A stretch of DNA of 64,000 bases from the NCBI GenBank assembly GCA_941918925.1, contig OW799235.1, forward strand, positions 50,639,491-50,703,490, in the 5' to 3' direction. The notes beneath the pieces are model-generated. The model made no database searches. It was not told where the DNA came from and saw only the letters and a program-made list of their open reading frames with translations. This DNA comes from Phyto melanocephala. Taxonomy: Eukaryota > Arthropoda > Insecta > Diptera > Rhinophoridae. A program made the position numbers and the translations under genes. Of this stretch, positions 1-64,000 are shown in pieces; the stretch's first letter is position 1; each line of letters starts with the position of its first letter.

Positions 1-37
1 TGTAATATACGCAAATAATCGGGACAAATCTCTGAAA

Positions 38-964
38 ATGGCGTACTCAAGCCCGTCTCTAAAACAAATATTCGATTTTTATTGTTGTCAGTTAGAGACA
101 TGTTACACTAAATTTCATCATAGGAATCAAACTTATCACTCTAGCTCTCTATTAGAGGTAATATTGTTTGACCTCGACCGAAGATGGAATCAAGTGGTTG
201 GTTCATACAATGATATTATGCTTTCGGGTCAAACTACAGAGGCTATTAATCAAAAGTTCAGCAAACACTCAAGCCCTTACTACGCATGTAGAAGTAAAAT
301 TGTTGAGCTGATTCAAATCACGCCCTACATTGCTGTTTCTAACACCCAGAATGCTGTAAAATATCCCACAATATTGATTCAATCTGAAGATTGCCCAGAG
401 AATCGGAAGATAACTCCTGCCCAGAGCGAAAAATATGACAAAGAGATCCCAGCAAACACTTTAATGGAAAAAATTGCTACAAATACTAAAGAAAAACTAC
501 TCTTCCTCGAAGAAGAATCATCAAATAAAAATGAAAAAATGCACAATCTCGACAAATCGTTAAATCCAAACTATGAAATATTGCCATATCCTAAAAAAAG
601 CTCATCAAATGCAAATAATGTGAACGTAAAAACCCTTACTCAACAGGACTTTAAATTAATGCAGATCATTGAATCGGAGACTCATTTAAGTCCGAGGGGG
701 ACTGTCTCGCACTCCAGTAGTAGTGCAAGAATAAATATTTCTAATCAAGAATTAGTTGTCAACATTAAGTCTTTTTGTTCAAACCCTAAAAATAGCATAT
801 GGTTTAATATGTATTTCAGCTGTGATTTCCCTTACCAGCTGTCCCGACCGAAACATTGTGCAAATGCATTAAATATTTATCTCGTTAAGCACTACATATT
901 CCCCAGATGTTTGCTTATTATTTTTCGATATAAGAAGCATAAGTGGAGGGAAAAATTAATTTAA
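38..964 (+). CDS. Gag-like ORF, DUF1759-type N-terminal region
   Basis: Open frame of 308 codons starting at ATG. The first ~70 residues (FDFYCCQLETCYTKFHH, then a W..V..SYNDIM stretch) resemble the helical N-terminal region of BEL/Pao gag-like proteins, also found in gag-derived fly gene families. Residues 110-250 are Ser/Asn/Lys-rich and low complexity. The C-terminal ~50 residues look unrelated and may be read-through into an intron. A zinc-knuckle segment of the same protein type follows at about 1133-1461 behind a good splice acceptor, so the two may be exons of one gene. The family is suggested by eye only; it could be a retrotransposon remnant or a domesticated gag. Confidence 0.35.
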   Translation: MAYSSPSLKQIFDFYCCQLETCYTKFHHRNQTYHSSSLLEVILFDLDRRWNQVVGSYNDIMLSGQTTEAINQKFSKHSSPYYACRSKIVELIQITPYIAVSNTQNAVKYPTILIQSEDCPENRKITPAQSEKYDKEIPANTLMEKIATNTKEKLLFLEEESSNKNEKMHNLDKSLNPNYEILPYPKKSSSNANNVNVKTLTQQDFKLMQIIESETHLSPRGTVSHSSSSARINISNQELVVNIKSFCSNPKNSIWFNMYFSCDFPYQLSRPKHCANALNIYLVKHYIFPRCLLIIFRYKKHKWREKLI

Positions 965-1132
965 ACTAAAATTTTGTGTCAACACTCCATAGTTATCAAA
1001 TCACAGAAATCAAATTCTCTAAATTTTAGGCATTTACATAAAATTTAACAAAACGTATTTCTATACTAAATTTATTACTTATGTCTCTTATTAATATCTA
1101 AATTTCGTGGGCTTGTTGTCACTTTCTCTACA

Positions 1133-1461
1133 GAACCAATCGCAGATTCACAACTACACGTCAAACCCATAACAAAGATATACAATCAAAATATCATTTG
1201 CAACGTAGTAAGCCAAATATCTGCAAGTGTGTGGGTTGTAAAGATTATCACTCGTTGCGGTTTTGTCGACAAGGAAAAAGTCATACAATTCGGTCATGCA
1301 CTTCCATGGGCACATTCAAGAAATGCAATCAACTTCACCATACGTTTCTGCACCCAAGTCCTCAAAGAGAAAAAGATTCTAGTAAGAAAAAACTAATAAA
1401 TTACGTCATCACTCAACGGCTGCACCACAATCGATTATCCAACAATCAACAGAGTCAATAA
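1133..1461 (+). pseudogene. Zinc-knuckle exon of BEL/Pao-type gag
   Basis: The frame reads a cysteine/histidine-rich segment with C-x-C-x2-C, a HSLRFC block and an HHTFLHP motif. This is the arrangement of the double zinc knuckle of BEL/Pao gag and gag-derived fly genes, where a CxxC..H..LRxC block is followed by C..CxxxHHTLLH. Several expected cysteines are missing, so it is probably decayed. A pyrimidine tract ending TTTCTCTACAG lies just upstream (acceptor near 1132), suggesting an exon that follows the ORF ending at 964. The tail is Lys/Ser-rich and ends at a stop at 1459. Confidence 0.45.
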
Positions 1462-2203
1462 CACCAGATGCCAAAGTACTTCCAGAGGCAATTAAATCTT
1501 TGACGCAAGTTTTATGATCCACAGACACCACCTATCATTGGCCTAAAGCCAAGGCCGGCGGCATGTTCAAACTAACGTTTGAACACTAAATTTAATTATT
1601 GAATTCTTATTTTTTATTGCTAAATAATAACATAATTGAAATTATAGTAAATATAAGTTTTTTAATTATATTATTTAAATTTGAATATTGAATTTAACTG
1701 TTATATTATAAAGTATTTTATTAAGTAAGAAATTTTGTATATTCATATGTGCAAAGAAGGGTTAAAGTTGTTTACACAGATTTTAGTACAAATTTCCAAA
1801 TGTCATTTAGCCTTTAACGTCGCTCTTTAAACAAAAACGAAGTTTTTTAAACTATTGATAAAAAGGGCTTTTCACTCGTTCTCCAACCACCGAACCAACA
1901 ACTTTAACTCCCTTTGTGCACAATATAACTAAAAACATTCAAGGTGAATATACCTACATAAATTTATTGTAAATAAATTGGAAGAAAAGAAACTAAAACT
2001 TATTTTCTCTTTCTTTTCCCTATTCCCTACAATTATAATCATTTATTGAGTGATTATAAGCGTAATCTCTTTGGCTGACCACCCTTAACTTAATACCCAA
2101 TAGTCTTGGTTTAGCTAGAGAGATTAATATTAGTTTTGTGTGTCCCCCATACACACAAATCTACAATATGATATAAAAAGATATTAAAATATACAATATC
2201 TTT
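1462..2203. other. No gene seen; AT-rich spacer
   Basis: No supported ORF. The stretch is AT-rich apart from a short GC-rich run around 1548-1562. A polypyrimidine stretch ending TATCTTTTAG at about 2195-2207 could be the acceptor for the exon that begins at the 2208 ATG. The left end of the Harbinger element probably lies here but no terminal inverted repeat was identified. Confidence 0.4.
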
Positions 2204-2207
2204 TAGG

Positions 2208-2689
2208 ATGCGATCTTCGTTAAATATTTTAGAGCTTCAACCAGTATCACCATCTTTTCATTCGTCCTCATCTGAGTCATCAAAATTATCTGCAAGTACG
2301 CAGCCAACTTTCACACCAACTTCAGAGCAAGCATTGCAGCATAATATTAGTGAATTTGTTGATTTATCTGTAGATTCAGAGCCCTTAGTAATGAAATTTT
2401 CACCAACTCAAAGTACACAATCGTTACCAAATACCACATTACCAAAAAGACGGCGCAAAAATATTGATTTTGGAGAGGTTGACTTACTATTGCAGAAGCC
2501 GTAGCAGCTTTTAAAAAGGTTTGTGAAACAAGTGAAGAAAAGTCGGACCATCAATATAGTGAGGCTCTGCAAGGTTTTGCAAAAATGACTTTAGCTACCA
2601 TTGCGTCTATGAGTGCAACTAAACAACTCAAAGCAATAAATAGGGTGACAGCATTAGTAATTGAAATTAAAATGGAGCCGGAGGATTAA
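2208..2689 (+). pseudogene. Harbinger second protein (MADF/BESS-like), frameshifted
   Basis: A Ser/Thr-rich 98-codon frame ends in a basic KRRRKNID stretch and stops at 2504. A second frame then continues to 2689 with an AAFKKVCE segment and a helical FAKMTLATIASMS...LKAINRV block like the BESS tail of MADF proteins. PIF/Harbinger elements normally carry such a DNA-binding protein beside the transposase, where it helps nuclear import and end binding. The frames are offset near 2490, so this copy is probably broken. The N-terminal MADF/Myb domain is not visible and may lie in an unseen upstream exon. It converges tail-to-tail with the minus-strand transposase. Confidence 0.5.
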
Positions 2690-3377
2690 ATGTTGCTCTA
2701 TTTATTAGCATTATTTGTTTAAGTACAAATACACATTTATGTAATGATTTTTCTATAAAAAAACTAATCAAATTTAATTTCCGTTTTTTAAAAATTAAAA
2801 AACATTTAAGGACATATGTATGTTCTAAAATATAAGACAATATACTAAAAGAAAACTCAATTTTGAATTGTTAAACTGTTTTTTTTTTTTTTTATTTATA
2901 TAACGATAAATGAATAGCTTTTAATAAACTTATATATATGGAACTATGTAAATTTTTTAAATTAATTTTAATGTGATCTATGTATGTGAATTTGTGCCTA
3001 TGAATTTATAAAATATGTATGCTATCAATAAAACGGCTGAATTGATTTGCGTGTTTTTTTTTTATTAGGTTTGCAGTTTTTAGGAGACGGTTTGTATGAA
3101 AGAAAGTTTTTAGAAAAATTCCTTGAAAATACTTCTCAATTAAAAAGCATTTTATAAAAAAATTAAAAATGCATTAAAAAGATACAAAATTGCTTCTTTT
3201 TCGATTTCTATCACATACCTGATAGTCTTGAAATATGGCTCGAGTAGTTTCGATATAAATTTACATAGATATAAATTTACATACATACATAGATACAAAT
3301 TTACATGCATAGATATAAATTTACATACATACATACACTGATTAAAAATATAAAAAGTTGTATAATTTTAAACCAAG
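2690..3377. repeat. AT-rich spacer with TACATACATAGATA minisatellite
   Basis: Gap between the two convergent Harbinger genes. It is strongly AT-rich with a poly-T run at ~2880. At about 3253-3335 there is a short tandem array of imperfect units built from ATAGATATAAATTTACAT and ACATACAT. No coding potential is supported. Confidence 0.6.
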
Positions 3378-3964
3378 TTAAGCAATTCTATTTTGGTAAG
3401 GAATTGCACCCTCATTGACGAAATATTCTGCCAACTTTTCTCTTAACTGCATTGCACTGTCGGCAAATCTCCATACATGAGAAGAACGGATAGAACGCAA
3501 GGGTGTATCACCATTTGCTCTTAAATCCGTACGCCACTCACCTTCCTGCACATTACCATTTTGTCCCTCACCGTCAATGAAATTGTCAGGACAATACCAT
3601 CGCTGGTGATCATTTAGTATTATGAAATTGTGCAGTAAGATACATGCTAGTACAATTTTTTCACATATGTCTGGAGAAGCTTCTATTGTAGTTAAGAGTA
3701 TTCTCCAACGTGCAGCCAGTATTCCAAAACTATTTTCAATTATTCTGCGAGCCCGTGAGAGACGATAGTTGAATATTTGTTTCTTTCGTTCCAAATTTGA
3801 GCCAGCGTAAGGACGCATTAAGTTAGAGCGTAGTGGAAATGCAGCATCTCCAATAAAATAGTGGGGGAATGGTGAATTAGATGATGGTGATAATGGTTTG
3901 TTTGGAGGTACTGGTATTTTGTTATTCATGATGGCGTCTCCAAAGGGTGACAAGCGAAATATCC

Positions 3965-4049
3965 CTACAAATGTAAATAAACATACATCACAAAACATGA
4001 GCATTTGACTGTGTCAGGATTGCATAAACAAAAAACACATTATGCTTAC
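3965..4049 (-). other. Intron 2 of Harbinger transposase
   Basis: 85-bp intron, donor GTAAGC at 4049 and acceptor TTTGTAG ending at 3965. Splicing joins SDGG to IFRLSPFGDA, the conserved spacing of Harbinger transposases. Confidence 0.85.
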
Positions 4050-4398
4050 CTCCATCACTTCGGCTTCCATAACTCCCTACACTAACTGCGGTAAAAGTGT
4101 ACTTGGCATCGCACACTGCCATTAAAACAATGCTAAAAAAATTTTTATAGTTGAAAAACATGGAACCGGAATTTGGTGGACATTTAATGGCGACGTGCTT
4201 TCCGTCAATGGCACCTACGCAATTGGGAGCATTCCACATTTCACAGAAATCTCTTTCTATTGCTTTGTATTGCTCTGTTGATGGTTCGCTCAGATATGTT
4301 GGCGAAAGCACGTCTCTATAATAATTTGTCTTACAGTTGATTTTCCAATTTTATAACTCCATGCAATAGTTTGCATGGAAACTCCATGGGCAAGATAT

Positions 4399-4454
4399 CT
4401 AAGAATAATCAATAAATTTCTTTCGGCTTAATATTTTATGTGTATTGTACTTAC
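4399..4454 (-). other. Intron 1 of Harbinger transposase
   Basis: 56-bp intron on the minus strand, GTAAGT at 4454 and TTCTTAG ending at 4399. Splicing restores a continuous LYLAHG reading across the junction. Confidence 0.8.
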
Positions 4455-4876
4455 AGTAAAGTTATAGAAAGTCTCTCTTCTGGATTTATTCTCTGTCGTG
4501 GCTTAACTAAAGAAGCACAATAAATCAAATAATTCCCGAGACATTCTTGAGTGCAAAAAAACTGTTCATCCATATTTTTCATATTTAAAAAACCTTTCGT
4601 TGATATCCACCTTTAAACCAATCTTTGTTTATAGGTCTTACATTCCAACGTCTCATACGATGTTTTTGTTTTATTTTTTTATATGAAATATATAAATAAG
4701 AAAAGTTTAATTTGAGAAAAACTATTTTTTTTAAAAGCATGTCGAATATCCTTTAATACACACGAAAACAATTTTAAGAGTCACAAAAAAAACAAATTAT
4801 TTGTTAAAATTTCAAAAACATATGGTACGTTTGTATTTTTTTAGTAATTGGAAAAAAATTAAAGATCACGTTATAT

Positions 4877-5357
4877 TTACATCACATAACATTTACAGTT
4901 GAGTAATGGAGCCTTTACTCTTTCAGCTGCATTTGATTGGGGTGCATGTGCAGCGGTTCTTAAATGTGTAATATGGTAGCTATCAATCATTTTCCGAAAT
5001 TCCTTGGCAACAAACTGTTGACCATTTTCGGAATGAATTAACCTCACTACATTGTTGGTGGTAGCTTCCTTCATAGCCTTTAAAAACACAAATTTAGTAA
5101 GGTGGTCTAAAACAATAAATATATAAAAATGTCCGCTTTTGGAGCGCGGATATTTACCTAAAAAATCTATATAAAGCTTATGAAAGGGGCGATCCGTAAT
5201 AACTTCAGCTCCTATCTCAGGCATTAACCTTCTATTTGTTGATTTACACTTAATACAATTGCTAACAAAATTTTTGACTTGTATTATCATATTCGGCCAA
5301 TAATATTTCATACGTAAAGAGTAAAGCGTTTTCCCTATCCCACCATGTGACTTCTCC
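4877..5357 (-). pseudogene. Gypsy integrase, C-terminally truncated
   Basis: The HHCC zinc-binding region ends in NCIKCKS. The DDE core shows the first Asp in KLYIDFLGKYP, then IHSENGQQF where Glu replaces the usual second Asp, then the catalytic Glu in SNAAERV. The frame diverges right after this and stops at 4877, so the C-terminal domain is absent. The Asp-to-Glu change and truncation make it inactive. Confidence 0.8.
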
Positions 5358-6383
5358 TTAGGATTGTGAGCATCCCGTATTAATTGTAAGCGTTTCTGGT
5401 ATCCATAATTTCCATTTAAATTCTTCTAGATCTTCCATATCCGCCGGAGTATTAGTTCTTTTAAAAACAAGATTGCCCACCACCTTTATATCTGGTAATT
5501 TTTCTTTTTGTTTTTCAATTGTTTCTCTCATCTCTTTATATTCTATTGAGTCAAATTCGGTTGTTTCAAATCCTATACATCCTTTCACGGAACCATTTAT
5601 TTCTTCAACAGACCTAGATAAAGTGTCCGCCACTATGTTTTCCGAACCTTTGCGATGTTCGATTTCAAAATCGTAACTTTGCAGTTGTAGTGCCCATCTG
5701 GCCAATCGACCACTTAAATCCTTAAAGGACATCAACCTTACATGGTCCGTTATGACCGTAAATGGCATTAGTTCGATTTATGGCCTGAATCGTTTGATGG
5801 CTAAAACAGCCGCGAGACACTCTTTTTCGGTCACACTTTAATTCTTTTGAGCATTATTTAATTTCATTGAGAAGAAAGACATTGGCTTTTCATTGTTCTC
5901 ATGGTCTTTCTGGAAAAGAATGGCTCCTAACCCAAAGTTTCAGGCATCACATTGCACATAAAATCTTTTCTTAAAATCCGGGTGTGCCAGAACTGGTGCC
6001 GAAGTTAAAGCCAGTTTTAATTTATGAAAACCTTTAATGGCCTCTTCTGTCATTTGGAATTTATTACCTTTTTTAATTAAATCGGTAAGAGGAACTGTCA
6101 TATCAAAGAAATTTTTTATGAAACGGCGGTACCAACCAGCTGTCCCTAAAAAACTACGTACCTCCCTAACCGATTTTGGTATTGGTGTTTGCTGTATGGC
6201 GGCAATTTTAAGTGAATCTGTCCGCATCATACCACCCCCAATAATAAATCCTAAATACCTTAGCTGTTTAAAGCAAAAACGAGACTTTCCGAGCCCTATG
6301 GTCAGATTAGTTTTCGCCAAACAGTCTGCAACCCTGTTTAACAATTTCATATGACTGGTAAAATCTGCCGAAATGACCAGCAA
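5358..6383 (-). pseudogene. Gypsy RT thumb and RNase H
   Basis: From 6383 the frame gives the RT C-terminal part (RYLGFIIGGGMM, VREVRSFLGTAGWYRRFI, PLTDLIKKG) and the start of RNase H (FYVQCDA). After a gap with broken frames (5940-5770), the frame 5768-5358 carries the end of RNase H ([27 protein letters not shown]) and a spacer towards integrase. RNase H degrades the RNA of the cDNA hybrid in working elements. Confidence 0.8.
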
Positions 6384-6946
6384 ATCATCTAAATAAAAAA
6401 AACATTGGATTTCAACTCCTGAGGAATAACCTTATCCATAAGTCTACACAGTCTTTGGGGCGCATTACATAACCCGAATGGCATAACTGTATATTGATAT
6501 AATGGCCTTCCCGGGCTTGTACAGGCTGTGTAGGCTCGTGAAGATTCTTCCAGAGGAATTTGCCAAAAGGCAAATTTCAAATCTATACTACTTATATAAT
6601 GGGTCTCATCTAAACGACTGATTATACCTTCAATACTCTGTATAGGGTAAGCATCTTTAACAGTACGCTCATTTTACTTTCGGGCATCAAGACACAACCT
6701 ATTTTTGCCTGGCTTACGGACTAACGTGCTTCTACTACTCCACGGGCTCATACTTTCCTCAATAACTCCTAACTTAAGCATGTGGTCCACCTCCGCATAA
6801 ATAAGCTCCTGAACAGCCGGTGAAACTGGGTAGTATCTATCTTTGACAGGTGTGGCTCCTTCTAATAATATTATCTCGTGTGTTTCTAAACTAGTTTTTC
6901 CCAGACCATGTTGCTCAAAGGTACGGAAACAATCCCTTATCCCATT
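6384..6946 (-). pseudogene. Gypsy reverse transcriptase, fingers and palm
   Basis: Conserved RT blocks are readable: SPWSS..VRKPGKNRLC, KFAFWQIPLEESS, MPFGLCNAP and YLDDLLV. The last lies behind a run of eight T/A at ~6400 that shifts the frame, and an in-frame stop sits near 6675, so the enzyme is dead in this copy. The order and spacing match Ty3/gypsy RT. Confidence 0.85.
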
Positions 6947-7426
6947 TTACTGTTTCTGTTCCATCTCTGTCAAGGCATGTGATTCGACAATTGAATTTTC
7001 TAAGGGGAAATTTTGTTCTAACATTTTGATATCTATTGAATTAATATTAAATAAATCTGGGGCGAATTCAAATACCTTAAAAAAATCAACCCCTAAATAA
7101 GCATTTTGCAGGAGGTCTGTACATAAATAAAATCGAACATTTTTCTCAATATCCTTATATTCAACAGCTACATCGATACGACCTATGACATTATATTCCT
7201 TGCCCCCAGCTGTAATTATTGACGTAAACACAGGAGTAATTTTAGCCTTTAATTTCTCAATAATTTCCATACAATTTTGGCCAAGTAAGCTGATTGACGA
7301 ACCAGAGTCTAACAATCCTATTATTTTTATGTCTCCTATTTTGATTTCCGCAAAGGCTCTTGGATACCTATTCAAATTAGTAAATATTGAACAACAATTT
7401 CGGACGGACATTTTAACTTTCTGCAT
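6947..7426 (-). pseudogene. Gypsy aspartic protease
   Basis: 160-codon frame with the retropepsin active-site motif IGLLDSGSSISLLG and a downstream flap-like region, then AYLGVDFF before the end of the domain. It cleaves the Gag-Pol polyprotein in intact elements. The frame closes at 6947 directly before the reverse transcriptase region. Confidence 0.8.
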
Positions 7427-7685
7427 TTCCTTTCTTTCTTTTCCCTAAATCTGTGTCTTGTATCTATAATTTTTTCTATCTTGGTCCTATTTATCCTATT
7501 GTTAAAAATTCTATTTCTCACTCTATTATAATTTCCTAATCGTTCATAATATGACAGATTTCTATCTTTAAAAGTTCCATTACTTTGCCGACTCTTACAA
7601 AGATAACCATTCTCCTTTTCCTTGCTTTTCAGTGATAGCATTGGTGATACGTGAGACGATTGGCTCCCTGGATATCGTTCCAAAT

Positions 7686-8637
7686 TTATTCGGGAGTCTG
7701 AGTAGAGTGTGACTCTCCCGCTCTTTCCACACTCTTCTTGGCGTTTTCCGAACAAACTGGACATCGAGGTGTTACTACCCCCAGTAAACCGCATTTGTAA
7801 CAAAAAAGATTCCTTTGTACAGACAAACAATCTATAAATGTGTGTCCAGGAGTTCTACAATTCCAGCAAATTAATGTCGAGCTATTTTTTGGTCGCATTT
7901 TGGTGTTATTTGGTTTTATATTGTTTCTTACTTCTTCTATGAATCCCTCTTCGTCTTCATCCAAGTTGCTTTCAAACAATTCATCAACTGGGCGTCTACT
8001 GGGTACGAAACGGGGTGGTGCAAAATTTACATGAACGTCTCTTTTAAAATAATTTTTTTCGACCTCTTTACATTCATTCCTTAACTATTCAACACAATTT
8101 GAGAAATATTATGTTTCAAATTACGTTTCATAATTCTGATTACTTCTTGTTCAGGTAAAGCAGTCTTTAAACGCGAGCGAAGTTTTCTCATGGTTTGAAA
8201 GTATAAATCAATAGATTCACCTGAGCGTTGACGGCGTTCTTCGAAATCCCTCATAAACTCATAATCGCTTCGTGTGGAACGATATTGATGTAATAAAGCC
8301 TCTTTTAAATCAGGCCAATGACGAATTTCTTTCTCACGTATAATCGACCAATACCAGTCTTTGGCTTCAGCCTTTAAGAGTCTGTAAAATTCCCCCATAA
8401 TATCTACCCAGAACAAGCATGATGTTTCTGTAAGTATTCCACTCTGAAAATAAAATCTTCTATATGTAGGTTATCAGTATTGCCGTCAAAAACTCCATCC
8501 CACTTATCTAACCGCAAATTATTTCCTACAGATTGTCTATTTTCCCCTCTATAATAATTTTCTTCAGACGGATGTCCATTTGAGTTAATATTATGGCCCG
8601 GTGGTATGGCTTGGAATTTTAATCGAGCTACACACAT
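7686..8637 (-). pseudogene. Gypsy gag with two zinc knuckles, broken
   Basis: Starts at the ATG at 8637. The capsid-like part (8637-8081, two frames) shows the retrotransposon-gag pattern: WDGVFDG start, WYWSII, WPDLKEALLHQY, FEERRQRSGESIDLYF. The nucleocapsid part (7979-7686) has a CCHC knuckle CWNCRTPGHTFIDC and a second C-x2-C...C-x2-C box lacking the histidine. The two halves are out of frame around 8040-8090. Gag packages the element RNA in cytoplasmic particles. Basic, Ser/Arg-rich sequence links gag to the protease. Confidence 0.8.
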
Positions 8638-10960
8638 TTTTTTCTTTCCTATTACGAGTTTTGAGAATAATAAGCTAATGTAATGAAGATTTAAAAAAAA
8701 AACTAAATAACTGAATTAACTAATATTTAAACAAAATTTTGCGAGGATAAACAAATTGTTTTTTTTTCCTTTTCTTTACACACAAAAAAACGTTTATATA
8801 ATATGAAGAATATGAGCGAACATAAATTGTAAGATATATATTTACAAAACTAATAAACAGCAGTGATTTACACTAAGACAATCTAAGGCATAACAAAAGG
8901 ATTTCAAATTCAGTGGTTTCGCGTTTTTTCAGTGAATAAAAGGTTTGTTGTTGGAAATTAAATTTTAACGTTTTCCTTTAATATCAACCTATTTTGGCTA
9001 TGAATCCTATTCTACTTTTAAACAAAACTAATAATTTTGTTATTAGGTTCCAAAATTAATAAAAACAAAAAAAAATCAATTATAATGAACTTTCCACCGA
9101 AAAGCATGAGATGCAACTAATATTTTCATATTAGGACACTCCAACCTATTCTACCTACTTTTAGTTTCGATCATGCAATCAATCCAATAAACAGTTCGGT
9201 CACGATCATTAACACTCTGTCGCTTGAGCTTAGTACTCTGACTAAGGTAAGACGACTTTCATAATATTGAAAAATATATTCATATACAATAACATTATAG
9301 GTATACTAGCAATTGGAATATTATGACTCCTCCAAGACTAGCTAATTTCTTTTATACTATATTTATACACTAGTGACTTGCATAGATGATTCCACAAGCA
9401 TACCATTAATAACTTTGAATACTTTCATAAATTGCATAATAGTAATCGTAGTTATTGCATTTTCGCTTGGGCGTCATTTATTGTTGTGAAACCTTTCCCT
9501 CGACAATGGAATTATGTAAAGTAGTCCCAACTAGCTCATTTGACCGGGCGCGATTTCCCAACCCAAACTTTACACATCCTATTTCCACAAACAATAAAAC
9601 CTACATATCCTTTTCCTATTTAACTTTAAAAAAAACCTAACAGCAATAGCACAAAATAACAAAGTTGATATTATCCCAGGAAAAGATGTCAACTTCCTGG
9701 ACGAATGCTCTTCCCGACCTAAACCATTTGACAAATTTTAAATGGTCCCATTATCAATAATTTTATCAACAACTTACCACAGAATTTTCACATTAGCGAC
9801 CTCCAGAACAACTGTATCTGAAATCCCTTTTAATTAAATTTAACGACACATTATTTTCAATAAATTACAAAATCAAGACATTTATTAAAAATTTAAATTA
9901 AATATAAAATAAAAAAAATTAAATAAATTATCTTAAAAACATATCCGAATTTAATTTTTTCTCTTTAACTTTCCTTTGATTCAAATTTTATAATAAAAAA
10001 CAAGCGAAAAAAAAACATTAAATAAAATTGAATTAACTAAACAATAAACTTAAATTAAAAATAAAATAAAATTGAAGAAAACTAACAAACAAAAAAAAAC
10101 TAACTCAATGTAAAGGATCAGCTAAAGTTTATTAACTTATTTTCTTTTCCTCTATTTTCCTTTTCTCAGTTCAAAAAAATTTATATATGTTTACTTATGA
10201 ATAAAAACCCTAAAGAACTCTTTGAAGGCCTAAACTTATAAGTATAAGATGTTTTCTCTTTTAAAAATAAAACATTATAGCACGATCCTTGAACAAATAA
10301 AAATGTATACAACTTAAACTAAAAAAAAAAAAAAAAAACTAAATAAACGAATTTTACTTAAAATTAAATGAATTTTCAATTATTAACTTAAAACTTCTAA
10401 TAAAAATTCCCTTATTTGCTATTTAACCTATGAATATACCGGATGTGAAGGAAATTACTTCCGAACCGGGTAAGAACTTTTCTCTGGGGAGTATACCAGT
10501 TTAGTTTTAACAAACTAAAGGGTTTGTGAAACTGATAACCAAATTAATACTGGCTTTGCTCAACCAGGTTAAACTCCTGGGAAAATTCACCTTTTATTTT
10601 TAAAAGGAGAAAGTTGCCACTTAACTAGCCAATACAAAATATATAAAATAATGTTACCTTATAACTTTTTACTTCCCAGAGAATTTATTTTCCGGCCAAG
10701 AATTTGAAACCAGCAACCAGACCAAATGCAATCTCGCTTGTGCGAATTCCAAAAACCATTATCCAAAAAAAAACCACTTAACCCGGGTTTCTCCTCTTTC
10801 CAAACAAACAATTATATTCCTTAATACAAAAAAAAATTATATTTCCTTAATCCTTCTAATTTTTCTCCATATTACTAATAAAAAATTCTATTTCCTTAAT
10901 CCTTCTAATTTTTCTCCATATTACTAATATTAATATTAAACTTACTTAATTTGTATTTTT
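8638..10960. other. AT-rich non-coding stretch with ~50-bp tandem duplication
   Basis: No supported gene. It should contain the untranslated leader and LTR of the gypsy element to its left, but no repeated LTR partner is visible. Near 10825-10928 a unit of about 50 bp (ATTTCCTTAATCCTTC...) is present twice in tandem. Around 10440-10700 is a less AT-rich region (CCGAACCGGG, ACTTAACCCGGG) of unknown origin. Confidence 0.5.
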
Positions 10961-10961
10961 T

Positions 10962-12473
10962 TATACCCTTCACACAGTGAACAAGTAACAGTGCTATATT
11001 TGGCCGTGCCGAATCTTATATACCCTTCACAACGTGTAGTCATGCAATAACAATTGTTTGTATCACCATTCATCCCATATAAAATACGTGCATACGTACA
11101 CGTTAGAATAAATGTGGCATCGAATCCCAGCTGAGCCAAAAAAATTTTATTTTATTTTATTTAATATATTATTTATATTTTATTATTTTTTTTTATATTT
11201 TTTTTAAATTTTTTTTTTAGTTTTTTTTCTTATTTTTTTCTTATTTTTAATATTTTTTTTTTGTAATTTTTTTTGTTTGGTATGTTTTTTACATGTATCT
11301 ATGTATGTATGTTGTTGTTGTAATTGTGAAAAAAAACGAGGTGGTCGTGGTTTTTCGCTTATATCTCAGAAAGTTATGGGGCGATTGTGCTGAATTTCAA
11401 TAGCGATTCATTCCTGGATATTTCCAAGAGATTGATACCATATACAGATCTGAGGAACATACAGTTGCTTCTAAAAGTTGATTTCAACCAACACACGGAC
11501 AGACGGACAGACGGTCAGGGCTTAATCGACTCCTCTATTCATAAGCTTTCAGAAAATATATACTTTATGGGGTCGGAAATGAAAACTGTAGAAATTACAA
11601 ACGGAATGACAAAGCTATATATACCCTTTTTCACTGTGTGAAGGGTATAAAAAGGGTATATATAGGTTTGTCATTCCGTGTGAAATTTCTACAATTTTCA
11701 TTTCCGACCCCATAAAGTATATATTTTCTGAAAGCTTATGAATAGGGAAGTCGATTAAGCTCTGTCAGTCTGTCCGTCTGTCCGTCTGTCCGTGTGTATG
11801 TTGAAATCAACTTTTTGAAGCCCCCCGACATCACTTGGACCCGGGTGAGGTATTAAAATATCAGAAATATTCGGGAGTAGATCGGTATTGAAAACCAGAA
11901 ACATCGGTACATAAACAACTGAGATATGAGCAAAAACCCACGACCACCTCGATTTTTTTTTCACAAAAACAACATTACAACAACAACATACATACAAACG
12001 TGTATACTGGTTAGAGAAAACGTGGCATCGAATCCCAGCTGAGCCAAAAAAATTTTTTTTTAATTTTTTTTAAATTTTTTTTAAAAATTTTTTTTTGTAT
12101 TTTTTTTTTTATTTTTTATTTAATATATTATTTATATTTTTATTATTTTTTTTTTAAATTTTTTTTTTTAATTTTTTTTATTTTTTTTTTGTTTTATATA
12201 TATTATATATGTACATAATAATTTTTTTTTAAATTTTTTTTTTTTTAATTTTTTTTTTAAATTTTTTTAAATTTTTTTTTTTTTTTGTTTTTTTAACATA
12301 CATACGTGAATTTATAATTTTACAATGGGACGTTTTTATATATGTATGTTTTTATATGTATGTACGTATTTTATATGGGATGAATGGTGACACAAACCAC
12401 TGTTATTGCATGACTACACGATGTGAAGGGTATATAAGATTCGGCATGGCCGAATATAGCGCTCTTACTTGTT
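10962..12473 (+). mobile_element. Helentron/DINE-like element B1, split by B2
   Basis: Starts TATACCCTTCACACAGTGA (5' subterminal inverted repeat) at 10962-10980, resumes at 11650, and ends with TGTGAAGGGTAT, the ATTCGGCATGGCCGAAT hairpin and TATAGCGCTCTTACTTGTT at 12473. Inside are a (GTCTGTCC)n run, a conserved ~250-bp block and a long T-rich tract. This plan (5' TATACCC inverted repeat, GTCCGTCT microsatellite, 3' hairpin and CTTGTT end) is that of the Helentron-associated DINE-1/INE-1 elements of flies. Confidence 0.8.
10981..11649 (-). mobile_element. Helentron/DINE-like element B2, nested in B1
   Basis: On the minus strand it begins TATACCCTTCACACAGTG (11649) and ends with the GCCGAAT hairpin and GTTACTTGT (10981). 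Removing it restores the B1 sequence CAGTGAAAAAGGGTAT seen in the intact copies at 29.1, 30.2 and 34.0 kb, with no target duplication. The block GGCATCGAATCCCAGCTGAG is inverted relative to other copies, so the interior is rearranged. Confidence 0.85.
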
Positions 12474-12639
12474 ATTATTTTTTTTTACTTTTTTTTTTTA
12501 TTTTTTTTTTGTTTTATATTAATTATATATATTTTAATTATTTGTTAAAAATTTTTTTAATTTTTTTTTTAATTTTTTTTTAAATTTTTTTTTAAAATTT
12601 TTTTTTTTAAATTATTTTTTTTTTATTTTTTTTTAACAT

Positions 12640-14145
12640 AAATTCATATAATTTCTCTATTAATAAAGATTTTGGAATAATAAAGGACTATACTAAAACA
12701 TTTAAGTTGTACTCATTAGAAAAAACAACTTTAAAACGCCTACTATAACGCCCACTTTTCACGTTTTCTACCGTTGATGAAATTTAAAAGCTCAAAAAAC
12801 CGCCAAAATTAGAGTATGATGATAAAATTTGCTACGTATATCCCTCTAGGCAATGTCATTACTAAGCCAAAAAACTAAGATGCCACGCCCACTTTTACGC
12901 CCATCTCCCATATAACGTTTTAATTAAAATTCATATAATTTCTCTATTAATAAAGATTTTGGTATAATAAAGGACTATATTGAAACATCTAAGTTGTACT
13001 CATTAGCAAAAACAACTTTGACACGCCTACTATAATGCCCACTTTTCACTTTTTCTACCGTTAATGAAATTTAAAAGCTCATAAAACCGACAAAATTAGA
13101 GGTTTGATGATAAAATTTCCTTCATATATCCCTCTAGGCAATGTCATTACTGTGCCAAAAAACTAAGGTGCCACGCCCACTTTTACGCCCATCTCCCATA
13201 TAACGGTTTATCCTAAATTCATGTAATTTCTCTATTGACGAAGTTTTTGGGAAAATAAAGGACTATATTGAAATATTTAAGTTGTATTTATTAGCAGAAT
13301 CTTTATTGGCACTCCTACTTTAACGCCCACTTTTACGAAAAGACTAAATTTACGAAAACATTTTACTATCATACCGAAGTTATTAAGGTTGGTTAAATTT
13401 TAGGGGCCGATGTTGATTTTAAATAAAACACAAATTACTTTGGAAATTAATATCATTTGTTTTTATAATGATAATATTTGTATGTTTCAATTATGTATTT
13501 AACAAAATATCGGCCAAATGGCCCACCCATCCTTGGCGCACTTCCTCTATCTGATGGTCCAAATTTTCAATGACAATGTTGATGCTCAATTTTTGGGCAT
13601 GATGATGAGTCGAGGTTGACTGCTCTTTTGCCACACTATCGCAAAAAACAGCAATAGTTCCCATTCAACGAACTAAGAAGGCATTCACAGATTTTCTAAA
13701 ATTTTACACAGACCTGTTTTGCAGAAATTTAAATATTTTTTACAATTCTCCCGATTGTGGACGAATTTGAACGATTATGATGACCGAAAGAATCTCTTAG
13801 TGCACAAAATGCATTTTGATTTGAACGCCCATTTTCATAAAAAACCTGGATAACTTTAAAGCGTTGCTCATTTGCGTATATTTCCACGGATCACATTGAG
13901 TAAGTTTGAGATTGAGAAATGTCAAATGAAATGCAGAAAACATCTTTAAAGACTAGGTGTATTTCACCTTCAACATGGGCCCTTAAAATTTAACCACCCT
14001 CTACAAAGAAAGTGATACATATTTTATTATAAAGAGATTATTCCATAGCGATAAACAAAATAATAAATATTGTGCTTTAAATGTACACAAAATTGGTGGT
14101 GGGTATAAAAGATTCGGCACAGCCGAATATAGTGCTCTTTCTTGT
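12640..14145 (+). mobile_element. Helentron/DINE-like element A1, 5' truncated
   Basis: Begins inside a 288-bp minisatellite (units at ~12643, 12930, 13218, each with CGCCTACTATAACGCCCAC and CCACGCCCACTTTTACGCCC) and ends with GGTGGTGGGTATAAAA, the ATTCGGCACAGCCGAAT hairpin and TATAGTGCTCTTTCTTGTT. The interior matches the full-length copy at 31.2-33.6 kb. The 5' end is missing and abuts the T-rich tail after B1. Confidence 0.75.
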
Positions 14146-14213
14146 TTTTTTTTTTTATTTTAAGTTTTAATTTTTTAATACTATTTAGTTACACAAAACA
14201 GTAAATAAATCAT

Positions 14214-14421
14214 CAAGGCATATTTATTCATCAGGTACTCTTGATTCGCCAGCTGATTATTTTTTTCAACACTTATTTTAAATTTCAGCTGTCAAAATGC
14301 ATAAATAAAAAACAATTTTTTCTCTTTTCTAATTTGTTTCAAATGCCAAAATTCATATATAAAAAATATAAACAAAAAATTCTCTCCGAACTGCAATTAC
14401 CTGATGAATAAATATGCCTTG
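14214..14421. mobile_element. hAT-like MITE, 208 bp
   Basis: 24-bp terminal inverted repeats beginning CAAGGCATATTTATTCATC flank a non-coding core. An 8-bp duplication TAAATCAT sits at 14206-14213 and 14422-14429. An 8-bp TSD and CAAGGC/CAGGG-like termini are typical of hAT-derived MITEs. The right half is also present at the start of the second 3.1-kb duplication unit (from 17471). Confidence 0.7.
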
Positions 14422-15189
14422 TAAATCATCAAAAATTTTATTTCGTTTTGTAAATAAAATGTATAAATTTACATTGTTGCCACTACATTTTTTAATAACT
14501 AAATTAATTTGTTAAAAGTAATCGGTATTTGCTCTGGTGCTGCTATATTAAAAAATCTTTGTTACAAGGAGGTTGTCATAATGAAAAATATGAAAAAGCC
14601 ACTTCACTGCTCACGGTAGTCAAAGTTACCTTTTATTAACATTAACCTTATCGGCAATGACCCTTTATGACCTTTTGTGTGCCAAACTATTTTAATATAA
14701 AAGTTGCATATTATCAGAGAGAATTAAGCTATTGGCAGTCTTTAGTAGCAAAATATTCGTAGAAGCAAAATATTATGAAATTCGAAAATGAGATCAAGAA
14801 GTATTGCAAAGTACAATAACTAGGTCAAAAAACTTAACTGAACAGCTCATTATCACAGCAAATTATAAGTGCAATAACGTACAAAATACCTGCTCTCCAT
14901 TTAAAACAAATAATATATAAGCCTAATTATTTTCCTTTTTTTACATTTGTTTTTAAAGTAACAAATAAATAAATACAATATTATGGAAGAGTATTTGATA
15001 AATTTTCTGATTTTTGGAAATTTTTTGAGTCATAAATATGGTATGGTACGTTTGGTTGCAAAGATAAATGAACATAAAACTAAAAAAACCGGCTTCTGTG
15101 AGTAAAAAAACCGGTGTATTCGACATTCGAAAAATTAACATTTGGAAAAAACCTCCTGCTTAAAGAGTAAGAAACCGAGTTTTCCACAG

Positions 15190-16500
15190 GTTGTTAAACC
15201 GAATCGATCACCCTACTACTATTACGACCACTTTTCACGTTATCTAGTGTTAGTGAAATTTAAAAGCTCATAAAACCGACAAAATTGGAGGTATGATGAT
15301 GAAATTCACAACAGATATCCTACTAGTTAATGTGATTGTTATGCCGTGACACGTCCACTTTAACGCCTACCTCCCATATAACGGTTTATCTCAAATTCAT
15401 ATAATTTCTCTATGAATAAAGATTTTGGAATAATAAAGGACTATATTGAAACATTAAAGTTGAATTCATTAGTAGAAACAACTTCAAAACGCTTTCTTTA
15501 ACGCCAACTTTCATTGAAAGGCTACAACAACTTCGACACGCCTACTATTACGACCACTTTTCACGTTATCTAGTGTTCATGAAATTTAAAAGCTCATAAA
15601 ACCGACAAAATTTGAGGTACGATGATGAAATTTGCTACATATTTCTTTCTAGTCAATATTATTGTTACGCCAGAAAATTTAGGTAACACCCCACTTTAAC
15701 GCCTACCTGCCATATAACGGCTTATCTCAAATTCATATAATTCGTCTATGAATAAAGATTTTGGAATAATAAAGGACTGTAGTGAAACATCTAAGTTGCA
15801 TTCATTAGTAGAAACACCTTCAACACACCTACTTTAACGCTCACTTTCATTGAAAGACTAAATTTATGAAAACATTTTACTAGCATATCGAAGTTATATA
15901 AAGAAAGAGATACATATTTTATTATAAAGAGACTATTGCATAGCGATTACTGTTAATAATAAACAAATACATTTTTTGCTATAAATTGGGTTATTTCTCG
16001 GGAATTTGAGTTATTTAATCTTCCCGACTTCCCGGGATTATTTTTCGGGATCCCTGGAAATAAAAAAGGTGGCTACGATCCGAAAGCAGATGTTTATATT
16101 CTTTAAATTGAAATTGAATTCTAATGATTTTATTTTTGATCTAATAGCTGAAGTACCTGTATTTTTGTTTTTTTGTGCTCATATTTCATCTCGTATCTAG
16201 AGATTAATATTTTTTTCAAATAAAAAATATTTTTACTCAATTTATATATTAAGTTCAAGTTTCTTTGTTAATTTTTATAAATTTGAAGTTTTTCTTTTAC
16301 ATTATAAACTAAGTTTTTTTTAATTAAAAACAAATTTACTTTTAATTTGTTTTGCTGCGGGATCCCGGGATATTAAAAAAGAAATCTCGCATTTCCGGGA
16401 AACAAAAATTTTTGGAAAAAAACCCTAGCTACAAAAGAACGGAAAACTGGTGGTGGGTATAAAAGATTCGGCACAGCCGAATATAGTGCTCTTACTTGTT
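15190..16500 (+). mobile_element. Helentron/DINE-like element A2, 5' truncated
   Basis: Degenerate 288-bp-type units (CGCCTACTATTACGACCACTT and similar) lead to the 3' end GGTGGTGGGTATAAAAG, hairpin ATTCGGCACAGCCGAAT and CTTACTTGTT at 16500. Start is approximate. Confidence 0.65.
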
Positions 16501-16615
16501 TTTTTATAATTCTGGAAAAACACACAAAAACCTTTAAATAGGTATCACAACTTAAGTATGTAGTTTATATTTCTTTGCAAACTTATTGTATACACACGTG
16601 TTTAATGCGCAAACT

Positions 16616-16746
16616 GGGGCCGAATTACGGCATTCGATCACGATCGAAATTTTACTCGAACGATCGAGTTCACTGTGCTTTAGGTATAGAGATTCTAATA
16701 AGAATTTTGCAATTTCGATCACGTTCGAATGCCGTAATTCGGCCCC
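16616..16746. mobile_element. 131-bp MITE with GGGGCCGAATTACGG termini, copy 1
   Basis: About 34-bp terminal inverted repeats starting GGGGCCGAATTACGGCATTC, continuing through ATCACGATCG; non-coding core. Superfamily not identified from sequence; a target duplication is not clear (possibly 2-3 bp). Confidence 0.7.
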
Positions 16747-18294
16747 TGGTCTGGTTTTTATTTAACTCTGCATGATTTTAACCAATTAAAAGAACTGTAT
16801 TAAATATTACTACAATAAAGATTTTATTTTAAACAAATTTTCTTCAATTTTACATAAATTAAAAATATATATATTATACGAACTAATATTTAACGAAAAT
16901 TCTTCAAGCTTACACAATTTTACTAATATAATTCTTCTTCTTAGCTTAACTAAATTTTAACCAATCCGTAGTTATTTTAACAAAAAATTTCTTATATTTA
17001 CTTCATTTAAGCGTGTTAATTTAACTAATTTCTTATGTAGTTTTGACTACAATAAATTACTACTACTTTTACAAAATTTTTCTCGGTTTAACAGATTTTT
17101 TTTGATTTAACACAATTTTTTAATAAAATTTTATTCAAGACAACAGATGTTACGAAAATAAACTTCTAACTAAAAAGACATAATTTTAATGGAAATAATG
17201 ATTTGGTTTAAAAAAATTTTGTTTAGATTTGAATAAAAATCCAGTTAATATAATTATTTTTTATAATAACTTTTTCGTTATTATTACCTACGATATTTTT
17301 TTCAGTGTATGAACACAGCACTCAGACTGCCTGCTATAGAAACGAATAGAGCCTTATCAGACTGTACTCTTAAGTGGTAAGGTAAGTGGAAAGCGATAAG
17401 AAATTGTGTTAACCTTACTTAGTTCCGCACAGCGTTGCCATAATCATGATTAAATCATATTTTTAATGAAATATAAACAAAAAATTCTCTCCGAACTGCA
17501 ATTACCTGATGAATAAATATGCCTTGTAAATCATCAAAAATTTTATTTCGTTTTGTAAATAAAATGTATAAATTTACATTGTTGCCACTACATTTTTTAA
17601 TAACTAAATTAATTTGTTAAAAGTAATCGGTATTTGCTCTGGTGCTGCTATATTAAAAAATCTTTGTTACAAGGAGGTTGTCATAATGAAAAATATGAAA
17701 AAGCCACTTCACTGCTCACGGTAGTCAAAGTTACCTTTTATTAACATTAACCTTATCGGCAATGACCCTTTATGACCTTTTGTGTGCCAAACTATTTTAG
17801 TATAAAAGTTACATATTATCAGAGAGAATTAAGCTATTGGCAGTCTTTAGTAGCAAAATATTCGTAGAAGCAAAATATTATGAAATTCGAAAATGAGATC
17901 AAGAAGTATTGCAAAGTACAATAACTAGGTCAAAAAACTTAACTGAACAGCTGATTATAACAGCAAATTATAAGTGCAATAACGTACAAAATACCTGCTC
18001 TCCATTTAAAACAAATAATATAAAAGCCTAATTATTTTCATTTTTTTACATTTGTTTTTAAAGTAACAAATAAATAAATACAATATTATGGAAGAGTATT
18101 TGATAAATTTTCTGATTTTTGGAAATTTTTTGAGTCATAAATATGGTATGGTACGTTTGGTTGCAAAGATAAATGAACATAAAACTAAAAAAACCGGCTT
18201 CTGTGAGTAAAAAAACCGGTGTATTCGACATTCGAAAAATTAACATTTGGAAAAAACCTCCTGCTTATAGAGTAAGAAACCGAGTTTTCCACAG

Positions 18295-19605
18295 GTTGTT
18301 AAACCGAATCGATCACCCTACTACTATTACGACCACTTTTCACGTTATCTAGTGTTAGTGAAATTTAAAAGCTCATAAAACCGACAAAATTGGAGGTATG
18401 ATGATGAAATTCACAACAGATATCCTACTAGTTAATGTGATTGTTATGCCGTGACACGTCCACTTTAACGCCTACCTCCCATATAACGGTTTATCTCAAA
18501 TTCATATAATTTCTCTATGAATAAAGATTTTGGAATAATAAAGGACTATATTGAAACATTAAAGTTGAATTCATTGGTAGAAACAACTTCAAAACGCTTT
18601 CTTTAACGCCAACTTTCATTGAAAGGCTACAACAACTTCGACACGCCTACTATTACGACCACTTTTCACGTTATCTAGTGTTCATGAAATTTAAAAGCTC
18701 ATAAAACCGACAAAATTTGAGGTACGATGATGAAATTTGCTACATATTTCTTTCTAGTCAATATTATTGTTACGCCAGAAAATTTAGGTAACACCCCACT
18801 TTAACGCCTACCTGCCATATAACGGCTTATCTCAAATTCATATAATTCGTCTATGAATAAAGATTTTGGAATAATAAAGGACTGTAGTGAAACATCTAAG
18901 TTGCATTCATTAGTAGAAACACCTTCAACACACCTACTTTAACGCTCACTTTCATTGAAAGACTAAATTTATGAAAACATTTTACTAGCATATCGAAGTT
19001 ATATAAAGAAAGAGATACATATTTTATTATAAAGAGACTATTGCATAGCGATTACTGTTAATAATAAACAACTACATTTTTTGCTATAAATTGGGTTATT
19101 TCTCGGGAATTTGAGTTATTTAATCTTCCCGACTTCCCGGGATTATTTTTCGGGATCCCTGGAAATAAAAAAGGTGGCTACGATCCGAAAGCAGATGTTT
19201 ATATTGTTTAAATTGAAATTGAATTCTAATGATTTTATTTTTGATCTAATAGCTGAAGTACCTGTATTTTTGTTTTTTTGTGCTCATATTTCATCTCGTA
19301 TCTAGAGATTAATATTTTTTTCAAATAAAAAATATTTTTACTCAATTTATATATTAAGTTCAAGTTTCTTTGTTAATTTTTATAAATTTGAAGTTTTTCT
19401 TTTACATTATAAACTAAGTTTTTTTTAATTAAAAACAAATTTACTTTTAATTTGTTTTGCTGCGGGATCCCGGGATATTAAAAAAGAAATCTCGCATTTC
19501 CGGGAAACAAAAATTTTTGGAAAAAAACCCTAGCTACAAAAGAACGGAAAACTGGTGGTGGGTATAAAAGATTCGGCACAGCCGAATATAGTGCTCTTAC
19601 TTGTT
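18295..19605 (+). mobile_element. Helentron/DINE-like element A3 (copy of A2 in U2)
   Basis: Duplicate of A2 at +3105 bp, ending with the same 3' hairpin and CTTACTTGTT. Confidence 0.65.
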
Positions 19606-19720
19606 TTTTTATAATTCTGGAAAAACACACAAAAACCTTTAAATAGGTATCACAACTTAAGTATGTAGTTTATGTTTCTTTGCAAACTTATTGTATACAC
19701 ACGTGTTTAATGCGCAAACT

Positions 19721-19851
19721 GGGGCCGAATTACGGCATTCGATCACGATCGAAATTTCACTCGAACGATCGAGTTCACTGTGCTTTAGGTATAGAGATTC
19801 TAATAAGAATTTTGCAATTTCGATCACGTTCGAATGCCGTAATTCGGCCCC
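19721..19851. mobile_element. 131-bp MITE, copy 2
   Basis: Same element as at 16616, carried along in the 3.1-kb duplication. Confidence 0.7.
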
Positions 19852-20386
19852 TGGTCTGGTTTTTATTTAACTCTGCATGATTTTAACCAATTAAAAGAAT
19901 TGTATTAAATATTACTACAATAAAGATTTTATTTTAAACAAATTTTCTTCAATTTTACATAAATTAAAAATATATATATTATACGAACTAATATTTTACG
20001 AAAATTCTTCAAGCTTACACAATTTTACTAATATAATTCTTCTTCTTAGCTTAACTAAATTTTAACCAATCCGTAGTTATTTTAACAAAAAATTTCTTAT
20101 ATTTACTTCATTTAAGCGTGTTAATTTAACTAATTTCGTATGTAGTTTTGACTACAATAAATTACTACTACTTTTACAAAATTTTTCTCGGTTTAACAGA
20201 TTTTTTTTGATTTAACACAATTTTTTAATAAAATTGTATTCAAGACAACAGATGTTACGAAAATAAACTTCTAACTAAAAAGACATAATTTTAATGGAAA
20301 TAATGATTTGGTTTAAAAAAATTTTGTATAGATTTGAATAAAAATCCAGTTAATATAATTATTTTTTAATTATATTTATTTGGTTG

Positions 20387-20455
20387 TTGGGTTTAAGCTG
20401 GTTTATATGCATTTCACTGGTGCTTATGCCAGATCATCAGTAAACCTTTACCCAA
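20387..20455 (-). ncRNA. Hammerhead ribozyme, P type (P1)
   Basis: Type I layout on the minus strand: outer helix I TTGGGT/ACCCAA, inner helix I GGTTTA/TAAACC, core CTGATGA, helix II CTGG/CCAG, GAAA, two-base-pair helix III within ATGCAT, predicted cleavage after AUA. An internal loop AAA/AGCTTAA splits helix I. Confidence 0.7.
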
Positions 20456-20640
20456 ATTCTTGAAAAAGTTTAAAAAAAAAAGTTGAAAGTTTAAAAATAA
20501 AATAAATTCAAAATTTAAAAAATTGTTGGTTGGGTTTTTGAAAAAGTTTTTTATAGTTTTTTGTTTTATTTTTGAATTCTCATTTTGTTAATGAGAATTT
20601 AAAAATATAACTTATAAAAATTTTAAACTTTTTCAAGAAT

Positions 20641-20709
20641 TTGGGTAAAGGTTTACTGATGATCTGGCATAAGCACCAGTGAAATGCATATAAACCAGCT
20701 TAAACCCAA
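20641..20709 (+). ncRNA. Hammerhead ribozyme, P type (P2)
   Basis: Plus-strand copy of the P ribozyme in the full 359-bp unit, same helices and core as P1 (CTGATGA, CTGG/CCAG, GAAA, ATGCAT). Confidence 0.7.
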
Positions 20710-21047
20710 CAACCAAATAAATATAATTGAAAAATTATGGGAGCATATCCCAAAAAATTTAGTAAATTAACTAATAAAAGATTTTATTTTTCGGTTGCCC
20801 TTATAAACATTTAGTGTTAACCAACGGTTAGCCAAATGTTAAAGGGATTAGAAAAATAAAATAAATTCAAAATTTAAAAAATTGTTGGTTGGGTTTTTGA
20901 AAAAGTTTTTTATAGTTTTTTGTTTTAACTATTATTTAAATTTTTTTAATCAGGCTTGAGTTCATATTATTATTATTCTTTATTTTTACAAAGAATTTTT
21001 TTTAATTGTGATAAATGAAAGAATAAATCTTGAAAAATTATATTTTT

Positions 21048-21118
21048 ACCGACACTAGCCGAGTGGAATGCATTTTCGAAACCAGCTACGATTACATCAT
21101 CAGCACTCTCTGATCGGT
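21048..21118 (-). ncRNA. Hammerhead ribozyme, Q type (Q1)
   Basis: Minus strand. Same fold as Q4, but one base change in helix II (GTAATC opposite GGTTTC) breaks a pair, so this copy may be weakened. Confidence 0.65.
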
Positions 21119-21623
21119 GGTTACATGTTGGTTGTAAATATCATCTATTTAACTCACGGGACTTATGTTAATTGAATCCGGTAACTAATTTTTAGTTTTT
21201 CCTATTTCATATATTTTACCACAATGAGTTAGATTGAAATTTTAACCAAACAGCAACCCTTTTACTTTTTTTTGTTATTATCTTTTCATTTATATCACTA
21301 TTTTTGTCCTGCTCTAGCCACCAGTTAGGTAGCGATAAGAACAGATAATTGTTTTTAACAATCAATGTTTATAATCATTTGTTTTATTTTCTGTGAGGTC
21401 AGTATACAACGAAATGTTGACTGACTAACAGTGAATGAATGATTGCACCGTGCCCTGTGTTTATATAAATTGAATTTTTATTTTGTCGAACTTTTCTGTT
21501 TAAACTATTATTTAAATTTTTTTAATCAGGCTTGAGTTCATATTATTATTATTCTTTATTTTTACAAAGAATTTTTTTTAATTGTGATAAATGAAAGAAT
21601 AAATCTTGAAAATTTATATTTTT

Positions 21624-21694
21624 ACCGACACTAGCCGAGTGGAAAGCATTTTCGAAACCAGCTACGATTTCATCATCAGCACTCTCTGATCGGT
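21624..21694 (-). ncRNA. Hammerhead ribozyme, Q type (Q2)
   Basis: Minus strand, 576 bp from Q1. Core intact, helix II GAAATC/GGTTTC restored; one change in the short helix III region (ATGCTTTC instead of ATGCATTC). Confidence 0.7.
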
Positions 21695-22126
21695 GGTTAC
21701 ATGTTGGTTGTAAATATCATCTATTTAACTCACGGGACTTATGTTAATTGAATTCGGTAACTAATTTTTAGTTTTTCCTATTTCATATATTTTACCACAA
21801 TGAGTTAGATTGAAATTTTAACCAAACAGCAACCCTTTTACTTTTGTTTGTTATTATCTTTTCATTTATATCACTATTTTTGTCCTGCTCTAGCCACCAG
21901 TTAGGTAGCGATAAGAACAGATAATTGTTTTTAACAATCAATGTTTATAATCATTTGTTTTATTTTCTGTGAGGTCAGTATACAACGAAATGTTGACTGA
22001 CTAACAGTGAATGAATGATTGCACCGTGCCCTGTGTTTATATAAATTGAATTTTTATTTTGTCGAACTTTTCTGTTTAAACTATTATTTAAATTTTTTTA
22101 ATCAGGCTTGAGTTCATATTATTATC

Positions 22127-22197
22127 ATCGATCAGAGAGTGCTGATGATGAAATCGTAGCTGGTTTCGAAAATGCATTCCACTCGGCTAGTGTCGGT
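22127..22197 (+). ncRNA. Hammerhead ribozyme, Q type (Q3), at palindrome centre
   Basis: Plus strand, directly at the inversion point. Core, helix II and inner helix I are intact; the first two bases of the outer helix I strand are changed by the junction. Confidence 0.65.
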
Positions 22198-22702
22198 AAA
22201 AATATAATTTTTCAAGATTTATTCTTTCATTTATCACAATTAAAAAAAATTCTTTGTAAAAATAAAGAATAATAATAATATGAACTCAAGCCTGATTAAA
22301 AAAATTTAAATAATAGTTTAAACAGAAAAGTTCGACAAAATAAAAATTCAATTTATATAAACACAGGGCACGGTGCAATCATTCATTCACTGTTAGTCAG
22401 TCAACATTTCGTTGTATACTGACCTCACAGAAAATAAAACAAATGATTATAAACATTGATTGTTAAAAACAATTATCTGTTCTTATCGCTACCTAACTGG
22501 TGGCTAGAGCAGGACAAAAATAGTGATATAAATGAAAAGATAATAACAAATAAAAGTAAAAGGGTTGCTGTTTGGTTAAAATTTCAATCTAACTCATTGT
22601 GGTAAAATATATGAAATAGGAAAAACTAAAAATTAGTTACCGAATTCAATTAACATAAGTCCCGTGAGTTAAATAGATGATATTTACAACCAACATGTAA
22701 CC

Positions 22703-22773
22703 ACCGATCAGAGAGTGCTGATGATGAAATCGTAGCTGGTTTCGAAAATGCATTCCACTCGGCTAGTGTCGGT
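22703..22773 (+). ncRNA. Hammerhead ribozyme, Q type (Q4, reference copy)
   Basis: Outer helix I ACCGAT/GTCGGT, internal loop CAGA/GGCTAGT, inner helix I GAGTG/CACTC, core CTGATGA, one extra T, helix II GAAATC/GGTTTC with loop GTAGCT, GAAA, short helix III in AATGCATT, predicted cleavage after UUC. All invariant core nucleotides of a type I hammerhead are present. The very short helix III suggests it acts as a dimer or in tandem transcripts, as described for Penelope-associated hammerheads. Confidence 0.8.
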
Positions 22774-23278
22774 AAAAATATAATTTTTCAAGATTTATTC
22801 TTTCATTTATCACAATTAAAAAAAATTCTTTGTAAAAATAAAGAATAATAATAATATGAACTCAAGCCTGATTAAAAAAATTTAAATAATAGTTTAAACA
22901 GAAAAGTTCGACAAAATAAAAATTCAATTTATATAAACACAGGGCACGGTGCAATCATTCATTCACTGTTAGTCAGTCAACATTTCGTTGTATACTGACC
23001 TCACAGAAAATAAAACAAATGATTATAAACATTGATTGTTAAAAACAATTATCTGTTCTTATCGCTACCTAACTGGTGGCTAGAGCAGGACAAAAATAGT
23101 GATATAAATGAAAAGATAATAACAAACAAAAGTAAAAGGGTTGCTGTTTGGTTAAAATTTCAATCTAACTCATTGTGGTAAAATATATGAAATAGGAAAA
23201 ACTAAAAATTAGTTACCGAATTCAATTAACATAAGTCCCGTGAGTTAAATAGATGATATTTACAACCAACATGTAACC

Positions 23279-23349
23279 ACCGATCAGAGAGTGCTGATGA
23301 TGAAATCGTAGCTGGTTTCGAAAATGCATTCCACTCGGCTAGTGTCGGT
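23279..23349 (+). ncRNA. Hammerhead ribozyme, Q type (Q5)
   Basis: Plus strand copy 576 bp after Q4 with the same helices and core. Confidence 0.8.
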
Positions 23350-23854
23350 AAAAATATAATTTTTCAAGATTTATTCTTTCATTTATCACAATTAAAAAAA
23401 ATTCTTTGTAAAAATAAAGAATAATAATAATATGAACTCAAGCCTGATTAAAAAAATTTAAATAATAGTTTAAACAGAAAAGTTCGACAAAATAAAAATT
23501 CAATTTATATAAACACAGGGCACGGTGCAATCATTCATTCACTGTTAGTCAGTCAACATTTCGTTGTATACTGACCTCACAGAAAATAAAACAAATGATT
23601 ATAAACATTGATTGTTAAAAACAATTATCTGTTCTTATCGCTACATAACTGGTGGCTAGAGCAGGACAAAAATAGTGATATAAATGAAAAGATAATAACA
23701 AACAAAAGTAAAAGGGTTGCTGTTTGGTTAAAATTTCAATCTAACTCATTGTGGTAAAATATATGAAATAGGAAAAACTAAAAATTAGTTACCGAATTCA
23801 ATTAACATAAGTCCCGTGAGTTAAATAGATGATATTTACAACCAACATGTAACC

Positions 23855-23925
23855 ACCGATCAGAGAGTGCTGATGATGAAATCGTAGCTGGTTTCGAAAA
23901 TGCATTCCACTCGGCTAGTGTCGGT
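23855..23925 (+). ncRNA. Hammerhead ribozyme, Q type (Q6)
   Basis: Last plus-strand copy, 576 bp after Q5, in the partial terminal unit; core and helices intact. Confidence 0.8.
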
Positions 23926-24168
23926 AAAAATATAATTTTTCAAGATTTATTCTTTCATTTATCACAATTAAAAAAAATTCTTTGTAAAAATAAAGAATAA
24001 TAATAATATGAACTCAAGCCTGATTAAAACAATTTAAATAATAGTTTAAACAGAAAAGTTCGACAAAATAAAAATTCAATTCAGTTTTTTGTTTTATTTT
24101 TGAATTCTCATTTTGTTAATGAGAATTTAAAAATATAACTTATAAAAATTTTAAACTTTTTCAAGAAT

Positions 24169-24237
24169 TTGGGTAAAGGTTTACTGATGATCTGGCATAA
24201 GCACCAGTGAAATGCATATAAACCAGCTTAAACCCAA
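24169..24237 (+). ncRNA. Hammerhead ribozyme, P type (P3)
   Basis: Third P copy, in the 215-bp partial unit that closes the insertion; identical in core and helices to P2. Confidence 0.7.
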
Positions 24238-24465
24238 CAACCAAATAAATATAATTGAAAAATTATGGGAGCATATCCCAAAAAATTTAGTAAATTAATA
24301 ATTATTTTTTATAATAATTTTTTCGTTATTATTACCTACGATATTTTTTTCAGTGTATGAACACAGCACTCAGACTGCCTGCTATAGAAACGAATGGAAC
24401 CTTATCAGACTGTACTCTTAAGTGTTAAGGTAAGTGGAAAGCGATAAGAAATTGTGTTAACCTTA

Positions 24466-24987
24466 AGGCCTAACTATATTATGCTTTTGCTGGCTTAAGC
24501 AAATGTGCGGATACACAAAATTAAATGTATGCAACTATATTGTACTTAAGAAACTTTTCGTCAAGTTTCGTCAAGTGTCATTTGCTTAAGCAAACTGCGA
24601 ATCTGATCGTACTTTGCTTACGAAAATAGATTTTCATTTGATATGTACACACTGTTGCATTATTTAGCACTTTTTTATTAATGTTGTCATTTGTTTTTTT
24701 AAATAAGTAAAAAAATTTTTAAATTTAATAGTTTATAGTAAAATATTTTTACATTTTACACCTTAAATAATAATTTTGTGACAATATCAATATATTTAGG
24801 AAATACAGAAATAAAACAGCTTTTGCAAAAGTACAAATATTTGCAACTAATCATAGTAAGTATTTAAGTTTAAAAAGTACAATATATCCACCGGCAAGTC
24901 TCCAAAAATTTGCGTAAGCATTTGACAGACTTTTCGTTGGTTTTTGACAGTAGCTTAAGCCAGCAAAAGCTTAATATAGTTAGGCCT
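24466..24987. mobile_element. Harbinger-type MITE, 522 bp, TTA duplication
   Basis: About 36-bp terminal inverted repeats starting AGGCCTAACTATATTA. The TSD TTA lies at 24463-24465 and 24988-24990. The empty site AACCTTACTTAG is seen in U1 (~17.42 kb) and at ~27.22 kb. Three-base TTA duplication is the mark of PIF/Harbinger. Non-coding interior, so it depended on a transposase supplied in trans. Confidence 0.85.
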
Positions 24988-25251
24988 TTACTTAGTTCCG
25001 CACAGCGTTGCCATAATCATGATTAAATCATATTTTTAATGATTTTTTTTTTTGCTAAAATATGATTTATGATTTTTTCTCCCAAAATGTTGATTTTATT
25101 TTAAGAAATTATTTTTATTTTTAGAATTAATTTTTCTACAATTCTTATTAACAATCAATTTAAAAAAAAATAAAGTTTTGTATCAGCTTGTCGCAGGGTC
25201 TATTAAAAATAGGTTGAAAGACAACTGCGTTTTTTAAGTATATTCTCAACA

Positions 25252-25713
25252 TCTATATCTATATATATAAAAGTGAAACTCTGTGTGTGTGTTAGCTTTA
25301 GACTCCAAAACTATAAAACCGATCGGACTCAAACTTTAACAAGTTGTTGTACACATTCCAGGGAGTGTTAATGGGTGGAAAAAAATGGGCGGGGCCACGC
25401 CCACACAAAATCAGTTTTAGCTACTTGCACTTGACTGATTTTTCTAAAACTTTGCACACATATTGAGCTGTTATGACTTTACAATTTCGTGGTTGGAAAA
25501 GTGGGCAGTACCACGCCCATAAAGAAAATTATCATTTTCAGCTACTTGAACTTTACCGATTTTTCTGAAACTTTCGTGATTAGAAAAGTGGGCAGTACAA
25601 CACCCATTAAAAAAAGTTATAGTTTATAGCTTTTTGCACTTGATATTCAATTTAAATTCAGAATGCATTTTTATTCATTAATGGGCGTAGCAACGCGCGC
25701 CGGGCTTTTCTAG
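25252..25713 (+). mobile_element. Nonautonomous Helitron-like element H1
   Basis: Begins TCTATATCTATATATATAAA and ends CGCGCGCCGGGCTTTTCTAG followed by T, the TC...CTRR termini and GC-rich 3' end of Helitrons. Body carries GGGCGGGGCCACGCCC-type blocks. No coding capacity. Confidence 0.6.
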
Positions 25714-25745
25714 TTTATATATATAAAAGTGAAACTCTGTGTGTG

Positions 25746-26305
25746 TCTACATTACTGTTAATAATAAACAAATACATTTTTTGCTATAAATTGGGTTATT
25801 TCTCGGGAATTTGAGTTATTTAATCTTCCCGACTTCCCGGGATTATTTTTCGGGATCCCTGGAAATAAAAAAGGTGGCTACGATCCGAAAGCAGATGTTT
25901 ATATTGTTTAAATTGAAATTGAATTCTAATGATTTTATTTTTGATCTAATAGCTGAAGTACCTGTATTTTTGTTTTTTTGTGCTCATATTTCATCTCGTA
26001 TCTAGAGATTAATATTTTTTTCAAATAAAAAATATTTTTACTCAATTTATATATTAAGTTCAAGTTTCTTTGTTAATTTTTATAAATTTGAAGTTTTTCT
26101 TTTACATTATAAACTAAGTTTTTTTTAATTAAAAACAAATTTACTTTTAATTTGTTTTGCTGCGGGATCCCGGGATATTAAAAAAGAAATCTCGCATTTC
26201 CGGGAAACAAAAATTTTTGGAAAAAAACCCTAGCTACAAAAGAACGGAAAACTGGTGGTGGGTATAAAAGATTCGGCACAGCCGAATATAGTGCTCTTAC
26301 TTGTT
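25746..26305 (+). mobile_element. Helentron/DINE-like element A4, 3' part
   Basis: Same 3' end as A2/A3 (hairpin ATTCGGCACAGCCGAAT, CTTACTTGTT), truncated at the U3 breakpoint. Confidence 0.65.
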
Positions 26306-26420
26306 TTTTTATAATTCTGGAAAAACACACAAAAACCTTTAAATAGGTATCACAACTTAAGTATGTAGTTTATGTTTCTTTGCAAACTTATTGTATACAC
26401 ACGTGTTTAATGCGCAAACT

Positions 26421-26551
26421 GAGGCCGAATTACGGCATTCGATCACGATCGAAATTTTACTCGAACGATCGAGTTCACTGTGCTTTAGGTATAGAGATTC
26501 TAATAAGAATTTTGCAATTTCGATCACGTTCGAATGCCGTAATTCGGCCCC
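26421..26551. mobile_element. 131-bp MITE, copy 3
   Basis: Same element as at 16616; the left terminus carries one G-to-A change. Confidence 0.7.
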
Positions 26552-27483
26552 TGGTCTGGTTTTTATTTAACTCTGCATGATTTTAACCAATTAAAAGAAC
26601 TGTATTAAATATTACTACAATAAAGATTTTATTTTAAACAAATTTTCTTTAATTTTACATAAATTAAAAATATATATATTATACGAACTAATATTTAACG
26701 AAAATTCTTCAAGCTTACACAATTTTACTAATATAATTCTTCTTCTTAGCTTAACTAAATTTTAACCAATCCGTAGTTATTTTAACAAAAAATTTCTTAT
26801 ATTTACTTCATTTAAGCGTGTTAATTTAACTAATTTCTTATGTAGTTTTGACTACAATAAATTACTACTACTTTTACAAAATTTTTCTCGGTTTAACAGA
26901 TTTTTTTTGATTTAACACAATTTTTTAATAAAATTTTATTCAAGACAACAGATGTTACGAAAATAAACTTCTAACTAAAAAGACATAATTTTAATGGAAA
27001 TAATGATTTGGTTTAAAAAAATTTTGTATAGATTTGAATAAAAATCCAGTTAATATAATTATTTTTTATAATAATTTTTTCGTTATTATTACCTACGATA
27101 TTTTTTTCAGTGTATGAACACAGCACTCAGACTGCCTGCTATAGAAACGAATAGAACCTTATCAGACTGTACTCTTAAGTGGTAAGGTAAGTGGAAAGCG
27201 ATAAGAAATTGTGTTAACCTTACTTAGTTCCGCACAGCGTTGCCATAATCATGATTAAATCATATTTTTAATGATTTTTTTTTTTGCTAAAATATGATTT
27301 ATGATTTTTTCTCCCAAAATGTTGATTTTATTTTAAGAAATTATTTTTATTTTTAGAATTAATTTTTCCACAATTCTTATTAACAATCAATTTTTAAAAA
27401 AATAAAGTTTTGTATCAGCTTGTCGCAGGGTCTATTAAAAATAGGTTGAAAGACAACTGCGTTTTTTAAGTATATTCTCAACA

Positions 27484-27945
27484 TCTATATCTATATATAT
27501 ATAAGTGAAACTCTGTGTGTGTGTTAGCTTTAGACTCCAAAACTGTAAAACCGATCGGACTCAAACTTTAACAAGTTGTTGTACACATTCCAGGGAGTGT
27601 TAATGGGTGGAAAAAAATGGGCGGGGCCACGCCCACACAAAATCAGTTTTAGCTACTTGCACTTGACTGATTTTTCTAAAACTTTGCACACATATTGAGC
27701 TGTTATGACTTTACAATTTCGTGATTGGAAAAGTGGGCAGTACCACGCCCATAAAGAAAATTATCATTTTCAGCTACTTGAACTTTACCGATTTTTCTGA
27801 AACTTTCGTGATTAGAAAAGTGGGCAGTGCCACACCCATTAAAAAAAGTTATAGTTTATAGCTTTTTGCACTTGATATTCAATTTAAATTCAGAATGCAT
27901 TTTTATTCATTAATGGGCGTAGCAACGCGCGCCGGGCTTTTCTAG
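27484..27945 (+). mobile_element. Nonautonomous Helitron-like element H2
   Basis: Duplicate of H1 (offset 2232 bp), TC start and CTAG end. Confidence 0.6.
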
Positions 27946-28495
27946 TCTATATATATAAAAGTGAAACTCTGTGTGTGTCTTTGTGTGTGTGTGTTAGCTA
28001 TAGACTCCAAAACTGTAAAACCGATCGGACTCAAACTTGGGCAAGTTGTTGTACACATTCCAGGAAGTGTTTATGTTTAGTTTTAGCTAGTTGCACTTGA
28101 CTGATTTTTCTAAAACTTTGCACACACATTGAGCTGTCATAACTATATAATTTCATGATTAAAAAAGTGGGCGGGGTTACGCCCATAAAAAAGTTATAAT
28201 ATTGAGGTACTTGCACTTGACCGATTTTTTTAAAACCTTGTACACACATATTAAGCTGTCATGACTATATAATTTCCTGATTAGAAAAATGGGCAGGGCT
28301 ACGCACATTAAAAAAGTTATAATTTTAAGGTACTTTCACTGGACCGATTTTTCTGAAACTTTGCACACTTATTGAGCTGTCATGACTATACAGTTTCGTA
28401 ATTAGAAAAGTGGGCAGTGCCACGCTCATAAAAAAAATTATAATATTTAGCCTTGCACTTGATATTCGATTAAAATTCAGAATGCGATTAAAATT
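27946..28495 (+). mobile_element. Helitron-like element H3, head-to-tail with H2
   Basis: Starts TCTATATATATAAAAGTG immediately after the CTAG end of H2. The body repeats the GTGGGCGGGGTTACGCCC-type block four times and fades without a CTAG end near 28.5 kb. Confidence 0.5.
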
Positions 28496-29117
28496 CATGA
28501 AAACAACAAATCTAAAACTAGCAGAAAATGAAAAAGATATTTTTTTATAATTGTACTTCATTTTACATTGCGATGTGTAAGCAAAAAACTGAAACAATTT
28601 GATTTTAACGGTAATTAATAATTAATAAAAAATAGCTTCTTTAACAGGTTAAATACAAAACTTTTCAAACTTAATTGATGAGAATGATGTTCAAAACTTG
28701 GAAGATAAGTTAAGAGAACTACGCACTGTGCTTCGTTCCCATATAACCAATGGACAAAAATAGAAGGAGTCATCAGATATTTTTGAAATTCGGTACACTA
28801 GCATAAAATAGCTTAAATAAAAAAAATATAAATTTTTTAAAAAAATTGGCCCAAGGACACGACTACCTCCCATGTGTCCTGAAATTAAAAAATGTAATTT
28901 TAACTTCAATAATGTGTAGAAAATTACAAAAGGGATCATGCTGATACACATACAACTAGCAACGTGTGTGTAATTTTTTATTCAAATCGCACCAAGGACT
29001 CGAGGTCCTGTCATATATTATTTTTTCTTAAAAACGCTAAAACACCTACAAAAATTGTCCAATCGTAATCAAATTTGGTACTTAAATTGATATTTGTAAT
29101 ATATATATTTATGTAAA
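28496..29117. other. Unassigned AT-rich stretch
   Basis: No supported ORF or recognised element. Confidence 0.5.
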
Positions 29118-29118
29118 T

Positions 29119-29988
29119 TTTTATACCCTTCACACAGTGAAAAAGGGTATATATAGGTTTGTCATTCCGTGTGAAATTTCTACAATTTTGATTTCCGACC
29201 CCATAAAGTATATATTTTCTGAAAGCTTATGAATAGGGGAGTCGATTAAGCCCTGTCAGTCTGTCAGTCTGTCCGTCTGTCCGTCTGACCGTCTGTCCGT
29301 GTGTATGTTGAAATCAACTTTTTGAAGTCCCCCGACATCGTTTGGACTCGGGTGAGGTATTAAAATATCAGAAATATTCGGGAGTAGATCGCTATTGAAA
29401 ATCAGAAACATCGGTACATAAACAACTGAGATATGAGCAAAAACCCACGACCACCTCGATTTTTTATTCACAAAAACAACATTACAACAACAACATACAT
29501 ACATACAAACGTGTATACTGGTTAGAGAAAACGTGGCATCAAATCCCAGCTGAGCCAAAAAAAATTTTTTTTTAATTTTTTTAAAATTTTTTGTAAAATT
29601 TTTTTTTTTATTTTTTTTTTATTTTTTTTTTAATATATTATTTATATTTTTATTATTATTTTTTTTTTAATTTTTTTTTTATTTTTGTTTTATATATATT
29701 ATATATACAATAATTATTTTTTTAATTTTTTTTTAATTTTTTTTAAAATTTTTTTTTTAATTTTTTTTTTTAAATTTTTTTTTTTAAATTTTTTTTTTTA
29801 ATTTTTTTTAAACATATATACGTAAATTTATAATTTTACAATGGGATGTTTTTATATATGTATGTTTTTATATGTATGTACGTATTTCATATGGGATGAA
29901 TGGTGTCACAAACTACTGTTATTGCATGACTACACGTTGTGAAGGGTATATAAGATTCGGCACGGCCGAATATAGCGCTCTTACTTGT
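29119..29988 (+). mobile_element. Helentron/DINE-like element B3
   Basis: Complete copy: TATACCCTTCACACAGTG start, (GTCTGTCC)n, conserved block, T-rich tract, TTGTGAAGGGTATATAAG, ATTCGGCACGGCCGAAT hairpin and TATAGCGCTCTTACTTGTT end. The region 29989-30195 after it is a T-rich tract like the element's interior, probably a truncated further copy. Confidence 0.85.
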
Positions 29989-30195
29989 TTTTTTTTATTT
30001 TTTATTTAATATATTATTTATATTTTTATTATTATTTTTTTTTAATTTTTTTTTTAAATATTTTTTTTTTATTTTTTTTTGTTTCATATTTATTATATAT
30101 ATTTTAATTGTTTTTTAAAATTTTTTTTTTATAATTTTTTTTTTTAATTTTTTTTTTTAATTTTTTTTTTTAAATTTTTTTTTTAAATTTTTTTT

Positions 30196-31067
30196 TATAC
30201 CCTTCACACAGTGAAAAAGGGTATATATAGGTTTGTCATTCCGTGTGAAATTTCTACAATTTTCATTTCCGACCCCATAAAGTATATATTTTCTGAAAGC
30301 TTATGAATAGGGAAGTCGATTAAGCTCTGTCAGTCTGTCAGTCTGTCCGTCTGTCCGTCTGACCGTCTGTCCGTGTGTATGTTGAAATCAACTTTTTGAA
30401 GCCCCCCGACATCGCTTGGACCCGGATGAGGTATTAAAATATCAGAAATATTCGGGAGTAGATCGCTATTGAAAATCAGAAACATCGGTACATAAACAAC
30501 TGAGATATGAGCAAAAACCCACGACCACCTCGATTTTTTTTTCACAAAAACAACATTACAACAACAACATACATCCATACAAACGTGTATACTGGTTAGA
30601 GAAAACGTGGCATCGAATCCCAGCTGAGCCAAAAAATTTTTTTTTTATATATTAAAAAAATTTTTTTTTAAATTTTTTTTTTTAATTTTTTTTTTTATTT
30701 TATTTTTATTTTTTATTTAATATATTATTTATATTTTTATTATTTTTTTTTTTTTTTGTTTTATATTAATTATATATATTTTAATTATTTTTAAAAAATT
30801 TTTTTTTTTAATTTTTTTTTTAATTATTTTTTAAAATTTTTTTTTTAAAATTTTTTTTTTTTTAATTTTTTTTTTTATTTTTTTTTTAACATACATACGT
30901 AAATTTATAATTTTACAATGGGATGTTTTTTATATATGTATATTTTTTATATGCATGTACGTATTTCATATGAGATGAATGGTGATACAAACTACTGTTA
31001 TTGCATGACTACACGTTGTGAAGGGTATATAAGATTCGGCACGGCCGAATATAGCGCTCTTACTTGT
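30196..31067 (+). mobile_element. Helentron/DINE-like element B4
   Basis: Complete copy, same termini as B3; very similar in the 5' 430 bp, variable in the T-rich middle. Confidence 0.85.
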
Positions 31068-31173
31068 TTTTGATTCGGATTATTAATGTGGAAAATACAA
31101 AAACATCATTTATTGAAAAATAGGTTAAAAACGCTTAAAATGCTGTAGCAAGAATAAAAAATATTACTATTTT

Positions 31174-33594
31174 TATACCCGCCACCAAAAAAATGGTGGG
31201 GGTATATTCATTTTGTCATTCCGTTTGTAACACATCGAAATATCCATTTTAGACCCCATAAAGTATATATATTCTGAATCAGGGTTTGATTTGATGACGA
31301 TCTAGCTATGTCCGTCCGTCTGTCCGTCTGTCCGTCTGTTGAAAGCACGATAGAGGTCGCAGCGAAAAAGCTGGGGGGCTCAAATTTTGCCAGAATCTTT
31401 CTTATAGACAAGGTTTGTTTGGTATTGAAAATGGGCTAAATCGGAATATTAGGAAGAGAGTTATAGCTCGAAAAGCAAGAGTAGGTCGAAAAAACCGTGT
31501 CCTTCAAACATCGAATAAAACGGAATTGTGTCCAAATGCATTAACGTAGACTCATGAAACTTCGAATATATATTTCCTAAGTAAAAACAATATTGTCCCC
31601 CAAAAATCATCTAAATCTATGTATTAGGAGAGGAGTTATCGATCAAAATGTACGAAAATTTATACCGCACAGTGTATTTTTCGGTATATTTAAAAACAAA
31701 AACGTCATAAAAGCAACAAAATTTGATGTACGACTCTGAAATTTTGCACACTTTGGTTTTTGGTGAGACGCTTTTTTGTAACGGAAAATCAATGTGCCAC
31801 GCCCACTTTTACGCCCACCTCCCATATAACGTTTTACGTAAAATTCATATAATTTCTCTATTAATAAAGATTTTGGAATAATAAAGGGCTATATTGAAAC
31901 ACCTAAGTTGTACTCATTCGCAAAAATAACTTCGACACGCCTACTATAACGCCCACTTTTCACGTTATCTACCGTTAATGAAATTTAAAAGCTCATAAAA
32001 CCACCAAAATTGGAGGTATGATGATCAAATTTGCTACGTATAGCCCTCTAGGCAACGTCATTACTGTGCCAGAAAATTAAGGTGCCACGCCCACTTTTAC
32101 GCCCACCTCCCATATAACGTTTTACCTAAAATTCATATAATTTCTCTATTAATAAAGATTTTGGAATAATAAAGGGCTATATTGAAACACCTAAGTTGTA
32201 CTCATTCGCAAAAATAACTTTGACACGCCTACTATAACGCCCACTTTTCACGTTATCTACCGTTAATGAAATTTAAAAGCTCATAAAACCACCAAAATTG
32301 GAGGTATGATGATCAAATTTGCTACGTATAGCCCTCTAGGCAATGTCATTACTGTGCCAGAAAATTAAGGTGCCACGCCCACTTTTACGCCCACCTCCCA
32401 TATAACGTTTTACCTAAAATTCATATAATTTCTCTATTAATAAAGATGTTGGAATAATAAAGGGCTATATTGAAACACCTAAGTTGTTCTCATTCGCAAA
32501 AATAACTTTGACACGCCTACTATAACGCCCACTTTTCACGTTATCTACCGTTAATGAAATTTAAAAGCTCATAAAACCGCCAAAATTGGAGGTATGATGA
32601 TCAAATTTGCTACGTATAGCCCTCTAGGCAATGTCATTACTGTGCCAGAAAATTAAGGTGCCACGCCCACTTTTACGCCTACCTCCCATATAACGGTTTA
32701 TCTTAAGTTCATGTAATTTCTCTATTGACAAAGTTTTTGGGAAAATAAAGGACTATATTGAAATATTTAAGTTGTATTTATTAGCAGAAACTTTATTGAC
32801 ACGCCTACTTTAACGCCCACTTTCATTGAAAGACTACATTGACAAAAGCATTTTTGTAGCATTTCGAAGTTATAAAGGGTGGTTAAATTTTAAGGGCTGA
32901 TGTTGTTTTTAAATAAAACACAAATTATTATGAAATTATTATCATTTATTTTTATAACGATAATATTTGTATGCTTCAATTATGTATGGAACAAAATATC
33001 GGCCAAATGGCCCCCCAACCTAGGCGCACACCACGATCCGATAGTCCAAATTTTCAATGACACTGTTGATGCTCGATTGTTGGGCACGATGATGAGTCGA
33101 GGTTGCTTGCTCTTTTGCCACGTTATCGTGAAAAACAGTAATGTTTCCCATTCAACGAACTAAGATGGCATTCACAGATGTTTTCACATTTCATACAGAC
33201 CTGCTTTGCAGACATTTAAATATTTTTTACAATTCTCACGATTGTGGACGAATTCGAACGATTATGTTGACCAAAAGAATCACGAAGTGCACAAAATGCA
33301 TTTTGATTTGAACGCCCATTTTTATAAAAATCTTTAATATTTAAAAGCGTTGCTCGATTGCGTATCTTTCCACGGTTCAAATTGAGTTAGTCTGAGATTG
33401 AGAAATGTCAAATGAAATACAAGAAAAAAGTTGAAGTTTAGATGTGGTTCACCTTAAACATGATACATATTTTATTATAAAGAGATTATGCTATAGCGAT
33501 TGACAAACTGATAATTATTGTGCTTTAAATGTACACAAAATTGGTGGTGGGTATAAAAGATTCGGCACAGCCGAATATAGTGCTCTTACTTGTT
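31174..33594 (+). mobile_element. Helentron/DINE-like element A5, full length (2.4 kb)
   Basis: Starts TATACCCGCCACC paired with GGTGGGGGTATA in a hairpin, then (GTCCGTCT)n, then three 288-bp minisatellite units (phases at 31844, 32132, 32420, 32708), and ends GGTGGTGGGTATAAAAG, ATTCGGCACAGCCGAAT, TATAGTGCTCTTACTTGTT. The CCACGCCCACTTTTACGCCC blocks are like those inside Drosophila INE-1. No ORF of note. Confidence 0.85.
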
Positions 33595-34002
33595 TTTTTT
33601 TGTTTAACTTATTAATTTTATCAATATCGTTAACAGAGTTATGAGAATTTACATATAGTATTACAACAATTAACATCTGATTAATTAAATAAAGAAACTA
33701 CTAATATCACAGTTTAAAGGAAAAGTTGTTCATAAAAAACCTTGTATCAACTTAGAAGTCATAAGAGATTTTAGAACAATCTTTGAAATGTGTCTTTTAA
33801 ACAAAATACCCTCAGTGGTTGTTCAGCAAATTTCTTATTATTTCAAAATTTTACCTTCTGCATTTTTCATTAAATGACAGCGTTAGTTCCCTTGTCAATG
33901 AATTAAACATTTTAAAGTTTCTATGTAGAAGATAAGTTGGATATCTAAAAGGTAGATTGTGTATTATTTTCAAGTTTTTATTTTGAATGATTTGCAATTT
34001 TT
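33595..34002. other. Unassigned spacer
   Basis: Nothing recognised between two Helentron copies. Confidence 0.5.
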
Positions 34003-34397
34003 ATACCCTTCACACAGTGAAAAAGGGTATATATAGGTTTGTCATTCTGTGTGATATTTCTACAATTTTCATTTCCGACCCCATAAAGTATATACTTTCT
34101 GAAAGCTTATCAATAGGGGAGTCGATTAAGCTTTGACCGTCTGTCCCTGTCTATGTTGAAATCAACTTTTTGAAGCCCCCTGACATCGCTTGGACTCGGG
34201 TGAGGTATTAAAATATCAGAAATACTCGGGAGTAGATCGGTATTGAAAATCAGAAACATCGGTACATAAACAACTGAGATATGAGCAAAAACCCACGACC
34301 ACCTCGATTTTTTTTTCACAAAAACAAAATTACAACAACAACATACGTACATACAAACGTGTATACTGGTTAGAGAAAACATGGCATCGAATCCCAA
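34003..34397 (+). mobile_element. Helentron/DINE-like element B5, 3' truncated
   Basis: 5' half only: TATACCCTTCACACAGTG to GGCATCGAATCCCA, then unrelated sequence. Confidence 0.8.
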
Positions 34398-35003
34398 TAG
34401 ACCTTGCGAGTACCTTATGGATATGCCTTGGTGGGGCAGAATAAAACTTTTCACTTGTCGAGTTAAGAAATTGTTTTTTTTAGAATTTTTATAAAACTTT
34501 CCACTTGTTGAGTAACAAATATTGTTTTTATTTTTATAAAACTTTTATATATAATTATTCAAGCCTAAGGTCATACAAAAGTTTTAATTTTTTTTATAAA
34601 AAGCTACTAAAATTAAACAAGCCTAATATAAAAATATAATACAAATTAAAATTAAAAGTTCAAATGTAATACTTTAAAAATACAACAAACACAGGGCATG
34701 GTGTAAAAATAAAAACATTGTTCAACTAATACCATCTTGTTTAGAACACATGTGACATATAATGAAACTGCATAATTGCAAAAATTGCTTTAGCGACATC
34801 TGTGGATCTGTAGCTAAAGGCAACCATTAATTACCTGTGGTAATGACGTGCAAAAAGAATACAGGAAAAACAGATGTTGGTAGATTTCGTACTAACTCAA
34901 TGTTATATGAAATACATAAATCAATTAGAACAAATAATTCTATGTTTCAAATTTCATTAAATACTGAGTTAAATAGTTGATATTTACACACAACATTTGT
35001 AGC

Positions 35004-35075
35004 TCTGATCAAAAGAGTGCTGATGATGAAACCGTAGCTGGTTTCGAAAATGCATTCCACTCAGCTAGTATCGGA
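35004..35075 (+). ncRNA. Hammerhead ribozyme, R type (R1)
   Basis: Outer helix I TCTGAT/ATCGGA, internal loop CAAAA/AGCTAGT, inner helix I GAGTG/CACTC, core CTGATGA, extra T, helix II GAAACC/GGTTTC, loop GTAGCT, GAAA, helix III in AATGCATT, cleavage predicted after UUC. Compared with Q, both strands of the outer helix have changed while pairing is kept, and helix II gains a C-G for a U-G pair. Confidence 0.8.
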
Positions 35076-35505
35076 TGACTAACTTTTCCTAGATATTCTG
35101 TCATTATCACATAGAACTTATAGCCTAATATAAAAATATAATACAAATTAAAATTAAAAGTTCAAATGTAATACTTTAAAAATACAACAAACACAGGGCA
35201 TGGTGTAAAAATAAAAACATTGTTCAACTAATACCATCTTGTTTAGAACACATGTGACATATAATGAAACTGCATAATTGCAAAAATTGCTTTAGCGACA
35301 TCTGTGGATCTGTAGCTAAAGGCAACCATTAATTACCTGTGGTAATGACGTGCAAAAAGAATACAGGAAAAACAGATGTTGGTAGATTTCGTACTAACTC
35401 AATGTTATATGAAATACATAAATCAATTAGAACAAATAATTCTATGTTTCAAATTTCATTAAATACTGAGTTAAATAGTTGATATTTACACACAACATTT
35501 GTAGC

Positions 35506-35577
35506 TCTGATCAAAAGAGTGCTGATGATGAAACCGTAGCTGGTTTCGAAAATGCATTCCACTCAGCTAGTATCGGA
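35506..35577 (+). ncRNA. Hammerhead ribozyme, R type (R2)
   Basis: Second copy, 502 bp downstream of R1, same sequence. Confidence 0.8.
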
Positions 35578-35662
35578 TGACTAACTTTTCCTAGATATTC
35601 TGTCATTATCACATAGAACTTATAGCCTAATATAAAAATATAATACAAATGTTTTATTTTGT

Positions 35663-35706
35663 TTTTCAATATTTCGCTACTCCTTCGTGTAGCATCTTCA
35701 GGAAAT
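35663..35706 (-). ncRNA. Penelope-type short hammerhead variant h1
   Basis: Minus strand, same sense as the PLE ORF: TTTC, core CTGAAGA, one T, helix II GCTAC/GTAGC, GAAA, AUAUU as a minimal helix III, then GAAA pairing back to TTTC. Matches the small PLE-associated hammerhead variants with reduced helix III. Confidence 0.6.
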
Positions 35707-35915
35707 ATCAATTAACAAAAAATTACAGAATTTTCTTTTTGTGTACTAATAATACAAATTTTTGAAACAAATTTCAGAAAAATAAAAAATTTTCATACAA
35801 AAAATTATACACTAAAAAACAAAAATTAGTTACTTATAATTAATTTTTTGTTAATATTTTTTAATTGATTTTTCAAGTTCGAGGTCTTTATAAATATTTG
35901 TTGATTTATTTATTA

Positions 35916-35957
35916 TTCAATATTTCGCTACTCCTTTGTGTAGTATCTTCAGGAAGG
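35916..35957 (-). ncRNA. Penelope-type short hammerhead variant h2
   Basis: As h1 but with one mismatch at the base of helix II (ACTAC/GTAGC) and a three-pair helix I; likely decayed. Confidence 0.45.
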
Positions 35958-36044
35958 AAATTGTGTGTTTTTACAAAATTTTTATATAATTTTATAACAT
36001 AAAAATATTTTTATTATGTTCTTTCCGACCTTATATTATGTAAA

Positions 36045-36133
36045 TGAATTATTTCAAAACAGGCTCAAGGTCAAGTCGCTACAATTTCCTTATTTTCTAA
36101 TAAAACTCGTTAGTGTTTTTATAAGTAGGTATT
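36045..36133 (+). repeat. Left copy of ~89-bp inverted repeat flanking PLE1
   Basis: Contains CAGGCTCAAGGTCAAGTCGC; reverse complement is at 38340-38430. Inverted copies at the two sides of the ORF are usual in Penelope elements. Confidence 0.85.
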
Positions 36134-36145
36134 TGTAGAAATTTA

Positions 36146-36198
36146 TTTTTTCAATATTTCGAGCGCCTACGGTGCTCTTCTTCAGGAAAAAAAGCTAA
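36146..36198 (-). ncRNA. Penelope-type short hammerhead variant h3
   Basis: CTGAAGA, one A, helix II GAGCACC/GGCGCTC (one A-C mismatch), GAAA, AUAUU, and a longer helix I TTTTTTTC/GAAAAAAT. Nearest of the three to the PLE ORF. Confidence 0.6.
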
Positions 36199-36412
36199 AA
36201 ACACAAACAATAATATACAAAAACAAAATTTACATTAATCAAACTATTCATATACATAAATATTGTATTCACAATTATTTAAAAACAATTGCTGACAAAA
36301 CATATACATATATATTATAAATATATTTCACAAATTATTTAGCAAACTAAATAATTAATATAATTTTTGCCTTACATTTGAGTAAAGCCGTCCGTCCGTA
36401 CACGAATAAACT

Positions 36413-38311
36413 TTAATGCTTACTAATGTTTTTATATTTGAATTTGGCAATTATGTGTCTGTATGTATGTGCACAATTCTCAGTGTCTGTTTTGTAATTT
36501 ATCCTTGTGTTCGCGGGAGTATTAATTATATGTAACATCTCTATTATATATCTCTTCTTATAATTGTCTTCTTGTTGTAATATTGTTGTACCATTTATGT
36601 TAGGAGAGTGTCCGCTAATTGCACAATGGGCTGCTAACGCTGTTTTTTGTTCTGTTGTTCCTTTACGTGTTTTGTAATCTGATTTATGTGCAGCTAATCT
36701 CGTTCGTAATTTAGACTTTGTTGTTCCAACATATGTTTTATTACATACATCAGAACCGTTTCCGTTACACGGTATTTTGTAGACTACGTTCGACTTGTCT
36801 AATATATCTACTTTAGATTTATTGTTTGAAAAAACTTCATTTAACGTTTTATTGGTTTTGAGTGCAATGTTTACCTTCTGTTTGTCGAATATATTTGAGT
36901 GTATAATTCTTTCAGAGAATCCAGGGATATGTGTCAATGACTTGAAAATTTTTTCTGATTTTGCTACCAATGTTTTGTTGATGTTAATTTTAGCACTCTT
37001 AATCAAATCTGTTGCCATCTTATCTGAAAAGCTATTTTTACGTAAAATATTTCTTATTTTCTTGACATTTTCTTCATGATATCTTTCATCACTTATTTGT
37101 AGTACCCTTTTTGCAAAATTTCGTGCTGTATTTAATTTAACGTGTTTCGGATGACTTGAAAAGAAATTAATGATTCTCCCTGAAGCAGTTTCTTTTTGGT
37201 ACCAATCTATTGTTATTTTATTTTGTTTACGTATTATGAGTGCATCCAAATATGGTAGTTTTTCGTTGTATTCTAATTCCATAGTAAATTGTATACGTCT
37301 GTGAAAACTGTTAAGAGATTTAAGTGTTTCCTCCACTTTATTTCTCTTGGTTATGCAAAACAAATCATCAACATATTTACTCATAAGTCTTGGTTTGTGA
37401 TCTAAATTTTCCAGTGTTAAATCTAATAACTCTTCCATAACAATGTCCGCAATTACCGGAGATGCTGGTGATCCCATTGGCATTCCCTTTAATTGTTCAA
37501 AAAATGTTTCGTTATATTTAAAATACCTGTTTTCTTTAATACAAAAATTCAAGATGTCTATAAATAAATCTTTTGGTATCTTAGTATGTGTTGAAATTAT
37601 TTCCCACTTTTTCTTTATGATGTCTATTGCTAAATTAACTGGAATACTAGGGAATAATGATACCACGTCAAAAGAAACTAAAACTTCGTCTTCGGAAATA
37701 TCTGCATTTGATAATTTTCTCTTAAACATTATCGCATCTTTTACGTTATATTTCGAGTCTTTCGTCAGGTTTTTTAAAATGTTGATTATGTAACTGCACA
37801 GACCATATGATGGAGATTTAATCGAGGAACAAAAGGGTCTTAACGGCATGCCATCTTTATGTACTTTAGGAAGTCCATATATTCTTGGTGCAATAGCAAC
37901 ATTGTTCACTAATTTGTATTTTTCAGTTGCATCTATTATATTCAGTTTAAATAGTTTTTCTACAAGAGTGTTGTTACGTGTTTGTAATTTTGTTGTAGGA
38001 TCCGTCTTTAGCCGTTTGTAAGTGCACAAATCGTACACAATATTCTTCATTTTGTTCTCATATTCTTCTTTCTCAACTGCTACAGTGGTGTTACCTTTAT
38101 CTGATTTTAATATTAGAATGTTTTTGTTTTCCTTCAAAAATTTTTTCGTCTTACCCACTGTGCTAATTAAATCTCTTTCTCTTGTTGATAGCGATCTTTT
38201 CTTGAGAAAATTGTCCATCGTCATAACAAGTTTTGTTCTTGCTATCTCTTGTTCCTCTATACTTATGTTCGTCTGAATAATGTCCTCTCCATCGGCAATA
38301 CATTTAAACAA
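36413..38311 (-). CDS. Penelope-like reverse transcriptase/GIY-YIG endonuclease
   Basis: Intact 632-codon frame from ATG 38311; the same frame is open about 10 codons further upstream (PIKKQQFPLFKCIADGE), so the true start was lost at the inverted repeat. Penelope RT blocks: LPKVHKDGMPLRP, VSFDVVSLFPSIP, KGMPMGSPASPVIADIVME and YVDDLF (catalytic Asp pair), then LPYLDALIIR. The C-terminal GIY-YIG endonuclease region has VVYKIPCNGNG, a Cys pair, TYVGTTKSKLRTRLAAHKSD and AAHCAISGH. Full-length Penelope proteins are longer at the N-terminus. It reverse transcribes its RNA at a nick made by the endonuclease. Hammerhead-like motifs lie downstream on the same strand. Confidence 0.93.
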   Translation of the reverse strand: MFKCIADGEDIIQTNISIEEQEIARTKLVMTMDNFLKKRSLSTRERDLISTVGKTKKFLKENKNILILKSDKGNTTVAVEKEEYENKMKNIVYDLCTYKRLKTDPTTKLQTRNNTLVEKLFKLNIIDATEKYKLVNNVAIAPRIYGLPKVHKDGMPLRPFCSSIKSPSYGLCSYIINILKNLTKDSKYNVKDAIMFKRKLSNADISEDEVLVSFDVVSLFPSIPVNLAIDIIKKKWEIISTHTKIPKDLFIDILNFCIKENRYFKYNETFFEQLKGMPMGSPASPVIADIVMEELLDLTLENLDHKPRLMSKYVDDLFCITKRNKVEETLKSLNSFHRRIQFTMELEYNEKLPYLDALIIRKQNKITIDWYQKETASGRIINFFSSHPKHVKLNTARNFAKRVLQISDERYHEENVKKIRNILRKNSFSDKMATDLIKSAKININKTLVAKSEKIFKSLTHIPGFSERIIHSNIFDKQKVNIALKTNKTLNEVFSNNKSKVDILDKSNVVYKIPCNGNGSDVCNKTYVGTTKSKLRTRLAAHKSDYKTRKGTTEQKTALAAHCAISGHSPNINGTTILQQEDNYKKRYIIEMLHIINTPANTRINYKTDTENCAHTYRHIIAKFKYKNISKH

Positions 38312-38339
38312 TGGAAATTGTTGTTTTTTTATTGGTAAC

Positions 38340-38430
38340 GCAAATACCTACTTATAAAAACACTAACGAGTTTTATTAGAAAATAAGGAAATTGTAGCGA
38401 CTTGACCTTGAGCCTGTTTTGAAATAACTC
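38340..38430 (-). repeat. Right copy of ~89-bp inverted repeat flanking PLE1
   Basis: Reverse complement of 36045-36133. It cuts into the upstream reading frame of the PLE protein, which is open back to about 38340. Confidence 0.85.
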
Positions 38431-38804
38431 ATTTATAAAAATATTTTATAAACATTACAAAAAATTTTCAAAAAAAGTAGTATTACAAAAATTAACATAA
38501 AAATTATTATATTAAAAATATAACATAACAAAATATTAACATAAAATATTTATTACTAAATTTAAAGCTTGTAGAAATGTTATTTTTTGTGTATTAAATG
38601 CCTATAGTTCTGAGCAACATTATCTGCCTTGAAGTTAATTCTTTGCGTTCCTGGAATATTTATTATCTGTAACATTTCTAACATATATCTAAGTTTGTAG
38701 TTATGTTCAATGGTTAGAAATGATACATTTTAAAAGTTTGGATAGTGATTCGATTTAGAACAATGTGTTGCCAAAGCCGTTTTCAGTGAACTAATATTGT
38801 ATCT
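38431..38804. other. AT-rich gap between PLE copies
   Basis: Left half is AT-rich without features. The right part (38580-38800) is probably the diverged 3' end of the PLE2 GIY-YIG region on the minus strand, in broken frames. Confidence 0.4.
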
Positions 38805-39536
38805 TTACTTTTGGTACGATCTATGTCCAGCTATTCTTGTCTTAAGCTTATTCTTTGTTGTACCTATGTAAACCTTATTACAACTCTCATTATCATTACC
38901 ATTACAAGGTATTTTATATACCACATTTGACATGTCCCACTTATCTATTCTATCTTTTGTCTTACTAAATAGTCTACCTAATGTATTATATGTCCTATAA
39001 GCTATTCCATATCTCTCAGAATCAAAGATTCTAGATTTCCTCAAACGTTCTGAAATTCGCGGTACATAAGTCATAGACTTGTAAATATTCCGTTCTGTCA
39101 TGTCTGAATAACTATCCTTATTACTATTATCATTATTATTACTATTATTATTATTATGATTTTTTCTAAACTGATTTAGCAAACTTTGAACTACTTGAAT
39201 AGGAAAATTGTTGTCAATTAATATCTCCTTAATTGTTTCCCTATTTTCCATATGGAAATCTTTATCACTAATTGTTAATACTCTTTTTATAAAATGTTTA
39301 GCCGTATTCATAATAATCTGTCTGTCATGTTTAGAATAATAATTTATGATTCTCCCCGATGCAGTTGGTTTCTGATACCAATCCACTACTATACTGTTAC
39401 CTCTCCTTATCATTAATGTATCCAAATAAGGGAGTTTCAAACGAACTTCCACTTCCATTGAAAATTTTATATTAGGATTGAATTGATTAAGTGTATCCAA
39501 CATTTCATTAATTGGAGATCCCATTGGAAATCGCAA
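38805..39536 (-). pseudogene. PLE2: Penelope-like RT C-terminal part and GIY-YIG domain
   Basis: 243-codon frame: a PMGSP stub fused directly to NEMLDTLNQF, so the YVDD block is deleted. Then LPYLDTLMIRR, DWYQKPTASGRIINYY, an Asn-rich repeat, and VVYKIPCNGNDNESCNKVYIGTT of the endonuclease. Distinct family from PLE1 but close to PLE3, which lies head-to-head with it. Confidence 0.85.
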
Positions 39537-40570
39537 TACATAGAAGATGATGAAAAATTGATTTCACTAGATGTAGTTTCATTATTCCCAAGTATACCTG
39601 TTGACTTAGCTTTAGATATTGGGACATAAACATGCATTACCTATTAGGAGAGAAGAATTTCCAATTTTAAATATTGTAACAGAGGAGGAAGATTTTATAC
39701 AGACAATACAAAATAAAGAAGAACAGGAAATAGATAGGACAAAATAGACTACAATTATAGATAATAATTTAAATAAAATGAAGTTGACGAATAGAGATAA
39801 GTTTATTTCAGATACAGTAGATGAGACAAGAAAATTCTAAAAGGGAAATAAGGACATTCTTATTTTGAAAGCGGATAAGGGTAATACTAAAGATATTTGA
39901 AGATTTAAAGATAGAATAACGGACCAATACATTGAAGATTATGAAAAATTGATTTCACTAGATGTAGTTTCATTATTCCCAAGTATACCTGTTGACTTAG
40001 CTTTAGATATCATAGAGGACAAATGGAATATGATACAGAAATATACGAAAATAGAGAAAAATATATTTTTGAGAATTATTAAATTTTGTATTGAAGAAAA
40101 TAGATTTTTTTAATATGATGGTAAGGTGTATTTACAAAAAAAGGGATTACCAATGGGATCTCCAGCATCACCAATTGTAGCGGATATAGTTATGGATAAA
40201 TTATTGGACAGTTGTATGGGAAAATTAAGTATTAGACTGAAGATAATAATAAAATACGTGGATGATCTATTTTGCATTGTTCTGAATCTGCAATTAATGA
40301 AATGTTGGATACACTTAATCAATTCTATCCTAATATTAAATTTACAATGGAAGTGGAAGTTGGTTCGAAACTCCCTTATTTGGATACATTATTGATAAGG
40401 AGAGGTAACAGTATAGTAGTGGGTTAGTATCAGGAACCAACTGCATCGGGGAGAATCGTAAATTATTATTCTAAACATGGCAGACAGATTATTATGAATA
40501 CGGCTAAAAATTTTATAAAAAGAGTATTAACAATTAGTTATAAAAATTTCCATATGGAAATAATTAAATA
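39537..40570 (+). pseudogene. PLE3: rearranged Penelope-like RT fragments
   Basis: Plus strand. A short block with SLDVVSLFPSIPVDLALDI (39556-39625) is followed by an N-terminal piece (PIRREEFPI, DILILKADKGNT, with stops), then a second copy of the SLDVVSLFPSIP block (~39955), KKGLPMGSPASPIVADIVMD and KYVDDLFCI (40138-40275), then ASGRIVNYY to ~40560. Stops, frameshifts and an internal deletion leave no usable gene. The duplicated block and opposite orientation to PLE2 point to a local inversion/duplication. Confidence 0.85.
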
Positions 40571-41239
40571 GATATATGACAGTTCTACCCTACCGGGTAC
40601 CTAAGTACCGAATACATTTGTATCCGAGTAATACATCACTATAACTTTAGGGTATTGCCATATGTAAACTATAATATACATTTAGGTTTGTATCTTCGCT
40701 AAACGGTGATGCCATATGGAAATTTTAATATTTATTTAGGTTTGTGCCTTCGCTAAACGGTGTTGCCGTAATGTATTTTAGCAATGCTGCCACAAGATGG
40801 CGCTACATTTTTATATAATTCCTACAACCAGATTAAGATGGCTCTGATGAGATTGTTTATTAATATCAGTATTCTGAGAATAAGCAGTATCATGAACTCG
40901 GCAAGCTGCATCCAGGGGATTAATTCCCTTATCTCCTCTTTCTAAACGCTTTTCAAGTTTTGTTCCAGGTCCACAGTACTAAAAACCGGGTAGGTGAAGT
41001 TCCACTGGTAGTAATTAATTAATTTATTAACTAGTCCTTTTCCGTGCACGGAAGTTTTGCCACTAAATTTATTATTTACATATACAATCATTTATATACT
41101 TCAATAATGGTTTGTACACAGAAAAATAAAAAATAAAAAAATTTAGAAATTAATTACATATTCGTGTGTACACATATATACACTCAGTCATAAAAATGCG
41201 TTTAATAAGACAACATAAAAATATTATAGTAAAAATTTA
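40571..41239. other. Unassigned; LTR-like sequence with ~70-bp duplicated motif
   Basis: TAGGTTTGTATCTTCGCTAA and TAGGTTTGTGCCTTCGCTAA recur about 60 bp apart (40683, 40738), then ACAAGATGGCGC, a TATATAA box near 40815 and GGTCCACAG. It reads like part of an LTR, but no partner copy or clear TG/CA ends were found. Confidence 0.3.
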
Positions 41240-41840
41240 GATTTCCAAGAAAGTAAAAACGGAACTAAACACAGCTGTCTATTGCCAAACTCAATAAGAG
41301 CACTTATAGTTGGACCGTCTAATTGTGGAAACACAAACACAGTTTAATTGAAAGCCCTAATGGATTAAAATTTAAAAATATATATTTATACTCAAAATCC
41401 CTACATCAACCAAAATATCAATCAATCAATCAATATCAATTAATTTCATCTGTAAAGGGTATAGGACTTTATACTTTTTCAGAAAATGAATATGTCGTAC
41501 CACCTCAAGAAGCTAAGTCAAATTCAATAATGATATTTGATGATGTTTCTTGCGAAAAACAAAATAATATTAGATCATACTTTTGTATGGGGAGACATAA
41601 TAATATTGATTCCTTCTACTTATGTCAAACGTATACACACATTCCAAAACATTTAATACGTGATAATGCAAATTTCATAATAATGTTTAAACAAGATGAT
41701 TTAAATTTAAAGCATATTTATAATGATCACGTTGGAAATGATATGAGTTTGACATGTTTTCTAAAATATGCAAAGAATGTTGGAAAGAAAAACATGGATT
41801 TCTAGTAATAAGTAAAGATGATGAAGTCATAATGGACGTT
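41240..41840 (+). pseudogene. Maverick packaging ATPase (FtsK/HerA, A32-like)
   Basis: Walker A appears as LIVGPSNCGNTN, with Asn in place of the invariant Lys, just before a frameshift near 41335. The frame 41323-41805 then gives GLKFKNIYLYSKSLHQPKY, Walker B NSIMIFDDV, YLCQTYTHIPKHLIRDNANF and a C-terminal region that shifts frame again near 41760 (CKECWKEKHGFLVI). In intact Mavericks this enzyme pumps DNA into the capsid. Lysine loss plus two frameshifts make it inactive. Confidence 0.85.
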
Positions 41841-41939
41841 ATAGAAAAGGTTTTGATATATTCATCCAAGTTCAATTGTAAATATTCAGCTATCCAAACT
41901 GAATACATATATATTCTTCTTAATAATTTTGTATACTGT

Positions 41940-42260
41940 AAAGCTGTTTAAAGAGCTGTTTAGCTGTTTTAAGGAGCTGGGGCTCAAATCTCGTTCTGTG
42001 AAACTGTGAAATGAAAAAGTTTTTGTATAGCAAAGGGTATGGTGGCACCATATGATATTACACACAAAAACATTTCATTTCATAGTTTCATAGAACGAGA
42101 ATTGATACCCTGTTTAGCTAGTTTAAGGAGCCGTTTTAGCTGTTCTAGGGACCTGTTTAGCTGTTTTAAGGAGCTGTTTTATTTGTTATAAGGAGCTGTT
42201 TTAGAGAAGCTGTTATAAGAAGCAGTTTAGCTGTTCTACGAAACTGTTTAGTTCTTCCAC
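41940..42260. repeat. GAGCTGTTTTA minisatellite
   Basis: Irregular tandem repeats of TAGCTGTTTTAAGGAGCTGT-like units on both sides of the MITE at 41980-42110. Confidence 0.7.
41980..42110. mobile_element. ~130-bp MITE in the minisatellite
   Basis: Terminal inverted repeats of about 36 bp beginning GGGCTCAAATCTCGTTCT (left) and GGGTATCAATTCTCGTTCT (right, reverse complement), continuing GTGAAACTGTGAAATG. Non-coding. Family not identified. Confidence 0.65.
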
Positions 42261-42301
42261 AATTTAATTTGTTTTGTTTAAAACCACTCTTATTAATAAA
42301 T

Positions 42302-42661
42302 ATGGAAAACGATAATGTATTAAGGGAGTTAGTGAAATCTAGAAAAATTTTGAAAAAGAAATTTGATAGCGTGAAACTTGGAGAAGCAGAAACATATAAT
42401 CAATTAGAAAATACATTTAAACCATTGACAGAACCACTAAAAAAATTAGTTAAATTATCAAATGAGAATTTACTAAAGCCAACAACGACATTGAAACATG
42501 ACAAAACAAAAATGGAAAATATAAAGAATAGCAGCATTATGCCTAGCGAAAGTGTTTTCAAAGAAGAAAATCTCCTGAATGCATCACTTATAACAAGTAA
42601 AATCGACAAAAGTAATAAATATAGTACAGATGAAGACGACGATGAGGTAAATAATGAATAA
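42302..42661 (+). CDS. Maverick accessory protein, Lys-rich helical
   Basis: Frame from ATG 42302 (MENDNVLRELVKSRKILKKK), 119 codons. A helical N-terminal region with SRKILKKKFDSVKLGEAE and TFKPLTEPLKKLVKL resembles small proteins found between ATPase and capsid genes in insect Mavericks, seen by eye only. The C-terminus is acidic (DEDDDEVNNE). The role is unknown in the family; virion or DNA-associated is possible. The gene is open in this copy. Confidence 0.5.
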   Translation: MENDNVLRELVKSRKILKKKFDSVKLGEAETYNQLENTFKPLTEPLKKLVKLSNENLLKPTTTLKHDKTKMENIKNSSIMPSESVFKEENLLNASLITSKIDKSNKYSTDEDDDEVNNE

Positions 42662-42790
42662 TTTTATTCCCAATCATCAAATTGGGATTTTGATTTAACA
42701 AACCTGAATGAAAACATAAATCTTGATACATAAATTTGATTCATCTGTAAGGGGTTTTCAACATTTAAAGAAATAATTAAAAAAAAATAT

Positions 42791-43321
42791 TGTTACAGAT
42801 TTATTTTTTAAGTAGCTTAATTTACATTATAATTTATTTTAGTTGTAGTAGTTTCAGTTACTGTAGTTGTATTTGTATTAGTTTATTTTGCTGGTTGTTC
42901 GAACATGATGTTTGTTATTATGTGTAGCATACTTTTAGGCACTTCTATTATTCGTGTATATTACTTAACGTCTTAATTTAAATGTAACGGTTTTCGAATG
43001 TACTAGAATGTACATACGAGAACTTTGTCGAATGTTACCGAACACCACTATGTTACTATAAATAGCCGAACAACACAGCTAACATGATCAGTATTACAGT
43101 AGAGCTTGTAAGGTGCGTATCAAAGTGTGTTTGATAATAAAAGTGTATAATCATAAGTGTAATAAGTAAAGTGATAGTAAAGCAATCTTTGAGTGTGTTT
43201 AAGTAAATAAAGTGCTCTTAATTTTATAACAAATTTCAACTGTTTTTGATTGCAATAAAAGAACTCAAGAGGTTTATTTAAAGGAAATAATCCAACGTTT
43301 ATAAAAGGTATAAACGTAACA
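42791..43321 (+). repeat. 5' LTR of the gypsy-type element
   Basis: TG...CA boundaries. A TATA box (TATAAATA, 43057-43064) precedes an arthropod initiator-like TCAGT at ~43088. AATAAA-type signals lie at ~43136, 43206 and 43255. Confidence 0.9.
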
Positions 43322-43363
43322 ACTGGTGTCAGAAGTGAAATTGCATTTAAAAAAAAATAATAA

Positions 43364-45769
43364 AAATCAGACACGAAATTTGAGGAACTTAAAGTTGAAC
43401 AACTCAAGAAAGAATTGAGTAAGCTGGCATTGCCGACAACAGGTAATAAAGTAGAATTGCAGAAGAGGCTTCTAGATGAATTTAAGCGGCGTAATATGGA
43501 CATTGATGGTTACGAGTTGGACGAAAAAGAAGAAATGAAAGTTTCTACTCGTGCAACTACAAACAACATAGATTTAAGTACAATGCTTGCTGCTATGATG
43601 GAAAATATGGAAATTAAATTCCAGGAAGCTCAAGAAACTTCTAGAGCTAATAATGAAAAATTATTAGCCGAAGTTAAAGTTGAAGTTCAAGAAACTTCTA
43701 GAGCTAATAATGAAAAATTATTAGCCGAAGTTGAAGTTCAAGAAACTTCTAGAGCTAATAATGAAAAATTATTAGCTGAAGTTAAAGAAGAAAGTAAAAT
43801 AATGGAGTTGAAATTTCAAGAAACTTCTAGAGCTAATAATGAAAAATTATTAGCTGAAGTTAGAGAAACAGCTAAAGCTACGAGCGAGAAAGTTCAAGAA
43901 ATTTCTGAGGCTGTAAATAACAGAGTAGAGTGCATTGAAAAGCATGTCAGTAAAATAGATAAAAAACTGGCTGATCTTGAAAATGACATCGGAGCTCAGG
44001 CTAGAGATGTTGACGAAAAATTTAAAAATTTAGAAACAAAAATTAATGATATTCAATGTCACGAGGGACCAGTGCGGATAGTTCCAGAAATATCGAGTAG
44101 AATAAAAGCCCCTACTTTTGATGGTAGTGCACCATTTAATATTTTTAAATTTCAGTTTGAGACAGTTGCCAATAGAAATATGTGGAACAATGAAGAAAAG
44201 GCTTTAGAATTGATTTTGGCATTAAAAGGCAAAGCAGCACAAGTTCTAGAAAGTATACCCATTGGCTGCAGAGAAAACTACGATGACATAATGGTGGCGC
44301 TACAACGTAAGTATGGCGGCGAGCACAAACGAGATATATACCGAATGGAATTACGAGGCAGAATACAGAAAGCTAAAGAGTCATTACAAGATTTCGCAAC
44401 GGAGATCGAGCGTTTGGTGCAGTTGACATATCCAGGTGAAAATCACCCATTTTTGGATCAGTTTAAAATTGAAACGTTTGTAAATGGAATACGTGATCCA
44501 GAAATAAAGCACGCGGTGTTTGGCACGCATAAATCGACGTTTGCAGAAACAGTTTCATATGCACTAACACAGGAAACGGCGAAATTGCTTTCTAAGCCGC
44601 AGATATACAAGGTGCGAAATCTTGAAATTTCTACAGAAATGAAAAGAGATGAAGTAAGCGATTTGAAGGCTCGTATACAGGCGTTAGAGGAAAAGCAAGG
44701 CAAAGCCAAATGTTATAATTGCGGCAAGGATGGACATTATCAGCGAAATTGTAGAGCACCAAGAAAGCGGGCTAGGTTTGTATCGCCACCTGAGTACAGC
44801 AAGCTGGAAAACACGCAGTTACCGTTAAAACAAGTTAACACTTATAGGCATGAGCATGATCCCATAACCGAGGGCCCCACAATCTCCATATCAGTTATGC
44901 AGCAGAAAAATAGCAACCTTACTGCTTGTGGGTATATCAATGGTCGAAGGCATATTTTTACCATAGACACAGGAGCATCGCAATCAATTATCAGACCTGA
45001 TATAGTCAAGAATGAAATCGAACCACTAAGTGGTGTAAGTCTACGAACAGCTACTGGGGAGTTTGCTAATGTTTATGGAAAAATAAAGGTGAAATTAACT
45101 ATTGGAAATATAAGTGTTAATCATGTATTTATTGTTGCTGACATTATGGATGAAGTAGTCGTGGGCGCTGATTTTATGATAAGTCATAACATTAATCTGC
45201 ACATGGGACGAAAAGTTATGATTTGGCGCAACATTGAGATTCCGTTGGATTACTGGACTAAACGACTTCAGGGAAATAACTCCAGTATTGAGCACAGAAA
45301 AGGGGTCAAACAGGGCAATGAGGATGCACGTTCCCGAAAATTCTGCAGCTTGAAGAGCAAATATTGTGCAAAACCTGAGGAAAAAGAGTGCGTAATAGAT
45401 GTTCGACAAACGCATATAGACAAAAGCGGTGAATGGTCAGTGGCGCAAAGAAAAGATCCTATACTGGCAAAGATTATATCAGCAAAGGAAAAAGACAAAA
45501 GGCCCACTCGAAACCAAATATCAGCGGGAAGTCCACTGATGAAATCATACTGGGCGCTATGGAATAGTCTGCAGGTTATTGACGGGTGCCTTTATCGCAA
45601 ATGGGAAAGTACTGATGGTAAATCGACAACAAATCTGATTGTGGTGCCATCCTCTAAAGTTAAAGAGGTATTGAAGGAGTTTCATAATGGTTCAAGTGGT
45701 GGTCATCTCGGTGTAACAGAAACCATAGAAAAGATAAAGCAACGGTTCTATTGGGTTGGCTGTCAGTAG
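43364..45769 (+). CDS. Gag-protease fused to integrase N-terminus (RT deleted)
   Basis: One open frame of ~800 codons. It is open from 43364 without an early ATG; the first ATG is at 43496, inside the SAP region. Order: SAP-like domain (LKVEQLKKELSKLALPTTG, 43385-43470), four repeats of QETSRANNEKLLAEV (43630-43870) predicting coiled coil, retrotransposon gag (44100-44590, ending FVNGIRDPEIKHAVFG), CCHC knuckle CYNCGKDGHYQRNC (~44710), protease TIDTGASQSII (~44960). Just after the protease (45255-45290) the frame passes directly into the RNase H tail IEHRKGVKQGNEDARSR, then integrase zinc region GGHLGVTETIEKIKQRFYWVG. RT and most of RNase H are missing without loss of frame. It stops at 45767. 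Confidence 0.85.
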   Translation, partial: KSDTKFEELKVEQLKKELSKLALPTTGNKVELQKRLLDEFKRRNMDIDGYELDEKEEMKVSTRATTNNIDLSTMLAAMMENMEIKFQEAQETSRANNEKLLAEVKVEVQETSRANNEKLLAEVEVQETSRANNEKLLAEVKEESKIMELKFQETSRANNEKLLAEVRETAKATSEKVQEISEAVNNRVECIEKHVSKIDKKLADLENDIGAQARDVDEKFKNLETKINDIQCHEGPVRIVPEISSRIKAPTFDGSAPFNIFKFQFETVANRNMWNNEEKALELILALKGKAAQVLESIPIGCRENYDDIMVALQRKYGGEHKRDIYRMELRGRIQKAKESLQDFATEIERLVQLTYPGENHPFLDQFKIETFVNGIRDPEIKHAVFGTHKSTFAETVSYALTQETAKLLSKPQIYKVRNLEISTEMKRDEVSDLKARIQALEEKQGKAKCYNCGKDGHYQRNCRAPRKRARFVSPPEYSKLENTQLPLKQVNTYRHEHDPITEGPTISISVMQQKNSNLTACGYINGRRHIFTIDTGASQSIIRPDIVKNEIEPLSGVSLRTATGEFANVYGKIKVKLTIGNISVNHVFIVADIMDEVVVGADFMISHNINLHMGRKVMIWRNIEIPLDYWTKRLQGNNSSIEHRKGVKQGNEDARSRKFCSLKSKYCAKPEEKECVIDVRQTHIDKSGEWSVAQRKDPILAKIISAKEKDKRPTRNQISAGSPLMKSYWALWNSLQVIDGCLYRKWESTDGKSTTNLIVVPSSKVKEVLKEFHNGSSGGHLGVTETIEKIKQRFYWVGCQ

Positions 45770-46162
45770 TCGGTAGCTGGTTGGATAGAAAATTGCGCCC
45801 AATGCATCGCAGCGAAAAGCCAAGCAAGAGAAAGTCGTGAGTCATTGCAGAAGTATAACTTGGGCGGCCCCTTTGAGCAAACAAACATGTCCAGCAACAA
45901 GATGAAAGCCAGATACGACCGTGCAGCAGAATCTGAAGGCTTTAATGAGGGTCAGCGAGTTCTATTATATAACCCACAACGCAATAAAGGATTGCAAAAT
46001 TTTTGGGATGGACCGTATAAGGTGATAAAGAGAATAAATGATGTGGTGTATAGAATCCAGAAATACAAGAGCCCAAGATCAAAGATGAAAGTGGTTCATC
46101 TCGAGCGCCTCGCTAAGTACGGAAAAAGTGAATTTGTGCCTATTCGGGACGAACAGGCTTAA
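45770..46162 (+). pseudogene. Integrase zinc-ring end and C-terminal domain
   Basis: Past the stop the sequence still reads WIENCAQCIAAK (second half of the HHCC zinc site). It then skips the whole DDE core to QKYNLGGPFEQ and a C-terminal integrase domain with VLLYNPQRNKGLQNFWDGPYKVIKRINDVVYRIQ and a terminal VHLERL. The catalytic core is deleted. Confidence 0.75.
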
Positions 46163-46173
46163 GCGGGCGGTAG

Positions 46174-46698
46174 TGTTACAGATTTATTTTTTAAGTAGCT
46201 TGATTTACATTATAATTTATTTTAGTTGTAGTAGTTTAAGTTACTGTAGTTGTATTAGTTTATTTTGCTGGTTGTTCGAACATGATGTTTGTTATTATGT
46301 GTAGCATACTTTTAGGCACTTCTATTATTCGTGTATATTACTTAACGTCTTAATTTAAATGTAACGGTTTTCGAATGTACTAGAATGTACATACGAGAAC
46401 TTTGTCGAATGTTACCGAACACCACTATGTTACTATAAATAGCCAAACAACACAGCTAACATGATCAGTATTACAGTAGAGCTTGTAAGGTGCGTATCAA
46501 AGTGTGTTTGATAATAAAAGTGTATAATCATAAGTGTAATAAGTAAAGTGATATTAAAGCAATCTTTGAGTGTGTTTAAGTAAATAAGGTGCTCTTAATT
46601 TTATAATAAATTTCAACTGTTTTTGATTGCAATAAAAGAACTCAAGAGGTTTATTTAAAGGAAATAATCCAACGTTTATAAAAGGTATAAACGTAACA
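46174..46698 (+). repeat. 3' LTR of the gypsy-type element
   Basis: Begins TGTTACAG after a GCGGGCGGTAG stretch (weak polypurine tract); matches the 5' LTR apart from a 6-bp deletion and a few changes. Confidence 0.9.
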
Positions 46699-46702
46699 AT
46701 AT

Positions 46703-47399
46703 GTTTTTGGAAAAAATCTACAAGAAGTTTTTGAGATTTACACTTTTTTTCACCGAAGTGATGAACACGAAGAAAATAATAATACAACTGGGTTTAAGGT
46801 TTAATCGATAATAATCAATATGTTTTATTATGTGCCTTCTTAAATACTAATATTCTGCTTTCTTTAGCAGTTTGGTAATATAACTTAAAAATAACAATTC
46901 TCAGGAAATTTGTCTTGTTTATTTTGCAAAGTAATACAATTAATAAAATTACATTAAGGTCATTAATCTTGCATTTTCGAATATAACTTAAAAATAACAA
47001 TTCTTAGGAAATTTGTCTTGTTCATTTTGCAAAGTAATAAAAATATAATAAGGTCATTAATCTTGCATTTTCCTTAGCGGAAATGCACCTGAAAATACAA
47101 TTAAAGTTCTTTAGAATTAATGTCTTTGGACAATTTAATAAATACAATTAATAAAGTTATTAAAATTATTTGGAATTAATGGTACATTTTGTCAATTGTT
47201 GCATTTTCATTAACGGAAATGCACTTGGACAAACAATTCTTTGGAAAACACAATTGATAAATATTTGTATTAAATTTCTTTGGAAAGAATATTTTAATAA
47301 AGTATATAAAAAAATAATTGGTAAAGTTCTTCTTAAAAATAAGTTAAAACAACATGTGTATTTAAGGGAAAAGTGGGAGACACTATAACAATTTACCCC
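46703..47399 (+). repeat. AT-rich Maverick interval with ~106-bp tandem repeat
   Basis: A unit of about 105 bp (AATATAACTTAAAAATAACA to TTAATCTTGCATTTTC) occurs at ~46876 and ~46980. A related TTGCATTTTC...GGAAATGCAC hairpin motif recurs at ~47065 and ~47200. The last ~60 bp before 47400 read KVGDTITI-like in one frame, possibly the integrase just before the piggyBac insertion. Confidence 0.55.
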
Positions 47400-47403
47400 T
47401 TAA

Positions 47404-48924
47404 CCATACATCCGACATACCCGGGTAAGCAAAGAACAATTCAAAAATTTTTTGATTTAAAGTCCAAAAAAAATTTACATAATTATTTTAATTTAATTTA
47501 AGAAGCTTTATTTTACCATTAAAATATTAATAAAAATTACACACGTAAATAAAAATATTTTAGAATTACAAGTTTGTGTGTATGTATATTGTATATACAT
47601 TTATACGTATAAATAATTATATTGTTTTTTTGTATCGATTTTTTTTCTACTTTGCACATAGATTTCAAAAAGTTACATCCTCTGAATGCTGAACACAAAC
47701 TGGTTTTTTACATTCCATGCAGGATTTTCTTGTTGATCTTCTGTTTTTACTCATGTAACAATTTCATTTGTGCTTTTTTCTGCCAGAAGCGTCGCGTTCT
47801 TCTTGAAGACGTTCTGATTCAGTAACATTATAAGACTCTACTGTTTGGCTCAACATGCAAGATGAAAAATGTCTCATAATTGATGATTTTCTCAGCGGCT
47901 CTGAGTTGCGTTCATAGCTAACTGTGTACTTAAATTTTGAAGAAACAGTCTTCTTCGGCTCGTTGAGGATTATTCTCCATATAGATGACAAAAGCTGCAA
48001 ATGCAGCCACGTCAATAATATTATAAAATTATATATTCGCACAGATATTTATCCATATTGTCAACTACACCTTTGCATTTATTATAATCCAGTATCATAC
48101 TGGCTTCTTTTTTTCACTTCCAACCTCGGTGTTATGATGAGATAGTAGCACAACAGATATGTTTTTTGTTCGGGATATATGAGCACATACTAATGTTGTT
48201 GCTAAATCCAAAGACTAAATATTCTACTTCTCTTTCTCGGGGGTTAGAAAATTCAATCGGAACAAATGTTCGGCTTTTGTTCACGGTGCCCAAGATAGAC
48301 AAGTTATGGTCCAACATCAAAGAGAGACCAAATTCCACCTTGTAAAAAAGTTGTCGCAGACGATGTTTCATCCACTTCCACGAAAACGGTTGCAACACAC
48401 GTCTTTGACTACTCGTTCACCCTATTTTTTATACCTTTCTCCAGAAGGCGCCAAGCCAGTATATCTGTCCACTGAGTGGATGAGATGTAAGAAAATCACA
48501 AAGCGACCAAACCTTTATCCCATATTTCGCAGGTTTTGAAAGAGTATACTGAGTAAATCCTGTGCCATCACGAAAGGGATAAAGTTGTTCATCAACAGTT
48601 ATTTTGGCTTCTGCCACATGTTGCTCTGTAGGCTTCTATTCAGCATCAGAAATATGTCAGATATGGCTGCTGTTTTATCACTTTCTTTACTGCTTGCTGG
48701 CGTGAACTATCATTATCAAATCTGATATAACCACTAAAAACAAATTTAATTTGCTTACAAATTGTCTTTACAAGCTAAGGTAAGCAATGGGAATCCTCTT
48801 TTTAAAAGCATACAGAAATACGGATGGAAATTATTAAATTTAATGAGAATAACGAAAAAAGTGGTCTCATCTGTAGAAATTCCCTTGCAAAGTGTACGAC
48901 TTACCCGGTATGATGGTTGTATGT
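47404..48924 (-). mobile_element. piggyBac-like transposon remnant in Maverick integrase
   Basis: TTAA at 47400-47403 and 48925-48928 flank ~23-bp imperfect terminal inverted repeats (CCATACATCCGACATACC at left; ACATACAACCATCATACC as reverse complement at right). The interior is a decayed piggyBac transposase on the minus strand. At 1.52 kb it is internally deleted compared with full-length elements (about 2.4 kb). Confidence 0.85.
47640..48620 (-). pseudogene. piggyBac transposase fragments
   Basis: Readable blocks in order on the minus strand: ITVDEQLYPFRDG (a catalytic Asp region) and SKPAKYGIKVWSLCD (48617-48430); GTVNKSRTFVPIEF, EYLVFGFSNNISMCSYIPNKK (48398-48132); a C-terminal region (48042-47764); and a cysteine-rich tail CMECKKPVCVQH (~47690). 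The part between the first two blocks, including other catalytic residues, is missing. Frames are broken. It cannot be active. Confidence 0.8.
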
Positions 48925-48928
48925 TTAA

Positions 48929-49205
48929 TGGAAATTTTTTGGTTGTAGACACAAAGGATAAACATATTTTTGAAAAAGGGACAACAGAAATATTTAAAAT
49001 ACGATCAGTACAAAATACTTATCCCGTCACATTTATACTGGAAGACTATCAAGGAAATGAAATAAGAGGGGGATTTTATAAGGAGGAGATACTTCACACA
49101 CGTTATCGCAATACATTTTTGGTAGAAAAAGTATTGAAAACTAAAGGAAATAAAGCGTTTGTTAAGTGAATGGGTTTCTCAAACCAACATAATTCTTGGA
49201 TAAAT
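48929..49205 (+). pseudogene. Maverick integrase C-terminal region with chromodomain
   Basis: Right of the piggyBac end the frame reads KHIFEKGTTEIFKIR, TYPVTFILEDYQGNEIRGGF and a chromodomain FLVEKVLKTKGNKAFVK. A TGA stop at the codon normally holding Trp precedes MGFSNQHNSWINKTDI. This fits the SH3-like/chromodomain tail of retrovirus-type Maverick integrases, which helps choose chromatin targets. The catalytic core is absent upstream. Confidence 0.75.
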
Positions 49206-49314
49206 AAAACTGATATAATGTAAAATTTAAAATCATAATTCATAAATAAAAAAAAATAAATAAATAAAACACTACAGCAAGTCTTTTTTTTTTATTAATA
49301 GTTGAGAGTTTAAT

Positions 49315-49990
49315 ATGTCAATAACATTGGCATTAAGCGGAAGGTCTTCAATTTTAACAGCAAATTATTTCCCACCAATACATCTAAACGATGATTATGA
49401 ATGTTCTTTAATAGATTTTCATTCATATAATTCCGTTCCCAATGTAGACTTTCATATAGGAGATAAAGTAATTGAAATTCCTATAGGTTCTTATGAGTTA
49501 CAAGATATTGCTGACTACATAACTACAGAATATAAAGCACAGGAATTTAATAAATCAATTATAATTGAAGCCAATAACAATACTTTACAAGTTGAAATAC
49601 CTCATCACACGACAAGATTTTCTTTGATCAGAATCGATCAATTGGTATTTTATTTGGATTCGATAGAACAACGTTGAATTCTGGTGTAAAACATTTTCCA
49701 AATCAGCCAGTAAATATTTTAAACGTTAATGCTATACAAATTCAATGTAATATAATAACGGGGGCATATATGAATAACTCTCCAGCACATAAACTTCATG
49801 AATTCGCACTTGATGTCCCTCCAGGTTATAAATTAGATGTAATCCCTAGTAATCTCATTTATTTGCCAGTAAACGTCAAAGAAATAACACATCTTACTAT
49901 TTGAATTGTTGACCAAGAGGTCGTTTAATAAATTTCAGAGGCGAAGAATTAACCCTAAGATTACATCTGAGATCAAAGAAAATATGATAA
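49315..49990 (+). pseudogene. Maverick minor capsid (penton) protein
   Basis: Starts at ATG 49315 with an N-terminal jelly-roll-type segment (DDYECSLIDFHSYNSVPNV, IEIPIGSYELQDIADYI). The frame shifts near 49675, continues with HEFALDVPPGYKLDVIPSN and LPVNVKEITHLTI to 49904, and is then broken again though NFRGEELTL is still readable. This pattern matches the single jelly-roll minor capsid (PY) of Polintons, placed directly before the major capsid gene as usual. Confidence 0.75.
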
Positions 49991-50066
49991 TTTATAATAA
50001 AAACATCCATAATAAAATTAAAAGGAACAGAGTTTTTAAAATCACTTAAGTTAAAAGTACAAAAGA

Positions 50067-51201
50067 ATGTCTGATATACTCAATGTTGTGGAGAAACCGT
50101 TTTCGTATGAAAACATAACCAAAAAAGATTATCACAGTTATTTACCCTATATACTGTCATATAAAAATAATGATGAAATTCGAATTACACTACAAAATCA
50201 AGACTTGTATGTTCTTCCCTCAGAAAGCTACTTATATAGAAGGAAATATAAAGAATGAAAAAGGTGAAGAATCTAAAAATGGACGATTAAGAAATAAATG
50301 TGCAGCATACTTGTTTGATGAAATACGTTATGAGATCAATGGTGTTGAAATTGATCGAACTCGATACTTGGGAAGGTCCAGTACACTCAAGAATTATATT
50401 TCATTAAATGAATTTGAAAGTAATATGATGAGAAATGCTGGATGGTCTATATCTGAAGAATTATCTATACAAACGTTTAATTTTTACATCCCTCTAAAAC
50501 TTTTAATGGGATTTGCAGAGGATTTTAATAAAATAATATTAAATAGTAAACATGAACTTGTTCTTTTACGGAGTTCAACTGATGAGAATGTATATTACTC
50601 AACAGATGCCAACGAAAAACTTTAGTTGACAGTTACAAATATAACATGGAGAATTCCACATGTTCAGATATCAGATTCTAGAAAAATATAACCTATTGCA
50701 TTCCGCAGTTGGGACTGTTATTTTAATCCTACATTTTCTGGTGGAATAAATCATCATTGGAATGTTAAAATGTCAATTAATAGAGAAAGACCACGATTTT
50801 TAATATTCGTTTTAGAAAATAAAAACAAGTATATTCATTCCAATTTAAAAAATATAAAAGTGCACTTGAATTCAGATGTCTATCCCTATGACGATTTAAA
50901 TTTAAAGTTTGAGGGAAATCGCAATGCAATTTCATATGATATGTATGCAAAATTTCAACAAAATTACTATATGAGGGAAGCACAACCACTTCTTTCCTGT
51001 GAAAAATTTAAAAATATTCCAATTGCTGTAATTGATGTTAGTCACCAAAATGAGATGATTAAAAGCGGACCTATTGATGTTAAAATTGAGTTTGAAACTG
51101 GTAGCCCAATTCCTCCAAATACCATTGCATACTGCTTAATCCTCTATGATCGCTTGATGGAATATACCCCATTTACTGGAATTGGTAGAAAAGTTATATA
51201 A
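50067..51201 (+). pseudogene. Maverick major capsid protein, double jelly-roll
   Basis: Three frames in sequence: 50067-50258 (MSDILNVVEKPF...), 50170-50625 (AAYLFDEIRYEINGVEIDRTR, STLKNYISL, FNFYIPLKLLMGFAEDF, HELVLLRSS) and 50770-51201 (DVYPYDDLNLKF, FKNIPIAVIDVS, PIDVKIEFETGSPIPPNTIAYCLILYD). This is the block order of the Polinton double jelly-roll major capsid. Frameshifts near 50225 and stops near 50623 split it. It forms the icosahedral shell in intact relatives. Confidence 0.8.
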
Positions 51202-53048
51202 TCTTATATTGTAATACTTCCCTTTTTTTTTAACTGATTTATTTATAACATAAAAGAAGAAATAAAAGAATTATTCATGATTTTCAATATAAAACAATTG
51301 TTAAATTTATTGCATTTTTTTTTCTTATATCCTATTTTTCTATTTCACTTATTAACTTATCTAATTCTAACTGAAAATTACCACTACCTAATTGTAATAT
51401 TTCATTTATTAACACGTTAAAATCTAAGTCATTACTATCATTATCTTGTTCTATTTCACTTATTCTAATTCTAAATTACCATCACCACTATCTAATCGGT
51501 AATGATGCCAGGCATATGTATTTATACAATTATTTATAATCTTACGTTTAGTATCATTAAAACTTAAAGCTACCTTATTTACTTCATTAGTTAAAATAGT
51601 GTGTAGTTTAGAAGTAAATGTATACATACATGCTCCAACAATTTCCTTAGTAAATAAAACATTCTTATAAATATCTATATTATAATTATTTACAATACAT
51701 TTCTTCACTCCCTTAGCTTTTTTAATATCATTCTCGCTTTCAACTGTATACGAGTAAACTTTAGGTGCCAAACCAGCAAACTCTGTAATAAATTTACCCT
51801 CACTTTCTTCTTTCATCATACCTAGAACTTTTTTATTTACAAGAGAAAAATTAAATGGATTATTTTCTGAGTATGATGAAGTATCAAATCGATCTCTTAT
51901 ATCCGCTCAAATATCATTATAAAAATCATTCGTTTAAATAGAATATATAAAGTAGTCTGTATCCATGTAATTTAAATTTATTTTCTCTTCATACTTAGGC
52001 TTCATGTATGAATAATGAAAATCATACATTTTCCATTTCGATAATTCTAGGACACAAAAACCTAAATAAATTGACTTGATTATAATGCGTGAGGGTTCTA
52101 TTCATTTGTATTGCCCATAGTGTGTCAGTAAATTGAGAAATGCTATGGAAATTGGGTTTGGATATAAGTTCACCCACTCCTAAATGATTGCGGTTAGTAC
52201 GACCCCATTCGGTTACCAAGCGAACATCTTTTCTTTTGTCAACATTTTCCATGGTCTTTCCATATACTGAATTATTTAGTAATTTATAAAAATCTTTTTC
52301 AAATCAATTAGTTGCATTTGTTCTATATTCAGTATTCAAATCAATATATGTCTTTAACCATGGTTTTTGTTTAAATTGAAATATCCGATGAACCTTTTCT
52401 AAAACTAATCCATTATTCAAACATTGCTCTAATGTTCTATAGTGTACTATATACTTAGATTTATTAGATAAATCTCCTACCAATTTTTCATGCTTACTTC
52501 CAAAAATTATTTTATTTTCAACACAAAATGGTTAGTCATTATGACGATCATGGACACTGAATGGATAAGATAAATCAACTTCGTAAATGTAACCGACTTC
52601 GGAATTCGATGGAATATCTTGGATGAATGAAATCGTTATTCCAAGCAAAACCACCATAAGGAAGAGATTCAGACATAGCCCAACCAAAGAGGTTATTTGC
52701 ATCTAAATACAAAATATATTCAGAGGGTTTTGTTTGATCATAATTACTTAAATACTTGTGGTTTGCTTTACTATATCTCTTACCGCGTTTAATAAAATTA
52801 TACATTTCTAAATCTGTTAACAGATCTAGTTCAATTTTTGTATATTTTAGCATTGCATCCCATGATAGACCTGGTGCAGTATAATAATGTGCAGGGTCTA
52901 AATTATAAATTCTTTTACAAACTTTCCTAAATTTTTCAAAAACATCAGTAAGCAATATTACGTCAGTCTTCAAATATAATTCCATATAATCTCTAATAGT
53001 ATTGCAATTAAATTTTTCCCATATTTCCCGCGCCAGTAAATAATCTTC

Positions 53049-53051
53049 TAT

Positions 53052-53082
<31 letters not shown>

Positions 53083-55472
53083 TTTGATATCCTGCATAAC
53101 AAGATTAATATCTTAAAACAACACAGGGTTACATATTGTTAAAATTAAAGAAAACTGTTTACATTTACTAGATATCATTAATGAACGAATATAATATAAT
53201 ATAATGAGAATATTTTATTTAAGAAAGAGAAAAAAAAAAAAAAAAAAAAAGTCGTTAAGCAAAATGTTCAAAAATTGAAGTTTTAAAACGTGCAGCGTTG
53301 CTTATATTTCTGATTGTTGTTGGTAAATTGTTCCAGAGTCGAATAGCATAAACATAAAATTGCCATTCTGATATAAGACTTCGATATCTGATGGGAATTA
53401 GATTCTTAGTGCGATTAGATCTGCCAAACTTTAGCCTTACAAATAAATATCCAGGCATTTTCGAAGTAATAATTTTATGGAGGAATAACACGGTCTTTAT
53501 TTTCAAAAGGTCATCAAATTTAACACCATATAGCTTCTTAGCATAGATCGATATACTATCAAATCTACGACGCGAGAACACATATCTCGCGATATTATTA
53601 AATAATACATTTAATTTGCGTGTAGACTCTGCATCACAGCAGGAATAAATTTCGCATCCATACAATAAAATAGGCATTAGATAAGTTTTAGCAAGCAGCA
53701 GTCGTATCCTCACTGGTGTGCAATGTTGAGTTGACAAAAGGGTTCTTAACATAGAGTATGTCTTACCACAGATATATATAACATGATCACTCCAAGTTAG
53801 CGTACTATTGAATATTATGCCAAGGTTTTTTGCAGTTTCAACGATGGCAATCGGTTGGTTATTTATAAAAATATTAGGCTGTATTATTACCTTACTAGTT
53901 CTCTTTCGTAGTATAATGCACTTTGATTTCCTAGGATTTAAACTGAGACCATTTGCTGTAGCCCATACAAAAACACGGTCTAAGTCACTATTAAGTTTTT
54001 CTACACAGGCTTCTATTGTCCTATCATTCCTGCTACTTATGTATAATTGTGCATCATCAGCATATAGGCGTATTTTAGAGTGTAGCAGCTGCACAGGTAG
54101 ATCATTAGCATATATAGAAAATAATAGCGGGCCTAAAATTGATCCCTGCGGAACCCCTCTTAGTATAGGAAGAAATGATGACAATGTATTATTGCTTTCA
54201 ACACACTGCATGCGATCTTCAAGATAGGAGGATACTAGTTTAATGGCAGTTGGTGAAAAGCTCATAAATTTATCAAGTTTCATTTTAAGAATACTATGAT
54301 CAACAGAATCAAACGCTTTTGAGTGGTCTAACAGAACTAACATAGTTAAATGACCATCATCTATTTCACCCCTTAAATCCTCAGAAACATCGGCCAAAGC
54401 AGTTATACAGCTGTGTTTCGCACGAAAACCAGACTGTTGTTCGGTGAATAATCTATTTTCGGTAAGGTATGATGTCATTTGATTATGCAGGGCCCTCTCA
54501 AAGACCTTTGAAAAATAGGGAAGAATTGCTATTGGTCTAAATTCGCCATTTGCCTTAGGTATTGGTAGTACCTTTGCTTGTTTCCATCTTGAAGGAAATT
54601 GGCTGGTAGTAATAATTTTATTGAAAATATGACATACAATTGGTAAAAGTGACGGGAGCAACAATTTAACAAACTTAGGATGAATACCATCAACTCCAGT
54701 TGCATTCGACTTGATAGACGAAAAACTTAAAATAACTTCATCTTGACTAAGGCAAGTAAAAGAGAAACGATTGAACGAAGAATGACTTGGTTGATAGTCA
54801 TCATAAAAGCTTGAGTCGGAGGGCTGCATTGCAAAGTTTACGAATTTTTCATTAAGTTCATTGACATTTGTAATTTGCCTGCCACTATTATTGTCGCTTT
54901 TAGAAATTCCAATCTCGCGAATATATTTCCAAGTTTGTTGAGTTTTGACAGAGTTAGCAAATTTCTCAGCATAAAACTTAGATTTGGTTTCTCTTATCTT
55001 TTTCGTAACTTTGTTTCGAGTTGAACGAAATAGTTCACGAAGCTCTGTGGTTTTATAGCGCTTCCATCTTTTATACGCACGGTCACGCTCAACTATAAGA
55101 TTACTTATTTCCTGAGTAAACCAATATTTCTGCTTGGAGCTGATTTTCCTAGTTCTCACAGGCACCATTATATTAAACAGACTTGTAAGATGTTGTTCAA
55201 GAAAATCTAACTGTTCATCTATAGAAACCATAAAATAGATGCGGCTCCAGTCAATTCTCAGAAATTCCTCCTGCAGGGTTGAAAGATTTATATTTTTAAA
55301 ATCACGAAAGCTAATAGTTTGCGGTGAAGTTTGTACTTGGAAGTCATATATCATAAAGATGAGATCATGATTTGAAAAACAAGGTGCAGATAATTGGTCA
55401 TATATTAATAATTTGGTTTCGTCAGAGATAAAAAAGAGATCAAGTAATGTACTGCATGTAGAAGTATTCAAC
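53049..55472 (-). mobile_element. Non-LTR retrotransposon insertion (5' truncated) in POLB
   Basis: Interrupts POLB between LNDKH and EDYLLARE. 3' end is a (TAAA)n tail at 53051-53085. The 5' end lies within the endonuclease domain. The coding part is uninterrupted, so the insertion is young compared with its host element. Confidence 0.85.
53051..53085. repeat. (TTTA)n microsatellite, tail of non-LTR element
   Basis: Eight to nine TTTA units; on the minus strand they form the 3' tail of the retrotransposon. Confidence 0.9.
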
Positions 55473-55474
55473 AA
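53255..55474 (-). CDS. Non-LTR reverse transcriptase (Jockey/CR1-like), 5' truncated
   Basis: 739 intact codons. Begins in the end of the APE endonuclease (CSTLLDLFFISD, SNHDLIF). A linker with KYWFTQEI and RAYKRWKRY follows, then RT blocks: IKSNATGVDGI, WKQAKVLPIPK, RPIAILPYFSKVFERAL, EQQSGFRAKHSC, LLDHSKAFDSVDH, LRGVPQGSILGPLLF and RLYADDAQLY (catalytic Asp pair). LNPRKSKCIIL and a C-terminal region ending RFKTSIFEHF close it. No RNase H domain. The clade (Jockey versus CR1/L2) cannot be fixed by eye. ORF1 and the endonuclease N-terminus are missing. Confidence 0.9.
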   Translation of the reverse strand: MLNTSTCSTLLDLFFISDETKLLIYDQLSAPCFSNHDLIFMIYDFQVQTSPQTISFRDFKNINLSTLQEEFLRIDWSRIYFMVSIDEQLDFLEQHLTSLFNIMVPVRTRKISSKQKYWFTQEISNLIVERDRAYKRWKRYKTTELRELFRSTRNKVTKKIRETKSKFYAEKFANSVKTQQTWKYIREIGISKSDNNSGRQITNVNELNEKFVNFAMQPSDSSFYDDYQPSHSSFNRFSFTCLSQDEVILSFSSIKSNATGVDGIHPKFVKLLLPSLLPIVCHIFNKIITTSQFPSRWKQAKVLPIPKANGEFRPIAILPYFSKVFERALHNQMTSYLTENRLFTEQQSGFRAKHSCITALADVSEDLRGEIDDGHLTMLVLLDHSKAFDSVDHSILKMKLDKFMSFSPTAIKLVSSYLEDRMQCVESNNTLSSFLPILRGVPQGSILGPLLFSIYANDLPVQLLHSKIRLYADDAQLYISSRNDRTIEACVEKLNSDLDRVFVWATANGLSLNPRKSKCIILRKRTSKVIIQPNIFINNQPIAIVETAKNLGIIFNSTLTWSDHVIYICGKTYSMLRTLLSTQHCTPVRIRLLLAKTYLMPILLYGCEIYSCCDAESTRKLNVLFNNIARYVFSRRRFDSISIYAKKLYGVKFDDLLKIKTVLFLHKIITSKMPGYLFVRLKFGRSNRTKNLIPIRYRSLISEWQFYVYAIRLWNNLPTTIRNISNAARFKTSIFEHFA

Positions 55475-55961
55475 TGCTTATCATTTAATTTGCTATAAAA
55501 TGCTTCTATAGGAGGTAGATTAGTTTCGTCTAATTTTTCAAATGTATTTATATATTCATAAGGGAAAACGCCCTTTCTCCACATTAAAAAAAACTCTTCG
55601 GAACTTGGAAAATATTTACGTACTGTTTTTAAATTATCATCAGTTAAATTATTAGCTAGTGAATTTAAACAAGATGCCATAAATCTATAAGAGTCTAAAA
55701 ACCTTAGTTCAACTTTTTTTTGAGACTTATGTGTGGCAGTCTCTTGCATACATGAAATTTTCTTCTTCTAAGGGAGTTAAAGGTTGCATTGAAGTAATTT
55801 TCTCATAATGTTTTTTATAAATGTCTTTACATTCTGTTATTAAGCTACTAACAAAATGTTTTCCAACATTTATACTACTATTACTATTGCTAAATATACT
55901 AAATCTATTAAAATTGTTATTAAAATTACATTTAATATTGAATGCATATGCGCACGGAATA

Positions 55962-57091
55962 AAGAATGAGATCAATAAAACCCTAACACGAATAAAACGC
56001 AATAACTTTGAAACGAATTAATCCATTTTAATGAAAATAACGTGGTTTAACAATAAAATAAAAGTAAATTAAAATATTAATGCTTTTTGTAAAAATTCAG
56101 CTTTTTTTGATGAACTGTTTCACCTTTTCCGGAATTGAGACCATGAGGGTTTTGATGGTATCCTTAGTAACTTTATTGCTGGAATAAGACCATTTCTGGG
56201 AAAAAATTTTAGTAGTATTAGCAACTTGTTTTGTATCCTTCAGCACTCTTTTGACTAAAGCCCAGTAACGTTCGATGGGCCTTAGTTCTGGACAATTAGG
56301 TGGATTTGCTTCTTTTGGCACTACCACTATATTATTTGTTTCATACCATTCTGCTGCAGATTTACTATAATGACACGACGCTAGGTCGGGCCAAAAATAT
56401 GTTGACTTATTGTGTTTTCGTATGAATGGAAGCAACCTCTTCTGCAAGCACTCCTTGATGTAAATATCAGTGTTGATAGTCCCAGTAGTAATAAATTTAC
56501 TGCTTCTTTCTCCGCACGTGCATATAGCTTGCCAAACTAAGTACTTCTTTGGAAACTTTGTCTTTTATTGGAACTTAAATTGGTCAACGACATTTCCTCT
56601 TCCATCGGCCACATAATAACTTCGCCCTGGGAGCTGAGAAAAGTCGGCAAGAACGTAAGTCTCATCATCCATAATACAACACTCATATTTGTTGATAAAA
56701 TTTCTAAGCAGTTCTTTGGCACGACTTTTTGCATCCAAGTTTTTCTTCGAATTTCTGTCTGGCACTTTCTGAACCTTGTAGGACTTAAGGCATTCATATC
56801 TTTTAACCTTCCTTACAAAAAAATCGGGACAGTTTTGCTTCCAGCTTTCCTTTTAATACTACGACGTTCGTTATACACTTTTATCACACGCGAAACTGTT
56901 TGTCGTGACACCTTTATCTCATTTGAAATAGATTTGTAAGTACGACTGGGATTTTTTAAAAAAATTGTTATTATTTTTTCACGCACTTTTTCTTCGGAAT
57001 CCATTTTCAAACAAACTAATAATCCGATTATGCTATTATTTTGTACACATAATTTGACAAGTTTTTAAATGCAAACTTGATCATAAACAGT
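55962..57091 (-). mobile_element. Tc1/mariner element (DD37E type) in POLB
   Basis: Lies between the POLB segments ending LHAQK and starting IPCAYAF, with TA at both sides. Terminal repeats are weak (ATGATCAA / GAGATCAA in common). Length 1.13 kb is normal for mariner. Confidence 0.75.
56097..57010 (-). pseudogene. Mariner transposase, DD37E, frameshifted
   Basis: N-terminal helix-turn-helix frame (57010-56813: NPSRTYKSISNEIKVSRQTVSRVIK), then out-of-frame middle with YECCIMDDETYVL (first catalytic Asp), then FWPDLASCHYS (second Asp) and CPELRPIERYW (Glu). Thirty-seven residues separate the second Asp from the Glu, giving DD37E. At least two frameshifts (near 56815 and 56540) inactivate it. 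Confidence 0.85.
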
Positions 57092-57415
57092 TATATTTTT
57101 TGTGCATGAAGAAAGGTGGAATTTTCACTGATCTCATTTTCATGTTTTTTAATAATATTAGAACTACCTTCATTACTATATACATCTTGAAGTATACATT
57201 CAAAGTCTGCATATACTATGAATGGTACTTCCATTTGCCTCTCGTGATGTCTATAACTTAATATGGTCTTTTCCCCTTCAGGCATTTTAGCGATGCATTT
57301 TCCACACTCCTTTTCCTTATGCGTCGCAATCCTTTCAGGATAACTTGTATGGTAGAGACATACATTGCAGAATAGTGTTGCACCGTTGTGTAAGGATGAC
57401 TGTGCTGATAATAGT

Positions 57416-57530
57416 CTAAAAAAAAAATTTTAAAGGAAATAAATAAATATGATTTAAACGGAGAGGAATATAAAATATTGGTTTGGTATTTAGCAAGAGA
57501 ATAATTAAATAAACATGTTCTTCTAATTAC
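57416..57530 (-). other. Intron in Maverick POLB
   Basis: 115 bp, donor GTAATT at 57530, T-rich acceptor TTTTTTTTAG ending at 57416. Splicing joins LIKNIS to RLLSAQSS, the usual POLB reading, in frame. Confidence 0.75.
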
Positions 57531-58718
57531 CTTGAAATATTTTTTATTAATATATAGTGATGGTTTATTCCGTTGTCGGATTCCAACAACATTAGATTTA
57601 TATGTATAGGCTTTTCTTTGTCTGTAATATAATATGGTCCAATTACGGTTTTTAATTTTTTATCATATCCAAACACATTAACACTAATGTCGTTATAATT
57701 TCTTTCAAACAACTTCATTTCCTTTATATCTGTTGGAAAGTTCATTGAAGAAAAGTTCAAAACTCGTCCACATTGTAGTGTAATAAGATTTCTAGATATA
57801 TTATCAATACCATATAAAGAAGTTCTGAAGGTGTTGGGATTACTTCCAGTATAAAATGATGCTATTATACACCACTTAAAGCAGAACAAATCGTTATTTT
57901 TTATATTTATACATGCCTGTTTCCATGAAAGTTCTGGTGGAGTTGGTACGTACTGTGAACCATTAATTGGAGACGCTTTATTTATGTTTATATCTAGCCA
58001 TTTAATTTGTAGAAGCGTCCAGCCGGAATCTCGTTCTTGAAATTCAGACTGCTTCTATTTGAAGTTCTAAAGCAGCATCAATGTCATCTGATCTAGACAA
58101 TCGTATCATTTTAGTGATATGAAACATATCCGTTTCTGGTTTTAGCGGGTGGGCTGGCAATTTGTACTCTAAGTTGAACTTTATCATGATATGCTCTGTT
58201 AAACTGGTATTTAAAAGCTTTTGCAAAATATTAAATATCTCTTTGAAATATTTTTCTATGTCTAGTTCCGTATCTCGTTTTGAGAATCTGTATGTTTGGA
58301 TACGACATTTAAACATACTCTTAATTAACTGAACTTGGTTGCCAATAGATTTGAGAACATTCAACTTATGTTCACTATTCATACAATGGGTAAACCAGTG
58401 TATAGGATCTATGTTTATATTGCAGTCCCCACAAAAAATTTTTTCGGAACATATTTTCTTGTTTTCTACAAGCGTAGTTGTAGATTGTAACTTACGTTTA
58501 CTTGCAGCTGAAGTTGATGCTATAGCTGATTCGTAAACCAATGTTGCTGTCACAGGTAGTTTATGATTTTCTAAATGTTTTTTTACTTCCATACCTGTTA
58601 AAGATATATGACCGCAAATTGCACAAGGCTCATGTATCCTAATATGTTTTTTTTTTAAATTTTCCTTGCACGAAAATTTGTTTTTACAAATATCACACAC
58701 AATTTTTAAAGAATACAT

Positions 58719-59246
58719 TATTATTGTTTTTTTTTCTTATTTTTTTTTTCTTTTGTATTTTTTAATTTAATTTTTAACACTGTTGGTTAACAATAGTTTG
58801 CAGAATGAGCTAAGCAGTTTAAAATATATTGATTTTATATTAAACCGCTTCATTAAAATAATGTCACTGCACCTTTTTAAATAAGTCTAAAACGATGGTA
58901 ACACTCTTTAATACACACACACACACACCCACCCGCTTGTTCGGCAAAACTGGTATTGATGTTTTTTCTGTAATAAATTCGTCACTCACAATTGCCAGTA
59001 CATACTTGGTGTACCAATATATTATATGAATTCGTTGATCGTATATAAGCAAGCGAGCGTATAACAAAGCGTCGGCGTCATTCGGGGATTGACAAAAAAC
59101 AAAACACAGAATAACAATTATTCTGTGTTTTGATCAACAAGTGAGAAGTCGAAAAAAGTTTAATAAAAAAAGCATTTATTTAGTTTTCTTGGAGAAAAGT
59201 GAATTTTTCAGAAGGCTTTTTGTTTTATAAAATAAAGGTAACGAAA
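58719..59246. other. Spacer upstream of transposase-like gene, with 13-bp hairpin
   Basis: Contains (CA)n at 58914-58928 and a perfect inverted repeat AAAACACAGAATA / TATTCTGTGTTTT with a 5-base loop (59101-59134). A GTAACG donor-like site at ~59237 precedes the ORF start, so a leader intron is possible. The Maverick terminal repeat should be near here but was not recognised. Confidence 0.5.
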
Positions 59247-61127
59247 ATGATTAATAAAAGGCACTTAAAAAGAATAATAAAAAGTGAAAAAGAAAATTTT
59301 GTAAAAAAGATTATGAAAGTGGGCATAGAAAATTTAAATAACACAACTCAAAGTGACAATATTGAAATTTGTGAATGTCATGATTCTGTCCAAAATGAAC
59401 CAGAAGAAGTGGAAACAGTTTCTGACAATAATAGTTTAAAAGAAGAGAGTGGCAATTTAAGTATCAGCCAAAAATTAATTAAATGGAATGCGAAACAGAG
59501 ACCTTCTCGGAATTGCGTTAAGGACTTGATAGAGATTCAAAGAGAAGAAAATATAGTTATAACTCCATTTTACAAGTTTTATTGTTCCAACAAACCGATA
59601 GTAGAAAATGTTGCAGGTGGATCATCTATCCACATTGGTATGCCAAGAAATTTAAAGAGGATAGCCGATGTCATTAAGCTGCCTGATAACATTATAATTG
59701 ATGTTAATGTAGACGGGTTGCCCCTCTTTAAAAGTTCAAAGGTACAACTTTGGCCAATTTTAATAAGACTTACCAATGTGGAAGATCGACCAGTATTCCC
59801 AGTTGGAGTTTTTGTTGGTAAAAGTAAGCCAGCAACATGTGAAGAATTTCTTTTGAAATTTGTTGATGAAATTTCTTCTTATTTAAAAACATGCTTACAA
59901 CTAGAGGGAAATATTTACACAATGCAAATAAGAGCAGTTCTTTGTGACGCTCCAGCACGTGCATTTATTTCTGGCACACCATCTCATGCATCGCGGCACG
60001 GATGCTCAAAGTGCACACAAATAGCAAAAAAATGTGATGGGATATTAACATATGCCACAGCATCTGGACTACTTATTTCAGATGAAGATTTTTGTGCCCG
60101 GAAATATTCTGCACACCATTTGCCAAAATATTTATCACAAAAAACTCCCTTGGAACACCTCAATTTAGGCATGATTACGCAAATACCACTAGATTGCATG
60201 CATTTGGTAGACTTAGGTGTAATGCGAAAGTTTTTAATGCGTTTAATTAATAAAAAAAATTGTTTTCAAGTATCGTCTGAAAATATGCAAAACATTTCAA
60301 GAAAACTAACTTCTCTGCTCGTCCATATTTCATCCGAATTTGGACGAAAGCCTCGATCTTTGGATGAAATATCATATTGGAAGTCCACTGAGTTCAGACA
60401 GTTTCTACTGTACACTGGTCTCGTCGCTCTCAAAGACGAGGTACATGAAGATCTTTTTTACGAGTTTTTGTTGTTGCATTGTTCTTACAGAATGATATGC
60501 TGTCCAAAGCAATGCAGTAAAAATTTAAAAACAATCGAAATTCTTTTAAACTTGTTCGTAGAAAACTTTGCAATAATTTTCGGGGAAAATAGTTTGTCAT
60601 ACAACGTACATAATCTCACCCATTTAAAAGAAACTGTTGAACTGATTGGCAATCCAACCGAAAATTCGTGCTATCCCTTCGAGAATTATTTGCAGAGTTT
60701 AAAGAAATGTGTTAAAAGACCATCTAAAATTTTGGAGCAGGTTTGTAGAAAAATTGTTGAAGAAAAGTTTTGCATTAAAAAAAAATCAAATGCCTTAACT
60801 TACTTTAAAAACAACTTTTACTTCAACAACTCTTACTTAACGACAAAATCACCGGACAACATCTGCTACATTGAACCTGGAATACCTGTTCAAGTCCAGG
60901 GTTTTTCACAAGAAAATGGAGGAATTTTAGTTGGAAAAAAGTTTTTAAACATTCAAAGTTTTTTTAAAGAGCCATGTGACTCAATTACTCTTGGAATTTT
61001 TTTGGTAGATTCTAACATTTCGGACGATATTTATTACTTTCAATTAAGTGAAATAGAATGTAAAGCAGTTAGGTTTCCTTTTAAGAAACATTCGATTTTA
61101 ATTCCAATTTTACATGCCTGCCTTTAA
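59247..61127 (+). CDS. Intact transposase-like protein (EnSpm/CACTA-type insect family)
   Basis: ATG at 59247 (MINKRHLKRI), 626 codons, no internal stop; the frame is open somewhat further upstream without ATG. A Lys-rich N-terminus is followed by IIDVNVDGLPLFKSSKVQLWPIL, PVFPVGVFVGKSKPATCEEFL, AVLCDAPARAFISGTPSHASRHGCSKC, PLDCMHLVDLGVMRKFL and YNVHNLTHL. These blocks, with Asp in DVNVDG and CDAPA and a Cys pair, are those of a large insect/cnidarian family of transposase-domain proteins related to CACTA Tnp2. An intact frame among dead elements suggests recent activity or use by the host. Terminal repeats were not confirmed. Confidence 0.6.
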   Translation: MINKRHLKRIIKSEKENFVKKIMKVGIENLNNTTQSDNIEICECHDSVQNEPEEVETVSDNNSLKEESGNLSISQKLIKWNAKQRPSRNCVKDLIEIQREENIVITPFYKFYCSNKPIVENVAGGSSIHIGMPRNLKRIADVIKLPDNIIIDVNVDGLPLFKSSKVQLWPILIRLTNVEDRPVFPVGVFVGKSKPATCEEFLLKFVDEISSYLKTCLQLEGNIYTMQIRAVLCDAPARAFISGTPSHASRHGCSKCTQIAKKCDGILTYATASGLLISDEDFCARKYSAHHLPKYLSQKTPLEHLNLGMITQIPLDCMHLVDLGVMRKFLMRLINKKNCFQVSSENMQNISRKLTSLLVHISSEFGRKPRSLDEISYWKSTEFRQFLLYTGLVALKDEVHEDLFYEFLLLHCSYRMICCPKQCSKNLKTIEILLNLFVENFAIIFGENSLSYNVHNLTHLKETVELIGNPTENSCYPFENYLQSLKKCVKRPSKILEQVCRKIVEEKFCIKKKSNALTYFKNNFYFNNSYLTTKSPDNICYIEPGIPVQVQGFSQENGGILVGKKFLNIQSFFKEPCDSITLGIFLVDSNISDDIYYFQLSEIECKAVRFPFKKHSILIPILHACL

Positions 61128-61164
61128 TGCTTTTTGTAACCGCTATTTTTTTTTAAACATTAAG

Positions 61165-61396
61165 ATGAATAACAACATGAATTCTTCGCCAAGAAAAATA
61201 AAGCGTGTTATTTTTGAGAACTCCGAAAGTAAGTATTTTTTGTATAGGCGATTGTACATATTATATTTAAAAAAAATTATTTTGTTTTCAGACAGACAAA
61301 CTAATCCGCAAATTTCCAACAACGACTTATTTGAAAAACTAAAAGAAGTGATGGAAGCAACAAAAAGCATTCAAGTACAGATAAACGTTTTGCAAG
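61165..61396 (+). CDS. Spliced second gene of the transposase-like element (5' exons)
   Basis: Exon 1 61165-61228, intron 61229-61291 (GTAAGT...TTTTCAG), exon 2 61292-61396 followed by a donor GTAATT at 61397. The splice keeps frame: a short basic start (SSPRKIKRV), then a helical segment NNDLFEKLKEVMEATKSIQVQIN, likely coiled coil. It begins 38 bp after the transposase-like stop, on the same strand. Further exons were not found. Small coiled-coil partners are common beside transposases of this type; its function is unknown. Confidence 0.5.
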
Positions 61397-62493
61397 GTAA
61401 TTTTTTTATGATCTATATATACATTTACATAAACTACTGTATATATTTCATTGTACGCAAAAAAACATATATAAACATATATACTTGAAAATGTAAACAG
61501 AAAATTCATTATATTCCTAATTTTTTTTACTCAGTAAAGTAAAAATCCGTGTTTGTCTTAAATTGAAACTCGGTATAAAATCTACTTTATATATAAGCAT
61601 ATGTCAAGCGCCTATAGGTAAAAAGTTGTGTGTCAGACTGTACCCAATTTCTCTTTTAACAACAATAATACCTAAAAAACAAATAGCATCAATAAAAAGG
61701 CATATGTGAAAATCATCCCTTACAAGGAATACAACGCAAAAATTTTTTTGGCGCCACATACAAAAAAAATGTCTGTATAAAAAAATATGTTTAAAAAAAC
61801 TTTACACATTTGTTTCCTATGTATAAGAAATTGTTTATGTCATATTTTTAACCATACTGTCTCTCAGAGAGAATTTCTTCGTTTCTCACCTCTCAGAGAG
61901 AATATTTTCTATTTCCTTCTTTCATGTATACAAAAAATAATTATTAGTTTCTTTGACCTTTTTATAATAATATATATGTATACATAAAATTTTTAAAAGC
62001 GTCATCTCTTTGTCTTCTTTCTTGTATTAAGTACATAATTTGATAACAAAAGGTGTTCAAAGTCACTTGTCATATTAATATGAATTATATGCCATAGTAC
62101 AATATGAGAGTATACTTTGAAACTATGATGAACATTCGTCACTGTTTTCGTCAACGGAATGTAAGCGAGAGGGTGGCGATTGTATACTTCCAATGACATT
62201 CCCATGTTAAACTCGTCACTCAAACGCACTGCGTAGGTATTGCCGAGCAAGTACTGGTCATTGCTTTGTGCATAATGGTATAATGTCTTATGGAATGTAT
62301 CCGCGGACAAGCGGGCATGACTTATATTGTTTATTCACTATAATAAGAATCAAAGTGATAAGCCTGTCGTCAATCTGTCTGTCTGTGAGCCTGTATTAAA
62401 CACGCAAAAAAAAATAATGTAAACATATATTATTTTTTTAAACATTACTTTGGTTCTCATAATACACAATATTCTGAGGACACTAATAAAAAA
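61397..62493. other. Mostly unassigned; CTCTCAGAGAGAAT repeated; possible small ORF
   Basis: CTCTCAGAGAGAAT occurs twice, ~30 bp apart (61861, 61892). On the minus strand, 62310-62002 is a 102-codon frame (LGNTYAVRLSDEFNMGMSLEVYN) whose composition is protein-like but matches nothing I recognise. ATAATAAGAATCAAAGTGAT at 62339 is a member of the repeat seen again at 63.5 and 63.7 kb. Confidence 0.35.
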
Positions 62494-63260
62494 ACAAGTA
62501 AAAGCGCTATATTCGTGCCGAATCTTATATACCCTTCACAACGTGTAGTCATGCAATAACAGTAAATTCACGTATGTATGTTAAAAAAAACAAAAAAAAA
62601 ATTTAAAAAAAAAAAATTTAAAAAAAAAAATTAAAAAAAAAAATTAAAAAAAAAAATTATTATATACATATATAATATATATAAAACAAAAAAAAAATAA
62701 AAAAAAATTAAAAAAAAAAAATAAAAAAAAATAATAATAAAAATATATATAATATATTAAATAAAAAATAAAAAAAAATTAAAAAAAAATTAAAAAAAAA
62801 AATTTTAAAAAAATTTAAAAAAAAATTTTTTTGCCTCAGCTGGGATTCGATGCCACGTTTTCTCTAACCAGTATACACGTTTGTATGTATGTATGTTGTT
62901 GTTGTAATGTTGTTTTTATGAAAAGAAAATCGAGGTGGTCGTGGGTTTTTGCTCATATCTCAGTTGTTTATGTACCGATGTTTCTGATTTTCAATACCGA
63001 TCTACTCCCGAATATTTCTGATATTTTAATACCTTACCCGGGTCCAACCTATGTCGGGGGGCTTCAAAAAGTTGATTTCAACATACACACGGACAGACGG
63101 TCAGACGGACAGACGGACAGACGGTCAGGGCTTAATCGACTCCTCTATTCATAAGCTTTCAGAAAATATATACTTTATGGGGTCGGAAATGAAAATTGTA
63201 GAAATTTCACACGGAATGACAAACCTATATATACCCTTTTTCACTGTGTGAAGGGTATAA
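62494..63260 (-). mobile_element. Helentron/DINE-like element B6
   Basis: Minus-strand copy: starts TATACCCTTCACACAGTG at 63260 and ends in ATTCGGCACGAATATAGCGC-type hairpin (shortened) and TTACTTGTT at 62494. A/T-rich middle, (GTCTGTCC)n present. Confidence 0.8.
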
Positions 63261-64000
63261 TAATAACAACAGGAATTTTGTTTAAAAATAAATTTTTGTT
63301 TATAAACAAATATATTTTGATCAAACCGAAAACGGTCAAGAATTTATGTATATCTGTCCCTCTATCATCCTGTCCGTCTGTCACATATATGATAAACACA
63401 CACACATTTTCGTACTTAAAATTTCATAGTGACAATTTTAGTTAAAAAATAAAATAAATAAACACTTGCAGAATTAGACGATTACAGCATCAAACCAAAA
63501 AACTGCATGCCTGCACCATATATAATAAGAATCAAAGTGATAAGCCTGTCTCCAATCTGTCTGTCTGTGAACCTACATACATGTATTCAATTTGTTTACA
63601 AATAAATTTTTTGTTTATAAACAAAAATATTTTTTAATCAAACCAAAAACAGCCAAGAATTTATTAACATCTGCCATTTGTGTATCTGCATGCCTGCACC
63701 ATATATAATAAGAATCAAAGTGATAAGCCTGTCTCCAATCTGTCTGTCTGTGAACCTACAAGTATGTATTCAATTTGTTTACAAATAAATTTTTTGTTTA
63801 TAAACAAAAATATTTCGATTACATTGGTTCTCATAATACACTATATCATGAAAACACCATTAAAAAAATAATAACAACAATAAAAACAGGAATTTTGTTT
63901 ACAAGCAAATTTTTGTTTATAAACAAAAAAACATTTTGTTTATAAACAAATTTATGATTTATGGCTTTAGAACCGGAAGTTGAATTTGAACTCTCATTCC
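63261..64000. repeat. 183-bp tandem repeat region
   Basis: CTGCATGCCTGCACCATATA and the following AATCAAAGTGATAAGCCTGT, AATCTGTCTGTCTGTGAACC recur at 63503 and 63686 (period 183 bp), with TTTTTGTTTATAAACAAA palindromes between. A third, diverged member lies at 62339. Probably part of a further repetitive element running off the window. Confidence 0.7.

Follow-up and report, generated by a model that had tools for sequence, protein, structure and literature searches.

The genome of the fly Phyto melanocephala contains, within a 64,000-nt stretch (contig OW799235.1, 50,639,491 to 50,703,490; hereafter the window), a run of 576-bp units each bearing a type I hammerhead motif, with the left-hand units on the minus strand and the right-hand units on the plus. 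Why should a small repeat be arranged as a palindrome, and what put it there? The best explanation overall, and quite probably the correct one, is that this element (A) and two further repeats in the window (A′ and B) are non-autonomous non-LTR retrozymes inserted by a Penelope-like element (PLE)-type ribonucleoprotein, with two-strand priming on one RNA. The features of A, in window positions, are:

20928..24081, no single strand: element A (retrozyme), 576-bp hammerhead-bearing units arrayed head to head
20928..22125, minus: minus arm of A, 2.08 units; short-site outer 3′ end, phase +175 from core residue C3
22129..24081, plus: plus arm of A, 3.39 units; long (“tail”) site outer 3′ end, phase +211
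20914..20927, plus: target-site duplication (TSD) of A, left copy, AGTTTTTTGTTTTA, 14 bp
24083..24096, plus: TSD of A, right copy
21045..21120, minus: hammerhead A, mutated helix II; fails descriptor
21621..21696, minus: hammerhead A, mutated helix III; passes descriptor
22125..22200, plus: hammerhead A, centre of palindrome; descriptor match
22701..22776, plus: hammerhead A; descriptor match, fold
23277..23352, plus: hammerhead A; descriptor match
23853..23928, plus: hammerhead A; descriptor match

A sequence-only reading of this DNA had placed six cores, spaced by 576 bp, between 20927 and 24082, as a palindrome with two of them on the minus strand and four on the plus. The positions of core residue C3 bear this out (21679 and 21103 on the minus strand; 22142, 22718, 23294, and 23870 on the plus), same-strand neighbors being 576 bp apart in each case, and the limits agree with the measured element, 20928–24081, bounded by its TSD. 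The uninterrupted target of A is visible within the sequence of B at 20540–20600. The giant palindrome is also real, and is moreover a family-wide property of A arrays; left unexplained in that reading, it proved more informative than any other feature. Further features have been added to it: an extra U in the core, the enclosing repeat B, the third array A′, and the palindrome as a family rule.

The hammerhead descriptor required helix I of at least 5 bp, helix II of at least 4 bp, GAA, a closing 15.1–16.1 pair, and H at the cut, and tolerated one unpaired base after A9. It matched the window 11 times; 100 dinucleotide-shuffled versions gave 0.02 matches on average and never more than 1. All six A cores had been described as complete, which by this measure is true of five: the core at 21103 fails because of its helix II mutation, and that at 21679 carries a helix III change yet satisfies the descriptor. 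An extra U sits between A9 and helix II, so the A core is not strictly canonical. Over the 39 arrays described below, there are 132 exact cores to 151 A units covering the core position. The Rfam search proposed as a check came out negative: no hammerhead reached the gathering score anywhere in the window, and 20200–24400 gave none even with E values up to 5. RF00163 gave zero matches over the genome, and control genomes likewise gave zero. The plus hammerhead of Chrysanthemum chlorotic mottle viroid, an infectious RNA unrelated to A, also has an extra residue between A9 and helix II, and replacing its extra A by U gave a 3–4-fold higher trans-cleaving rate (PMC3705267); the extra U of A is a kind of change reported to be tolerated in a viroid hammerhead.

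Folding predictions on their own are weak evidence for a ribozyme. The folding energy of A is ordinary (z −0.8). Centroid folds of A and A′ have helices I and II surrounding a largely open core, and in the minimum-energy folds of A, A′, and B, whose energies are ordinary, part of the catalytic core is paired with the helix III strand. A and A′ are identical at 66 of 76 columns in the hammerhead region, 32 of 45 just upstream, and 277 of 491 elsewhere. Manual comparison of the six pairs of distal helix I shows pairing preserved by a two-sided change in one case and by one-sided changes in two; a covariation count on the gap-free A/A′ alignment gave zero two-sided changes, because a one-base loop indel displaces the distal helix. 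In viral contigs, an exact-pattern scan for the A and B cores gave 0 matches, and a looser core pattern matched five stretches. Transcripts of A, A′, and B would be expected to self-cleave at these hammerheads.

Element A is itself inserted inside B, a second hammerhead repeat with a 359-bp unit and a 14-bp TSD:

20369..20479, minus: minus arm of B, 0.31 unit; short-site outer 3′ end (+71)
20493..20927, plus: plus arm of B, first part, resuming past A at 24097
24097..24297, plus: plus arm of B, last part; long-site outer 3′ end (+113)
20391..20459, minus: hammerhead B, U.U mismatch at helix II base; descriptor match
20637..20705, plus: hammerhead B; descriptor match, fold
24165..24233, plus: hammerhead B; descriptor match
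20355..20368, plus: TSD of B, left, ATAATTATTTTTTA
24298..24311, plus: TSD of B, right
17220..17330, plus: unoccupied B target in a further copy of the host repeat (natural empty site)
27020..27140, plus: second natural empty site of B

The third array, A′, adjoins a 5′-truncated PLE:

34620..35650, plus: array A′, 1031 bp (two 502-bp units and a further 27 bp)
35003..35078, plus: hammerhead A′; descriptor match, fold
35505..35580, plus: hammerhead A′; descriptor match
36413..38311, minus: ORF of the 5′-truncated PLE, reverse transcriptase with YVDD; motifs VYKIPC, YVGTT, RLAAH
36012..38344, minus: body of PLE copy C1; 3′ end near 36012, tailed
38341..38434, plus: inverted 3′-end fragment of PLE C1, stopping 30 nt before the tailed end
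35999..36011 (plus) and 38435–38447: candidate TSD of PLE C1, left and right, ATAAAAATATTTT
36130..36205, minus: hammerhead-like core of the PLE (C1), with an extra A following A9; descriptor match
35640..35715, minus: hammerhead-like core C3, extra U after A9, adjoining A′; descriptor match only with a 4-bp helix I

This A′ array is without an inverted arm, and a search by eye for its TSD saw none. We take the motifs VYKIPC, YVGTT, and RLAAH to be of the GIY-YIG type. The PLE protein had no relative in viral contigs and no match among solved structures. In its centroid fold the C1 core appears as helix II alone; the C3 core folds as one long hairpin instead. Sequence comparisons of 3′ ends were of little help: the 3′ motif common to A and the PLE scores weakly (p 0.01 by simple shuffling) and is no more than suggestive, homology between the 3′ end positions of A and those of A′ was rejected, the outcome varying with gap costs, and therefore neither is used as support. 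A search for a 3′-end match of A′ or B with the PLE found nothing.

No complete ORF of at least 90 aa was found in 20928–24081, in 34620–35650, or in the B stretch, and the reverse transcriptase plus GIY-YIG ORF expected of an autonomous PLE is absent from all three. The units are non-coding and low in GC (28, 30, and 24%, all below 50%). The earlier proposal of a retrozyme gains support from the type I hammerhead geometry, the non-coding low-GC tandem units, the TSDs, the co-resident Penelope element, and the composition of the arrays, which are near-identical single-unit copies crossing the cleavage site. Metazoan non-LTR retrozymes (PMC7229834) have in common with A, A′, and B the type I hammerhead, non-coding low-GC tandem repeats, TSDs longer than 4 bp (as found here), and co-resident PLEs; among axolotl motifs in the same source are a weak palindromic helix III, as in A, and a U.U mismatch at the helix II base, as in B. 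Unlike these retrozymes, with units of 150–450 bp (the range reported to date rather than a mechanistic criterion, within which B falls at 359 bp), A and A′ have units of 576 and 502 bp. Unlike them also, as far as they are described in that source, A has an extra U after A9, and there are head-to-head palindromes and two defined end sites; the words “inverted” and “head-to-head” do not occur in its main text (Cervera and de la Peña, 2020). Plant LTR retrozymes share the hammerhead, non-autonomy, and a circular RNA, here a presumed one (PMC4918200), but differ in their type III hammerhead, ~350-bp direct repeats regarded as LTRs, 4-bp TSD, PBS, and PPT (PMC7229834, PMC7761336).

Genome-wide, family A has at least 215 matches to whole or partial units, the best 150 of which yielded 38 places where arrays could be read, or 39 with the window. 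Thirty are palindromic and nine one-directional. Both outer 3′ ends were readable in 28 of the palindromic arrays (L050 and L056 were dropped before the count), and 27 of these have one short end (median +173, sd 2.5) and one long end (median +210, sd 3.8); the exception, L039, has two short ends. With the caveat that the classes were set after seeing the ends, this pairing has p ~1e-7 against independent choice. Of the 28, 26 have TSDs of 11–17 bp, and the remaining two have TSDs of 7 and 9 bp; only 10 of 780 random placements had one of at least 11 bp. Both outer borders of A, as seen in DNA, thus lie at set end sites with TSDs. In B, the window array and four fetched arrays (TSDs 13–16 bp) all have one end of each kind (5/5), as do all seven A′ arrays with both ends among the matches listed, for 39 of 40 arrays measured in all families together. 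The Penelope-type trait of two end sites with a tail on one end is therefore found in A, B, and A′. A similar pattern is present in the resident PLE family, in which 43 matches to C1 either stop at query position 188–200 or reach 212–219; as read from the table, seven loci have a head-to-head pair, one short and one long, like the window copy; here a “long” end is one whose match extends to the end of the query, which need not be where the copy stops.

A, A′, and B share with PLEs of the Penelope/Poseidon clade the head-to-head arrangement of copies, 3′ ends that face outward, ~30–40 nt of tail on one end, AT-rich targets, and a hammerhead near the start site (PMC11167929, PMC3846280). PLE pLTRs are described as head to head, with TSDs and an optional 31-bp tail on one of them (PMC3846280). 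In purified form, a PLE protein is able to cut and extend both strands, with starts at two adjacent internal sites that account for a 30–40 bp tail termed unique to PLEs (PMC11167929). Unlike these elements, A, A′, and B encode no protein, and small whole units are copied, with several rounds per arm.

The following course of events would give the observed structures. Tandem retrozyme transcripts would cut themselves at their hammerheads into unit RNAs, each of which would then be circularized. A Penelope-like ribonucleoprotein would make a staggered cut, mostly of 13–15 bp, in AT-rich DNA, and the 3′ end on each side of the break would prime reverse transcription at an internal RNA site, one strand starting at the short site and the other ~35–45 nt further 3′ at the long (tail) site of the same RNA sequence. 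Either cDNA might circle the RNA several times, halting at a random place, and the two would be joined in the middle, leaving minus copies to the left, plus copies to the right, RNA 3′ ends outward, and a TSD. The end sites and borders suggest use of a PLE protein and simultaneous priming of both strands, and the multi-unit arms point to RNA circularity. On the best reading, one circular (or multimeric) RNA served as template for each array; probably it was one small RNA, a circle. That a single PLE ribonucleoprotein held one circle, with the break ends starting at two mutually exclusive sites and each cDNA circling repeatedly, is somewhat favored.

Of 56 A arms, 41 are longer than one unit (both arms in 13 of 28 arrays), and 53 read through the ribozyme cleavage site, with one ending within 5 nt of it. 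After realignment, 90 of 91 substitution cells (from 4 informative phases) were concordant between the two arms of a locus, as were 302 of 309 (13 phases) when deletions were included, whereas different loci disagree in 31 and 28%, respectively; an earlier count, with 116 of 449 cells discordant, was discarded for strand-dependent gap placement. Modal unit length is unequal between arms in 2 of 11 loci. A long multimeric RNA in linear form, produced by transcription across a tandem array and used in the same PLE-type two-strand priming, is a possible though distinctly less probable alternative to the circle. Crossing of the cleavage site suits it equally. In its favor, too, the purified PLE used unprocessed, uncleaved RNA, and transcripts of that PLE's tandem loci are multimeric; this use of uncleaved RNA, with the PLE's own hammerhead dispensable in vitro, weighs against the proposed self-cleaved circle (PMC11167929). 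From a multimer, however, unit-specific variants of the source array should reach both arms in order; instead, 104 of 112 segregating sites within arrays are private to one unit (only 8 are shared), the arms match each other, and 24 of 25 full units of one B array are identical in bit score, among the matches listed.

Tandem arrays of identical units are typical of satellites, and certain of these arrays are long. That one or two units were inserted and later expanded in satellite-like fashion, through unequal crossing-over and gene conversion between arms, nonetheless seems improbable, given that both arms often exceed one unit, that end sites and TSDs are retained at both outer borders, and that variants are star-like rather than in nested blocks; later gene conversion could have contributed part of the array homogeneity. 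LINEs too produce TSDs of similar size and inverted 5′ parts. Mobilization by a LINE through ordinary twin priming is slightly less credible still, since both borders lie at internal unit positions. Two fixed start sites with a tail have been described as a signature of PLEs (PMC11167929), and are seen in the resident PLE family. Equally doubtful is that the inverted half arose by self-priming from an antisense template, a mechanism put forward for head-to-head Penelope copies in rotifers (PMC3846280): this alone would not set the outer ends at two sense-strand sites beside TSD halves, and the centre junctions fall at spread phases (KS p 0.70, trimmed ends). Long inverted repeats can be read artefacts, and a missed-adapter palindrome in the assembly is scarcely conceivable here, with unequal arm lengths, private variants in the arms, non-palindromic flanks, TSDs, and the same form in 30 of 39 A arrays and in B and A′ arrays.

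PLEs have been considered a strong candidate for moving animal retrozymes (PMC7229834), which may rely on them (PMC8969392). A PLE tail signature is present here at the insertion borders of three retrozyme families, as it is in the PLE family of the same genome, and the pairing rule makes the mechanism testable, as two strands, two start sites, and one RNA. If true, the single-circle reading would name the enzyme responsible for moving animal retrozymes and reveal a form of target-primed reverse transcription that is both two-ended and rolling.

The hammerhead-bearing non-coding tandem repeats A and B (read as retrozymes, as is A', a relative of A) and the Penelope-like element (PLE) beside A' are arranged in the window as follows:

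20928-24081: element A, with target-site duplication (TSD) AGTTTTTTGTTTTA at 20914-20927 and 24083-24096
20355-20368 and 24298-24311: TSD ATAATTATTTTTTA of element B
34620-35650: array A', two 502-bp units plus 27 bp
36413-38311, minus strand: 632-aa PLE open reading frame, carrying a reverse transcriptase domain and motifs YVDD, VYKIPC, YVGTT, and RLAAH

The uninterrupted target of A is found within B at 20540-20600, with one extra C (24082) between A and its right TSD copy, and the empty site of B is seen in two further host-repeat copies (17220-17330 and 27020-27140). The B unit is 359 bp, and its own hammerhead has a helix II U.U mismatch. A unit of ~3.1 kb, containing 336-bp repeats, recurs in 13600-27200 (16695 vs. 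19800, an offset of 3105 bp); one copy is the target of B. For A' in the window (34620-35650), the inverted arm is absent and no TSD was seen. Its homology to A spans the whole unit: identity is 66/76 columns in the hammerhead region, 32/45 in the 45 columns upstream, and 277/491 in the rest, which scores 206, compared with 114 (mean; sd 10.5) after shuffling. Substitutions between them in distal helix I preserve pairing.

The six A cores proposed in the sequence-only reading are indeed spaced at 576 bp (core residue C3, the zero point of phase, at 21679 and 21103 on the minus strand and 22142, 22718, 23294, and 23870 on the plus strand). Five of them pass a structural descriptor and the sixth fails; A9 is followed by an extra U before helix II. 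When helix I is set at 5 bp, the descriptor has 11 matches in the window (these five, two in A', three in B, and one in the PLE), whereas 100 dinucleotide shuffles average 0.02, with a maximum of 1. The Rfam check suggested in that reading gave no hammerhead match, either in the whole window at gathering score or in 20200-24400 at E up to 5; the extra U is likely one reason for this silence on the A cores. In a viroid hammerhead, an analogous extra A is reported to slow the rate moderately, and its change to U to raise the rate 3-4 fold (PMC3705267). The short, palindromic helix III of A (AATGCATT) resembles newt and axolotl motifs, described as performing best as dimers (PMC7229834). Predicted centroid folds of A and A' include helices I and II; in the minimum-energy folds of A, A', and B, the helix III strand is base-paired to part of the core. 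The folding energies have z-scores near -1. Predicted folding thus gives no strong support for a hammerhead.

A search of the genome (740 Mb, 9 contigs) gave at least 215 whole or partial matches to the A unit, at least 480 to B, and at least 173 to A'. The window array and 38 other array places among 150 A matches listed make a set of 39, of which 30 are palindromic and nine one-directional. Both outer 3' ends could be read in 28 palindromic arrays (omitting L050, with a broken arm, and the complex L056; L049 was kept though complex). In 27 of these one end is near +173 (short) and the other near +210 (long), by classes (160-184 and 200-226) defined after the ends had been seen, and with ends moved by up to 14 nt towards the best TSD; the exception, L039, is short at both ends. 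Of the 27, 17 carry the long end on the right and 10 on the left. TSDs are 11-17 bp in 26 of the 28 (mode 13), with 7 in L038 and 9 in L062; several are of low complexity (L036, L059, L065, L066). A TSD of at least 11 bp arose in 10 of 780 random placements. Insertions L043 and L073 have almost identical TSDs once oriented alike (CATAGTATTTATC, CATAGTATTTTTC), perhaps the same target within a repeat; L068 and L069, ~4 kb apart, are alike in layout and ends, for which a segmental duplication is more likely than two insertions.

The same pairing of ends recurs in B, where all five arrays (the window copy and four fetched, the latter with TSDs of 13-16 bp) have a short end at +67 to +78 and a long end at +110 to +117. 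One B array (C2:114770932-114780044) has at least 25 full units; of the 25 listed (11 minus, 14 plus), 24 share one identical bit score. Among the A' matches listed, 39 end fragments divide into 17 short, 20 long, and two unclassed, and all seven arrays with both ends have one of each. Pooled over A, B, and A', 39 of 40 arrays are one-short-one-long (p ~4e-11 under independent end choice). In the family of the window PLE copy (C1), 43 matches end at query positions 188-200 or reach 212-219, "long" meaning at least that far since the query stops at 219. Seven loci, picked from the table by eye, have a head-to-head pair with one end of each class, like the window copy:

C2:77.59, C2:44.38, C3:63.03, C3:49.28, C5:58.01, C5:69.25, and C3:31.88 Mb: PLE C1 head-to-head pairs

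Compared with its best relative, which has 837 aa and is 70% identical, the window PLE protein is missing ~195 residues at the N-terminus; named relatives among the 120 listed are from flies, e.g., Lucilia sericata and Haematobia irritans at 58%. The truncation point is a head-to-head junction with an inverted 94-bp 3'-end fragment, whose end is 30 nt shorter than the other. A candidate 13-bp TSD lies on both sides of the whole; by chance, a 13-mer made of A and T alone recurs near 169 of 20000 random AT-rich places. Two more PLE-type hammerhead-like cores lie 251 bp apart at 35909-35955, which fails the descriptor, and 35658-35704, which adjoins A'. At 38805-40568 lie rearranged pieces of another Penelope-like element, some in each orientation. 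Poxvirus A32-like and double-jelly-roll-like fragments (Pfam) at 41323-41805 and 50170-50625 are perhaps remnants of a Maverick/Polinton-like element.

The two arms of an A palindrome appear to share a template. When scored at phases that vary between loci, arms from the same locus match in 90 of 91 cells for substitutions (4 phases) and 302 of 309 with deletions included (13 phases), whereas arms from different loci are discordant in 31% and 28%, respectively. Modal unit length is equal in both arms at nine of 11 loci (chance 0.18 each; unequal in L041 and L054). Unit pairs are 99.5% identical within a locus, in the same or opposite arms, and 99.2% between loci; segregating sites over the 39 arrays comprise 104 singletons and eight shared (six in L049, one each in L056 and L057), and in the window array each variant, at nine phases including two at the center junction, is private to a single unit. 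Arms exceed one unit in 41 of 56 cases and two in 23, with a maximum of 8.0; 53 cross the cleavage site, and one stops within 5 nt of it. Concordance, multi-unit arms, and the crossed cleavage site therefore point to one RNA sequence, intact across that site, behind both arms, copied for more than one round in most of them. A homogeneous multimer is the less likely form of this template; a circle is preferred. BLAST-trimmed inner ends are scattered over the unit (KS p 0.70), with five at phase 0, the query start. Another five of the 56 fall at phase 235 (L042, L048, L051, L061, L073), though the overall distribution looks uniform; this is a possible strong stop for cDNA.

Animal retrozymes have been described before, hammerheads and circles included, as have tailed PLE palindromes; in the open-licence listings and passages searched, no statement was found of retrozyme arrays as head-to-head palindromes with PLE-type ends. 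Such arrays could be formed at a staggered break if both 3' ends primed on RNA: the left flank would gain antisense cDNA, giving minus copies with the 3' end outward, the right flank its mirror image, and joining of the two cDNAs would leave a palindrome and a TSD. A purified anole PLE is reported to cleave and extend both strands, with starts at two neighboring internal positions in agreement with the genomic tail (PMC11167929). Because the borders of A, A', B, and the resident PLE are alike, PLE-type machinery is the best candidate for inserting all three repeats. That nearly every array has one short and one long end suggests, further, that the two starts are mutually exclusive on one RNA.
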